The notes below the pieces were generated by a model. That model saw only the letters and a program-made list of their open reading frames with translations, had not been told where the DNA came from and did no database searches. DNA of 64,000 nt from Diadema setosum (taxonomy: Eukaryota; Echinodermata; Echinoidea; Diadematoida; Diadematidae). How positions within the stretch are numbered: the stretch's first letter is position 1; the number at the start of each line of letters is the position of its first letter. Made by a program: the position numbers and the translations under genes. Of the stretch, positions 1-64,000 are shown piece by piece. Location: contig NW_027307674.1 in assembly GCF_964275005.1 (NCBI RefSeq), positions 124,001-188,000 on the forward strand, written 5' to 3'.

Positions 1-480
1 TGAAATTTCAAGAGTGTGACATTTTGAGAGGCATAACTTTGTTCACTCATACATTCATATGCCAAAGTTCATAAAGATATCTTAAGCCATTTCAGACATA
101 TGTAGAAAAAAAAAGTGAACCTTTTATATTTTCACACTTTTGGCTTTTTTTTCTTTACATTTGACCATGGTCCAAAACAAAAAAATACCTTGACGCATTG
201 AATACATATGAGTGAAGAAGTGCAATGTCAAGAATTTGACCATGAACTTTTACCTTTATCATGTGCAAAAAAAAAAAAAAAAAAAAAAAAAAACTTGACT
301 GGCACAACTTTGTTCACTCATTCAGTCATATACCAAATTTCATTAGGATACCTCAAACTGTGTTGAAGTTTTGCTGTCCACAAAACTGAATACAGACGCA
401 CGAAAGAGCGGACGGACTGACAACCCGAAGACATAATGCCTCCGGCGACACTGTGTGGCGGAGGCATAAAAACTGAGAAA
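1..480. repeat. Dispersed repeat, two related half-units
   Basis: Bases 34-110 and 297-360 share a block around AACTTTGTTCACTCAT. The second half goes on through GACGGACTGACAACCCGAAG to an inverted GCCTCCG/CGGAGGC pair (440-466). Repeat-like and noncoding. A poly(A) run lies at 268-292. Confidence 0.45.
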
Positions 481-787
481 GTTAGGTCAATCCACATATG
501 TATGATTTGTAGTAACAAAATGTTATTACCACGGTAACATACTTCCTCACACTCACGCGATACTGAAGAAAGAGGCGTCTACAACCGCCATACGTGCCAC
601 ATTTGGCGTCAATTGCTCAAGAAAGCGAAGGAGTAGTTCAATTCACAAGATGTTGCAACATCTTGTGAATCGAACCGACTGATCGACCAACTGTCGGGCC
701 AACCGACCTCACAGTAATTGATAAAAATCATACCCTCATACACACTATGTGCATGATTTGTGGGTGGGTAGAATGAATGCACCAAAC

Positions 788-1289
788 GTGACCTTGCATC
801 ACAAAACCAACAAAAGTTGCACATCTTGATTTTACGTAAGAACTCAAGACCACTTTTCATGACTTGAAATCATTTACACACTCCTAACCATCAACTCCAA
901 AAACTTTAAAAGGATTATGCTACTGCTTCAAAAGTTAGCAGTAATCATGGACAGAATGTATCTATAGGTAATGTTTAATTTCAACTTAATCTGATAATCC
1001 CTTCATTGCTATTGCTCCGATGGTATACATTTATGTTTTGTCCCTTTCATCGCACAGCTATCACGGCTTGGAAGAGATTAAACGCTTGAATAACCCTGTA
1101 CTTATTCAGAGCCTCTTTTCTCAGTTCACGCTTCTCCAGAGTTTACGATTTCTTGCTCTCGTTTAAATTCGTCCATTTTGATTGAGTTATACATCATTTT
1201 AAAGCCTAGATTCTGCTTTTTTCAGAATCTGTTCTTACCTAAAAATTCGTGTCTCGGGTGTTTTTGTTCGTTTTGTGATGCAAGGTCAC
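788..1289. mobile_element. MITE, GTGACC-TIR family, copy 1
   Basis: Terminal inverted repeats GTGACCTTGCATCACAAAAC (left) and its complement at the right end. The interior (about 880-1,220) matches 37,380-37,715 in the same orientation. No transposase frame; non-autonomous DNA element. Lies in the gene A region beyond the G2/G3 exon. Confidence 0.6.
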
Positions 1290-1565
1290 AAATAGTCCTT
1301 AAACGTCTCATGCAACACTATATTCTGAGAAACGTTGAAATCTTGATCATTGGCTCTACCTTAATGACCTATACAACTGTATACCCCATCACTGCAATTG
1401 AGTCCGGTATACCATAACTGTAGACCTTCGCAGAAGACATTTCACACCTGTTCGTGTCATGATATAATATGATAGGTCGAATTTCCGAACGGACTACCCG
1501 CAATATGTGCTATTAACACAGCTCTTTCGGTCAAGTGCTAAATGTTTACATTAATTAATACTTAC

Positions 1566-1733
1566 TGCACTCCTCCTGAAGTCGTTTAAATATGTGCTCG
1601 TTAACAGAGAAGTCTTTCATTCCCCTATTGTCGATCAAGTCAATTTTCCCAGTTAATGTGTGATGGAAGCGAAGTTTCGTCATCCCTCCTCCACGTTGCT
1701 TTTGCCCTTCTTCTGTCACAATGGAATATTCTC
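1566..1733 (-). CDS. Gene A GTPase G2/G3 exon
   Basis: 168-nt exon, acceptor GGACAG, donor A|GTAAGT, phase 1-1. It carries GGGMTKLRFHH (candidate G2 Thr) and IDLIDNRGMKDF, a D-x-x-G switch motif D-N-R-G. The gene B exon at 40,104-40,265 has the same pattern (GGGQTKQRTHH, DNRGMQSF). The next exon of the family is not found to the left within the window. The long frame running on into a (TC)n repeat is intron, not protein. Confidence 0.82.
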
Positions 1734-4700
1734 CTGTCCATACACAGACCACAAACATTGCAAGTTTTATGGATTTGTACAGAACCAACTTTTCTTTTTT
1801 TCTTTCTCTCTCTCTCTCTCTCTCTCTCTTTAATCTCCGAACGATTAAACTACTATCCTCGACCCTAAGCATTATGTGCATTTGGAGTGGTGTCTCAAGT
1901 GTTGTCTACGGATGAAGTATAACTGAAATTGCATATACCATGCGAAAAAGTTTCACTTTGAATATATACAAAATCGCTAGACAGATAACTCTTGATTAAA
2001 AGAGCATCAACGAGAATTATGTTTGGCGCTGCCACTTATCTGTAAAGTTGTGAATATGACTTCATTCTGTATTCTATAATGTAAAAAATAAACAGACAAT
2101 GTAAAAAGATTTACACCTCCGTACCTTTATAAGCAAAGTTGAGAGAGTTGATGAAAGAAGATTTGCCAGCAGCCATTTCACCAAACAAACTGATGTTCAC
2201 CTTCGATGGGAGAGCCTCGGAACGGATATTAGACGTCGATCCTGGTGAATACTGCTCTATTTTCCGTCGGAGGTTTTCTCTTTTCTCAGCTGGACTGCTC
2301 ACTGAAAAAAAAATGGAAGTAATCATACAGGTCCAAATGAAATGCACGAGGCCCTGACGCATGTGCACATGACGTTTAAAGGGAAGATAAACCCAAAGAA
2401 CAATGTGGTTTGAGTGAAAGCAGCAACATTAGTAGAACACATCAGTGAAAGTTTGAGGAAAATCGGACAATCGATGCAAAAGTTATGAATTTTTAAAGTT
2501 TTGGTGTTGGAACCGCTGGATGAGGAGACTACTAGAGGATATGACGTATGAGTGGACAACAATACAAAGAAAATATAAAGGAAATGCAACAAAAATTCAC
2601 TTTTCTAGAATTATGAAAAAACAATGGACCAACCGCATTCAGAAAGCAGGGGGAATAATTGCTACCCTTAACATATATCAATATCAAGTTGATGGAATTT
2701 GTAATTTTCATGAAAAATGGATTTTTTGCAGAATTTTCTGTATATTTTCTTGGTATTGTTGTCCACTCATACGTCATAACCTCTAGTAGTCTCCTCATCC
2801 AGCGGTTCCAACATCAAAACTTTAAAAATTAATAACTTTTGCATCGATTGTCCGATTTTCTTCAAACTTTCACTGATGTGTTCTACTAATGTTGCTGCTT
2901 TCCAGTCAGTCCGCAGCACGTATGCTAATGAGCCGATCCAGCAAGATTTATTCAGCACTCTCGTTGACGATCTTTGCGTTCGAAAGGTGTCTCGTCGTGC
3001 GAGATTTTGCGAGACTTTGATAGGGCTATGGTTTTCACAGTGTAGCGACTTGTACATACATTTGTCATGGCTACAAGTCACGGTAAATTGTTCTCCAGTC
3101 TTAGATCTTTATTTTGATACTAAATTTGGGTATAACATCGGATCTTATCATGACTAAATAATCAGTTGAATTTGCGTAAATTTTACCTGCTTTTCACGGA
3201 AGATTTTGTCGTCTAAAGTTCTTTTTTGGTTCCTGACCGGATTAAGAAACTGTTGTTTCTGATTTTGGCTTTTTCGTAGAGAGGAAACTTAGATGCTCAT
3301 CATATATTGGAGTCAAGGAGACGCAAGCATGATTTATACTAGTTTTTTTCGTTTTGAAATGTCTGTAAAATTCACTCCTAAGCCGGAAGTACGCTCCACA
3401 CAAAGTCAACAGTGGCGCGATAAGAGCTCTCTGATTGGACAGTGCTTGCATTCAGCGCTCGAACTACACGCGTGCCAAGAAACCGTAAGTGGCATGAAAC
3501 CGTTATGTAGCAGCGTAATGACGTAATGCAAGCGCTGAATGCAAGCGCTGTCCAATGAGAGAGCTTACTCTTGAGATTACACGGTTTCAAGCTGATCAGC
3601 ACTGACATCGATGTATATTCTACTGGTTCCTGACCGGATTAAGCAACAAATTGTCAAGATATTTACATGGATACAAAGATTAGGAGATGGACTACCAAAT
3701 AAAGCATTTTCATTGAGACGCAAGGTGAATTTTATATTTTTTTGACGTCTTGAACGTGTACTGCACGAATTACTTTTTTCATCGTTTTTCAAGCTCAAAT
3801 TACGCTATGATTTTTTCATTTACAATAATTTGAGTAACATGTGACGATAGATTACATATTTTCCTTGAATTTGATACCAAATTTGTGAACATAAGGTGTA
3901 TATTTGTTGCCGAAAGCCCAAGGACAAAATCCCCTTACGCAGCTTATTACGTATGCAAGCCTAGAGCGGGCTTGCATACGAGTTGAATAAATACGAGCGA
4001 ATTATCGGGTGCTGCGGACTGACTGTTTCACTCAATCCACATTGTTCTTGGGGTTTATCTTCCCTTTAAGTCCTTGTTTTACTTTGCCGGGTAGGCTGAT
4101 GTCGTGCAACAAACGGGCCATATTTTCCTCATTCTTTGTTCAAATCGTCAATCTAGAGGGAAAAAAAATAAAGTTTTTGTTTCCTCCCCCATCACAATTT
4201 CCTGGATAAGGCAAAGGAATGAGAAACAAAGTCGATTTTTTTTTTTTTTTGTATCCGTGATTTATTGCTAACGCATGCATTTCATGTCCTTTTTAACCCT
4301 TGGATGGACATTTATCTTCCGGTGATTTCCACCAGAGGGGACAGAAAACTTTGTCCAGGGCAATGTGCAAGCACGGCAGTTTTTGTTTTCGTTTTTGTTT
4401 TTTGTTTTTTTACTTTTTTTTCTCGGATAGCGCGATCTGACCCTTCTCTTGTACGTTATCTCCTGTATCTGTACTGCACTACCGGGCAAAACGCATGTAG
4501 TTATGGATGACAAACGCACAGAACGGCCATATTAGTTAGGATTAACGCATATCTGCAGGATATCTACAGCACATCTACAGTATATGAACAGGGAATCAAA
4601 GTGATGTTTTACGAATATCGACATTGCTCCAACTGATCCGTCACATAAATGGTTCCGTGACGTTCTAAGGTGTATGTACGTCGTGGGTCACCCATTTGTT

Positions 4701-7700
4701 CTTCGTGCGATATGTGGGCAAGCTAGCTCATTCTCTGCATTTGTGCACGATCCTCTGTGGGGTACAAAATCTTCCCAGGTGTTTTTTTTTTTTTTTTTTT
4801 TTTTTTGTTTTTTTTTTTTTTTGTTCGGCCCCTACACCGTGCATGCATGTGCACTCTTCCTGAACGGAAACTTTACACTTTGACAAGACATAACCGAATT
4901 TTGTGAGGACAATAATAACGATATGGACGGTAAATTATTAAATACTAAAAAATGCACGACCTTCATTTTTTTAAAGCAAATATAATGCAAGTTACAAGGT
5001 TTCATATGTGTATTTTTTATATACTCAGATGTTCTCCTTCAGGACTTGACTCCGGTTTTCTCCACCAGCAAGGGTTCCAACCACATCCTGTTCGAGAATA
5101 ACAAAACAAAGAGGCGGGAGAAGAACCAAAAAATACGTTTATGGCTGTGGATATGAGTATAGTAATTTGAATTATTTGAACATTTGTTTAAATCGAAGCT
5201 GTATCATGGCAAAATTTTATACCAATTCGTAGTTTCGCTTCTTCTTCCTTTTCTTTTATTTTAACAGAGGGAGAAATCACACGTCATTCGAAAGCTCATG
5301 ATCTGAATAAATGAAAATAACACAAAATAATAGTGAAGGACGTTAAAATGTTCACAGCGTTATGCTTACTATTATGTCTTCTTATTAATGTGTATTCGTT
5401 TTTGTTCTGTATCTAAATTCAACCGTTTTAGGTTGAATTGAGTGAAATTGCTACCTCAGGTAGATCTGAAGAAAGACCATTACCAGCGTGATTAAATTTA
5501 TCACAGTCCCATGGAAATCAAGTGATAGGGTAGTATATCATGAGTGACGTAAATAAGTTCGCCCAAGTCGAATCCAAAAGAAGTGGGGGAAAACATTTGA
5601 CTTTGATACGTGAACTATACTTGTTCGACGTGTTCATATCCATCCGTGATAACAACTTTGCCCATATTCCGCCTTGTAGGAGGACTTTCTCAAACCTAAA
5701 TATATAATAACACATACATGCTCTCAGTATAGCTCTTTTTTTCTTTCTGGGAAAAAAAGTAGATCAAGAGTGATTACTTTACACACATAGTAATGGCTAT
5801 AATAAATGCATTTCATTCCGCACACCTTTTCGCGGTAGATAGTTTGGGCAGCACTTCTGTAAACATTTTCCAAGAAGGAGGAAGAGAATGACAGCAGCAA
5901 CAACCCCACCAGCGACTACTCCAACAAAGATTACCAAACGATTGCGAGGTCCTGAAAATGGAAATGATGCAATAAAATGAATACGACCATCTCTCACACC
6001 TGAAAGGATTGCAGTGACAAATGACGTTTTTTTTTTTTTTTTTTTGGTTTTGTTTTGTTTTGTTTTTTCGTGTTTTTTTTTAACAAAATTTAATACCGTT
6101 TTACATGTAATGAATGCAACCTTCTGTCAACTTACCCCAACTCCTGGGCGAATCGATAATCAAGGGAAATAATTGCATTCGTAACATCTACATTGTGGTT
6201 CTTCCAATTTGCATACCAATGCGTCGTTAGGATATATATCATCCCTGTCTAAATATTTTTAAAAAATGAATCGAATCAACTATTGAAATAACTGACAATA
6301 AAATTGTCAAGTCCATACAATCCGTAGTCCAGGAAGTGGACTATAGTCACTGTAGCCTATGACAATTTACTTACTCTCTGATATGCCTTCATCTATACTT
6401 GTGTAAAAGTGCTTTTGATTTATTCATCTTCTTCTTTTTTTAATTCATCTAAACAAAAAACCCTACAGAGCTTAACATAAATCATTAAAACAAGAATACT
6501 TCCACATAAAACTCTAAAATATGCACGGTACATACATGTACTTATCAATATGAAGACTTTTTTGTCAACCTGGATAAATCAATATGTCTTGATTTTATAC
6601 GTTTTTAATTGGTGTGAGTAGATGCTAGACAGAAAAATATACTAATAAAAACATGTAAACCTGATAAGAAAAGGAGAATTGCGTTTTTCCCCATTTAAAA
6701 GCACTGGGATGAATTTTTGTCCCTATGCTTTCGTCTCATTTCGGGGAATGCATTGTTACAATGTGGATAATATTAAATTTCGAATGTCCTCATTCGGTGA
6801 TATCAATATATCCTTTTGCATTAACGAGGTAAAAAAGATATACATGACCAAAAATACGTACATATAGTAATATGTAAATCTATGTTATGTGTCTGTGTGT
6901 GTTTGTGATAAAAGCGAGAAAGGCAACGAGAGGGAGAGAGATGAAACGAAAATCTACGAGACCTGAAATAGGCAGAACAGTGATTTCTTTGGTCGACGTT
7001 CCATTCACAGACTCTCCAGTAGCCATGCACATAAAGGTTTGCTCCGTCCCATGTTTTGCTGAAACAGTGATTGTTTCGAACCGCTCAAAAGTGTCATCAG
7101 AAAGTTTTGTCTGCTGTGAAAGAACAGAATACTGTCTCTTTCCCGCGTTGTCGGTCCAAAGCATGGAAATATTAGGCTTAAATCCACTCACAACACACGT
7201 TAGGGTAAGTGAAGTTGTTTTAGGCGGAGTTCTGTACGTACACCGGCCTGGTTTGGCTTTCTTTGTATCAACGCATTCCTCAATCGCGTGTGTTGATGCC
7301 AGGGCTATGAAAATAAGGAATCAAATCTTTGAAGTGAATGAAATCATCAAATCAAAATTGAGACACAACATCATTATGTTGTGTCTGAAATGAAAATATT
7401 CTATATTGCATAATTATGTAGAGTTTCAATGCGAAATGAATAAACTCCTATGGCAAGCCGTTTGTGTAAAAAGTCGATAAACTCTGTTTATCAGTGAAAA
7501 CAGTGTTTATCAACTGATAAACACAGTTTTTCTTTGATAAACTAAGTTTATCAACTGATAAACACAGTTTTTCTGATAAACTGTGTTTATCAGCGATAAA
7601 CTCTGTTTATCAATTGATAAACAGAGTTTATCAATCTGATAAACTGAGTTTATCAGTTGATAAACACAGTTCATCAAAGAAAAACTGTGTTTATCAGTTG

Positions 7701-10700
7701 ATAAACACTGTTTATCAGTGAAAAACAGTGTTTATCAGTGAAAAACAGTGTTTATCAGTGAAAAACAGTGTTTATCAACTGATAAACAGAATATTTTTCT
7801 TTGATAAACTGAGTTTATCAACTGATAAGCACAGTTTTTCTAATAAACTGTGTTTATCAGCGATAAACTCTGTTTATCATTTGACCATGACATTGACCGT
7901 TACCCTATGTAAACAATAGTTAGATATGGTCATCAGCATCTTTTAATGGTTGTAAGCTGAATTCAACCAATTTTCAGAATCAAAACTCCCAACTATTCCT
8001 CATTGATATTTTAAATGACAATAACAGTAAGAATGACATCGAGTATTCTGAGGAGCCCTGCAAGTATCATTACCCTAGTGTTTGATTTGATTTGATTTGA
8101 TTTGATTTTATTGTTCAACGTCTCAAAACATAAATAACATGATACGATCGACTGAACATAAGATTGAACATAGCGTCGTAATTACAAAGAATACAAGAGA
8201 AGACAGTTTGACAAACATGAACTGTGGGGACCTACTAAAAGCAAAGCTTATAATGTAAAGGTCCCTGTACAGATGAAAGTGTTGGTCTTCTTAAACAACG
8301 TAGTAACGAAAACTATGAAAGGAAGGTAAGGGACGTAAAACAAAAGAGAGCAAAAAGAGCAAGAGAAAGAAATACGAGAGCGTAGCGAAATACAAAGTAG
8401 CCACCTGTGCTGCGCTTATGAAGACTCCTTGTCACCCGAGCTACACAGTTACGTAACTGTAGGAATGCGCAAAAATGCACATGATACATAATGATTCATT
8501 AATTCAGGAATAGCCTTGACATAAATGACTCAGTAAAAAGAGCGAAAAGAAAAACCTGGAATACATATAATGAACAACGAATCTGATAAAGGTGAGGGAG
8601 TTCGAATAAAATTGCATGTTGTATTATTAGATATAAGCCTGCACAAGGGATTTTAGTTTACGTTTAAAACATTTTTTTACGTTTAAAACAAAACGATTCA
8701 GTGATGTCAGAGTCAAGGCTATTCCAAAATGTCGGACCTGTATGTACAATTGTTTTAAGAGCAAATGCAGTTCTCACTGGGGAAAAGTGAAATGAATTGT
8801 CCTGTCTAGTAGGGTAGGAATGTATAACTTTATCTTTTACAAACATGGGAGTGAAAGCATAATTGGTACAATTGATAATTCTTATAGCTCGCTTTTGTAT
8901 TCCAAAGATAGACTCCAGGCGTATTTTGGAACAATTCCCCCAGGCCAGTATGTTATAATGAAGATACGATAATAACAAAGTCGAATATAAGGTACGTAAT
9001 GGGGAAAACATGCTTAAACTTCTGTAAAGCACCCAAATTTCTTAATAATAACTTACATAAATGATTTGTTTGTTCCTGCCAAGATAATTTACAATCAATT
9101 AAAAGGCCAAGAAATTTAACTGAATTTGTCTGTTGTAAGTTTATTCCTTTGATTGAAATTAAGCCAGGTAGACAAGTGATTGTATTACTAAACACCATAA
9201 AATTAGTTTTGTTTAGATTTAGGGATAATTTGTTACTTTAAATCCAATCGTTAACATGATTCAAGTCAGAGTTAAGCATATCAAGTAACTCAGTAGGAAA
9301 AAAGATTTGAATCGTCCGCAAACAAGAGGAAAGAAAGGAGTGCGGACGACCTGGGCAAATCATTTATGTACACAATAAAAAAAGAAGTGGTCCCAAAAGG
9401 GAGCCTTGTGGAACACCACATGTTATATTTGCTGTTCTTGAATCAGAATCATTAATGTGTACAAAATGTGATCAATTTGTGAGGTAATCTCTGAACCACT
9501 CCAAGGCGCTGCCACGAATCCCGTAATGAGACAGTTTGTACAATAATATTTCATTATCAATTATGTCAAACGCCTTGGAGTGGTCCAGAAAAACTCCAAC
9601 AGTGTGAGATTTAGATTCGATAGCTTGAACAACTTTATCTATTAACAACAAAACGGCGTAAGCAGTCGAATGTTTTTTTTTTTTTTTTTTTTGCGAAAAC
9701 CAAATTGAGTGTTTATTAAGATATCCTTAATGATGATAAAAGAGATATAGGTCTATAATTGCCCAGGTCGTCCTGTCTGCCCTTCTTAAAAACGGGGATA
9801 ATCTTGGCAACTTTCTTTTTACTAGGAAAAACACCAGTCATTAAAGACAAATTAAATACATGGGTCAGAGGTGCGGCTACTTCATAAATAATTTGTTTAA
9901 GAAGAAACATTGATATACCGTCATAGCCTGAGCTTTGTTTAGCTTTAAAATTATTTACAATATCAATAACATCCAATGCATCTACCGGCGTGAAAAATAT
10001 AGAACTAGGATTGGGATTCACAAGAAATGAATGAAATGTTTTTTCCGTTAGTGGAATATTTCTTGCCGAATTTGACCCAATATTTACAAAATACGTGGTG
10101 AATGCTTCAGCAATTCCACGGGAGTCATCAATTATCGTTCCATTTTGTATCATTTTATAAATTCCCAGGTTCTTTCCATCATTTTTTTTTCATACATCAT
10201 TTATAACTTTCCAAGTAGACTTGATATCATTTTTATGGATTTGAAATTGTGCAGAAAAATTATCTTTTTTAGCTTTACGTAGCACAGAAGTCAAAGTATT
10301 TCGGTAAGCCGAGTATTTGCGTTTTGCTTCTTCTGTGCCACTAGACTTATATCTATGAAATAAGTTATTTTTACGATTCATAGATCTCAAAATTGATTTT
10401 GTGATCCAAAGATTTCTTGGGATTTTTTTGTAATTCAATTTGATCGAAGAAACTGGGAAATGAGCATCATATAAACGCAAAACAATATCATTGAATATAT
10501 CAAAAGCTATATCAGCATCATTCGTATTATAAACAACAGACCAGTCGGTATGATCAAGACTCATTTTCAAACTTTGTATACGTTGTTGTGACATTACTCG
10601 AAATCCCTTTTTATTATAATTTGTTTGAACTTTTTCAAAAATATCATGTAACGTCACAAATATATGGAAGTGATCCGATATATCAGAAACAATGATTCCT

Positions 10701-13700
10701 TGATCGGCAACGTGAGATAAATTTGTAAGTATGTTGTCAATTAGTGACGAAGTTGTATCAGAAACCCTTGTTGGTTTCGTGATGCAAGTTGTAAATGAAT
10801 TGTACATCATTGTATCAAAAAATTCCTGACACTGGGGCTTTTCATTATAATGAAATAGATTAATATGAAAGTCTCCCATCAATATACAACGCTTGTTCAT
10901 GAGAGAGGGAGAGTCAAGTATAGTTTGCAATACACCAACAAAATCGTTAAAATTAATATTTGGTGGCCTGTAAATTTCGCCAACTGTAAGGTTTTTCGCA
11001 TTTGGTATAACAATTTCTATAAAGACACGTTCAATCATATCAGAAACCTGGCAAAATTTTTCCATAACATTAAACTTAACATCATCTTTAACAAACAAGG
11101 TCACACTACCACCATGCTTGCGTGTTCTATCCTTTGAAACTAGAGTGTAACCTTCAATACATACAAGCGAATGAAGTGGATCGTGCAACCAAGTTTCGCA
11201 GAGACCAATAACTGAAAAAGTGACTGACGAAAGATGTAAAAGTAATTCTAATTGATCAAGATCTTTACTTAAACTTCTCAGATACACCTATAAAAAGATA
11301 AAATGAAGAAGATGCTTCTTTTAATGGCTTTCACCAAAACTTTTGAAACGGGCTGGAAATATCATATTTGAATTATTAACTTTAATTTTTTATCGTTTGC
11401 TACAAACATATCAGATTCCAGCGCTTTTGCATGATACTCCAGTAACAGCAATATAGATGGTGGAACATATGACATTGATTGTTTTCGACTTAAATCAACA
11501 TTGCCAATGAATAAAAAATCAAAAAAAGAATGAAATATACAGCTGATAGCTAAAAGAAAGCAAAATGTTATCTTCCCAGCAGTCTGATTTTAATAGGCCA
11601 TGACATTCTACTGAAACGTGTGTTTGCCAAATACAAGATTTGGATAAGGGATATCTTTCTTTTTATTTTGCATTTTTAGTATTTGGATTTTTTTTCATAA
11701 GCTGTGTTGTTCTTTTTTTAAGATTATGCAAAATGCATTTTTTTCCCTCTCTGAGCTCCCTTATTTTTTGAGCGCGTGATTTGATGTTTAATATACACAT
11801 ACTACGGTATTTTGGAGAGCAGACCCACCTTTTTTTAGTTGACGGATGGTATGTGTTGTCGTGGTTACAGGTACTATTCTTGTTTTTCTTTTCTTTTTTT
11901 TTAAGATCTTTCAAATAACAGGTTGATGTGATAGGCTTCCTAGTTCATTGTTGAACATTGAATTGCCATGGTGATATCATATTTTGAATGAAAAATCATA
12001 CAAAAACATAGTTGATTTAACTAACTCATTGTATGAGTTTTGAGCATTTGGCTTGAAATGTGTCACATGCTACCACTATATGACTTAGATGTGTAAAATT
12101 TATTGTTCGTTATTGCTGAAAACTGTGTTGCCATGGTAACAAAAAAAAATTGAATAGAAATTATACAATAATATTGTAAAGTCAGTTACCTCTCTCAGCT
12201 TTTGAGTATTTGATTATAATTTTGGGATATGTGATGGTTATGAAATCTCAGTTGTGTAAACTTTTTTTTCATATTAAACAGTTGCCAGGGTAACAGCTTT
12301 TTTAATGACAGTCATAGAAATTACCGATCTATTTATCTTATTCAGGTTTTGAGCACTTGACTTGAGATACGTTTAATGTGATTATCAGTGAGCAAAATGT
12401 TTATTTAATTGTTGAACAATAAATTGGCATGGTAAAATTTAATATTTTTTTTTTCAGTAAAAGGCATTCAAAATAATTGCTGCTCGTTATTTTTTTCTGC
12501 TTTAGGTGGGGGTATCAATCACATAAAGCAATAGTTTTAGTTTTTGGTGAAACTTACGGTTAACTTTTGGCTAAGAAACGCAGACCCACCATGGTGTTAT
12601 CGTCCTTTGATTAGTATGTATATAATTGTCAGTGTATAGTTATTGTGTGTATGGGATTCAGTGGAAGAACAGTACCTGTCCACGAACAGCATGCTGTAGT
12701 TAGTGTAAATGTCATTGTTTTGTCATCTGTTATGTTTGTATGTGCAGGGCCCCCCAGGAAGAACAGTAGGCCTACCTACCTACTGATGGGGCTTCCTTGT
12801 TGAAATAAAACTGAATAAACTAATAGAATGAAATAAATTTAAAATGGGCAATATTTCAAGGACTTTTAAAAAAAGTTTGATATAATTTCTCATAGTAATA
12901 TCCGTTTGATATACTTTTTCATAGTACGATGGTGTCGTATGCTATTCCAAGTCGTATGATTTGTTAAATGTTATTTTCTTTAAATAAGATGGTGCGTATC
13001 TTCAAATCAATGTACAAATGATGATGTTATGATGGCATTGTACGTATTTTTCAGGGTCCATCCTAACCCTCTGTATTTGTTTCCAAAATACATATTTGTT
13101 TTTTGGAATTTCTTTTTCGTTTTTGTCACCAAATTGTCATTATATGCGAATGATACAGCAGTATCAAAAAATGAACTCAACTTATTCAATTCCAATTCCA
13201 AAAAGTTTCCGATATCTCTTAGATTTATTTTAATTTGATTTTAAGATGATTAGAATGCAAAGGTAGATTTCTACTGCTTCCCCACTCCAGTACAGCTGAC
13301 TTCCTCTCTAAATACTGTAAGGTACGTGTACTCGCATTTTCCAGACATACCGTCAAACCTCCGTTTGAGACGAGACCACGAAGCTGGTGGGGTGCTATAC
13401 CCCCCTAACGAGTCCTCGTTTGAGAAGTGGGAGGATATGTATTTGCCCATTGCAAACTAACTTTCTACTCAGGCGTGGCAAACATGGAGGCCAAGCCAGG
13501 GTTTAATGACTACAACAGCTGTCATATTACGTAAGAGCATGATAAGGATATCTGCCTGTGGCAGACCATTCAAAGTGAACTCAATTTTCTCTATTCTTTC
13601 TAAAGTTTTCAATTTTATATTCTATTGAGAAATTCTATGGTCATCCATTTTCAATTTCGAACGAAAAAAATTGACCCATAAATAACGAAAATACAGGAAT

Positions 13701-13981
13701 AAGAAGGAGAGCATTAATACTGAATGTATACACTCACACACACACACACACACGTACACACACACGCACCATGGAGCTACATAGCCCATGCCAAAACCAA
13801 AACAATCTCCTCCTCTCGCGGGTGGCCCCCCTCCCCCTGTGGCGGTGACTGATGCTTAGATTAGGCCAGGGTCAAGAAACAGGTGTTTTATATCTTTGGT
13901 TTTTAAGTCCTTGATCGCCAAGATATACACTGGCATTGTCTACAGGGGTGTAGCTTCTTCAAAGGAGAGATTTGCCTCATG

Positions 13982-14038
<57 letters not shown>

Positions 14039-17000
14039 GCATATATGTATATATGTATATATGTATATAATATATGCATATGCATATATGAATATATTCA
14101 GTTCAATTTTTTAACTATGCACTGCTAGGAAAGAGTTAAACCAATATGAATGTAACAGTCAATATTTGATCAAAATTGGATGAAAAGTAAGAAAGTTATG
14201 AATGATGACCAGTTCCAATCGATATGAATTTGCCATGAATGAGCTTATGATGAAATCTCCTTAAGATTTTCCATTAAGTTAAAAAAACTGAAAATGCAAT
14301 GTCTCTGTTATCAAAGTGTGAAATATGATGTTGTTCCTGGCTGAATTACTTCAGAATGATAACACAGTGTAAGTTTGATAAATCAGCATTGGACACTGAG
14401 GCGTACGTTTGAGTGAAAAACGGGGAAAACTCAACATTGTATGTGCAAACTATTAATCAATAAAGTTATCACTTCACTATCTGATTATTCATAACTGTTC
14501 TAACAAAAATAGAGAAAAAAGTCATGTCTTCCTTATTTTAACTTTGACCTACACTGAGATTACCCTTTGAACGTTTAGTTACTCATGCTCGTTAATGTTT
14601 TGCTTTGGTTTGTATCATAATACTTCTTTTTCTTTCTTTATCTGAACAGGGCGTCATTGAAAAGCAGTTATCAAACTGAATGTGCCTACCTAAAAGCATG
14701 AATGAATAATGGGTAAATGGACACAGACACAAGTTTCAGAGGTTAATAAAATGAATTATTATTTAGTGTAGTGAAGAAAGGAAATGGTAAGCAACATTTC
14801 CCATGTTTAAGTGATATGCCGTTTTATTTTGAGTCACACATCTAGTCTACTTGAACACGTACGACACCAATTTATAATAAATGTAAGTAATAAGTTTTGT
14901 TTCGTGCTGTTTCTCAGTAAATGTTCCCCATTTCCCAAAGTCAGGATAAGGAAAAACAAGAATACTTACAACTAACTGTCAGAGTAGTGGAATTCGAGTA
15001 ATCCTGGAGATTATGCAGCGCCACCTGACAGTGGTAGCGCCCCTCATCTGTGACCTTCAGGTCGGTGATGACGAGGCTGAAATTGCTGTCAATGTCGAAC
15101 CGTTCCTCCTTCAACGTAATAGCCCCGTCGTAGAATATAGCCTTATTCGTTACCTGGTTAGGATCTGAGCTGTTCTTTTTCACCCAGTACACACCAAGAG
15201 GCTGTTCCTGGAAGATGCAGGGAAGTCGGATGTCTTCCCCTTTCCATCCCTGAACGATTTGGGTGGTGCCTACCACTGATGCTAAGACCACAATTATGTA
15301 CAGAAAACGGTTACCCTTATTATTCGTAATTGATTTTGACTACACACGTTTTAATGCGGAGAACTCAAGATACAATGACTCTTACCCAGTGCAATACTGA
15401 ATATTGTGAATATTATGAAAGCAATCAAAGTATGATTTGTGATGAACATTAATATGAACATTTACGAGTGAAAGCGCATTGTTAGACCTTATATCGCAAT
15501 GTGAGCTTCATGATATACTTGTAACAGAATCTTTAACAATAACTTTTTTCCCACCTACAGCCATAGTAAAGAACGCAGAACTGGTCAAATGGAATTGAAC
15601 TTCTTATTAAAAGGTAACAAACGGTAGGCAGAATTTAGTAATCGTTGACGTTTTATATTATCTTTCTTAGGAAAAAGTACAAAACAACGAATTCTAAAAG
15701 TCCGAACGAAAGAAATGAAAAAAAAAATGAATAAACATCTGAACTGCAGATTTAGACAAAATATTTCTTTTCATAACGCAATTGATACACAGAAATTTCC
15801 TGAACTTATACGGATTCGAAACGATGTTTTGTGATCAAATTTCACACCTTGATTACAGGCTGTTTTTGATGAAGTAATTCAAGTGCTACCGATATCGACA
15901 TGACAAAATCAATAATCGCGCTTCGAACTCCCAAACAACAACAACAAAATATGTAATAATTCAGTTTCAGACCACAGGTTTTGCAAACATGCTTCAAGGT
16001 TTGCAATGCCAGATAACAATGAAGACATAGAAGGTATGAAGACATATAAAATTCTATGTCATCTGCACAGCAGTTATAATTTTTGCAATGTTTTGTAAAT
16101 ATTTTACTTACTGCTTGTACATACAGTGGGTAAAGCAGCGGGCCTTCAACAGAACCTTAGGTACACTAAATATCGTAGCAAATGGTTTTAACAGAGGAAA
16201 AATCAGCAATTCTGAGGCAATTTTATATAATGGTCCAATAGCATGGTCCAACAGTTCAAAACGATTGTTAAAATTTTTTCTGCACTTTTTTTTAACCAAA
16301 CTTATGTCATATTTGCGTGTATTTGTGCTTCAATTTGCCTTTACTTTCTCAAAATGAAAGTAGGAAAAACTCACACCTTAGGAAGTTAATTGAGAACATT
16401 CAATAAATAAATGATCAATTAATTATTACGATCAATAAATCAAATACATTTGCCAAAAATAAAATAAAACTACATATCCATATCAAAGCGTGCAAATATA
16501 CGAAAATGTAAAAAGCAGAGGCTATTAGTATTAAAAAAAAGTAACTAGAAAGTGAAGAATCAACATGGGCTCACATTAGTCTTCAAAGGTTGATCACAAG
16601 AGGTATATTCAATTTATGTTCACCGACACGACATGTACACGCACACATCACAAAGTATACATAAACAGAAGACAGCAATGTACTGAACAAGCAAAGCACG
16701 GAGACGAAGCAACTTGGCAAAGTATGTAAAAATGATGACAATAAGAATCATATGAAGCACAGGATTTTCTGTCATAAGAGATGAATTTCGTATATTTTAT
16801 TGTAAAGTTCACACTCTTAAGGGATGGTGTAATGTTTGGTTGAAAAGGTAAATTCAGATGTTGATTGTTTTGCGAAATTCAGAAACCACGTCGACGCAAT
16901 TAAAGAGCCTATATTACTCAAAGAGCTATTTTAAGTTTATTTGATAAAAAGTGAATTAAAATGGCTGAGATATCAAAAAACAAAGTGAAAAGGTGGTCGT

Positions 17001-20000
17001 ATTGGGCCTTCCTAGTCCTAGTTGTTCCGCCTTTTTTTACAGGTTTTACAAGTCAATTTCATACTTCTGTCATTCAAATTCATTAGTGTGCATTCAAATT
17101 CACACAGCGCACGCACGCGAAAATCTTCGGGCATTCAAATTCAGAATCCGAGCGATCAATTTCATTTATGGGCGTTCAATTCTATTTTTCGTGAAATCAA
17201 ATTCACTATTTGGCATTCAATTTCAAACTGCGAGCACGGACTTTCCTACTCGTGCATGCAAATTCATGCGATAGTAATGTGATAGTCCCAATGAGCTTGT
17301 TTGGAGCATTCAATGTCATTTTCAGGTGATCAAGTTCTTACTTCGTGCAATCAAACGATGAAAATGGAGTAGACTTTTTTAAGAAAGGAAAAAAGGCCAA
17401 CACAACCAACGAGGGCTTGCAATATAGTGTGATAATGATTGTTTACAAGTTTTACATTGTTCTCTGTTCATGTATTCTTTGTTTTTTTCATCTCAATAAA
17501 TTTCAAATTGTAATGTCCAAGCAGCAGCGCATCCAAACAACACAGCGACAATTAACCGTGATCATATTTCTTGTTGATACTGCGTGCTGAAAACGCCCCG
17601 ACACCAACCACATAATGACAATTCATCAATTTAAAGACAAACTGATACACAATGAGCTCATATAGTCCCGCAAAAGTAAACCAATAAGACAGCAATACAC
17701 AACAAACAAGACGTGTAGAATGTTCATGTATCGGTTTCAATATAGTCGAAATTGTGTTTGTTTTTTTTTCCTCGCAGGTGTCAACGTCTACCGACCCTCC
17801 GTATTATGCTTGTCTGTAGGCATATACCAGTGTTCGTTTGTTTGTTTCATTTTCCATCAAAGATGGCTGGATAACCCATATTCAGCTACAATAGCTGGTT
17901 TTCCATATGGAATCCAGTTGGATGTAAGCCTTAAACGCTCTGCTGTTTGCGATGAATAAATGAAGTGGGATCTTTTATGTGCATGAGTTGTGACTCTCTC
18001 ACACATGGGACCTCCATTATTTTTAAGTCCATCCCGAGGGACATGTGCCTGTATATTCCTTTTTGTTATTAAATAAAGCGCGAGTTCAAATTTTCTATGA
18101 ACAGGTCAACCTCTACTGCAAAATAAATAATCATCATAAATCCCAATATATTCAAAACCAAATAAAAAACACATGCATGCACCTACCCAAACTAACTAAA
18201 TTCAGGACTTCTTTTAAATTGAATGCAGTTATTCGGAACATGGTTCCCATTCACGAATTTGAATGACCGACGAAATTCCGTCGCCAGCTTGACATGAATT
18301 TGAATGCTCATTGATGAAATGCGTGCCCCTCTCTTAAATCTAAATGCTCCGATAGAGAATTTGAATGCTCCGATAGTGAATTTGAATGTTCCGATAGTGA
18401 ATTTGAATGTTCCGACAGTGGATTTGAATGCTCGGATAGTGAATTCGAATGACCGGATTTTGAATTTAATTGCTGATTCTGTGCTGCGAGCGTGGAATGC
18501 GTGAAATCGAATGCTCGGAATAGGAACTCGAATGACAAAAGTATGAAATTGACCTGGAAAACCTAAATAAAAACCACTTTGTTTCTGGATAACTCAGAAA
18601 TGTAAAACACTATAATACTTTTTTTTTCGTCAAAAGTAAACATTGGATTTCTCTCAGATTAAATATGCTCTTTGATATTCATAAGAGATTCATATCCTTA
18701 ATCAAAACCATACCATGCCCTTTTCATTCACATTAACCAAAAAAAAAAAAAAAGAAATACACAAAAAACATGTCATGACCATGACAAAATTATATCAAGA
18801 TTATATAAAAGTATGTTTAGGATGATTATATAATTATCATGTGTTTTGGAAATGATACACTTGTGAAATTGCGTGTTATTGTAAGTATTCCCAACAGCAA
18901 GACAGTGGAATGGTTTTGAGCAAGTTATGAAGATGACAGTAAAACTGTGAGTAATCTTAGCTATGAGTTGTGCTTGTCTCAATACCAAGGGTTGGTCTTT
19001 TGTGACTATTGTGATTGCACGTTTTTAAAGGACATGTTTTATGGATACGTTTTAGCAAATTTTTAGCACAATTTGCCCCAATATGGAGTAGAATCGAAGT
19101 ATGTCATAAATACATCATAATAGTTGAGGGTACTAAAATGTATTGAACTAATTCTTTTCATTGTGCAAAATGCTGTAGATACATTACAATGTTCAGACTC
19201 CAATCCTGTGTACAATGTTCTTTCAAGTAAAATTTCTAGGCAGTCTTATTTCTAGAATAGTATACTTGCTAAAGGGGTACAGAAGCACTTCCTTGTTTGT
19301 TTGTTTGTTTGTTTGTTTGTTTTTTGTTTTTATTTTTTTTTATTTTTTTTTTTTTGTAGCACAAATACCTATCTGGCACAGAGGTTACCCCAGGCAATTC
19401 ATCTTTTTTTCCCACCCAAAGAGGCACTCTGTAAAACTCATGTAATTTTTTTCTTTTATACATGCCTCGCATAGAAATGTCAAATGTTGTAAAATTTCTC
19501 TTTTCTAATTAAGCATAGCATTTTTAGCTGAAAGTCCTAACATGAGATACATGTTTCTTGGGTCACGAGCAAATGATTCATCTAAAAAACAAACTGTCTC
19601 TATCCAAATACCCCGTAATTTGCCTAACATTCTTACAATTTCCTATACATAGATAATCAGGAACAAACCAGAAATTAATGTCTTAAGTGCTTTGAACTCA
19701 TATCCAAAAAGCCAACGAAATAAGACAATATTCTGGCAACATTTCTGGCAAAATTATATAAATATAAAGTATACAAGATTTACAGTTTCGAAACTTTTCT
19801 ATCTACTCTTTCTATCTACTGTCATGAAGAACTTGCACGTTTGAGTACAAAGATATAAAGTCTGTTTCTGGAAAAAAAAAAGAAGAAAAGAAATCCTCAG
19901 TATGAGCTCTTTGTACGGCACGAAAACCGTGTGTGTGAATTTTGTGCACAATAATATTGTCAATCATTTTTCATATAAACTCTTTATGTGCCACGTTCGC

Positions 20001-23000
20001 ACGTCTGACTCAGTCGACGGCGTGCCAACTTCGCATATTCTGCTCAACAACCAAAGCCGCCAAAACCGATCGATAAATCGCTAATCCCGCGGTACAATCA
20101 AAGCGTTTCTCGCGCTTTTGTTCCTCTCACATACGGCTTGCATTCTATGTGGTGAATGACTATCAAGCGGTGTTCCCAACTAGATTTTGCATGTACACTT
20201 TAAGTCTCTGTCACTATTTTATGTGCAAAAGTCATTCCTTTACAGTAATGTAGCATTTGGTAATTCAAAAGAAAAATTGAAAATAGAATTGTTATACATT
20301 GTATATGGAAGCAAAGTTTGGCATTCCTCTTTAACTTTGCTCACTATTATGTCCAGCTTAACAGAAATTTGTAGAAGTTATACAGATTGGAAAAAACAGA
20401 ATTCTTTCTCTAAGCATGACTATCTTCGTGTCTCAGAATAACGTGGCACACAGGGGGTTTCCACCATGGCACATAAAGAGTTAAATCAAATCAAAAATGA
20501 CATGTTCAAGGAATGATTATATTTGATGGTGACCTACAGTACATGTTTTATATGTTTTACCAAAAACGTGACACTTTGCAGCTATATTTTTAAATCGTTC
20601 CGTGTAAAGACGCCAGTGGTAAAAAAAAGAGAAAATTACACAGAAAGAGAAAACTTAGGAAGTAAGAATGTCAGACTTTATAATGTGTGCATAATGATTA
20701 CCTGAATAAAATTAAAACAACCCAAGTCCAATTTTGTCCAAATTCAGTTTGACATGGGAAATTGTAGCCTAGCTTAGCGTATACATGGACTCATCTTTTG
20801 GTTAAACCCTTATTACCCCCCAAAAGTACCTAAAATGAATGAGTGAAATCTTGTTTCAATGTAAGAATGACCCAAGTCCAGGATATGGGTAATTTTTACA
20901 TTTTTTAGCGCCCTCTCTCATTACTTCCTGTCCAGGCCTATTATTGTATACACACAATGAACATAACTTACTGGGACAATGATGAGGAGTCAGGTTGGGA
21001 GAAACAAAGTGGAAGTACAATAGGAACAAAAGGCTTTAGAGCAGTGGGGGAAAGGTACAAAATTTTTCATGAGAAACAAGTTCCTGCCAGTTGAATAACA
21101 TGAACTTATTATAGAATCATGTGGAGTAGTTCATGTCCTCAATGCGCATGTTAGTAATAGGCGTATGTTTGATCTGAATTTAGGAGTAAGTAACTAGAAA
21201 TGTTGCATTCGAGCCATTATAGAAGATTGAGAAACTAGTGAAATGACAGCACTATTTTACCTTACCTTTTACACATGGCCAAAAGAGATTCAGAGACTTA
21301 TTGTCTGGTAATACATGAGTATAAAACTTTATGAAGATACTTTCCTGCACTGCAGAGATACGGGGATAATCGTGACATTTTACAATCTAAAATCAACAAT
21401 GACCTTTGATCCTTTGACCTTGGGTATGTGCGACCATAATTATTTTGATTGGGAGAGCTTTATCCACTAATTCATGCATGTGCAAAGTTTTAATTGGGTA
21501 CCTTTAGCGGTTTGTTCATTACACCGTCCACATATGGCTTTAATAAGAAACAGATGGAAGGCATTTCCCCGCATTTTAACATATTGACACATGCACATTG
21601 TAGTTCCATGTACATACATAGACATACTTAATAAATTAGTTTAGTGATGAGGGACATTATGCCATGGTAAAATCTGATTTAACAATACCACTAATATAGA
21701 AGCTTTTCCTGTGTATGATTTAAAGAACGACCCAAGTCCATATGATTCAAACAACTACCAAAGTCCATCAAACAAAATGGCCACTCCACAATGAATGTAA
21801 ATGTAATTTGTGATAATGATATTATGTATTATTTTGTATTTGCACTGTAGCCTTACCATCATAGTTAAAAGAATATTATTGGGCAAATAAAAAAGATATG
21901 AGGGTTTTTTTTTTTTGAAGTTTACTCGAAATGACAACCCATGGACTTGGGTCATTTTTATATTTAGATACTCAAATATCTTCCAAGCGACCTTTATTAG
22001 ACAAAGTAGCTACCATGTCGTTGGATTCCTTATCCTTTCGAAAATACCAAGATGAACCAGAAACCCTCGAACGGGAGTTTAACATTTTGTCCGATTATGA
22101 ACTTTTCAATATGTGTTTGATTTCATTCTACTACGGTTTTTTTTTTCTTCGAGCCCTTTTTTAGTTGTGAAAAGGATAGGTATCAGATATTCCAGCAAAC
22201 ACTACCCTTGTCACTATAAGGACATTTCCTTTAATACAACATATACAACTCTTATTGACAGTCCCCCTCCCCTTAAAAAAAAAATATATATATAAAAAAT
22301 AAAAAATGTATCACTACTCTTGCATGGGACGGAGATGGTAGACAGGCAGGCAGGCTAAAGGGGTGCACGTCACGAGACCGACACCCACGAGTCATACAGC
22401 CCATGAGTTCGACACTAAGCTAAAAAGGCCCACGAGACCGACACATTAAGAGCCGTGTTGTGTCTGTCGAACTCGTGGGCTGGTTTTTAATACTTTTTAG
22501 TGTCGGTCTCATGGGCTTTATTTGCCTAGTGTCTAACTCGCGGGCTGTAGGACTCGTGAGCTGTATGACTTGTGGACCTGTTTTCAATGTCGAACTCAGG
22601 GGCTGTATGACTCGTGGGTGTCGGTCTAGTGGGATGACCCCGGCTAAAGCTCTCACCATCCCACCAACCTTCCTCCTAATCTATACCTACTTTGTTTATT
22701 TCACATTGTAGATTGACGCCTACTCCCGGATCTTATTGTCGTCGACATTCCTGTATCAACTTTTTTTTATGTCGGATTGTATATATGGATATGGTATATT
22801 CATGTTAATATTCAAGTAAAGTAAATGTGTATCTGAATTATTAAAAGATAAATTAACAATTGGAATTCTAATCTTTGATTTTTTTTTTTTGCTTTTAAAT
22901 ATCTACCTCTTTAATTTTTTTTTTTTCACTGAAATTTTCACATCACGACTTGTCACGATTGCCCTGAGAAACATGTATGCCAAATGCGACATCTGTACTA

Positions 23001-26000
23001 TGGAATACAGCGATCGTATTCTTTTTCGCCCTTAGCACGACGACTATGATAAGTCTTATTGAGCATACAAATCCTTGGTTTAGCGTTCACTTGGGTTTTC
23101 CCTGTTTCCCCGCGCGACCGTTTGTCGCTCGATCGTTTGTCTCGTTGAGACATATCACGTGATATTCCCACGGTACAACATGCTGTATGACACAAAGCGG
23201 AGTCATTCATTGTCTGCTGGACTTTTGTAAATGCATGTAGCATAAATTGTGATCAGGGTTTGATTCAATAAAGTGAATGTGTGAACGGCAGCGCCAAACT
23301 TCTCCAGACTTTTGTTTCAGGAACATGTTTCATCATGCAATAGGTGCCTCATGCAGTAGTTAGCCATGTAATGGTAAACAATCTTGAAACACACATGACA
23401 GCTTAATTTGAACTGAAATTTGTTTGCTTTTTTTCATTTGAAAATGCATGATTGCATAATGATCACCTTCTTCTCTTGTTTTAGGAGCTAGCCTAAGCAA
23501 CCATGTCTATGGATTTTTTTTTCAATTATTCTTATTTTCTGGATATTTTTGCTATTCGAACTAAAGAAGCGCCTTTCAAACACTGTATTTCCTTAAAAGA
23601 ATATCTTATTGATTCAGTTTGCAATTTATAGTCAGCTTTGATAAAATCATATTTCCACATTCCAGTTTAAGTTTGCTTTTTGTTGTTTTTTGTGTGTGTG
23701 TGTGTATGTTTATATTTCTGGCATGCAAAAACTGTTTATTTAAGTATATTTCTAAGTATTTTTTTTTATTTTTTCATTTCCAGAAAAAAAAAAATACTAC
23801 CTATACCCCTTTGACATTTTAAATTTTTCACGAAATTGCGAGAAGCAACAAATCAAAATAACTCAAACTGAATTAAAGACATTCAGTATACTATATATTA
23901 TTTACTGAAGGTATTGTATGATATTCACTTGAATTAATGTTTCGGTGAATGTCACTCTGCATATAAAACCAGGGATCACGTGTTTAACGTCTCATGCAAA
24001 ATCACACAAAATACCTACTTACCTTCTGAACAAAGACTAAAGAAAAGACTCGCACTTATTGAAAGAAAAAGCAGTAGGTTATTATGACCTCTGTCCATCA
24101 TAAACTTCGAGGATATTCAAATGATAAAGTAATGGTCCAAACCCTGCACCTACGTCGATTGAAGTGGATCTACTTGATTACGAAATCTGATAGCAACGAC
24201 AGAATTTAGTCAGCATATCGATGGTTGCACTTACGCACGCAAGATTCTCTCAAGCAAAGTCAACATTTACTCATTGAACGCAGCGTCGTTGAAGAACTTT
24301 AGCCCCGTCACTATTTGCATGAAAATCGTCACTCGACCTTCAGGTCGGCAGGGATTCCCAAGGGTCAACGATTCGCACATTAAGATCATTAAGTTCTTCT
24401 CAAAATGAATATGTTTCGTGTAGCGATTAATAGCAGTAATTGACATTTTAACACTCATATTTTACCTTTTCGCTCACGAGTATTAAAATGGGTTGACAAT
24501 TCCTTTAATTGACAGACGTTCAGAATTGCCATCTTGTCTCTAAAGTTCCGATCTCCTTTTAGAAATAAAGAGATCCCGATGTGTTTGATAATACTATGGC
24601 GTTCATCTTTCGTTTTCACATAAAAAAGAGTTTAAAGGTTAATTGAAAATTGACGGTTGATTGTACAGATGAGTTCAAACAAACAGTCTTTTTCACGCAA
24701 TTTTGTGTAATCGGTGACACATCATATAACACTGAATGCAGGCAGTAAGAAACATTTTCACTGGGTCCACCACCAAACGCCAGCTGTGCCACAGAGACAA
24801 TGACGTCTTTCCTCATTAAATTCTGCATTGACAAATTATAGTTTACCTTTCACATTATTACATCTTTTATCAAAATTCATCGGTGCTATTCTGCAATCGG
24901 GTTCACACATTTTTTTTTCTTATTATTTTGACGATTACACTCTTCTGCGTTCTGTATTCTATACCTGCCCTCTCGCGCTTAACATACTGGGGTAAAAGTT
25001 CACGTGGTATTCCCCACTGCCTTGTAGCTTCTGTTGTTTGTAGCCCTGGTGACGAATGTTATTTGTACATGTGTATGCCACATGGCCACAAAGAATATAG
25101 TGCCACCGGTGCATAACATGAATAGCAGTCGTTCCATGTCTCTGTGTTGAACAATATCTGCACACTCCAAAATGCAAGAAAGCAAGTCCACGCATGGAAG
25201 CGTCCATGGAATAAATATTGCAAAACTTAAGACTACCCTTTGTAGATGAGAATGGTACTTCTGGTTTTTCCAAGTAGTATGTTGCCTACGAAAAGTTTTT
25301 TTTTTTTTTTTTTTAATAATTATTATTCTTTTTTGGTTTTGTATGACCGTTTTTTTTTTTTACCCGCTTGTAAAGTGCCGATCTCTGCACAAAAGTAAAG
25401 CTTCCAATATATTTACTTAGAAAAAGATTTGCTGCCAAATTGAAAGGGGAAAAGCTTAGGGTGCCTAAAATCGAGTAATACAGGAAAATCCGCATTGATG
25501 CTTAGTATGCTTTTTTATTCAAAGACAGTTCAGGCAACATTCCCGATTGCACACCCACAGTGTACTGTATTCAAAAACATCACTTTTTATTGTATGTATA
25601 TGTGTTATTAAATACATTTACACATTACAGATTTGTCCAAAAGTCGTCATAATTATAGAAAGATTATGTTCTACGATTGCTTTCATTTAATTAATGACAA
25701 GAAATATTTTCAAAGACATTGTTTAATTATCGCACATTTTCTTTTATTTCCCTTGATTTGAAACAGCTTTAATCTCAAATATTATTTCAGTTGGATAGAA
25801 ATGGATCCATTGTTGTTGTTTTTTTTTTTACGTTTTTTTTTTATTTTTTTTATTTATAGGACATGTATTGAACACATTATGAGGTAGGCAAAACAAAATA
25901 ACACTCACAAGATCCAAGATGAAAACAATCGTAATCGAAAAGATGGACTACTGGTGCTTTCCCTCATTTTTTAAACTGTGCGACTATGTCGCCTATTTGA

Positions 26001-27229
26001 GCTTGTTCCTTCGTCTGCTGTTAGGGTGGGATTTCACGGAGCACGCGAACGATTTGCGAATGACGCGAATGGCAAAATCCAGCATTCGCATTTTAGTCTG
26101 CAAAAGATCGCCAAACAAACGTGAGGGTTCGGAAGCGTCGTCAATTGTTCGCGAATGTCGTTTTTACTTCGGCGAGAATTTCAAAAAAGTTTGAAATTTT
26201 ACGCGAACCTTTTCCGCACACTTAGTCGGGATTTGCTCTTGAATTGTTCTCGAAAGTGTCTTTAAAGCTTCGTCATATGCGCAAGACCTTCGCAAGACAC
26301 GCGCGATGTTCGCAAAATGTTCGTGAAACACCAAACAGACTCCGAAACTTCTGAAAATGTCTCGCGTATGTTACGCGAAATCTGCGAAGTTTTTCCGATC
26401 ATTTTACGACGTAATCGCAAACTGTTCGCGTACCTTTTGAGACATTCTCGCGAACGTTTAGCGCACGTTTGGGGGATGTATGCCCTGTACGTTTTCTGCA
26501 AATAGAAATCGTAGCATACATCTAAACATCAAACAATTATCAACAACTATAGCAACAAAAGAAATTATAGACTAGCAAAGAGAAAGAATATTTGATATAC
26601 AAAAAAAAATCGCAGAATATACTTAAAATCAATCTTAAGTATGTAAATTTCATTTGAACTATAGAGATTATGTGTTGGAGGAACTGCAAAAAAAAAAAAA
26701 AAAAAAAGATCAAATGCTTTATTAGTGGAGATACGTCCTAGGGGGGAAAAATGTAGGCAAACACACGATAGAGAAATGAGAGAAAACGAAAATAGAAATA
26801 GAGGAAAGAAAAAAAATCAACTCAAGAAAGCTGATTTGAGTTGATTTTTTTTTTTATTGCTTCCACCTCTCCTTGCTACATTTGTTCTTCGTGTACGTAA
26901 CATGCTGTACTTTAGCAATGATACACACGACAATCGCACATACGTCGTGGGAACTTCGCACAAATTGCGCAAGAATAGTTTTCGGCTTCATTGTCGGAAC
27001 ACATTCGGAGAAAAACTTTTCCGAATGTTGGATTTTGTCATTCGCGTCCTTCGCAAATCGTTCGTGTGCTCCGTGAAATCCCACCCTAGCAAACTTACAT
27101 TGCATTTCACTTACATCTAGAGCAGACGCATACAAAGCACAGAATATACTCACCTTCAGAAAATGGAGTACAGATAACGATACTAGTCAGTGTTACGAGC
27201 CAAACCAAATTACTGAAGTCTGTTTCCAT
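1566..27229 (-). CDS. Gene A: Ig(V)-Ig(C1)-TM-IFI44-like GTPase receptor, 3' end beyond the window
   Basis: Partial receptor gene read from seven exons, all joined in phase 1: signal (24,023-24,098 or 27,154-27,229), V-set Ig (14,970-15,281), C1-set Ig (6,963-7,304), TM (5,826-5,951), juxtamembrane (5,025-5,087), P-loop exon (2,125-2,301) and G2/G3 exon (1,566-1,733). With either 76-nt signal exon the visible CDS is 1,264 nt, about 421 codons. The cytosolic part has the P-loop GEMAAGKS and a DLIDNRG G3 motif. The G4 and tail exons must lie left of base 1. Exon lengths closely match gene B, so this is a paralogue in tandem. The introns hold many mobile elements. The product should be a type I membrane protein with ectodomain outside and GTPase in the cytosol. 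Gene-level joining is inference from splice sites and phase; exon identity is firmer than ligand or role, which are unknown. Confidence 0.75.
2125..2301 (-). CDS. Gene A GTPase P-loop (G1) exon
   Basis: 177-nt exon after a long polypyrimidine tract and CAG, with donor G|GTACGG. It encodes a charged linker (EKRENLRRKIEQYSPG) and then VNISLFGEMAAGKSSFINSL, an extended strand plus Walker A motif G-E-M-A-A-G-K-S. This matches the start of IFI44-family and related P-loop GTPase domains, whose usual form is GxxxAGKSSFxNS. Clearly homologous to the gene B exon at 42,245-42,406. Confidence 0.88.
2376..4069. mobile_element. TTAA-flanked palindromic DNA element, split by a nested insertion
   Basis: Ends are TTAA|AGGGAAGATAAACCC and GGGTTTATCTTCCCT|TTAA, giving a TTAA target duplication (2,376-2,379 and 4,066-4,069). 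Left arm 2,380-2,580 is the inverted copy of 2,740-2,902 plus 4,026-4,065. TTAA duplication with AGG-type ends fits Kolobok-like elements; piggyBac is less likely. No coding frame, so non-autonomous. Lies in the gene A intron between the P-loop and juxtamembrane exons. Confidence 0.72.
2903..4025. mobile_element. DNA element nested in the TTAA element
   Basis: TIRs CAGTCAGTCCGCAGCAC at 2,903 and its complement ending at 4,025. It is flanked by TTTC on both sides (2,899-2,902 and 4,026-4,029). The intact left arm of the host element shows one TTTC at that point, so TTTC is a 4-bp target duplication. Inside are repeated blocks around GGTTCCTGACCGGATTAAG (3,231 and 3,627) and inverted GCGCTGAATGCAAG motifs (3,445-3,550). 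No transposase seen. Confidence 0.7.
4783..4822. repeat. Poly(T)-rich tract
   Basis: About 40 bases of T broken by single G, in a gene A intron. Bases 4,070-5,024 otherwise hold no feature I can name. Confidence 0.8.
5025..5087 (-). CDS. Gene A juxtamembrane exon
   Basis: A 63-nt exon too short for ORF calling. Acceptor ATTCTCGAACAG, donor A|GTATAT, phase 1-1. It encodes GCGWNPCWWRKPESSPEGEH plus Leu. The P-C-W-W-R-K-P core matches P-G-W-K-K-P of the 48-nt exon at the same place in gene B, which is why I accept it. It links the helix to the GTPase domain. If it were spliced to no further exon, read-through would stop two codons later and give a short-tailed receptor. Confidence 0.6.
   Translation of the reverse strand, partial: DVVGTLAGGENRSQVLKENI
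5826..5951 (-). CDS. Gene A transmembrane exon
   Basis: 126-nt exon, acceptor CATTTTCAG, donor G|GTGTGC, phase 1-1. It encodes GPRNR, then a 22-residue helix starting LVIFVGVVAGGVVAAV with small-residue (GxxxG-like) packing positions, then GKCLQKCCPNYLPRK. The basic, Cys-rich end marks the cytosolic side and the cysteines could be palmitoylated. Homologous in place and phase to 44,063-44,182 in gene B. Confidence 0.82.
6963..7304 (-). CDS. Gene A C1-set immunoglobulin exon
   Basis: Exon of 342 nt in phase 1-1. It has the C1-set hallmark CVVSGFKPNISMLW (Cys, G-F-x-P, then Trp) and a second Cys in TFMCMATGESV. An extra N-terminal Cys pair, ECV...GRC, is shared with gene B. The acceptor is TTTTCATAG. 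The donor CAG|GTCTCG is weaker than usual but falls exactly where gene B has its donor. Membrane-proximal extracellular domain. Confidence 0.85.
7465..7885. repeat. GATAAAC/GTTTATC palindromic repeat array
   Basis: About 420 bases made almost only of TGATAAAC and its complement GTTTATCA, spaced by ACAG, TCTG or TTTTTC. Units alternate in orientation, so many hairpins can form. Each unit also has a GATAA core. It lies in the gene A intron just upstream (in transcription) of the C1 exon. Confidence 0.85.
8073..11290 (-). mobile_element. LINE (CR1/Jockey group), 5'-truncated, broken ORF2
   Basis: Minus-strand non-LTR element. An endonuclease part lies at 10,190-11,287 (starts YLRSLSKDLDQLELLL, with GLCETWLHD and MGDFHINLF). 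The reverse transcriptase follows: GYDGISMFLLKQI, GNYRPISLLS (about 9,720-10,153), VFLDHSKAFDIIDNE (near 9,570), GVPQGSLLGPLLF (near 9,400) and the catalytic LLFADDSN (near 9,310). The C-terminal part is at 8,664-9,198 (LLLSYLHYNILAWGN, GPTFWNSLDSD). It has frameshifts at T/A runs near 10,190 and 9,680 and others. The 3' end is a (TCAAA)n-type tail at 8,073-8,107. Sits in the gene A C1-V intron, in sense with the gene. Confidence 0.88.
11940..12480. repeat. Degenerate tandem repeat, ~165-bp units, with X-box-like palindromes
   Basis: About four diverged units start near 11,942, 12,104, 12,275 and 12,405. Each opens with a TTGCCATGGT-like block and holds TTTTGAGCA(C/T)TTG further on. The blocks at 12,127-12,140 (GTTGCCATGGTAAC) and 12,281-12,294 (GTTGCCAGGGTAAC) fit the RFX X-box consensus GTNRCC-N(0-3)-RGYAAC. 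Confidence 0.55.
12600..12840 (+). mobile_element. LINE 3' UTR fragment
   Basis: Two GGAAGAACAGTA blocks, a GGGGCTTCCTTGTTGAAATAA end and an A-rich tail suggest a 3' end of a CR1-like LINE on the plus strand. No coding part remains. Confidence 0.4.
13985..14095. repeat. (TA)n microsatellite with ATATGTAT satellites
   Basis: Pure TA from 13,985 to about 14,033, then ATATGTAT and ATATGCAT variants. A (CA)n run lies just before, at 13,731-13,770. Confidence 0.9.
14970..15281 (-). CDS. Gene A V-set immunoglobulin exon
   Basis: Exon of 312 nt flanked by TTAG acceptor and T|GTAAGT donor, phase 1 at both ends. It encodes one V-type Ig domain: first Cys in IRLPCIFQE, Trp in VYWVKKN, a strand with FDIDSNFSLVITDLKV, and the D-x-G-x-Y-x-C signature in DEGRYHCQV. 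Sequons NSS, NFS and NST suggest N-glycosylation. The same exon in gene B is also exactly 312 nt. The domain is extracellular and would be the membrane-distal ligand-facing module. Confidence 0.88.
15282..16816. other. Gene A intron without recognisable feature
   Basis: I read both strands and see no exon, known repeat or RNA gene. Small inverted words occur around 16,020-16,060 only. Confidence 0.6.
17858..18050 (+). mobile_element. SINE-like core inside the foldback loop
   Basis: TGGGATCTTTTATGTGCATG, then CACACATGGGACCTCC, is shared with 28,470-28,530 (GGGATCTTTTCATGTGTCTG, CACACAAGGGACTTCC). Both copies also have GCTGGATA(A/G)CCC upstream. The block looks like a conserved central domain of invertebrate SINEs. 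Confidence 0.5.
18266..18535. repeat. ~20-bp minisatellite in the right foldback arm
   Basis: Units of the type GAATTTGAATGCTCCGATAG repeat about twelve times with single changes. In-frame reading gives NLNVPIV-like peptide repeats on the plus strand; that is a by-product of the repeat. Confidence 0.85.
19290..19355. repeat. (TTTG)n and T-rich tract
   Basis: Seven or so TTTG units followed by T-rich sequence. The rest of 18,725-19,975 shows no gene or named element. Confidence 0.9.
19976..20484. mobile_element. MITE with CTCTTTATGTGCCA ends, copy 1
   Basis: Ends (T)AAACTCTTTATGTGCCA and TGGCACATAAAGAGTTAA. The interior matches copy 2 (30,819-31,335) in inverted orientation over its whole length (for example CATTCTATGTGGTGA and AACCGATCGATAAATC). 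No coding capacity. Confidence 0.78.
20867..21953. repeat. Possible TIR element with ATGACCCAAGTCCA ends
   Basis: ATGACCCAAGTCCA near 20,867 is inverted as TGGACTTGGGTCAT ending at 21,953. Extra copies of ACCCAAGTCCA lie at 20,722 and 21,732. The 14-base ends are suggestive, but no target duplication was found. No gene inside. Confidence 0.35.
22361..22641. mobile_element. 281-bp MITE with 8-bp target duplication
   Basis: Flanked by GGCTAAAG on both sides (22,353-22,360 and 22,642-22,649). The ends share AGACCGACACCCACGAGTCA followed by TACAGCCC in inverted orientation. The middle is built of further direct and inverted ACTCGTGGGCT and GTCGGTCT motifs. An 8-bp duplication fits hAT-type or similar transposition. 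Confidence 0.82.
22650..24022. other. Gene A intron without recognisable feature
   Basis: Only simple T-rich tracts (22,880, 22,917, 23,760) and a (TG)n at 23,690-23,705. No gene seen. Confidence 0.6.
24023..24098 (-). CDS. Gene A signal-peptide exon
   Basis: ATG at 24,098 encodes MDRGHNNLLLFLSISASLFF followed by SLCSE, a classic signal peptide. The exon ends G|GTAAGT in phase 1, as does the gene B signal exon, which also starts MDR. It fits the phase of the V exon at 15,281 (first full codon Ala-Ser-Val-Val-Gly). The intron to that exon is 8.7 kb and full of repeats. Confidence 0.72.
24099..26021. other. DNA between the two candidate signal exons
   Basis: Should hold the promoter if the 24-kb exon is a true first exon. 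No convincing TATA box or CpG-rich stretch is visible. T-rich runs at 25,297-25,315 and 25,818-25,855. Confidence 0.5.
26022..27088. mobile_element. TIR element, ~1.07 kb, TAGGGTGGGATTTCACGG ends
   Basis: The left 75 bases (TAGGGTGGGATTTCACGGAG, then CACGCGAACGATTTGCGAA) are inverted at the right end with few changes. The left half is crowded with CGCGAA and TTCGCG words; the middle (26,500-26,860) is A-rich, with an 18-base TCAACTCA/TGAGTTGA hairpin near 26,820-26,845. No transposase frame. Sits between the two signal exons of gene A. Confidence 0.72.
27154..27229 (-). CDS. Candidate signal-peptide exon (alternative first exon of gene A, or relic of a lost copy)
   Basis: ATG at 27,229 begins METDFSNLVWLVTLTSIVIC, a short polar start and a hydrophobic core, followed by TPFSE, then donor G|GTGAGT. 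Length (76 nt) and phase (1) equal the signal exon at 24,023-24,098. No V or C1 exon lies between the two, so it is either an alternative promoter and first exon for gene A or the remnant of another family member. It sits 66 bases to the right of a TIR element ending at 27,088. Confidence 0.55.
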
Positions 27230-27514
27230 TATTTTCCAAGAAGAATACAATCTCAGCTGTCAAAACCAGTTGGCAATCACGGTGAACACAAATGAGAAGA
27301 GAACCCGATAATTGTATGAACAATAGATTGAAGCCAGGCCACGCCTTTACTTACACACGCAGTATATGTGGTACTTGTCGTGGCATCAAACGCCGCGTCC
27401 CCCAGATGACAGGAATGCGCGCGAGTCACCATTATGACCTATAAGCGGGGAATCCCCAGGACCAGCAAGGCACTCGCCTAGTAGGGATAACTCCTTGCAA
27501 TGATAGGATCAGTG

Positions 27515-28035
27515 ATTAGTGGGTTTTAGTTGGGGGCCTAAGGGCTCAAAATGGGTCGTTTGGTTCAAAATCTCCCAAAAGCACCAAATTTGGCTCATAG
27601 GTCCCTTGTACCATACTCTTTCGATTTTTGATGGGCGCCAAGACTAAAAACCCTTGGGGCCGCCATATTGGTGAAATCAAATATGGCCGCCATCCGGATT
27701 AAAGGTCAACTGCAGTTACAAATTGAAAAGGTTAATTAATGTTATGAATCCCACGTGGAAGATATTACGGGGTCAGAGAATTTGATTCTAAATGTAATTT
27801 GTGCAATTCAAGGTCACTAAATCCCCTCTCAAAGTCACTATCACCTCTCAAGGTCACTTTCAAGGTCAAATAAGGGTCAAATCAGGCATTTTGTGCATTT
27901 TTCGAAATGACTTCTGTGTGCATTCAACTGCAATTCACTGGTACCCCTATTTTGTCCCACTTGTCATCTCTTCTGTAGTCCTTCAATGGTCAATTGGGGC
28001 CAAGAGCTGCGGCTCCACCCCCCCCCCCCCACGTT
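27515..28035. repeat. Dispersed repeat, inverse copy of 32,890-33,085
   Basis: GGTTCAAAATCTCCCAAAAG, CTCTTTCGATTTTTGATGGG and GGCCGCCATATTGG match 33,085-32,890 in reverse. CAAGGTCA words repeat at 27,809-27,870. It may be one end of a 5.5-kb element or one of two separate copies. Ends with a C run at 28,018-28,030. Confidence 0.5.
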
Positions 28036-28084
28036 TAAATAATGATTATGACAAATAAATGAAAAATGTATTTAAGATATATGT

Positions 28085-28099
<15 letters not shown>

Positions 28100-28130
<31 letters not shown>
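28100..28130. repeat. (TA)n microsatellite
   Basis: About 15 TA units after ATATACAT variants. Confidence 0.9.
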
Positions 28131-28134
<4 letters not shown>

Positions 28135-28339
28135 CTTTGAGCACAGAAAACAGGCTTCCATCGGTTTTGTTTTCTTTTCTCATTTTCTTTGCTCAAAGTT
28201 TTCACTATTTATCAATTGTTTCTGGTCAGTTTTTTCTTTCTTTGTTTCAAATATACATGCTTAAATACGGCCGCCATCCTATTCCAAGGGGCCGAATCAG
28301 GGTGCAATGGCAAAGAGGGTAATAAACACGCCTAATCTT

Positions 28340-28710
28340 ATTTTGTCTTCGTTTTTCCTTCTGACGAGATAGCTGGATAGCCCGTATGCAACTAGCTGGT
28401 CAGTTGTATATACTTTGGGTGGACCACTTTACCGGTTTTATGCACCTTGAGTTTTCCGATAACGGAATGCCGATTCGGGATCTTTTCATGTGTCTGGGTT
28501 TGTGATTCTTTCACACAAGGGACTTCCACTTTTTAAATCAAAGTGATGAGGTGCAAAGTGTTGTGCCTCTACTAGAGGGGACGGTATGACAATACACGCC
28601 ATTGCTCAGCTAGACTTGAGAATGTGAGATAAGTGGGATTCGAACCCCCGCCTGAACACAAGTCTTTAGACCGCAAGCCGTACGCTACCGACTGAGCCAC
28701 CTCGTCACCT
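28340..28710 (-). mobile_element. tRNA-derived SINE
   Basis: On the minus strand 28,706-28,630 has GAGGTGGCTCAGTCGG (A box) and GGGGGTTCGAATCCCAC (B box), spaced as in a tRNA. The body follows, with the GGGATCTTTT core shared with 17,930. The head is not a clean tRNA cloverleaf, so this is a SINE and not a tRNA gene. Confidence 0.65.
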
Positions 28711-29459
28711 TTCATGGTCAATTATTAACTTTCCAGCTGGCAAGCAATATGATTCTCCTCCTGCTGAAATTGGTGTATGCCTGCTCTCCCTTGACAAGAG
28801 AGCGTATTCAGTGAAGGAAGCAATAGCCGAAGCTTCCAGGGAATCGAGCTCCTCTATCCAGGTCAGACTAGTATTCTAGGGGCAGTTAACTAAATTCGAT
28901 CATTAAAGTCCTTTAATGGCAGTATCTTATCAGAGTAGGTGAAGACAATTCAGCTGAAGGATTTTTAACATCTTTTTTTTTTAATTCTCTTTTTATCAAA
29001 CGAAACCGTTTCTTTACTGAAAGCGCAAATGACTAGGGAAACTAAACACCTATTGATGTTGTATGGGATACTGATCCTGAAGTAAATAATTTTACCATTT
29101 TTGCGCAGCAACACTGTGCAGTTCTCTGACAAGAGATGGTGATGGCACCACTCAAATCTCAAATTATGATTGGAAGAGCGTAGCGGCTTCCTGAAAATTA
29201 AGATTGAAAAATAAAGAACTGCCCTCATTTATCAGCGCACAGATATCCAAGAATAAATGGGACGGACAACTCATCCTGAGCACCTGATTCGAGACGGAAA
29301 TATCCAACAGGAATTGTGATCTCACAACCCTTCAGCTTTCCAACAACTTAGATGCAATCTACGCAAAGATATCCTTACAAAGGATGACATGTTTTCTGAA
29401 AGCATTTTCTTAAAACAGTATATAATCGCACGGATGAGCATACCATCACATTTTCGGTA

Positions 29460-29620
29460 GTGTGTGTTTTTTTTTTTAATCCCTTTGATCTGAGGGAGTT
29501 ACGGATGGGTCGTGGTATTGAAAAGATAATGGACTTTTCAGCTTTTTCTTGTACAGCATACCTCTCTTCCAGAGCCCAACATCAGGCACTGACAGGGTGC
29601 GACATTACTTCAGACTTGCT
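29460..29620 (+). pseudogene. Relic of a repeat-associated ORF with an ALTGCD motif
   Basis: Plus-strand frame reads DLRELRMGRGIEKIMDFSAF and then AQHQALTGCDITSDLL. The H-A-L-T-G-C-D-x-T-S block is common in multicopy, mobile-element-linked proteins of cnidarians and echinoderms. The frame is short and lacks a start, so it is a relic. Flanking DNA (28,720-29,810) has similar scraps I could not place. Confidence 0.35.
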
Positions 29621-30221
29621 TTGATGTGGCATGCAAAATGCCTAAGTATAGTATGGGTCAGCAAACCAGAGCTCACTGACACATAAACTACTTTAATAAT
29701 CGTGCTCATGTCCAGCAAGGACTGATGGGCAACAAGGTTTATGGGGCAGCCAGCGTCAACGAGGGTAGGCATAATCTCGTCATAACGTGGGCGCAGATCA
29801 TCAGAAACCACCTTATCTGCTCAAGCGGCGCTGTATCAACATTTTGAAGATGAGTGCTGCTGCAAGTGAGTTTCTACTGGAATCATGACAGCATGGGTCA
29901 TGATGTGATCCCTGACTTCAGGGAGTGGAGTTGGAGGAAAGATGGCACAGGTACATGGCAATTACTAGTACTATCAGCCACTCTCCGCAATGCTTCAGTA
30001 CCAAATTTCATTCTTCTGCACCACAGCTGTTTCAAGGCATGCATTGGGAGGTGGAAAACATGGAAATGGAAAAAAAAAATGAATGAATGAATGAATGAAA
30101 GAATGAATGAAGGTAAAAATGAATAATGTAGAGCAGGTGTCAGACGAGCCATCCATGGTCAGTAGTTTGATATTGCTGCAAACTTAAAGTGTGGGGGGGG
30201 GGAGGGGATTGAGGGCCTATC

Positions 30222-30660
30222 TGACTGGAGGAGATATTGTCGCAATGCCAGCGTCTCGAAAAAAATATTTTCGCTGTCACAACTAACGCGATTTCTAGGG
30301 CGACGTCCAAGACGTCTTCAAACAAAGGGACAACTTATTTGCGTGGAAGTCACGGGGATGTTGGCACGGCTTTTGCAGTCACAGGGACTTATCAGAGACG
30401 TCTTTTCTCAGCGACTTCTCCCTTTCGTCGCCATTATGTTATTACGGTCTCCACAAGATGCGGGGACATCTCGAAGATGTTGCAGACAAATTTAGTCCCC
30501 ACGACATGGTCACAGTGATGGAGACCTCGCAGAGACGTCTCGGAGACAAGCTGGAAGACAGAAATAGTCTCTGCAAAAATCGAAAATGTTCGATTCTCCT
30601 GCGAATCCTGGAGATTGGGCTCGTCTCCAGGAGACGTGCGTCGTAGAGATGTTGCGGAGA
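30222..30660. repeat. Cryptically simple region rich in GGAGAC/GTCTC words
   Basis: Words such as GAGACGTCTC, GGGACA and GTCTCC recur in both orientations without a fixed period. ATATTGTCGCAATGCC near the left and GAGATGTTGCGGAG near the right may be worn ends. No gene. Confidence 0.45.
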
Positions 30661-30818
30661 GTAGAGTTGCAACCGATAGTCTTCAGAACAACGAGATACC
30701 AACTTATAAAGTCTTGTGATATCATACCAATTTGCGTCCAAGCACTTTGGATAGAATCTTAATAGACCCTAGAAGGTGTCATGAAAGTTGTACTATAACA
30801 TATCTAATTTGTACCCTG

Positions 30819-31335
30819 TTAACTCTTTATGTGCCATGGTGGAAACGCCCTGTGTGCCACGTTATTCCGAGACACGAAGGTAGTCATGCTTTGAGAAAGA
30901 ATTCTGTTTTTCTAATTTGTATAACCTCTACAAATTTCAGTTAAGATGGGCATAATAGTAGGCAAAGTTAAAGAGGAATGTCAAACGTTGTTTCGATATA
31001 ATTTGTATGACGAATCTATTTTCAATTTCTCTGTCGAATGACCAGTTGCTACATTACTGTAAAGGCGTGACTTTTGCACATAAAACCGTGACAGAAACTT
31101 AGAATGTACGAGCAAATCTAGTTGGGAACACCGCTTGATAGTCAATCACCACATAGAATGCAAGCCGTATATTAGAGGAACAAAAGCACGAAAAACGCTT
31201 TCATTGTGCCGCGGGATTAGCAGTGATTAGGGATTTATCGATCGGTTTTGGCGGCTTTGTTTGTTGAGCAGAATATGCGAAGTTGGCACGCCGTCGACTG
31301 AGCCGGACGTGCGAACGTGGCACATAAAGAGTTAA
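30819..31335. mobile_element. MITE with CTCTTTATGTGCCA ends, copy 2, TTAA-flanked
   Basis: TTAA|CTCTTTATGTGCCATGG at the left and GGCACATAAAGAG|TTAA at the right. Inverted relative to copy 1 at 20 kb, with the same interior. TTAA flanks plus CTCTTT ends suggest a piggyBac-type MITE. Confidence 0.8.
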
Positions 31336-32317
31336 TGGTGTCACTGTGGCACCTATGAAATAATATGCTTGTTCCCTACATGGCGTCACCAGGACCGTCA
31401 TGTTCTCTGAACGGCATATTTAGCTGTGGAGGCACATAAAATTTCCTATAAGGACTTTAGAATCGAACTTTCTTACACAAGTTCGAAAATAGCAAATTGA
31501 TGCCAACCTGATGTACTGAAAACTCTCTTATACACGACAGATTTTTTTTCTTTTTTCATCCAGATTAGGAGTGATCTTTATAATTATTATTCCATTGAAT
31601 TTAAATTTGAATTATGACTATCTATTTTGATTGAGGATCCCTGAACTGCAACAGAGAAATAAAAACACTTCTCGTTTTAGTGACAACGTCAAGGACGCCG
31701 GTAATATAGAGAGTATCCCCTCCCCCTCATTGCTAAACTATTTATATGTTAGGTAGCAATAGGATTCTATTTCTCATATATGTATGTTTTTATTGCATTC
31801 CTTGCAGATGAAGATGAAAATAATAATCAAATAATCAAATCTTGAAAATTCTTTGAAAGGCCATTACCCATAATTCTAACTAGCTCTTTTGGCTGTCATT
31901 AAAGCAAATGCAAATATATTGAATTCCGCAAATATGACCAGTCGGTGAGGACATTTCCTCTTAGCGCCTGGAATATGAAAATAATTAATGGAATGATTGT
32001 AACATGAACTATGATATTCCATAGCTTCGGACAGACCCTCACTTAAAAGCTTGTGTAGCCATATTATAACGGGCCATAATTGAAATAATGCAGAAAAAAA
32101 AATATTACCGTAAGTAATCATTAAAAATGAAATTGAAGGGTTGCCAAGTCTTCAAATTTAATTGTGAAATAAGGATCTGAGTAAAATCCCTTAAACCTAA
32201 TTACTCTCAGAAAGGGGTTCTTATTATAATTAATGAGTGTATACCTAGAGTTTGAAATCTTAACACGAAAGCAGATACATTGATGTTACTCGTGAGAAAG
32301 CCCACCTCTCCCTCACC

Positions 32318-32990
32318 CACAGCCCTCAACTACTGCAATTCTATTAGGAGGGCTGGCATTCCTCCTATATTGACTATGGGCAAGCCATTTTCTAAATTAC
32401 CTATATCATGGTTTGATCCCAAATGACCTTTAGGGAGACCTTATAAGGAAAAGTTGACATCAAACCATTAAAACAACTTCAGAATCGAATTCCTTGACCC
32501 ATAAAACCTCTAAAGCTGACTTTTCAAATTATTGTAACACTTTAAAGGTTTTTAATTGTTATACTGGCCTTTATTAACGTAGGTGGCAGCCATATTGGAT
32601 TTTGCAAATATGCCGCCCCGGAGGGCACCCTTCACAAGAAATACGCCTTTTTTCAGCCGTCGACAACTTCAATTCTATTACTTAGGCCGGCATTCCTGGA
32701 ATATTGACCATGGGCAAGCCATTTTTTCCAATAAACTGTTATGAATACAATGGCTTGACCCCTAAATGACCTTAAGGTGACCTTATAAGGAAAAATTGAC
32801 TTCAGACTATAAAAAAAACTTCAGATTCGAATTCCTTGACCCAGAAAACCTCTTAGCCTGACTTTTTGAATGATTGTAACCCTTAGATGTTTTCAAATGC
32901 AAGTGACCTTTTAACCTATATGGCGGCCATATTGGATTTTGATAATATGGCCGCAACAGAGGGCGCCCTTCTTGGCGCCCATCAAAAATC
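32318..32990. repeat. Two direct ~333-bp tandem units
   Basis: Unit 1 (from about 32,318) and unit 2 (from about 32,651) share CAATTCTATTA, GGCATTCCT, ATGGGCAAGCCATTTT, TTCGAATTCCTTGACCC-like and GCCATATTGGATTTT in order. Noncoding. Confidence 0.7.
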
Positions 32991-33159
32991 GAAATAGTAT
33001 GGTTTGGGCTACATGTGTGCCAAATTTTGGTGCTTTTGGCAAAATTTGAACCAAAAATCCCTTGCGCCCCCCACTATTTCCTCTGCAACCCATATCAAAG
33101 CCGTTGGCTCTATTTTAGTACAACATAGGCCTACTCTTAAAGGCAGAAACTGCCATCGT

Positions 33160-33590
33160 ATAGGATTACTTAAAGGTTTCTTTTACCTTTTGGAGCAGTG
33201 ATTTAAAATTTTTCAAGATATCACAATGATTCATATGTGTATGTCAGTTGCATCACAAAACATCTACTATATACAAATTTTACAATAAAGCCTAAGATAT
33301 AAAGAGGTATATCAGAACTACACTGTAGTCTCAATAAAATGTAACTGTAGACGGTTTAGACGGAAACATTTGTATCATAAGTATTGTTGACATTTTGTAT
33401 ATTTGAAGAGCTTGCAACAGAAAGGCGCTATCCATTGAAAATGATGGATTAAGTGCCTTTTGGAAGCAAGCTCTTCATTTAACAAATCTTAACATCAATT
33501 ACACTGATTCAATTTTGTACAGTGGTTGTTTTTTATCCCTATCTCACATGTTAGAACTATTTTGAAGCATTAATCGTTGTTTTTTTTTTT
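33160..33590. repeat. Direct repeat, copy 1 (of 35,440-35,830)
   Basis: GGAGCAGTGAT, AAATTTTACAATAAAGCCTA, GTAACTGTAGACG and TTGTATATT occur in the same order in copy 2. This copy alone holds a 74-bp hairpin insertion. Confidence 0.7.
33404..33477. ncRNA. 74-bp imperfect hairpin (MITE or pre-miRNA-like)
   Basis: TGAAGAGCTTGC at the left pairs fully with GCAAGCTCTTCA at the right. Further in, AAAGGCGCT pairs with AGTGCCTTT and ATCCATT with ATGGAT, around a short GAAAATG loop. Size and bulges resemble a microRNA precursor, but absence from the paralogous site at about 35,697 shows it came in as an insertion. No transcript evidence. Confidence 0.45.
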
Positions 33591-34439
33591 CATTTGCAAG
33601 TGGAACGACCTACAACAATGTCCAGACTTAAAATCGCGATGTTATCGCCTTGCTTTTCATGAAAGATTCTATTTGTGATGTGACTTTTTACACTTTTGCA
33701 AAAGTCATTTATGCTGGGCTGATTATGATATTCATATTTTTACATAATATGGTAACGGATTAACATAAAATATTTGTCCACTTGATTTTTTTTTGTTGCT
33801 AATTTGGTTATCATATCGTCTTTTTTTTTTTACTGTAATCATTAACCCTATAGTTAAAGTGACCCTAAATCGATTTAGACCAACCTAAATGAAATGTGTT
33901 TTTTTTTTCTTTAATCAAATACCGGTATAAATAATAAACTGTGTGATGACTTGAAGACACCACCAAAATTTAAGACAGACATCCGTTTATGAAGGTATGT
34001 AACAAATTTATTGAAACACACGTATCCGGTAAGAGAAAGTTACATCTCACGATTAACCATAGAACGTGGGTTTTCTCATGAATAAAATAAGCTAAAGATG
34101 TCTTTCTCACTCGGGTGTTATTCGTCGATTTTTTAATGAATAAGTTTGTTATCACGCTACTTGTATTTCAGTTGAATAATATGCAGTTTTAATCATAGAT
34201 CGTCTTTTAGCATCTTTACGGTTAATGCCAATCAGTTTTGCTCTTAAAACGTCCATATAGCAAAGACTGGTTTGGCTATGGATGTGTTTCAAACTAAATC
34301 GACTTCTGGTGATTTTCTTCCTATATGTCGTCTTCCAAACTGCTAAATACTGCTAAAAGAGTCGAAAATTGAATCATTGGATCATGATTCAAACACCATT
34401 CTGTTCAAAGGGGTAGCCCTACATATCAGACTGTGTTGA

Positions 34440-34457
34440 TGCCCCCCCCCCCCCCCC
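34440..34457. repeat. Poly(C) run
   Basis: Seventeen C in a row; prone to slippage. Bases 33,592-35,439 otherwise show no gene. Confidence 0.9.
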
Positions 34458-35439
34458 GGTATTGCACTGGAGATGTCCCATCTGTCCTTTAAACTTGACA
34501 GGACAATTACTCATTCAATCATTGTGTGTTTAGCGTAACTTGATTAAGAATTTATCAACTATTGTCTTCTATACCATAAGATATTCGACTGTGTATCATT
34601 TTGCTTTTGAATAGACCTCCTGAATAATACTTATCTATTTGGTTTTGTCTGTGTTTTTGAATAATGAGATTATTGTTTTGCAATGAGAGTATAATTTGTT
34701 TTTGTTTTGTTTTGTTTTTTTTGGAGGGGGGGGGGTCTTTTGCAAGGAAAACAAAATCCAAGACGGAAAAAAAAAAAGTTCACACAAAATAAGATTCTAG
34801 AACACACATATACAAGTGATGTTTATTATCATTTTTCCTCCCTACTCTATGCTTGGGAACTGCTTGCAAACCGTACAAAGTGCACAATATGCGGAACATA
34901 CACAACATGAGCAATGTACAATATATATTTCTCCTCTCTCGGCTACTATTAGATTTTAAACACTGAAATGACAGCCATCATGTGCACTTCAATTTATGCC
35001 AAACTCGCTCACAACGTCCGGTGACATGCACAAAAGTTAGTGCACAACATGTGTAAGGTTTGAAATCAAATGTTTCTTGCTGGAAATCCCTCTCCCTATA
35101 AACATAAACAGACACGAGTGTCCTGCTGATGTGTCTTGCGTGTATTTTCGGCCACGACCGATGAGAGAGCGTTACACGACCCCGTTGAAATAATCATACC
35201 GACTGCATTATTGTATACAATAGGCCCCACATGTTTACACTGAAAGCACAAGAAGGCACAATCGACAGTGACTGTCTTCCTCATACATTTTGCATAACAC
35301 AGTTCTACACAAATTCGTACTTTTGTTCGTAATTTGCCATTACATTGAAATACATTATATATCAAAGTTAACAGATACTATGGTCGTATTTGATTTCAAG
35401 ACAGAATCAAATGCGCTATACTGACTTCCGCTTACAAGA

Positions 35440-35830
35440 CATGGATTAAAGGTTAGTTGTTGTTTTTTATTACCACTGGGAGCAGTGATATTAAAAATGT
35501 TCAAGTTATCTCATTTGATACATTTATGGAGACCAGTTGTATCACAAGACATTCTACTACAAAATTATGTATATAAACATGTTGCAATAAAAGCCTAGAA
35601 TATGAGCAGATATCACTATTTTACTTACTAAACAATAACTGTAGACGATTTAGTCTAGAAACAGCTTTATTTTAACTATTGTTCACATTTTGTATATTAA
35701 CCATTCTTAACATTGATTATAATGATTGGAATTTTTACATTGATAGCTTCTATGCCTAACTCACACTTAAGAACTATTTTGAATCACTAAAGCTGGGTTT
35801 TTGTTTCATCTGCAAATTGTAAATAATGCA
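35440..35830. repeat. Direct repeat, copy 2
   Basis: Same order of blocks as 33,160-33,590, without the hairpin: TTTTGTATATTAACCATTCT runs straight across the insertion point. Confidence 0.7.
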
Positions 35831-36261
35831 AGTTAACTTCAAGTCAACTCTAAAATAGTGTTAGGTTTACTCACGAAAATAGAAGAAAATTCTATCTGGA
35901 TAAACTCTAAATAACTAAAACGTATGCAAAAAAAAAACAAACAAACAAATGTTATTCACAGGGCATGCGTTCCCCAGCCATTTATAGCACAAAAAACCAA
36001 CAAAAACAAAAGCACACAACAAAAAAGAAAACTTGAAGACGTATATGCCTACAATCTGACATCATCTGCCCCCTTGATCATGTAGGTTATACTTCTCCAC
36101 GGATCTGTCTCTCCTTATCAGTGAAACTGTAACTTTGTCGTTTTCTTTGTGTATGTGTCCGTGTACATCAACCTTGCAACAGGATATAGTTCTTTTTGTT
36201 AATACGTCATTGTGTTCATTTGTTTTAATTAACACGCATACACAAATGTATGCTCTGCACT

Positions 36262-36267
36262 TTTATT
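36262..36267 (-). promoter_or_regulatory. Candidate polyadenylation signal of gene B
   Basis: AATAAA on the minus strand about 350 bases after the gene B stop codon. It is the first such hexamer I noticed downstream; cleavage is not visible from sequence. Confidence 0.3.
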
Positions 36268-36613
36268 TCTCTTATACATGCTCCACTCATGAAAATGATC
36301 GCCATCTCAGTCATACCTTAAACGTTTTGTTTGTATAGACCAAATATTAAGACAATTAAATCATATCGAATATGCATCTGTAGCTTTACACAACAATGTA
36401 CATGAAGCGCACGGAACATGTTCTGGAATCCTGTTGACGTCTGTTTTACACTTGTAAAGCAGAGACCAAACATCGAAGCCACCAACCACAATGCCCCGTT
36501 ATAACTTGAGGTATCTCTAGGCATTGATGTGGGTCGATAGAAGCTATACAGTGAATAATTAATTAAATTGTGAAAATGAACAGGGATATACAAGGCGGCT
36601 ATAAAACATTTGA

Positions 36614-36963
36614 TTACATGACGCTGCACCATTTTTCATCTCTTGGTTTTGGGGGTTCTGGATCTGGATCTGGTTTCTTGTTTCTTGGAGGCTGCTTTTT
36701 GACTGGTTTGGGTTCCTCGATAATAATTTCTTGGTTCTTAAACTCAAGATTGTAGGCATTCTGATCACAAGTCCTCAAAATCGTCCAAAGAAACTGAAGC
36801 AGCTGAATGTCCTTATCGATGTCCTCCTTGTGATTATCCTCCGTGTAATTTGCTAACAAGAGAACTCTGTTTTTGTTGTCGACGATGTGCTGTACACTCT
36901 GGAGCACCGCGTTGGAGTCTGGGTATTCGTCCCCATGGGTTATGACGAGTAGCGGTGAAGTCA
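36614..36963 (-). CDS. Gene B last exon: G4/G5, tail and CaaX
   Basis: 350 nt ending TAA. SPLLVITHGDEYPDS is the G4 strand with T-H-G-D; NRVLLLANYTEDNHKEDIDK gives the G5 region and LLQFLWTILRTCDQNAYNL the last helix. The tail is rich in Lys, Pro and Glu (EEPKPVKKQPPRNKK) and ends WCSVM. The frame begins at acceptor CTACAG, not at an ATG. Confidence 0.9.
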
Positions 36964-37039
36964 CTGTAGACAGATTCGAGAGGAAATGATAAAGGACGAC
37001 TCGCCGGTTAGATATATTTTAAATACACCTTTATGTATA

Positions 37040-37099
<60 letters not shown>

Positions 37100-40000
37100 C
37101 ATATGTAATTATGTGACCGTGCATCGCAAAACGAACATAAAGTCGCAGCGCTTGATTTTGTATGAGGACCTCAAAAGGGTGAAACAGGTCACCAAAGTTA
37201 ATCTTGAGTTTTTCATACTTTCTGAAAGGTCTATTCTTTGTGTATATTATCTGTAAGTTTGGGGCCATAAACCGAACAGGAAAGTGTGTTGTCAATAGTT
37301 TTGTCCTATTTTTGTAGAGTAGTGCGATTAGGTACGTCTTAAGAAGTCCCTTTTCATTTCTTTAAAATTCTTTACACACCCTTCAGTTTCAACTCAAGAG
37401 CTACCACCTTGAAAGTTGGCATTTATTATGGACAAAATGTGTTAACTGAGCATGCTCAATTTTAGCTTAAGCTGATAATCGCTTGTTGTTGCTACTGTGG
37501 TTCACATCTGTCCCATTCATCGCACAGCCAGCACGATTTCCAAAGATTGACATGATTAAAGTGCTTGCATAAAACCTTTACTTCGGTGCCTCTTTTCTCA
37601 GTTCACACCATTCCAGAGTGTGTACTTTCTTTCAAATATTTAGATGGCTTAGAAGAGTCAATTTGAACTGAGTTATACACCATTTTAAAGCCTAGAATCT
37701 GCTCAAATGTATATACACGCTGTATATGTGACCCAATACCAAAGAAATCATACAAAGTGTACAATTTCGTCAGTCCTGCATCACAAGAATGCCTTTTATA
37801 AACTAGAAATCACCGGTATTCATTATATGGTTGGTATTTTCATGAATTAAGCCTCATTAGTTTATCGAGATTTGCATGACTCCTTGACGATATTCAGCAC
37901 CACGGCAATGTCTACACGTCTGTCCTGCGATGATACTATGATTTTGAGGAAATAAATAATTCAAAAAGTACAGTTCATGCGTTGTGGTCAGTAGGTTGAT
38001 GAAAAGAACGGATTATGACAAGAAGAGGGTAGTAACTCTTTAGAATAGGGTAATTTTGATCGGAAAACATAAAACTGTCTTAAAAGCAAATAATATGTCC
38101 TCACTTTTGCGTTCACCGAAAAAGCTGTCTCTCGACGGGACAGGTCAACAAGACATAATCAAAAATTACGCTTTGATATAGTTAGGAGGATGTCCTAAAT
38201 GGTCCCGGGTTCGAATTTGACCGGGTAATGTATGCCTATACCATTGTTGTTGTTGTTGATAATGTTAACATGGCCGTAGATGCTACTCAAGCTTTACACT
38301 TTGGTGCTACTGAAGGGCAACTTGTCAAATCGTTGTAATAATGTAATGTAATGAATTGATTTCGTCGTTTCCATTTGTATCATGGAAAATTATCCTCAAA
38401 ATGAAGCGGACCTACCGTGAATAGTCTTCACCTCTTCAAAGAATTGGTAGATAAATTTGTGAGCTTCCTGCTGGCCCATCTCCCTGCAGTCAGAAATATG
38501 TATACATGTATATGAGAATCAAGAGTAAAAACACTCGTATAAAAACGCACAGGAGCAAAAAAAAAAAAAGTGGAATTCACTTTTTTGGGCTCCTGCGGTG
38601 TTTTTAAATGACTGCTTTTACTCTTGATATCCATTTTTCACACAACGACGCAGACCTTTCATATTTTGATATATGCATGTATCCATGTACATAATATGTA
38701 TGTATATATATAAGTATATATGTAAAATCAATTATACAATGATCTTTCTTCTGACGTAGCATAAAAATTGTGAAATGCCGATACTTTAAGAGGCCTAGAG
38801 GTACGGCTAACTGGCCTTGAAAAGTTCTTCAGTTAGCTAACGTCGCAATGCATGTGAAGTTCCCTCTCTAATCCTTAAATTGTGTGCTTAGCTAATGTGC
38901 AAGACACTTTATCAAGGACGTGAAAAATATAATTTTTTTTTTAAATAAAAAAAATCTACTCATCTGAAATTTTGGTTACCGTCAATTTAAAACTTGAAAA
39001 CATTTTAAAATCCGAAAGCCGTCCACCCTAACTTCTCTAAATGACATAATAAAGGGAACGCTGGACCTGAGTGTTGTACTTGTATTTTATGCACAATCTG
39101 GCAACAGAATTTCGTTGGCAACTTGTGTAACTTTGTTCACTAAAGCAAAATATGAAGGATTTTTTTTTTTTGTCAGACTCATGATTTCACAAAAGCTTCA
39201 GTTAAACTCAATACGATGTGCAAATTACTACGATTTTTTTAGATAAAAAGCATACCAAAACTAGAAATGCTAGGATATATTACAAAAGTCAGTTTTTCAG
39301 GAGGGCATTTGTCTTACCCATGTTATTACATAAACCTGTAGTCTCTTGCAAAGAAGAAAAAAAAATGAGGTATCGATTGGTTTTCTAAAATTTCATACAG
39401 GTTTTTTACTCACGTCTTGTGGTATACTAAGACAGCTGCGTGGCATTCTTGAGACTTGTCTTTCAGTATTTTGTGCTGCGCATCCATGCTTCTGCAACCA
39501 CCTGAAAATACATTGTTAGTATAGACTGCGTTCTGCTTTTGTATGACACACTAACATAAAATATTTCTGTCAAGCATTTCACGTAATAAAACAATTTGCG
39601 ATGCGATGAACTCTTTTTGATCCGTTTGTATTGTGCGTGAGTGTTCACATCTGTTATCTACTCTATCTTTCATTGTATTGAAATTGCTCTTTCCCAGTGA
39701 CTGCCTGAAATTAATTCTTTTATTGTTAAGAACCTGCGGGGAAACGCTCTCAATTCAATTACGACTATGATTCCTCGACTGTACAAGTATAGTAAAGTGT
39801 TGGTACAAAATGTTTGATAGGTGTTTTAACGTTCAGAAACTTTTGGTTTATCGTCATTACCATAATATGGAGAGCGCAATCGCTGCCAATGCTTCACAAA
39901 GAAAGAGGCCTATTAGTAGAATTTCTTTCGACCGTGGTCATGAAAAAGATATTGTTTTGTACGCCGTAAACAAGCCCTGATTTTTTTTTTCTAATCTCTT

Positions 40001-43000
40001 TCTGAACAGACAACTTGACCACTCTTCTCTTTTATTGCTTTTCATCTTCCGAATAATGTTCTTCTTATTCTGTTATAGAGAATATTAATGAAGTTCAACT
40101 TACGGATTTCCTCTTTAATCCCTTTTAGTTCACCTACGTCGAAGCTCTGCATCCCTCGGTTGTCCTGCACCGAGATGAATTCTGTCAACGGATGGTGGGT
40201 ACGCTGTTTGGTCTGCCCTCCTCCGCTCTCGACAGACCCTTCAACTGCTACGTTTTCGTAAGTTCCTGTCAAGAAAGGAGCATGTTGAAACGAAAGCATG
40301 GTTGGTTGATGGTATGTAAGGAATAACGGATCTCTTTACACCGCACACACACACACACACACACACGCACATACACAGACGTAGGCAATCAAAAATTTGA
40401 GAGAATGTGCGGTCAGTTATTGACATTTTAAGTTTCAAGATTCGCAAGTATGAAACATGAAAGGTAGGGTTACACTTTCGCCATTTATGTTTTATAGCTT
40501 GCATAGTGTGGAATATGCTAAAGACGTCCCCCCCCCCCCCCATAACAAACTTGTATCATTTTTCCGTATTAGGATTACAATTAGGAGATAGAAGCTCGCT
40601 TTACTTTGTCTATGTATACCACCTCTATGGCCATTTCCTCCATAATTACTTACAGTTTCAGGTGTTAAAATTAAAAGTTGAGTAAAAAAAGAGTAATGAG
40701 GAGGATTTCTTTCAAGATTCTCAATAAAGTCCTTTGATATTATGATTCTTGCAACCAGTCAGAATAAATGCGATTGATGCATGAAATTAGGTTTGCTTTC
40801 AATCTTACCAAAACACAGTCAGAAATAAACATACATCACACACTTTTCGGGGTCCACGTAGTTTTAAAACAACATTTTCTCCATTTCTTGCTCTTATCTC
40901 AAGAATTAACATGACATTAAAGACACATACTTTATTCCAGCAGTAATTCCTCAGAAGTTTTGGTGTCATGGAAAATTTCTCAACTTTTCAATTCAATTTC
41001 AATTCAGTTCATTTATTTTCATTCTTCTTTTTTTTTTATTTCAACAAAAACATAACACAAGATACATCAGGTATTACATCAAAAACAAAAAACATTTGCC
41101 TTTGCAATGAATAAATGATATCGATAAACATTACTCTCTCTCGCACATCTTTTTTTTTCCCCTCTCTCTCTCTCTCTTTCAAAACAATGTATCTGCATCA
41201 TGGGAATTAATATTTTTACGTCTGATCCAGATGAACACAATTTAATATAGTGCGTGTGTTTAAATCTGATCTTTGCCCACTATATTTGTACAGCTGACAG
41301 TTTACCCCCTTACATTTGAACTTCTGACGGTTTTGGGGCTTTGTTTAGTTTTGTTTGGGGGGGGGGGGAGATTCTGGCATTTTGCCATCGACATTATGAA
41401 AGCCGAAGCCTTGCACATTCGGCAAGTTTTACCCTTGTTATTTTGCCCACAGCATTCTCACTGCTATTTTTTTTTTCCACTTCTAACACTTGTTACTTAT
41501 TTGGTACCCCGGCATATTCTATTTTTGACTTTATTCATCCATGCTTTTTTGTTTGTGACATTGTAATCGTTCACACCGAAAGTTTCACAATAAAACCTTT
41601 ACCCCTGACTTTTGCACAAGTGGCATTTTTACTTATAAAACTTTATAAACACAGATATTTCTATCTTGCACAAAATTTTCCAGCTTTACTTTAGCTTTTT
41701 AAAACGTAAATTGTTGTGATTGAGATGATTTTGTCTGGAGAATTTATTTTTCTGAATATCAATCTACCTTTGATATTGATATCCATGACATATTTTTCCA
41801 TCAAAACTTTACCCCTGACGTCCTTCTGTTTTACTGTAATATTTTAACGATTAGTTTTAAATCGGATTTTTCATCCTGTTACCTCTGTCTCTGACATTTT
41901 ACCCATGACACTACTAATTTGTAATCCTAACAATATTACACTTTAGACTTCAATTTATTTCTATGTGTGCCGTCAAGTACTTCACTCAAAGAACAATATA
42001 CACTCTTAAAAAAAAGATTCTATCAAAGTTTTTTTAATTGTCTTGTCTTCTTGCTTTTAAAGTTATGCTTTAAAGTCAAGTGAAATCGTTCTGCCTGAAT
42101 TTCATAACAAAGTAAAATTGTGTTTGCATGAAACTTCAATCATAGAATGCTACGAATACTTCCCCTTATTCACGAGGGCAAAGAAAATAGAGTTAAGGGA
42201 AAGCGGATTTTCTTGCAGCCATCTGCCCGAATGCAAATACTTACCCTTGAAGGCAAAGAAAATGGAGTTAATGAAAGCGGATTTTCCTGCGCTCATCTGC
42301 CCGAATAGATTGATATTGACTCGCTCCAGATGGTCAAGCTTACACCCCGCAGCTTTTCCAGGTCGGTAGTCACTTGTCATTGTTCGAAGCTTTTCTCGCT
42401 CTTCGACTTTGTGTCGTGACATGGAGAAAAAAAAAACAACAACAACAACTGTGAGAAACTGGGACTGGTATTTTCTCGGAATATGCTGAAGTTATTTTGA
42501 AAAGCCATATTTATTCTAAGAGATCAAAATGTGTGATAACATTTGTATTCAAATTTATTCATTTCATGTCACCATGACAAAGGAAAAACGATTATATCAC
42601 TGTAATAAAACAACCACTACAATCGGGTCTAGGACAATTACCCCATTGGCAATTACACCAAACCTTCCCCTGACCATTACCCTAATCCTAATCCTGGACC
42701 TAATCCTAACCCTAACCCAAACTCTAACCCTAAACCTAAACCCAATCCTAATCTTTACTCTACCTTATCACTAACTAGAATTTAGCCGGGGATAACAGCC
42801 CTCGAGGGTATTTGTTCTGATACTCTACAATCATATCAAAATTCTTAATCCAGTTGAAAAAAAAAGATATCCTTCGACACTGCATACCAAAATCATGTTT
42901 GCTGCATTGGCAGTGATGGTGGTATGTTGTATTTGGATCTACATTTCGCAGCAGCAGATACTGTGTTCAAACAAATACCTGCCACTAACATCAGTTATAT

Positions 43001-46000
43001 CTTTTTACAAGCAGTTTCACCTTTTATGTTAACATGTGTCCTGAAAGCACCACGTGCAGAGTAGCGCTTATTTACCTTGCCGAGACTACCTGAATAACAC
43101 TATCCCAACAACACAAATTATACAAAACATTAATTTTCAATATCATTTGATAAATGTAATCCCTTACTCCTTGGATCTATCAGAGGTTTCTTCCAGCCTG
43201 GAATACGCGATAAACCTGCAAGTGTATAAACAAGTGAAGTGCTTTTAGATAAGAGTGCACAAATAATAATTGTCAAATGTTTATGGAATATTATAGTATA
43301 GCCTACAACATGTTTAACACGTTAAGGCAAAGTAAAAACTTTATACTTAATAAATTCTAAGCTTTCTAATTTAATTTTCTTTTGTCCTGACATTGAAATT
43401 TCGTGGTCCTAAAAATTATAATCAACAAAGTATAAAGCCGAACTAAACTCTAGTAATGATGTTCAACCATCTGAATATGAAACTCAAATAATTTCCTTGG
43501 GTCATGGGACCAGATTCATCTGAAGCCAAATACCTCCGAAGACCATCCTTTACACTGTCTTTATTCCATAGTACAAGAAACAGGAGTTCTCATAACATTC
43601 AAATGAAGAGTTTGTTTGCAAAAACCGATAAGTCCATATTTGCCAAATGGAGATATTTGCGATTAAAGGTCAAGAAAAATAAAGAGAATAATAAGAAAAA
43701 TGTTGCTTCTTTTGACCATAACTTCAAAAATATACCTTTATATGTAGTGACCAATATATCATTTAAAAGGTATTGTTTTGTACTTTATGACAGAGATCGT
43801 ACTTCAAAATCTTCAAAAATGGACTTATCGGTTTTTGCAAACAAACACTTCAAATATATAATTTCTGCATTGTGAGTTTACTGTAAATATGGAAACCAAC
43901 ATCTTAATTCAGATGGAAGAATTTCTTCCTTCAACTTATAATGCACCCAAAAGTGAGAAAAAAAAAACCAAGATGTCAAACTGCGACCCTTGGTGATTGT
44001 AAAGCCATTTATGAAATGGATTTTAAAAAGATAAACTCTGAGACCAGACGAGATAACATTACCGTCAGGAATGAGCTCTGGCTTGTAAATCTGTAAAAGT
44101 TTTCCAGTAGCGAAAAACAGCACTGTTATGAGAACCACGAAGAGCAACGTCAAGCCGATTCCGAGTGCGATTTTGTTTGGACCTGGGACGTCTTTGTTCC
44201 ATTAAATAACACACAAAAAGAAGCAACCAGAAGAGCAGGTTCATTTGATGAAATTAAAAAAAAAAAAAAAAGTGTATTTTTCACAAGCTAGTTCTAACCG
44301 AGAGTCATGATGTTATACTTTTGTTTGTTCAGCAGATTAGCTCAACATGAAACTACAAACGAAAAAGCATTTCGTATTTAGATGACGAAAGAGAAGCGAG
44401 CTTCAGCCCGATTGAGGAACAATTCCTTTTTATATGGATTGTCGCTATCCATGGGTCCCTCCTATGATCACACTTTATTGCTTAATTGCAATATGTCAGC
44501 ACACCGCCCGAGAGTACATTTTAGTTGGCATTGATTTACCACATTAACTAGAAGATGAAAACACAATCACAAATTATTTCTTTTTTGGCGCACTCATAAT
44601 TTTGAAACGTGACGCAATGAAGAATGTTTCTATAACATGTAACAGAGAAATCCAGAGGATAAACTTTTTTTTCTTCACCGCTTACCATGAAAAGATAAAA
44701 CGGTAATAACTTTCACTGAGGTTCCCTCAACTGAAAGACCGGACGCCGTACACTTGAAATCTTGGTCCGTCTCGTCATTGGCTGTAACAGTAATTGTCTC
44801 GAGTCTTTCGAAAGTTCCGTCTGACAAAGTGTATTGGTCGGACCACAGCGGGGGCAGTACTCGACCGGACTTGCTCCACACGAGTGAAACATTTGGCCGA
44901 AACCCCGTGACTCTGCAGTCAAGATGAAAAGTTGGGGTTTCTCTCGAGGTTTGGATGGTACAAGAATTCGAACTGCGAACCTGTCCGACACACTGCTCGA
45001 TGATATGCCCAGTCGCCTTGGCTGCCAGAAGTAACAGTGACAAGTATGGTGACAAAAGAAAAACTAAAGACTAAAGAGCGACTATGATGACAGCAATTAA
45101 GATAATACGTACGTCAAGAGAATAATTAACCAAAATCATAATTGTATAGATTGGATAGCACATCGATTGATATTGAAGTCACTGAAGTGATTCACAGCAT
45201 GCATCCAGTTCAATTCAATTCAGTTCAATTTATATCATTTTTCTTCTTCTGCCAAACATTACATAATATATGACATATGATCTTATTACTACAAAATATT
45301 TGACTTTACAATGCAAATTTTACAGGCTATCGTGTATCGAAAGCTTAAAGACATATTACGAAATGTCAATGAAGAACAGCAGCAGCAGCATTTTGTGTCT
45401 CTCTTTTGAGAACATTTTTTTTCCGAAAATAAAACCCTCAAACATATTTTCTTAGATTGAGCCACATCCCAACAGCCATCTCTTGTATCTATGTATGTTT
45501 GCAGTCTTCTTTTGAGGGTAGATCAAGAAACTTTCACTCACATGACAAGAATATTTTATCGTTCTGCTGTTTCTGTTTTTGAGCAATCGTGACAAGTTAT
45601 ATAAATCAAAATCATCACCCCTGTTTTCCATTCTTTCATTTTAAGAGTATGTGAACCCTGCTTTGGTGAACTGTTAACTTACCATTTATGGTGAGACTGG
45701 TGGAATTCAAGAAATCCTGGAAAGACTCTAGAACCACTTGGCAATGGTAGTTACCCTCATCCGCCACCTCCAGATCTACGATGTTGAGACTGAAACTTTT
45801 GTCGATACCGAATCGTTTCTCCTTGCTCGAGAACTCCCCGTCGAAGTAAGTAGCTTTGTTCGTCAACTTGCCTAGTTTTGAGCTGTTTTCTTTCGACCAG
45901 TACACAGCGAAGGGCTCCTCGTGGAAGATGCACGGCAGTCGGATTTCTTCCCCTTTCCATCCTTCAGCGATAGGGTCGGTACCTACCATCGAGGCTTGAC

Positions 46001-48568
46001 GAAGGTGTGTGACGAACGTAAGACATTAAGAAAAATAGTTGGTTAAGTTTGCAATATTTCATACATTATTTCAGCATCTTGGCAAGAATCAGCTGCTGTA
46101 TATTAAGCAAATTGACTACGAACCTATAGTGTTTCAAATCCTTCCATGTGGCAGAACGAAACGCTTCGCAAAAAGCGTTTCCTTTGCACATAAAGTTTCA
46201 TTTGGCTATAATTTTGCCTTTTTTCGGGGGGGGGGGGGGGCACCACTGCATGCGTGCTGATAATTCATCTGCTTCCAAATGAAAGCCATTGCTATCCATT
46301 AAACATGTATTATCTGATTTTATCTTACGGTGTGAATTGTTGCTACCTCGTTGAACTAAGGGTTACAATCAATGAACTCTGTTTGTTTGTTTGTTTTTCT
46401 GTTTTTTACGATTAACACTATGATCACCTCAACTAGTGTTTTACATGAAACACTGAAGAAAGCGTATTCACCTTCCTGGTGGATATTCATATAGTATATT
46501 ATGATTAAGAAGTCTGTAACAATGATAGAGAAATCTTACATTAATTCATCTGGCCTATAGTTGTTCCGGGCACCTGTAGTTATAGTACTGCGTATCTTGC
46601 AGTGAGGGTGATAGTATTAATCTTTGCTGGCTCTTGAATTATTTCCATCAAGATGGAAAAAAGAAAGTAAAACATAGGTCCGAAATAATATCAACCCGAC
46701 TGTGCAGTTCAATGTTCAAATGTACGAGAGATATTCATTTATATAACACTAGACAAACTGGTAACTATATTTACCTATCTTTGTGTTACATCGCAAAGAT
46801 CTGTTAGATATCAAGTTGGAGTCCAGCCGTTACAGGTAGAAAGACCAATGGCCTCTGCGGGCTCCTCCATTTTCTCTCTTAGAATTTCATTTTTTTTCTC
46901 TCCATTGTGTGTGTGTGTGTTTTTTTTTTTTATTGTAAATGACCGTATACTGTTACCGAATGTAATGTTATTTATCTCCACTTTGTTCTTTGTTACATGT
47001 ATGTTAATGAGAATTTTGGAAATAAATGAAATGAAATGAAATGAAATGAATCACCGGCACTGCTGTAAAATGCTAGCACTATTACTGTTATCACCAGTAC
47101 AGCGAGTCATAATATAACCGGATAGATATAAAATCGACGAATTTCGTTCTATTGGCAGCCGCTTCCCAAAGTCCCAATAGGACGACAAAAAGCTTTCCCT
47201 CATTACTATCAATTCTCGTATAATCATCATATCCACTCTTTTATCTTTCCCATATGAATTTCCTATATGCACTTGTGCATCTTTTTCCACTTATTCCAAT
47301 TTACAACCTGCGTCGTCTTTTACACCGTGTACCCTCAGCGACAAAATTAGGTCCAATACTACTATTGAACAAGATTATATGTATATCACCAATGTGCGAG
47401 CAAAGATCATGTTCCTTGAAACATGGACCTTGTCGTTTAAGTACACATATATCTGCTTATCTTTCTTTCAATGGGTCGATATACCACCATGATGATATCA
47501 GGTACAAAGTACATATTTCCTGTTGTAACAATAAATCCCTTCTCCTCATGCAGTCACAGTATTCACTCCACGTCACGCACATGCCAATTGAGCAGTGGAA
47601 AATTCCCCTAAACGTTTGCAAAGTCATCTTCTATGTAAATTTCTATCATAATTCATGATGACTGAAAGTACGAAAATTTCAAGACGTGGAGAAGGAGCTG
47701 CAGGAGAGTACCATTCGCACGCATCATTGTCTCTTGGCCTACCTAGCCGGCAAAAGATGTGTCTAAAATGCCGTTATAGTACACTAACAACTTCACAATT
47801 TTAGGTCAGACTAATTGCGGTTCTCTGTGCAATATTTTGAGTAATTTCTGCATATCTAAAATCTCACCAACGCATCGTGCCTACGGCTAAATCTGCAGGG
47901 GAAAAAAAGCCTCTGCAGTAGGCTTACCGCATACTATACAGGACTCTTACACTTGTAATCATCACTTGTACAATGGTAATCATATATCTCAGTCAGCATT
48001 TTCAACAACATTCCTGGGTAAAGACAATCATATCTCCTCTCCTACTAATGATCAATAGTGTTGTCTCTATGAGTAGCTTAATTCCAAAATCACATTCCAA
48101 CTTTACTACTCGTTCAAATTCTAGATTGTAAATCAAGAAAATTGATCATCATGAAGAGCAACATATTAAGCCCATATATTGCATTCAAAAGTGAAATAAT
48201 TCATTTATTGGTCTCTTTCATTACGTTTTAGTGAACTTAGATTATCACCATTACATTTTTTTCTGAATATCTTTAAAGTGTCCTAGATTATGACCTAGGC
48301 AGAAAATATTGGTAAAGATGAAGAATACACAGCACATTTACATGCTGCTAAGAGGTGCAGCACAATTATGATGCAATATAATTGAATTGAACTGAATAGA
48401 TGTGAATTGAATAGGCTTCAATGAATATGTAGGTTGGGACTTGAATCAAATTTCTTTATGCAAATACAGTTTCACAGAAATATGTGTAAGCTTACCTTTT
48501 GCAACAGGACAACAAAACACACAAGCGGTCACAATAAAAAGAAAAATGAGGTCGTTGCTTCTATCCAT
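36614..48568 (-). CDS. Gene B: complete Ig(V)-Ig(C1)-TM-IFI44-like GTPase receptor with CaaX box
   Basis: Ten exons join to 1,719 nt (572 residues plus TAA), with every junction GT-AG and in phase. Order by residue: signal 1-24, V-set 25-128, C1-set 129-240, TM about 245-266, juxtamembrane 281-296, GTPase about 320-520, tail to 572. GTPase motifs: GQMSAGKS (332-339), DNRG (385-388), a HAAVLVYHKT strand, THGD (465-468, G4) and VLLLANY, followed by LLQFLWTILRTCDQ. The strand-THxD-NY-helix series follows IFI44 (its THVD and NYE blocks). The last four residues are CSVM, a CaaX box with Met last, which favours farnesyl transfer. I infer a type I receptor whose own cytosolic GTPase is a signalling or trafficking module. 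Ligand and pathway are unknown. Neighbours A and C are paralogues on the same strand. No disabling change is seen in the joined frame. Confidence 0.82.
37045..37100. repeat. (TA)n microsatellite in a gene B intron
   Basis: More than 20 TA units upstream of the GTGACC MITE. Confidence 0.9.
37112..37787. mobile_element. MITE, GTGACC-TIR family, copy 2
   Basis: Left end TGTGACCGTGCATCGCAAAA, with ACGAACA following; right end TCCTGCATCACAAG. The interior matches 880-1,220. Lies in the last intron of gene B. Confidence 0.6.
38180..38352 (+). mobile_element. tRNA-derived SINE fragment
   Basis: GGTCCCGGGTTCGAATTTG holds a B box; then a (GTT)n stretch, a body and a GTAATGTAATG tail. The A-box half is not clear. 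In a gene B intron between 36,964 and 38,415. Confidence 0.45.
38416..38483 (-). CDS. Gene B GTPase small helical exon
   Basis: 68 nt, acceptor GACTGCAG, donor G|GTAGGT, phase 2 in and 1 out. It encodes EMGQQEAHKFIYQFFEEVKT and IH, an amphipathic helix before the G4 strand, as in IFI44. The gene C counterpart 61,481-61,548 is the same length. Confidence 0.82.
39414..39501 (-). CDS. Gene B GTPase middle exon
   Basis: 88 nt, acceptor TATTTTCAG, donor AC|GTGAGT, phase 1 in and 2 out. It encodes GCRSMDAQHKILKDK and SQECHAAVLVYHKT. The last part is the hydrophobic strand that in IFI44 reads HCVAFVFDAS. The gene C exon 63,612-63,699 is the same length and about 80 percent identical in protein. Confidence 0.85.
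40104..40265 (-). CDS. Gene B GTPase G2/G3 exon
   Basis: 162 nt, acceptor TTTCTTGACAG, donor C|GTAAGT. GGGQTKQRTHH offers the G2 Thr and VQDNRGMQSFD the G3 D-x-x-G. ELKGIKEEI forms the following helix. Aligns along its length with gene A 1,566-1,733. Confidence 0.85.
40340..40375. repeat. (CA)n microsatellite
   Basis: About 14 CA units in the intron preceding the gene B G2/G3 exon. A C run follows at 40,528-40,540. Confidence 0.9.
40985..41130 (-). mobile_element. LINE 3' end fragment
   Basis: TTCAATTTCAATTCAG followed by T-rich sequence and ATAACACAAGATACATCA-like text reads on the minus strand as a LINE 3' UTR with a (TTGAA)n-like tail. Confidence 0.4.
41241..41910. repeat. Scattered TTTACCCCTGAC-like repeats
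   Basis: Variants of TTTACCCCTGAC recur at about 41,300, 41,430, 41,600, 41,810 and 41,900 with T-rich spacers. Too diverged for a fixed unit; no gene. Confidence 0.35.
42160..42240 (-). pseudogene. Decayed tandem duplicate of the gene B P-loop exon end
   Basis: Directly after the donor of exon 42,245-42,406 the minus strand repeats the exon end: CGGGCAGATGGCTGCAAGAA, then AATCCGCTTTCCCTTAACTC, then TATTTTCTTTGCC. The Walker A Gly-Lys-Ser is changed, the frame shifts near the Ile-Asn codons, and the copied donor reads GGGGAAGTATT where the real one reads GGGTAAGTATT. It is therefore unlikely to be spliced. Confidence 0.75.
42245..42406 (-). CDS. Gene B GTPase P-loop (G1) exon
   Basis: 162 nt. 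After a charged linker (EEREKLRTMTSDYRPG) comes VNINLFGQMSAGKSAFINSI, strand plus Walker A G-Q-M-S-A-G-K-S. Donor G|GTAAGT. The acceptor is set at CACAAAG because phase and alignment with gene A demand it; the polypyrimidine tract lies about 25 bases upstream. A decayed tandem copy of the exon end lies just downstream in the intron. Confidence 0.85.
42655..42770. repeat. Degenerate interstitial telomere-like repeat
   Basis: Runs of CCTAAC, CCTAAA and CCTAAT words (for example CCTAACCCTAACCC) resemble the animal telomere unit TTAGGG read on the other strand, much diverged. In the gene B intron upstream of the P-loop exon. Confidence 0.6.
43168..43215 (-). CDS. Gene B juxtamembrane exon
   Basis: 48-nt phase 1-1 exon, acceptor ACACTTGCAG and donor A|GTAAGG. 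It encodes GLSRIPGWKKPLIDPR. The I-P-G-W-K-K-P core aligns with the 63-nt gene A exon (N-P-C-W-W-R-K-P). Found by looking for a counterpart of the gene A exon between the TM and P-loop exons. Confidence 0.6.
43603..43853. mobile_element. ~250-bp MITE with TTTGTTTGCAAAAACCGATA ends
   Basis: GTTTGTTTGCAAAAACCGAT then AAGTCCAT at the left is inverted at the right (ATGGACTTATCGGTTTTTGC, AAACAAAC). TIRs are about 33 bases with few changes. The open frame through it is not a gene. In the intron between the gene B TM and juxtamembrane exons. Confidence 0.75.
44063..44182 (-). CDS. Gene B transmembrane exon
   Basis: 120 nt, acceptor CGTCCCAG, donor G|GTAATG, phase 1-1. It reads GPNK, then IALGIGLTLLFVVLITVLFF, then ATGKLLQIYKPELIPD. 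A single strongly hydrophobic helix with Lys on the inner side; type I orientation follows from the signal peptide. Confidence 0.85.
44686..45021 (-). CDS. Gene B C1-set immunoglobulin exon
   Basis: 336 nt, acceptor TTCTGGCAG, donor G|GTAAGC, phase 1-1. The core LDCRVTGFRPNVSLVW is a textbook C1-set B-C strand block, and DFKCTASGLSVEGTS holds the second Cys. An extra pair, QCV...NSC, precedes the domain as in gene A. LSDGTFERLETITV is nearly the same in both copies (LSDDTFERFETITV). Confidence 0.88.
45205..45260 (-). mobile_element. LINE 3' tail fragment
   Basis: TTCAATTCAATTCAGTTCAA followed by TTTATATCATTTTTC is the minus-strand end of a LINE, between the V and C1 exons of gene B. Confidence 0.4.
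45683..45994 (-). CDS. Gene B V-set immunoglobulin exon
   Basis: 312 nt, phase 1-1, donor G|GTAAGT. First Cys in IRLPCIFHE, Trp in AVYWSKEN, and DEGNYHCQV as the D-x-G-x-Y-x-C signature. GW-KGE near the start and LTNKA in the middle are shared with gene A (KGEEIRLPC against KGEDIRLPC). Sequons NSS and NST are kept. Extracellular. Confidence 0.9.
46850..47052 (+). mobile_element. LINE 3' UTR with (AAATG)n tail
   Basis: Ends TTTTGGAAATAAATGAAATG and four more AAATG units. Upstream GGCCTCTGCGGGCTCC and a (TG)n, T-rich stretch look like 3' UTR. In the first intron of gene B. Confidence 0.5.
48496..48568 (-). CDS. Gene B signal-peptide exon
   Basis: ATG at 48,568 encodes MDRSNDLIFLFIVTACVFCC, then PVAK, and the exon ends G|GTAAGC (phase 1). 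N-terminal MDR and exon size resemble the gene A signal exon. Upstream, the minus strand has a polypyrimidine tract and TTTTTCAG (complement of about 48,608-48,620), so part of the 5' UTR may be on a separate exon. Confidence 0.75.
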
Positions 48569-50066
48569 TACGACTGTAGGGCACCACAGTGTGGAAGTTG
48601 TCAATGACTGAAAAACAAATGATAAAACAAAATGACGGCAGATTGTGACAATATAAAATCATTCGGTCAAATCAATACATAAAACGGTCTGGGAAGTGGC
48701 GCGATTTCGTCTTTCATTGCAACGTGTTGTTTCGAGATAGTAGGGTCTACTTTGTCCAAGGTAGGATTTCCTGCACCGATCCGAGCCACGCCAAACTACG
48801 GTTCGTTATACTCTCCTCGTGACGCCTGGCTGTTCTGCGCTGAACTGTCGTGTCGAAGGTTCCATATAAGCCCGTATGCTAAATTTGAAAGATGCAGAGG
48901 TGCAGCAGCTGCTGCAGTACCAACTACAATGCCTGCTTGTCTGCGAGTAAATGAAGACATAGTTCAAGGTCCAAAGGGAGATTAATCTAAGACTTGTGTT
49001 TACCGGGGAGTATATGCAAAGACAGTGTACATGGTGCACAAGTTATAATAGGGGCATGTTTTTTTTTTTATTTTCTGCAGCCATAGGGTGGGATAACAAC
49101 ATGGAGTGATATTATGATTTCAGTCTGGAATATTCTATGATAGAGCATTTGCCAATTAATTTGATGATTTATTGAAAGTCTAATATTAGCAACATTTCAT
49201 GGCAGACGTTTTATTTCCACATATTCCTATGATAGTATAAGAGCCCATACATGTATGTTATTTTTCTATGAGAAAAATATCTCAGGCAAAGTATGAATAA
49301 TCCGAACTACGACTATGTAGCGGGCGGCGTGACATGACTTGCTGAAACATTCGACGCATGGCGGCAAGGTGGGTAGCATACATGCCTCCGTTAATTGTCA
49401 CAAAGCACGGTAAACTGCATCGGTCCGGTTTCTTGCTATGATTCGTTTTAAAAAAAAAAAAAAAAAAAAAAAACATGTCTAGTTCTGTTTAACAAAAAAT
49501 GAAATCTTGAATTTGGTACAAAAAAAAAAATTACCAAACAAATACCAAAATGTTATTCTTATGCCCAAATCAAGACCAACAAAATCACGAGTTGACGATC
49601 TATTTTCTAACAAAATTATTAGCAGGGAAGTGGTGTTTTAACAGAAGCAGACATTTGGCGCAGCATGACAAAAAAAAACAAAAAAAAAACAAACAAACAA
49701 AACAAAAGCGTACCATTGTCGTGGTCCGTGCTTGGTGTGCCGCTGCCTTTATACGGCTGCTTATGATAAAATTATCGTGCTCTACCTACAGTATCACCCT
49801 TCATTCTTGCGCAGTCAAATTTTGACGACATCGAATATACGACTATTTCATATACTTTACATTAAGAGTTTCTGGCTAAAACTATGGGCAGAGGTGACTC
49901 GATAACGGTGCTTTCCAGTGAGGGGAGCATCCGTGAAATAGCACTCCAGGAACCGAAGTCCAGTCTTGACCATGAACTTGAAGTCAGGGAGAGTATAATG
50001 CGTTTTGCATTTTGGATTTAAAAAAATTCAAGAAAAGCAGAGGAAAAATGAAGGTTTCTTTCAATT
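48569..50066. other. Upstream region of gene B
   Basis: Presumed to hold the gene B promoter. No motif I can assign beyond a weak T-rich acceptor near 48,610; poly(A) runs at 49,448-49,473 and 49,670-49,705. Confidence 0.5.
49285..49440 (-). other. Unrecognised short coding-like stretch
   Basis: Minus strand reads CSLPCFVTINGGMYATHLAA, then MRRMFQQVMSRRPLHSRSSD and ends at a stop near 49,285. It is bounded at the right by a long A run on the plus strand. No family recognised; it could be an exon, a processed relic or chance. Confidence 0.2.
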
Positions 50067-50905
50067 CAATTCAATTCAATTCAATAGTTTATTTATTTCC
50101 ATCATCACAAAAAAAGAAAAGAAAAAGTTGACATAATCCAAAGTGATACAATTTTTTTTCATTTCTCTTACACTCGTCTGATTTTCAATACAATATAAAG
50201 TATAATTATACACGAATGATGTTCCACTAAAAAAAGCCAGGCTTGTAAGACGTGGAACACTGGAACAAAACAACAACAGCACCAATTTGTTATACCAATA
50301 AGACATATTCATTTTAAATTCTTCTATAATTTATATACTATTGTACATTTTACTTATTGATATATGATGCTGATACTATGAACAATACTTACTAGGATTT
50401 TAGAATGCAAACGTACAAACTATGTAACATATCACACTTGTGGCACAGACACTATGGGGCCAGGTGTGCCAGGAAAATTAAACGGAAAGGAAGATATGCA
50501 ATCGGCCACAAAAAAAAAAAAAAAAAACATAACGACGACAACAACAACAGTAACACAATACACAGAAATAACATAATTTGAGGAAATGCACTCAGACAGA
50601 TACTGCACAACGAAGAACGAGGAAAAAGGAGCAGGGAAGAATAGAGAAGGAAAAGGAGAGGGATGGAAAAGGTCTGTGGACACACTACAAAATCTCAAGG
50701 AAAAGTGAAACATGACGGGTTTTTTCATTGAAAAGAATTAACTGGTATATTTAGAAAGCAAATATTTTTTGAGTTTATACTTAAATGTAATTAACTTCAC
50801 AGAATCTTTTAGATCATTATCTAAGCTATTCCAAAATCTGGGTCCGGTATAAACAAATGTATTTTGAGTGTGTACAGTTCTCACTAAGGGAAAATTTCTT
50901 TACAA
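50067..50905 (-). mobile_element. LINE 3' end with ORF2 C-terminus
   Basis: Minus frame near 50,900-50,745 reads PLVRTVHTQNTFVYTGPRFW, then NSLDNDLKDSVKLITFKYKL, the usual C-terminus of CR1/Jockey ORF2. A 3' UTR follows, ending in a (TTGAA)n tail at 50,067-50,088. Confidence 0.75.
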
Positions 50906-51128
50906 ATTAATGCCTATCAGCAGCTGGCGCTCTATTAGTATCAGGCCACTGACCACAAAGAAAGTGATCAGAAATTTCAAAACCAAAAACAAAAAAATGT
51001 AGCAGCCGTGATGCTACAAAAGTTGTCCCTACTAGTAGTATTCGAGCCTTCGTATGGCCGTTGAATACTTGCATTTTTGATGAGTTGATTGTTACCACAA
51101 GATTAGGTCGGACATCATTTCACAAATA

Positions 51129-51311
51129 GTGCCGCCTATAAACACGATAAAGAAATACGACGTAATAAAAACTGACGATATTTCCGAAATAGTGTATCAT
51201 GGAGAGTCAAACTTGCAAATACATGTATTCGAAATTAGTTTAAAATGTGAACGACCTATGAAGCTCAATCAACCAATCACTTTAGTAGAGGATGCATTTT
51301 CTTATCAATAA
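51129..51311 (+). other. Short open frame, unrecognised
   Basis: Reads IKTDDISEIVYHGESNLQIH and goes on to VFEISLKCERPMKLNQ. Composition looks protein-like, but there is no partner exon, no family match from memory and no clear splice site. Confidence 0.15.
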
Positions 51312-51786
51312 TAGAAAACTATTATGACGTGCACGATACATGTACAACCTTGTTCTGATAGACCGCTTTCTACTTCAGTCACCTTGCCGGACGGTCGTAT
51401 AGATTCCCCAACCCTCTTTATTTCTTTCTACCTTTTTTTCTAATTACTTTGCGATCAAACTCAAGACACGCCTTGATATCACATTTCTTGCTCTAGGATC
51501 TCGTGTATATGAAGAAAAAAGAGGTGTATTTCTACGACATTTGCAATTTTCCCTCCTGCAGAAAGGAGGGAATGGTAAATGCATCCAACCCCTTTGGAGT
51601 AATGATTATCTTGAAAAGTTGTGTGTCACTGTCTGTTGGAAAATAGTTGTACAATATCTGTCAAGTAAAACAACGAATGCGAAATTATATTGTATTATGC
51701 TTATACTTATAATTGTCGAAGGTGGCAGAATATAATTCATTTTCTGTGAACGTCCCAAAATAAAGTCCCGCTATATGTTGAAGTTC

Positions 51787-52188
51787 ATTGTCGAAGGATG
51801 CCGAGGGTCAAGAAAAAATTACAGTCATCAGGCAGAAATCACGTTTAAAGAAGTTTATTATGAAGAATCACTCGAACACATGTACAGGGATGGATTTTGA
51901 GGAAGTCTCGCCAGGCATGAGAGGTGCAATGCGGTGAATAACTAAATAATACAATAAGCTAACAAGACTGGAGACCGTTTCTGGACTGGTTGACTCTTGA
52001 TCTCTGTCCTTGGTTACTCTCTCGCTGTTCAAACACGGGTTTCGCTCTTTAGCTGACAAAGTCTTCACTCCGTCTCCTCTCAATAATTCTTCCAAGCAAG
52101 TGAACCCCAAGATAAACATAAAGTCTGCCTTATATACCCCTTTCAAACAAGCTCCTCTTGTTCGAGAGTGATAAAGAGGACCTGTCAT
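51787..52188 (-). mobile_element. Possible solo LTR of an LTR retrotransposon (fossil)
   Basis: About 400 bases starting TGACAGG and ending TCGACA on the minus strand, with a GTATATAAGG promoter-like box and an AATAAA signal some 270 bases later, in the order expected of an LTR. No internal region lies beside it and no target duplication was found, so the call is tentative. Family not assigned. Confidence 0.35.
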
Positions 52189-52199
52189 GAGAAAGACGG

Positions 52200-52690
52200 T
52201 TATCGTGCTGCGGAGAAAAGAAGAAGGACATCTTTGAGAATATAGAAAAGAAGCTCAAAGTCATAGGGAAGGAGAGGATACAAGGACAGGAGAAAGCCAA
52301 GATAACAAGCAGGCACAAAGGCTTGAAGGACAGTGGGGGTTAAGGGCAAAGGGAGCAGGCTGAAAAGGCTGAAGGACAGTGAGAGGCAAGGACGAAGGGT
52401 AAGAACAAAGATTATGAAAGTCAGGGCAAAGCTGAACTTTAGGAGAGCAAGGCAAGAGTTCTGAAAGACCAAGCAAAGTCAAAGTGAGAAGGGACAAAGC
52501 GAAAGTATACTGAAGTGAGAGCAAGGTCAAAGCGAGGGAAGCACAGAAAGGACATGTGAAGGTCAAAAGAACAAGCGAGCGCGAGGTCAAAGTGATGAGA
52601 GCGTAAAATAGACTTGTGAAGTTCAAAAGGACAAAGAAAGATGAACAAAGAGAGAACTCTGCTGAATGCAAAGCAATTGAGATTGGGCTA
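52200..52690. repeat. Purine-rich strand-asymmetric tract
   Basis: The plus strand is strongly A/G over almost 500 bases, with recurring AGGTCAAAG and AAGGACA words. This makes long minus-strand frames full of Leu, Ser and Phe that are not genes. Confidence 0.7.
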
Positions 52691-53512
52691 CCTGAACTTG
52701 TAATTTGCAATAGCGTTGGCGAGACATCCTTTACATAGATTTGTACAATCATCATGAAGGCAAAGAAAAACATGTGATGCTATATACGCATGATGTTACA
52801 TCAAACATCAGAACCGAAATGCGTGACAATATAAAATAACACTTAATATAGTTTAATAAAATTGCTCAGAATTAACGAGGACATAACGTCGTCATTGACA
52901 ATGAAGGCACAAAATCTGACAGTAAATCGCATTTACACAGAGGACGCAAAGGCATGTCTTATGTTAAGGAGCTTGTATAAAGCCAAGAAGAAAGCATCGT
53001 TCGAAAAGTATGTATTTTGCATTCCATCGTTTTGCTATATTTGAAAAAAAAAACCACACAACAACAACAGTATCACAGCACCATGTACAGTATCACAAAT
53101 GCGACTAGTTAGACCGCGTCATTTAGCCCCATATAGATAATAAATTCAAAACAACACTCACTAAAATAAATTGTATATAAACTCACCTTCGTAACTTCCT
53201 TTCTCAAGTTTCTCAGTTTCTAAACTTCCGGTTTTTGTTTTTATTTTGCTTTTTGTTTTTTATTTGTCTTTGCCAAACGAGGACATTGATAACGGCGGTT
53301 AAAACGATATTGACTTCGTATACAGTACAAGTGCAACGCTATTGACAGAGTATACTCTCTTGTAAGGATTATGCTTTACAGAGAATCATGTTCTCATTAA
53401 GATACATCGCGAAAGTTTGTGGATAGACATCCGAACTCATGTCTGTCTCGTAAGAATCCAGAGCATCATTCATGTCTAAACACATAACTGTACATACAAA
53501 TCAGGCTTTAAC

Positions 53513-53676
53513 CAGTGGCGGATCCAGAGGGGAGCGCAAGACGCGCACGCTCCCCCCTCCCCTTTATTTATCGTTAAAAACAACAACAACAAAAATAAAA
53601 TGAAACCCTGAAGTGGCACTAGAAATAATTAGTTGCGCCCCCCCCCCCCTTTGCAGAATTCCTGGATCCGCCCCTA
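53513..53676. mobile_element. hAT-type MITE, CAGTGGCGGATCCAG end
   Basis: CAGTGGCGGATCCAGAGGGG at the left and CCTGGATCCGCCCCTA at the right. This terminal sequence is widespread in hAT MITEs of marine animals. It contains a C run. Confidence 0.7.
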
Positions 53677-53942
53677 TTAACGATGGATCAATCCATTGTA
53701 ATGTTTAGCCGAAAAAAAAAAAATATGTACATACTTTATTTTCAACAATCACGCAATAATTACAACATAATTATACAAAATCAATGATTTCAGTGATATG
53801 ATTCTTTTTTTTTTCTGTCTCATGAAAATCACTAAGCCTATTATAGCATGACTTAGGGAAATAGATATTTTCTATTTTTGCTTGATGTTGCTCGGTATAA
53901 CTAAGGGTTGCGTGCTTGACATCGAAGGTGGACAGTCAACAG

Positions 53943-54200
53943 CAGGGGCCGCGGAAGCGGGGGGGGGGGGGTGGGGGGGCTGCAGCCCCCCCCCCCCCCC
54001 CACTTTTGGTTCCTCAAAAAAAAAAATCGAAAAAAAAAAATCACAACACTCATGAATTTCAATTCCCAAAGATTCCGCCCTTAGATTCTTCCCGTCTGGG
54101 GGGGGGGGGGGGGGGTCTTGACCTTGCCACCCCCCGTCCCCCCGGTCCCGCACCCCCCCCACCCCCCCCCCCCACACTGAAAAACGTTCCGCGGCCCCTG
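53943..54200. mobile_element. hAT-type MITE, CAGGGGCCGCGGAA ends
   Basis: Perfect 14-base TIRs CAGGGGCCGCGGAA and TTCCGCGGCCCCTG, with AACAG directly outside both ends (53,938-53,942; 54,201-54,205). The interior has long G and C runs. The matching place in unit 2 (about 56,555-56,572) lacks it. Confidence 0.85.
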
Positions 54201-54484
54201 AACAGTGTTACCATATTACATGCACATATATCAACATTTACATACAACATGTACAACAAATGTCATATGCAACTGCTCTTGCAAATTTGCTAGCTATCTG
54301 CTAACTACAATCCCCTGATTGCCCATCCACCTTACCCCCACCCCACATCACCTCTGCTGTGCCGTGGATCAATTACAAGAGAATCGTGAAATGATTATGT
54401 TTACATATACACACACAAATACGCAGACGTTTCAATTTCATTACGTCAAATATGAAGAGAAGAGTTCAAGTAAGTTTAACCACA

Positions 54485-54835
54485 TCTATAATAGTCATCG
54501 CTTTGGTCTTTGAATAACCAGCTTTAGTCATCAAAAGCTCCAAACCTGAGGAAAATAACATAAATATATTTTCATATACATGTATGATGCCATGCTTACC
54601 GCACCCTGTGAAGTGAATTTTTACTCCATTTTCAAGTTGACTTGTGTCATTCAACAAAATTGATGGCAATAGCGGTTTCCCAACTTAGTTTCAAAATCTT
54701 CTTCTTCTTCTTCTTATGATATACTGTCCAAAACCCCTTAGCAGGTTGTTTTTGTGTTCTCTTTTTCTTTAGTTTACGGTGATCGGAAACGGTGCAAAGT
54801 ACACAATTCATGAAACATAAGCAAAACAAATACAC
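54485..54835 (-). pseudogene. Coding-like segment, unit 1 of three
   Basis: Minus strand: CVLCTVSDHRKLKKK, then NDTSQLENGVKIHFTGCG, a GTAAGC donor at 54,599, a 54-base candidate intron ending TTTTCCTCAG, then LELLMTKAGYSKTKAMTIID. Counterparts are at 56,840-57,157 and 57,920-58,235. No family recognised. It may be a small gene or an exon pair carried by the tandem unit; this copy has an expanded (AAG)n. Confidence 0.3.
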
Positions 54836-54999
54836 AATAGACTATACATTTTCTAATGCACTATTATAGTTACAGCCACACACCCAGCGGGACCCTACGC
54901 CTTAGCTCTGGTCTTTGATTGCCAACCACTATTAAAACACCATGTACAGTATCACAAATGCGACGAGCTTATACCGCGTGATTTAGCCTCATAGTGATG

Positions 55000-55929
55000 A
55001 ATTAAAAAACAAAATAAGCTAAAAATAACCACAGTTCATACATTAATTCAGTAATAAAAATCGCTTGGATATAAAATTATTACAAAATGTAGCAGGTGCA
55101 GTTTTGAGAAAGCCAGAAGCTTGTTAGAAAAGAATGTACCCTTGAAAACAAATCATACACATATTTCAATTTAAACATTGAAATACTAAATCATAAAAGG
55201 AGCACAGAGAGAATAAAACATTAAAACAAGCACAAAATTAAAATTCACAAAAATTACCAATAACATCAAAGGAATAAGGAGAGAATAAAACATACTAAGA
55301 GAGGGAACAAAACAAATAAAACCACATGAAGTAAAGCAAACAAAACAAAACGAGGTATAGAACTAGACTACAAATATACGTGTTAATAGGATGAGAAAGC
55401 ATTATCGATTGCACCAGATGTAAAATACATAATTTAAAAAAAAATTTACTTCAAATTTCCTATTCTAACTAAAATGACGAGAAGGCAAGAGCATATCGAA
55501 GTTTTTTCTTGAAATTGTGCAGAGGCAGCCTTTTAAGATTTTCCGGAATTCCGGAGTTCCAAATATTAGATCCATGAAACCTTATCAACTGTTTTTGGGC
55601 ACGAGTTGTTTGGAAACAGAATGGATAAATATTAGATTGATGTCGTGTGTTTTTTGAGTGAATTTCATTACAACGTTTGAAATAATCCATAAAAATAGAT
55701 GGAAGTTTATTTTGAATAAACTTATACATAGAAATTCCAGTCTTATACAAAACCAAATCAAACAGAGATAAGACGCCGAAGCGTCGAAATAGATCATGTG
55801 TATGGGCACGATAAAGGAGCCAGTACAAAGACGAATAACCTGCTCTTGTAACACCACTAGTCTCTTTAAAAGGTAGGTAGGTGCACGACCCCATATGAGG
55901 TTACAGTAGTTATAGTAAGGTAATATAAA
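55000..55929 (-). mobile_element. LINE 3' end inserted in tandem unit 2
   Basis: Comparison with units 1 and 3 places the insertion between GATGAATTA and AAATCATATAAAGTATAC. The ORF2 C-terminus is readable in two frames: LFILPYYNYCNLIWGRAPTY and then SSLYWLLYRAHTHDLFRRFG, with FHGSNIWNSGIPENLKRLPL near the end. 5'-truncated, A-rich 3' end. Confidence 0.8.
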
Positions 55930-56003
55930 TAAATCATATAAAGTATACACACGCACCTTCCTATTTAACTTCCTTTCTTAAGTTTCTCAGTCTTTCAACG
56001 TCC

Positions 56004-56008
<5 letters not shown>

Positions 56009-56043
<35 letters not shown>
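56009..56043. repeat. Poly(T) run in unit 2
   Basis: About 35 T in a row where unit 1 has a shorter T-rich stretch; assembly length is unsure here. Confidence 0.9.
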
Positions 56044-56044
<1 letters not shown>

Positions 56045-56839
56045 TCTTTGCAAAACGAGGACACTGATAGGACCGGTTAGAACGGTTATTGACTTCGTAC
56101 GGTATAAGTGCAAAGCTATTCACAGAGTATACTCTATTCTAAGGATTATGTCTTACAGAGAATCATGCTCTCATTAATATACCTCACAAGAGTTATTGGA
56201 TAGACATCCGAACTCATGTCTGTCTCGTAAAAGTCCAGAGCATCATTCATGCCTAAACACAGTTATATAACTGTCCATATAAATCAGGCTTTACCGATGG
56301 ATTCATGCAGTGTAATATTTAGACAAACAGTTTGCACATCTACTTTATTTTCAACATTCAGGCAATAATTACAACATGATTATCCGAAATCAACGATCAC
56401 AATGACATGATTCTTCTTTTTTTTCTGTCTCATGAACATCAATGAGCCTATAGCATGAATTAGGGAAATAAACTTTTTTTTTCTTTTTTTTTTTTTTGCT
56501 TGATGTTGCTCGGTATGAGTTGTAATGTGCATGCGTGCTTGACCTCAAAAGTGAACAGTTAGAAGTGTTACCATACATATTTTTTCATATAAACATATAC
56601 ATACAACAAGCATGACAAGCGTAACATATGCAACTGCTCTTGCAATTTGCTAGCTACCTACTAACTGCTTCCTACTGACTGCTAATCCACCTCACCCCAC
56701 CTTCACCTCTACTGTGCCGTGGATCTATCACATGAGAATCGTGAAAATGATTATATATAATACACACACACACAGACACACACACGGACGCGGACATTTC
56801 AATTTCATTTTGTCAAATATGAAGTCAAGACCTCAAATA

Positions 56840-57157
56840 TGTTTGACCACAATAGGCATCGCTTTGGTCTTGGAATAACCAGCTTTGGTCAAGCTCAAAG
56901 ATTGAGGAAAATAGTATAAATAATATTTTCATATACATGTATGATGCCATGCTTACCACACCCTGCTCTGTGAAGTGAATTTTCACTCCATTTTCAAGTT
57001 GTCTTGTATCATTATAAAAAAAGATATGGCAATAACGATTTCCTAACTTAGTTTCCAAATATTTTTCATAAACGTGCTTTATTTTTTTTTTAAGTTTATG
57101 GTAATCGCAAACGCTACAAAATACACGTTTTGCGAACAATAAGCAAAACAAATACAA
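56840..57157 (-). pseudogene. Coding-like segment, unit 2
   Basis: Minus strand: FAKRVFCSVCDYHKLKKKIK, then YLETKLGNRYCHIFFYNDTR and QLENGVKIHFTEQGVV, followed by a GTAAGC and FELDQSWLFQDQSDA in another frame. Most open of the three copies. Function unknown. Confidence 0.3.
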
Positions 57158-57769
57158 AATAAATAGACAATAGACTCCCTAATGCACTATTTTAGTTACA
57201 GCCACACACCTAGCGGCACCCTACGCCGCGGCTCTGGTCTCTCACCCAAGGAACAAAAGACTCTGTGGGGGGAAAATTACAAACCAGCACTACAACACCA
57301 TGTACAGTACAATGTATCACAAATGCCACTCGTTTATACAGCGTCATTTAGCCTCATATTTGATGATAAATTCAAAACAACACGCATTAAAAGAAATCAT
57401 ATAAGTATACAAACGCACCTTTTTATTGAACTTTCTTTCTCAAGTTTCAGAAGTGTAACCATACATATTATACCAGAAGTGTTAGCGTACATATCATATC
57501 AACATATACATACAACCAGGGAGGTGAGACAAGTTTCCTCTCACCTCCCTGATACAACAAACGTAACATATGCAACTGCTCTTGCAATTTGCTAGCTATC
57601 TAGTAATCGTTCCAACTGCTTCGTATTTATACTGATTGCCCATCCACCTCTGCCCCACCCCATATCACTTTCACCTCCTGTGCCGTGGATCTATCACATG
57701 AAAATCATGAAAATGATTATAATAGTATACACTGTATATAAAATATATAAAAGTAGAAATATATATCTA

Positions 57770-57771
57770 TC

Positions 57772-57827
<56 letters not shown>

Positions 57828-57846
57828 TATAGATATATATATATAG
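57770..57846. repeat. (TA)n microsatellite in unit 3
   Basis: TA units broken by GTATAT and AGATAT variants. Confidence 0.9.
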
Positions 57847-57919
57847 ACACACGCACGGACGCGGACGTTTAAGTTTCATTTTGTCCATAAGAAGTCAAGA
57901 CCTCAAGAATGTTTGACTA

Positions 57920-58235
57920 CATCTAAAAGGCATCGCTTTGGTCTTGGAAAAACCAGCTCTGGTCATCAAAAGCTCCAAGATCAAGGAAGATGGCATAAAT
58001 ATATTTTCATACATGTATAATGTCATGCTTACCGCACCCTCTGATGTTTAATTTCACTCCAATTTCGAGTTGACTTGTATAATTCACACCAACAAAAATA
58101 ATGAAATATGGCAATAACCATTTCCCAATTTAGTTTAAATATTTTTCATTAACTTTTTTTTTTAGTTTACGGTAATCGGAAACGGTACAAAATACACGAT
58201 TAGCGAAACATAAGAAAACAAAATACACAATACAT
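57920..58235 (-). pseudogene. Coding-like segment, unit 3, more decayed
   Basis: Aligns with the other two (RVFCTVSDYRKLKKK, then SQLEIGVKLNIRGCG), but has stops, for example after YLN, and lost the CAG acceptor pattern. Decay in this copy argues that the unit as a whole is not under strong selection. Confidence 0.3.
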
Positions 58236-58705
58236 AGACTATAAACTCTCTAACGCACTATATAGTTACAGCCACACACCCAGAGGGGACCCTTCGCCTC
58301 AGCTCTGGTCTCCCACGCACGGAACGCCAGCCTCTGTCAGTCTGTCTTAAAACATTATTGTCAACCCATGTGTACTATACGTAACTTGCCACATAAAAGT
58401 GAAATTAACGCCAAAGCGTAGAAATATACAATGTACTTGCATTCGATGAATAAAGCAATAATTTGAGGTCAGCCCATAATTACTTTTAACGTGCTGTGGC
58501 TAGGTGTCCCATGCCGCTACTCATTCTCCTGTTTGAGATTCTACTCTGCTAAACTGAAAAACGTTTGTATTTACCCTGCAGTTCTTACCACAATAACTCA
58601 CGCAGTAAGGTAATTGGCCCTACGAATTTGGTTGGCTGGGAGGAAAATCATCCGATAACGGTTCATTGCAAATTCATGGCACACGAAATTCCTCTTGCTG
58701 GCGAA

Positions 58706-59050
58706 TAGGGAGTTTCCGCTACACGACGGGAAGACCGAGAGTACGCGGAAGCCATCAGCTGTGATAGTCCCCGTACTCGGACTCCTGTCCCCACGGGTAA
58801 ACAGTTTCGCTTTCCTGTACAGGATGGAGGCGTATGGACAAGATCGCTGATAATTTTTATGATTGACTGGCTGGCTGGCTGGCTGGCTGGTTCACTCGCT
58901 GCCCAGCATCGGGTCCGAACGCTATTTTGGCCGATACCGTACTCGTTTTCCCCAGGACGGGACGTTTGTCAGCATTGATCATGCGCAGAAGCAAATTTTG
59001 CTAAAGGCATGCTCAACTCCCGGTCGCGTCGTGCTTTCGAATACTCCCTA
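58706..59050. mobile_element. 345-bp MITE with TAGGGAGT ends
   Basis: TAGGGAGTTTCCG at the left and its near complement CGAATACTCCCTA at the right, followed inside by CACGACG in both. The interior holds a (CTGG)n run at 58,867-58,891. No frame of interest. Confidence 0.6.
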
Positions 59051-59152
59051 ATATGTCACGGCGTGACACTCATTGTTCTCATCGTCTATCATCTACTTTA
59101 ATGTCTGCGACGTACATCGAGGATAGGATTACGAGGTCGTAGACTTGTCGGA

Positions 59153-59696
59153 CAGTGGGACCTCGATTATCCGGCCATTGATTAACCGGATTCTCTGTCA
59201 TCAGGACGTCGACTGGCTGACATATCTTGTTATATTTTGTTGCATTATTAGTGCCAGTAACACTGAAAACGAACACAAGTTCAACCATTATCGTGCGAAT
59301 ACACGGCGGGACATCTTCCAATCATTGCAGCGGACTGTATCTTTTAAAGCCAGTTCGTGAGACGATGTCAAAGACTTTATGGCGCGCTTGTCACTGGCAC
59401 TGAGTGCGCAGCAGTGGTTACAGTATAACTGTCGATCCCATTATTGGTCAATATCAATCATAGAAACATTATACGTGAAGGGATATCTTACTCATATTTC
59501 GTTTCATTTTAGTATCAATTGATTAGATATGAAACATGCAGATAATTGTAATATTAGTGAATTGGTAAATAATATCAGTAATAGCACAATATGCTGGAAA
59601 GTGCTGTGTTGAGCATATATCTCGTATCCGGTCAAATCGATTATCGCTGATGCCTGCTGTCGGTCCCATCGTGGCCGGATATTGGAGGTCCTACTG
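59153..59696. mobile_element. pogo/Tigger-like non-autonomous element
   Basis: CAGTGGGACCTCGATTATCC then GGCCA at the left; the right end in reverse reads CAGTAGGACCTCCAATATCC then GGCCA. CAGT-AACCTC-ATCCGG-type ends are typical of pogo/Tigger elements. No DDE transposase frame inside. Confidence 0.7.
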
Positions 59697-59849
59697 TACT
59701 TGGCACTGTCTTTTTATCCATCATGTCCATTGGGTAATAAACCTCGACATTAATATCATTCAACGAAAAATCATTCTTACGCTCCCCTTTCTACCCTCAT
59801 TTGCCCATTTAGGAACTTTATTTTCTTTTATTTCGGTTAAGTATCACAC

Positions 59850-60045
59850 CTCCCCTCCCACCTACACACACACACACATGGGTACCTAATCTTATGTCTG
59901 TACCTCCAGACGAAAACACTGTTTGCTGTAACTGGACTGGAAAATTGTTAAAATCTACTCCAAACTGGCAAGATGTAGACCATCCATCATACCCGACTTC
60001 ACTATCACACAGACCTAATCGGTTATAAAAGAGGTATAACATGTC
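59850..60045 (-). other. Unrecognised coding-like stretch 3' of gene C
   Basis: Minus strand reads NRLGLCDSEVGYDGWSTSCQ then FGVDFNNFPVQLQQTVFSSG before running into a (CA)n repeat. It lies past the gene C stop, so it is not part of that protein. Family unknown. Confidence 0.2.
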
Positions 60046-60360
60046 GTTCTAAATGGGTGGGGCTTCTAGAATATATAAAACAAATGATTACAAAAGTGCA
60101 CTGGGACAACTAACAACTGAAGTCCCCAAAATATGACTGAATTAACCACTGACATAATAAACAGCATCCAAACCAATCATGATTGTATATAACCCCTTTC
60201 CCTCTTCATTTAGCGGGGTTCTTACAATCAGTGAGAATTGCCATCTTGCCATAAACAACACGATGCTCTCTTCGGACCACAACATATTTTCCTACATTTT
60301 CATGGTAGACAAAGTTATCAGGACTGAGTTGACAATAAAAGACAGGCATGAAATGTTGGA

Positions 60361-60701
60361 TTACATTACATTGCACCAGCTGTCATCTTTTGATTTAGAT
60401 TCTTCTACTCGTGCGGGGCGAGGCGGAGAGGGGGAACGTTTTGGCTTGGGCTTCTCGATAATAATCTCCTCGTTCTTAATAGCTAGATTGTAGGCATTCT
60501 GATCGCAAGTCTTCAGAGTCGTCCACAGAAACTGCAGCAGCTCGATGTCCTTCTCGACGTCTTCCTCGTGACTATCCTCTCTATAATTTGCCAACAAAAG
60601 GATTCTTTTTTCGTCGCCGACGAAGTGTTTGACACTCTGGACTACATTCCTGGGGTTTTGGTATTCATCCCTGTGAGTTACGACGAGCAGTGGTGAAGAC
60701 G
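60361..60701 (-). CDS. Gene C last exon with CNVM CaaX box
   Basis: 341 nt ending in a stop. SSPLLVVTHRDEYQNP is the G4 strand; LLQFLWTTLKTCDQNAYNL matches gene B almost fully. Three residues out of four of the CaaX box (C, V, M) are kept although the tail before it has diverged and changed length, which suggests selection on the terminus. Confidence 0.88.
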
Positions 60702-62601
60702 CTGCGGGGAAATTCAAGAGACATCTTGAGTGGAGATTGCGTAATGTCCCGAAATTGACGCAAGCAAATTTTTGATATCGCGCAAAGTGATCCAAAGTAA
60801 AAGCAAGTACGATCTTTAATCAATAGCCTCAAAACCTATTTCTTTCCATCTTTGTTCAACTTCGGGACAGTGTGACGGATGCATATTAAAAGGGAAGCTT
60901 CAAAAGATAAGTCGAGATGGAGGGTCTACTCGTAAAGCACACACCAACTTTAATATCATACACACACAACAACAACCACTTGCCAACTTTTCTTGGCAAA
61001 GAGGGTTTTTTTATTTAATAACTATTGTAAATGAAAAAATGAATGAATAAATAGGAACGTCACATACACACACACACACACACACACACATACAGCATGA
61101 ATAAATCGTAAATTATATAGAATACATGTGTGCCTTTATGCATATAATACATTTATATGAACGTGTATTTTGTGTGTGTGTTTGCGTTGACTAATGTGAG
61201 ATAAAGTGTGGGATGAAAAGAGATGAAAAAGTCTCTGAGTCATAGTTGCACAATGATTTGAGAGTTTGGCACTCCATCCATCTGATCATTATCTTTGTAT
61301 GTTCCAAATTTGTCGCCATATATATGACTGAAGCGCCTAATTATTCAAATTTCACGAGTATACGATCTTTATTCATCGAAGTAGCTGTGTCTCGTCACCA
61401 CAGCTCAACAAGATACAGATTATTTGACTTCAATGTTTACATAATTGTACCTAAATATAGAAAGAACAAAATAAACGTACCATGAATTTTCTTCACCTCT
61501 TGGAAGAAGTGATGGATGAATTTGTTAGCTTCAAGCTCGCCAATCTCCCTGCAAATGAAAGCAAGATTTTTTTTTTTATTTATGACACAATGTACGAATA
61601 ACTAACTCTTCATGACAGAGAAATAAATCAAAATCATTTTTATCGAAATCTTATAACAACCAAACTATGTTCGCTTAATCATGTCAATAAAGTCACCATT
61701 TCTATATAGCCATTAAGTATATGTATATATATATATATGTGTGTGTGTATGTGTGTGTGTTTGTGTGTGTGTTTGTTTAATTAGAGAAAAATAATCTGTC
61801 AAACACAAGTCCTCCTCAGAGGTTATTCCACCATATATACCATTGTGTCTAGTCTCTCCTTCTTTAATGTCAGCTCTCCTGCATTCTTGCAGGTATGATA
61901 AAAAGAATGAATAATTTCAAGCTTTTTTTTTTAAACGAATACAAAGAAGGAGCATTTTTTTATGTGTGGACTAAGGGAGTTCCAGAATCTTGGACCTGTA
62001 TAAATAAATGTCTTGTTTGGTAACTATGATATGTCAGGTTACGAGGAAACATAGAATCAAATATAAGCGGAAGACAGATGTTATTATAACTATACATAAA
62101 TTGTCCTAAAGGAAATAAGAACAAGTCTTTAATTGTCAAAATCTTATTTTCAAAAAAACAAAGAAGCCGTATGAATGCCTTCTTTTTTAACAATAAAACC
62201 CTATCTAATAATGTTTGATGCGTGTTTCCCCATGCTAAATATCCGTAATTTAAATAAGGTAATATCAAAGACGAATACAGTATAAATAATGAGTGTTGGG
62301 GAAGAAACAATTTAAACCTATTATTGACGCCTATATTGCGTGAAATAATTTTACAAAAATAATCTATATGAAATTTCCAAGAAAGTTTATCATCTACTGT
62401 AATTCCAAGAAATTTTGTACATGAAACACTTTCTAAAACAGTATCATCAAAATAAATATCCATATTCAAATTATCTAAAGTGTTGCTAAAAACATATACT
62501 TGTTTTTATTAATATTCAGGGACAGCTTATTAGCTTGTATCCAATCACGTAAATTTTGTAACTCCGAATTTACTGTGTGCACAAGGATATTTGGATCTTC
62601 A

Positions 62602-62635
<34 letters not shown>

Positions 62636-63699
62636 ATTTGAGTCATCGGCGAAAAGTATGAATGATAACACTTGGGAGAAAGCACAAAAATCATTAATAT
62701 AAACAATAAACAACAACGGCCCCAATATACTGCCTTATGGCACGCCATCAATTAATTCTCTCATATCAGAGTTATAATTGTTTATTGAAACATATTGTTT
62801 ACGATCAGTTTGATAACTCCTGAACCACTCCATGGCCTTCCCACGTATACCATAGTGGGACAACTTATAAAGCAATATATTATGATTAATAGTGTCGAAG
62901 GCCTTGGAGAAGTCCAGGAAGAGACCGATCAAATAAGAGTGATTATCTAAAGCATGTGCTACTTTATCAATGAAATAAAAAAATGCAACTGTTAATTTAC
63001 GTTTTTGCAATTATTACAAATATGTTCTGCTCATACATTGCATATATAATTTGTATAGAATATGAGGCAAAATAACACGGATGTAAAAGTCATCACGACT
63101 TTTTTTTTAATGAAATGTGCGTTTTCTGCGATTTGAATCTTATGAATATCGCATGCTCAATGTTATGTTTAACCTCGACAGCTGTTCACTGTAACTGTAA
63201 GTATGTCGTTGAAATATTGGGGGATTTCCGTAAGTACGTACTATCTGAAAACACACTTAACCTATCGCGAGTTGAAAGTTTACAGCAATTTATGTCATCC
63301 TGTCCTACCTATGGCAGCAACTAATAGATAAGATTAGTTCAGACTTCGGTTTCACAAAAGGAAGCAGCCTTAGGATTCTTTTTTTATTGATCCGGTATAG
63401 AGTGCATCACGAATTTACATTGTACTTTCAAAATTCGTATGCTTGGTATAACAATAGTGCATAAGCCTATAATATAGGTTGTATTATAGACTTATACCAA
63501 ATAACAAATAGAGTGAATTCTAACATACTCCATTTTTGTCTAATCATTTCGAATACATGTAAATGCATGTAGGATCTCCGTCTTTTACTTTCTAGGGGAT
63601 GTTTAACTCACGTTTTGTGGTATACTAAGATGGCGGCGTGGCATTCTTTAGACTTGTCTTTCACTATCTTATGTTCCGTGTCCATGCTTCTGCAACCAT
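60361..63699 (-). CDS. Gene C: 3' part of a third Ig-receptor GTPase paralogue
   Basis: Three exons of a third copy, entering from the right edge: 63,612-63,699, 61,481-61,548 and 60,361-60,701. They equal gene B in phase and, for the first two, in length (88 and 68 nt). The protein reads from GCRSMDTEHKIVKDK through ECHAAILVYHKT, then EIGELEANKFIHHFFQEVKK, then SPLLVVTHRDE (G4 as T-H-R-D), ILLLANYREDSH, and ends in SWCNVM, again a CaaX box. The tail is richer in Arg, Ser and Pro (PKPKRSPSPPRPARVEESKS). Ectodomain, TM and P-loop exons should lie beyond base 64,000. A LINE is inserted in the intron between the first two exons. No break is seen in these exons. Confidence 0.82.
61060..61092. repeat. 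(CA)n microsatellite in a gene C intron
   Basis: About 15 CA units; a (TG)n tract lies at 61,738-61,772. Confidence 0.9.
61481..61548 (-). CDS. Gene C GTPase small helical exon
   Basis: 68 nt, acceptor ATTTGCAG, donor G|GTACGT. It encodes EIGELEANKFIHHFFQEVKK followed by IH. Same size and phases as gene B 38,416-38,483. Confidence 0.82.
61915..63012 (-). mobile_element. LINE (CR1/Jockey group) in a gene C intron
   Basis: Minus strand, 5'-truncated. The RT palm LIGLFLDFSKAFDTINHNIL and HYGIRGKAMEWFRSY lie at 62,735-63,010; the catalytic SFILFADDSNVF near 62,640-62,690; a long A run on the plus strand (62,607-62,634) interrupts the frame. The C-terminal part (FLGITVDDKLSWKFHIDYF, LILPYLNYGYLAWGNTHQ) is at 61,960-62,469. 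Inserted between gene C exons at 61,548 and 63,612, in sense. Confidence 0.88.
63612..63699 (-). CDS. Gene C GTPase middle exon
   Basis: 88 nt, acceptor after a run of T and CAG, donor AC|GTGAGT. It encodes GCRSMDTEHKIVKDKSKE and CHAAILVYHKT. Same size and phases as 39,414-39,501. Confidence 0.85.
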
Positions 63700-64000
63700 C
63701 TGAAAAAAAAAACACAAAAATCAGTATGGACTATACGTGTTGATATTATTAAAGCCACTAATACAAATGTTTGGTTCAAACATCTTATCTATACGTGCTG
63801 CAATAATTGGCGCAACGATGAAAATGATGTGCATACATGCTAACATGTGTATGTTCATCGTGTAATATCAAATGGGTTAGTCAAATACCGGTAAGTGATT
63901 GGCTAAACACAGTCACGTGATGGAGGCACATTCAGTATGTTCGCCCATGGGCAGAACATTTCGTAATGTTCTCCCATGGGAAAACATTTTCACGTAACAA

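What the first reader, a model, noticed from the sequence alone, without database searches (positions are those of the whole stretch)
36614..48568. Ig receptor fused to an IFI44-like cytosolic GTPase (gene B, complete)
Ten exons with matching phases build a 572-residue protein: signal, V-set Ig, C1-set Ig, TM helix, P-loop GTPase with G1, G3 and G4 motifs, and CaaX end. The block HAAVLVYHKT, helix, LLVITHGDE, VLLLANY, LLQFLWTILRTCD follows the IFI44 core (HCVAFVFDAS, helix, LLTHVD, NYE, LREML). In vertebrates IFI44 proteins are soluble and interferon-induced. A receptor that carries such a GTPase as its own cytoplasmic domain would be a new type of immune-type signalling molecule.
Basis: partly seen in the sequence, partly recalled or inferred. 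Interest (0 to 1): 0.95.

Follow-up and report, generated by a model that had tools for sequence, protein, structure and literature searches.

The report
Ig receptor with built-in IFI44-like GTPase
A cluster of animal genes appears to encode cell-surface receptors with antibody-like outer domains whose inner part is itself a GTP-binding switch related to the interferon-induced protein IFI44, a combination not seen in the paper listings searched here.

Summary
On the minus strand at 48,568-36,614, ten exons with GT-AG introns join in frame into 572 residues: signal peptide, V-set, C1-set, one TM helix, P-loop GTPase, CSVM end. Two cut-off head-to-tail paralogues support it. Gene C (24,101 to 1,566) has signal, V, C1, TM, P-loop and G3 exons in the same order and phases. 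Gene A (63,699-60,361) has the last three GTPase exons and ends CNVM. dN is below dS wherever dS could be estimated. V-set and C1-set pass Pfam cut-offs. No TLDc domain was found. Best reading: a type I Ig receptor whose signalling part is an IFI44-like GTPase, held to the membrane at both ends. New variant of a known kind; the signalling mechanism is inferred.

The parts
48496..48568 (-). Gene B exon 1: start codon and signal peptide (MDRSNDLIFLFIVTACVFCCPVAK)
   Evidence: GT donor, phase 1; hydropathy; counterpart in gene C at 24101-24023
45683..45994 (-). Gene B exon 2: V-set Ig domain
   Evidence: V-set 2.1e-11; 61 of 103 aa identical to gene C exon 2
44686..45021 (-). Gene B exon 3: C1-set Ig domain with an extra conserved cysteine pair
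   Evidence: (exon alone: C1-set 21.2 bits, cut-off 21); 51 of 111 aligned aa identical to gene C exon 3
44063..44182 (-). Gene B exon 4: transmembrane helix
   Evidence: hydropathy 2.85; counterpart in gene C 5951-5826, 12 of 39 aa identical
43168..43215 (-). Gene B exon 5: 16-residue juxtamembrane linker
   Evidence: no sure counterpart in gene C
42245..42406 (-). Gene B exon 6: DYRP stretch and P-loop GQMSAGKS (G1)
   Evidence: aligned to recalled IFI44L, BLAST 3e-07 for one pair; counterpart in gene C 2301-2125
40104..40265 (-). Gene B exon 7: G3 motif DNRG
   Evidence: counterpart in gene C with DNRG, 1733-1567, end set to 1566 at the GTAAGT donor
39414..39501 (-). Gene B exon 8: HAAVLVYHKT strand of the G domain
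   Evidence: counterpart in gene A 63699-63612
38416..38483 (-). Gene B exon 9: helix of the G domain
   Evidence: counterpart in gene A 61548-61481
36614..36963 (-). Gene B exon 10: G4-like THGD, C-terminal part, proline-rich linker, CSVM CaaX end, stop
   Evidence: counterpart in gene A 60701-60361 ending CNVM
1566..24101 (-). Gene C, paralogue cut off by the window: exons 24101-24023, 15281-14970, 7304-6963, 5951-5826, 2301-2125, 1733-1566
60361..63699 (-). Gene A, paralogue cut off by the window: last three exons 63699-63612, 61548-61481, 60701-60361

Best explanation
Gene B is one member of a head-to-tail family of type I membrane receptors. Outside the cell they carry a V-set and a C1-set Ig domain in the V-C1 order of antigen-receptor chains. 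One helix crosses the membrane. The only recognised cytoplasmic module is a P-loop G domain closest, among the sequences compared here, to IFI44/IFI44L, and the C-terminus ends in a CaaX box that would be prenylated, so the G domain would be pinned to the inner membrane at both ends. Likely working: a ligand (microbial, or another surface protein) binds the V domain and clusters receptors; clustering raises the local concentration of GTP-loaded G domains, which pair through their nucleotide sites as GIMAP and septin domains do (recalled); the paired, membrane-bound G domains then recruit effectors or reshape membrane until hydrolysis resets them. Shown here: exon anatomy, family order, dN below dS where measurable, domain identities, CaaX present in both copies whose C-terminus is in the window. 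Inferred: a single mRNA, ligand binding, GTP binding, clustering, signalling, immune role.
For: In-frame 10-exon model. Same order and phases in gene C for 6 of 6 exons found and in gene A for 3 of 3. Differences by codon position (1/2/3): V 24/24/41, C1 50/36/79, exons 6+7 46/34/71, A/B exons 8-10 40/23/57, TM 23/19/26. NG86 dN/dS: V 0.27/0.87, A/B exons 8-10 0.22/0.82, TM 1.05/1.37; C1 and exons 6+7 dS saturated with dN 0.52 and 0.47. V-set and C1-set in Pfam. Ectodomain profile: an 'Antigen receptor' entry, pIgR and Fab chains lead the PDB list, and several Fab chains align across V and C1 (for example 4fab_H, 17-201). G-part: Smith-Waterman 85 against recalled IFI44L, 0 of 1000 shuffles as high; profile-profile E 7e-08 over 217 columns. 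CSVM/CNVM ends after a diverged linker. No ITIM/ITAM-like tyrosine motif found by one pattern.
Against: No transcript or protein evidence. Two of nine acceptors in B are weak and both flank the TM-to-GTPase region; gene C's exon 3 donor (CAG|GTCTCG) is also weak (79.4 percentile). Gene C is cut off before exon 8, so no second complete copy is seen. At DNA level blastn found only the V exon between B and C; their C1, TM and GTPase exons match only as protein. The TM exon shows little constraint (12 of 39 aa). The G4 motif THGD/THRD departs from canonical [NT]KxD. Pfam reaches no G-domain cut-off: AIG1 24.1 bits against 27. Without the P-loop block the IFI44 signal is weak. GTP binding, ligand and expression are untested.
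Confidence: 0.62

Rival explanations
1. Two neighbouring genes read as one: an Ig receptor (exons 1-4) and a separate soluble IFI44-like GTPase (exons 5/6-10).
For: Weak acceptors before B exons 4 and 6. An AATAAA lies in intron 4 at 43,565, and an in-frame ATG lies 6 codons upstream of exon 6 in B; gene C also has in-frame ATGs 9 and 21 codons upstream. False domain fusions by gene prediction are a documented problem in lancelets (PMC4967905, passages seen).
Against: The TM exon ends in a phase 1 donor with no stop, and exons 5, 6 and 7 all enter in phase 1. The same exon order recurs in gene C with strong acceptors before the TM and P-loop exons. B/C protein similarity begins within exon 6 and the upstream ATG stretches are not alike. 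AATAAA occurs 75 times on this strand of the window, 16 of them between 36,000 and 48,600, so one in an intron means little.
Confidence: 0.13
2. The cytoplasmic part is a GIMAP (AIG1) domain rather than an IFI44-like one; the receptor is then an Ig-GIMAP fusion.
For: Pfam AIG1 is the best G-domain hit, 2.5e-05, and spans most of the model (2-197 of 212), although under cut-off. GIMAP4 also scores above all 500 shuffles. Without the P-loop block GIMAP4 stands as far above shuffles (2.8 SD) as IFI44L (2.9) and further than IFI44 (0.7).
Against: phmmer bits: IFI44L 17.1, IFI44 14.7, GIMAP4 5.5. Profile-profile probability 94.6 against 28.9, though the first compares two profiles and the second a profile with one sequence. 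No GIMAP chain was among the PDB matches of the B G-part at E up to 10, although such chains are held. The DYRP stretch before the P-loop and the NY...KDI..L...LR..D block after G4 follow IFI44L.
Confidence: 0.12
3. The G part is a nucleotide-free or non-hydrolysing scaffold (pseudo-GTPase); the receptor signals through other cytoplasmic partners or only adheres.
For: G4 is THGD/THRD instead of [NT]KxD. One IFI44 paper states that IFI44 has a GTP-binding domain but no homology to GTPases (PMC6712396, passages seen).
Against: G1 and G3 (DNRG) are intact in both B and C, and THxD also stands in recalled human IFI44. Differences in exons 6-10 concentrate at third codon positions (71 of 106 and 57 of 161 codons).
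Confidence: 0.25

Closest known systems
IFI44 / IFI44L (vertebrate interferon-induced proteins)
   Same: G-domain sequence: stretch before the P-loop, P-loop block, TxxD (THxD in IFI44), NY block and final helix are colinear over 217 columns (human sequences recalled)
   Different: IFI44 is described as cytoplasmic, and was seen in cytoplasm and nucleus on expression (PMC6712396, passages). Recalled IFI44L carries a weak TLDc match. Gene B has no TLDc hit, but Ig domains, a TM helix and a CaaX end.
GIMAP (AIG1) GTPases
   Same: P-loop G domain of the septin/GIMAP-like kind; membrane association and immune setting (recalled)
   Different: Weaker similarity; no Ig ectodomain; some GIMAPs are anchored by C-terminal hydrophobic segments (recalled)
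Antigen-receptor and butyrophilin-type V-C1 IgSF molecules
   Same: V-set followed by C1-set, then TM; Fab chains, an 'Antigen receptor' entry and UrIg2 V-C1-C2-C3 are among the 60 PDB sequences shown; a butyrophilin-type Ig-C model matches weakly, under cut-off
   Different: Cytoplasmic part is a G domain, not a short tail, ITIM/ITAM or B30.2; rearranging segments were not looked for
Guanylate-binding proteins with CaaX
   Same: Immune GTPases with a prenylated C-terminus (recalled)
   Different: No Ig or TM (recalled); no GBP family among the Pfam hits listed at E up to 1
Sea cucumber NLRC4-like receptor with Ig and NACHT domains
   Same: Ig domain joined to an NTPase in an echinoderm immune protein (PMC8699970, start of abstract seen in the listing)
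   Different: NACHT domain, not a G domain; whether it has a TM helix was not checked

Membership tests
IFI44 family | IFI44-type G domain, including the stretch before the P-loop and the C-terminal NY...LR block | tested here: met
IFI44 family | N-terminal TLDc domain | tested here: not met
   no PF07534 hit listed at E up to 1 in B or in the cut-off gene C; recalled IFI44L gave 18.0 bits, itself under the cut-off of 24.5
IFI44 family | soluble, without signal peptide or TM helix | tested here: not met
   signal and TM hydropathy peaks in B and C
IFI44 family | induced by interferon | not testable with these tools
   no expression data
GIMAP (AIG1) family | Pfam AIG1 above the gathering score | tested here: not met
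   24.1 bits for the G-part alone, 22.2 for the full protein, cut-off 27
P-loop GTPases | G1 GxxxxGK[ST] | tested here: met
   GQMSAGKS in B, GEMAAGKS in C
P-loop GTPases | G3 DxxG | tested here: met
   DNRG in B and C
P-loop GTPases | G4 [NT]KxD | tested here: inconclusive
   THGD in B, THRD in A; recalled IFI44 has THVD, recalled IFI44L TKVD
P-loop GTPases | predicted or solved G fold | not testable with these tools
   structure prediction switched off
IgSF type I receptor, V-C1 order | signal, V-set, C1-set, one TM helix | tested here: met
   C1-set only just in B (21.2 against 21 bits), clearly in C
CaaX proteins | C-terminal Cys-aliphatic-aliphatic-X, kept among copies | tested here: inconclusive
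   CSVM in B, CNVM in A; gene C is cut off before it. The second position (S or N) is not aliphatic, which farnesylated boxes tolerate (recalled); prenylation untested

The most novel reading that the evidence does not exclude
A receptor-GTPase class: germline-multiplied antigen-receptor-like V-C1 receptors whose own cytoplasmic domain is an IFI44-like GTPase, so that ligand recognition and an interferon-effector-type switch sit in one chain. This would point to a membrane-receptor setting for the IFI44 G domain outside the interferon-induced soluble form. V exons appear to be exchanged between tandem copies.
Probability: 0.5. Interest if true: 0.85.

Novelty: new variant of a known kind. Interest (0 to 1): 0.72.

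Why it matters
What IFI44 proteins do with GTP and how they touch membranes is poorly understood (recalled); one of their papers says the GTP-binding domain lacks homology to GTPases (PMC6712396, passages). A receptor in which the same kind of domain is the cytoplasmic effector gives a direct test: cluster the receptor and see what the G domain does. It would also add a receptor with a built-in GTPase to the known receptor kinases, phosphatases and TIR receptors, and a V-C1 ectodomain, the order used by antigen receptors, in what may be an invertebrate. Known invertebrate immune proteins already combine Ig repeats or AIG-GTPase domains with other immune modules (PMC8195603, passages seen), so the find fits a wider pattern of domain shuffling.

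Tried and rejected
The spliced protein was not sent to it, because its stated rule wants proteins that the DNA gives letter for letter. The window's own genome: the genome search answered 'busy' five times, so family size and species are unknown. Relatives in viral and prokaryote contigs with profile A3: none confirmed (0 of 42 and 0 of 28 pattern matches). The one pattern used in each scan came from the stretch of exon 8 where MAFFT placed the end of the gene C fragment poorly, so these negatives are weak. B G-part by phmmer against the PDB: three chance matches, no G protein; profile A3: 2 matches, a Di-Ras chimera and IRGb10, E 0.47 and 0.52; with recalled human sequences added (A6): mt-EngA, septin-9, IRG and GIMAP chains among 33 at E up to 1, many of them only around the P-loop, with non-GTPase chance matches too. 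Recalled IFI44L itself: 13 weak matches, best E 0.13, no solved IFI44. Ten paper searches, open-access library only; no title or abstract start in the rows shown describes an Ig-TM-IFI44 or Ig-TM-GTPase receptor. Several searches listed 20 of many hits, so this is not proof of absence. Passages of PMC9334734, PMC5094078 and PMC11999971 gave nothing on this architecture. The C1-set label was missed in the full B protein and found only in the exon alone and in gene C. YN00 failed for three of six comparisons and NG86 gave no dS for two; these two are given as saturated. Exons 1 and 5 were left out of the dN/dS. Exon 5 in gene C: one candidate (5087-5025, also as a longer form) scores 27 against 16 for the best in a control stretch, unconvincing.

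Full report
Observation. The gene was rebuilt from the raw minus strand. Ten exons between 48,568 and 36,614, with nine GT-AG introns, join into a 1,719-base reading frame, 572 residues plus stop, with intron phases 1,1,1,1,1,1,1,2,1. The order is signal peptide, V-set, C1-set, TM helix (IALGIGLTLLFVVLITVLF, mean hydropathy 2.85), a 16-residue linker, a five-exon G part with GQMSAGKS, DNRG and THGD, a proline-rich tail and CSVM.

More than chance. Two further copies lie head to tail on the same strand. Gene C, cut off at the low end of the window, has the signal exon (24,101), V (15,281), C1 (7,304), TM (5,951), P-loop (2,301) and G3 (1,733) exons in the same order and phases. Gene A, cut off at the high end, has the last three exons (63,699; 61,548; 60,701) and ends CNVM. 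Thus nine of B's ten exons have a counterpart; exon 5 does not have a sure one. Only gene C shows the receptor-GTPase junction itself a second time. At protein level the matches stand out (tblastn), except the signal and TM exons, which are supported by place, phase and hydropathy more than by score. At DNA level blastn finds the V exon between B and C and the three last exons between B and A; the other B/C exons are too diverged, and what else it finds is simple repeats, one 300-base repeat, and a 42-base piece shared by intron 9 of A and B (E 0.001). Differences concentrate at third codon positions: V 24/24/41, C1 50/36/79, exons 6+7 46/34/71, exons 8-10 of A and B 40/23/57; the TM exon shows little of this (23/19/26). 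NG86 dN/dS is 0.27/0.87 for V and 0.22/0.82 for exons 8-10; for C1 and exons 6+7 dS is saturated with dN 0.52 and 0.47; TM, 39 codons, gives 1.05/1.37. Three of six YN00 runs failed.

Weak points of the model. Scored with a textbook matrix (recalled frequencies), the acceptors before B exons 4 and 6 sit at the 47.5 and 52.3 percentile of all AG sites on the strand, those before exons 2 and 8 at 77.7 and 76.6, the other five at 94 or more; the counterparts of exons 4 and 6 in C sit at 97.3 and 99.7. C's exon 3 donor is weak (79.4). An in-frame ATG lies 6 codons upstream of B exon 6, and others 9 and 21 codons upstream of C exon 6, so a separate GTPase transcript cannot be excluded. The ATG stretches are unlike, and similarity begins within the exon. 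An alternative in-frame acceptor 9 bases upstream of B exon 4 would add three residues and change nothing else (read).

Domains. Pfam gives V-set 2.1e-11 in B and 1.9e-13 in C; C1-set passes its cut-off in C (30.7 bits, 4e-07) and just in the B exon alone (21.2 bits, cut-off 21), but is not listed for the full B protein. A two-sequence ectodomain profile finds an 'Antigen receptor' entry, pIgR, Fab chains and UrIg2 V-C1-C2-C3 among the 60 shown of 96 PDB sequences at E up to 0.001; several Fab chains align across both domains. The C1 domain has a second cysteine pair kept in both copies.

The G part. Pfam reaches no G-domain cut-off; AIG1 is best at 24.1 of 27 bits. Scores against IFI44L, IFI44 and GIMAP4 are 85, 80 and 61, each above all 500 shuffles, and phmmer bits 17.1, 14.7 and 5.5. 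Profile against profile, A/B/C aligns with IFI44/IFI44L over 217 columns at E 7e-08, probability 94.6; profile against the single GIMAP4 sequence gives probability 28.9, E 6e-04. Against: with the P-loop block removed, IFI44L stands 2.9 SD and IFI44 0.7 SD above shuffles, and GIMAP4 2.8; exons 8-10 of gene A alone give 3.2, 0.0 and -0.5. So the IFI44 assignment rests mainly on the block around the P-loop, with the colinear blocks behind it visible chiefly in the profile alignment. No TLDc was found.

Mechanism (inferred). A type I receptor with a V-C1 outside and a G domain as its only recognised inner module would signal by clustering: ligand brings G domains together, they pair with GTP bound, and the paired state recruits partners. 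The CaaX-like end, present in both copies whose C-terminus lies in the window while the tail before it diverges, would pin the G domain to the membrane at its far end too. GTP binding, pairing, prenylation, ligand and immune role are untested.

A mosaic history. Third codon positions differ at 41 of 103 codons in V between B and C, against 79 of 111 in C1 and 71 of 106 in exons 6+7 (Fisher p 4.8e-06 and 9.9e-05, counts). The V exon thus seems to share a later ancestor than its neighbours, which suggests exchange or conversion of V exons between copies. The similarity stops at the exon's borders, and selection on synonymous sites is not excluded.

What is known. IFI44 is described as cytoplasmic, with a GTP-binding domain, and was seen in cytoplasm and nucleus on expression (PMC6712396, passages). 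Invertebrate immune proteins with Ig or AIG-GTPase modules in other combinations are in print (PMC8195603, passages), and false fusions by gene prediction are a known trap (PMC4967905, passages). None of the ten paper searches showed this architecture in the titles and abstract starts listed, but the library is open-access only, the lists were capped, and no animal sequence database was at hand.

Limits. Structure prediction was off and the window's genome could not be searched.

Noticed in passing
45683-45994 and 14970-15281: The V exons of genes B and C are far more alike at third codon positions than their C1 or GTPase exons, as if V exons are exchanged between tandem copies.
   Followed up: partly
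8667-11287: Reading frames that look by eye like an endonuclease/reverse transcriptase (LINE-type) lie in gene C's intron between the V and C1 exons; no family search was run.
   Followed up: no
61963-62920 and 55472-55977: Further reverse-transcriptase-like fragments, by eye, one in gene A's intron between exons 8 and 9, one between genes A and B.
   Followed up: no
37412-37703 and 931-1217: A 300-base repeat of about 68% identity shared between B's intron 9 and the stretch downstream of gene C exon 7, probably an interspersed element.
   Followed up: no
7476-7881: An array of about 20- and 41-base units (GTTTATCATTGATAAACAGA), palindromic in part by eye, just upstream of gene C's C1 exon.
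   Followed up: no
44686-45021 and 6963-7304: Extra cysteine pair in the C1 domain kept in both copies (B C139/C149, C C141/C152).
   Followed up: partly
5826-5951: Gene C has a cysteine-rich juxtamembrane stretch (GKCLQKCC) that B lacks, a possible palmitoylation site (function recalled).
   Followed up: no
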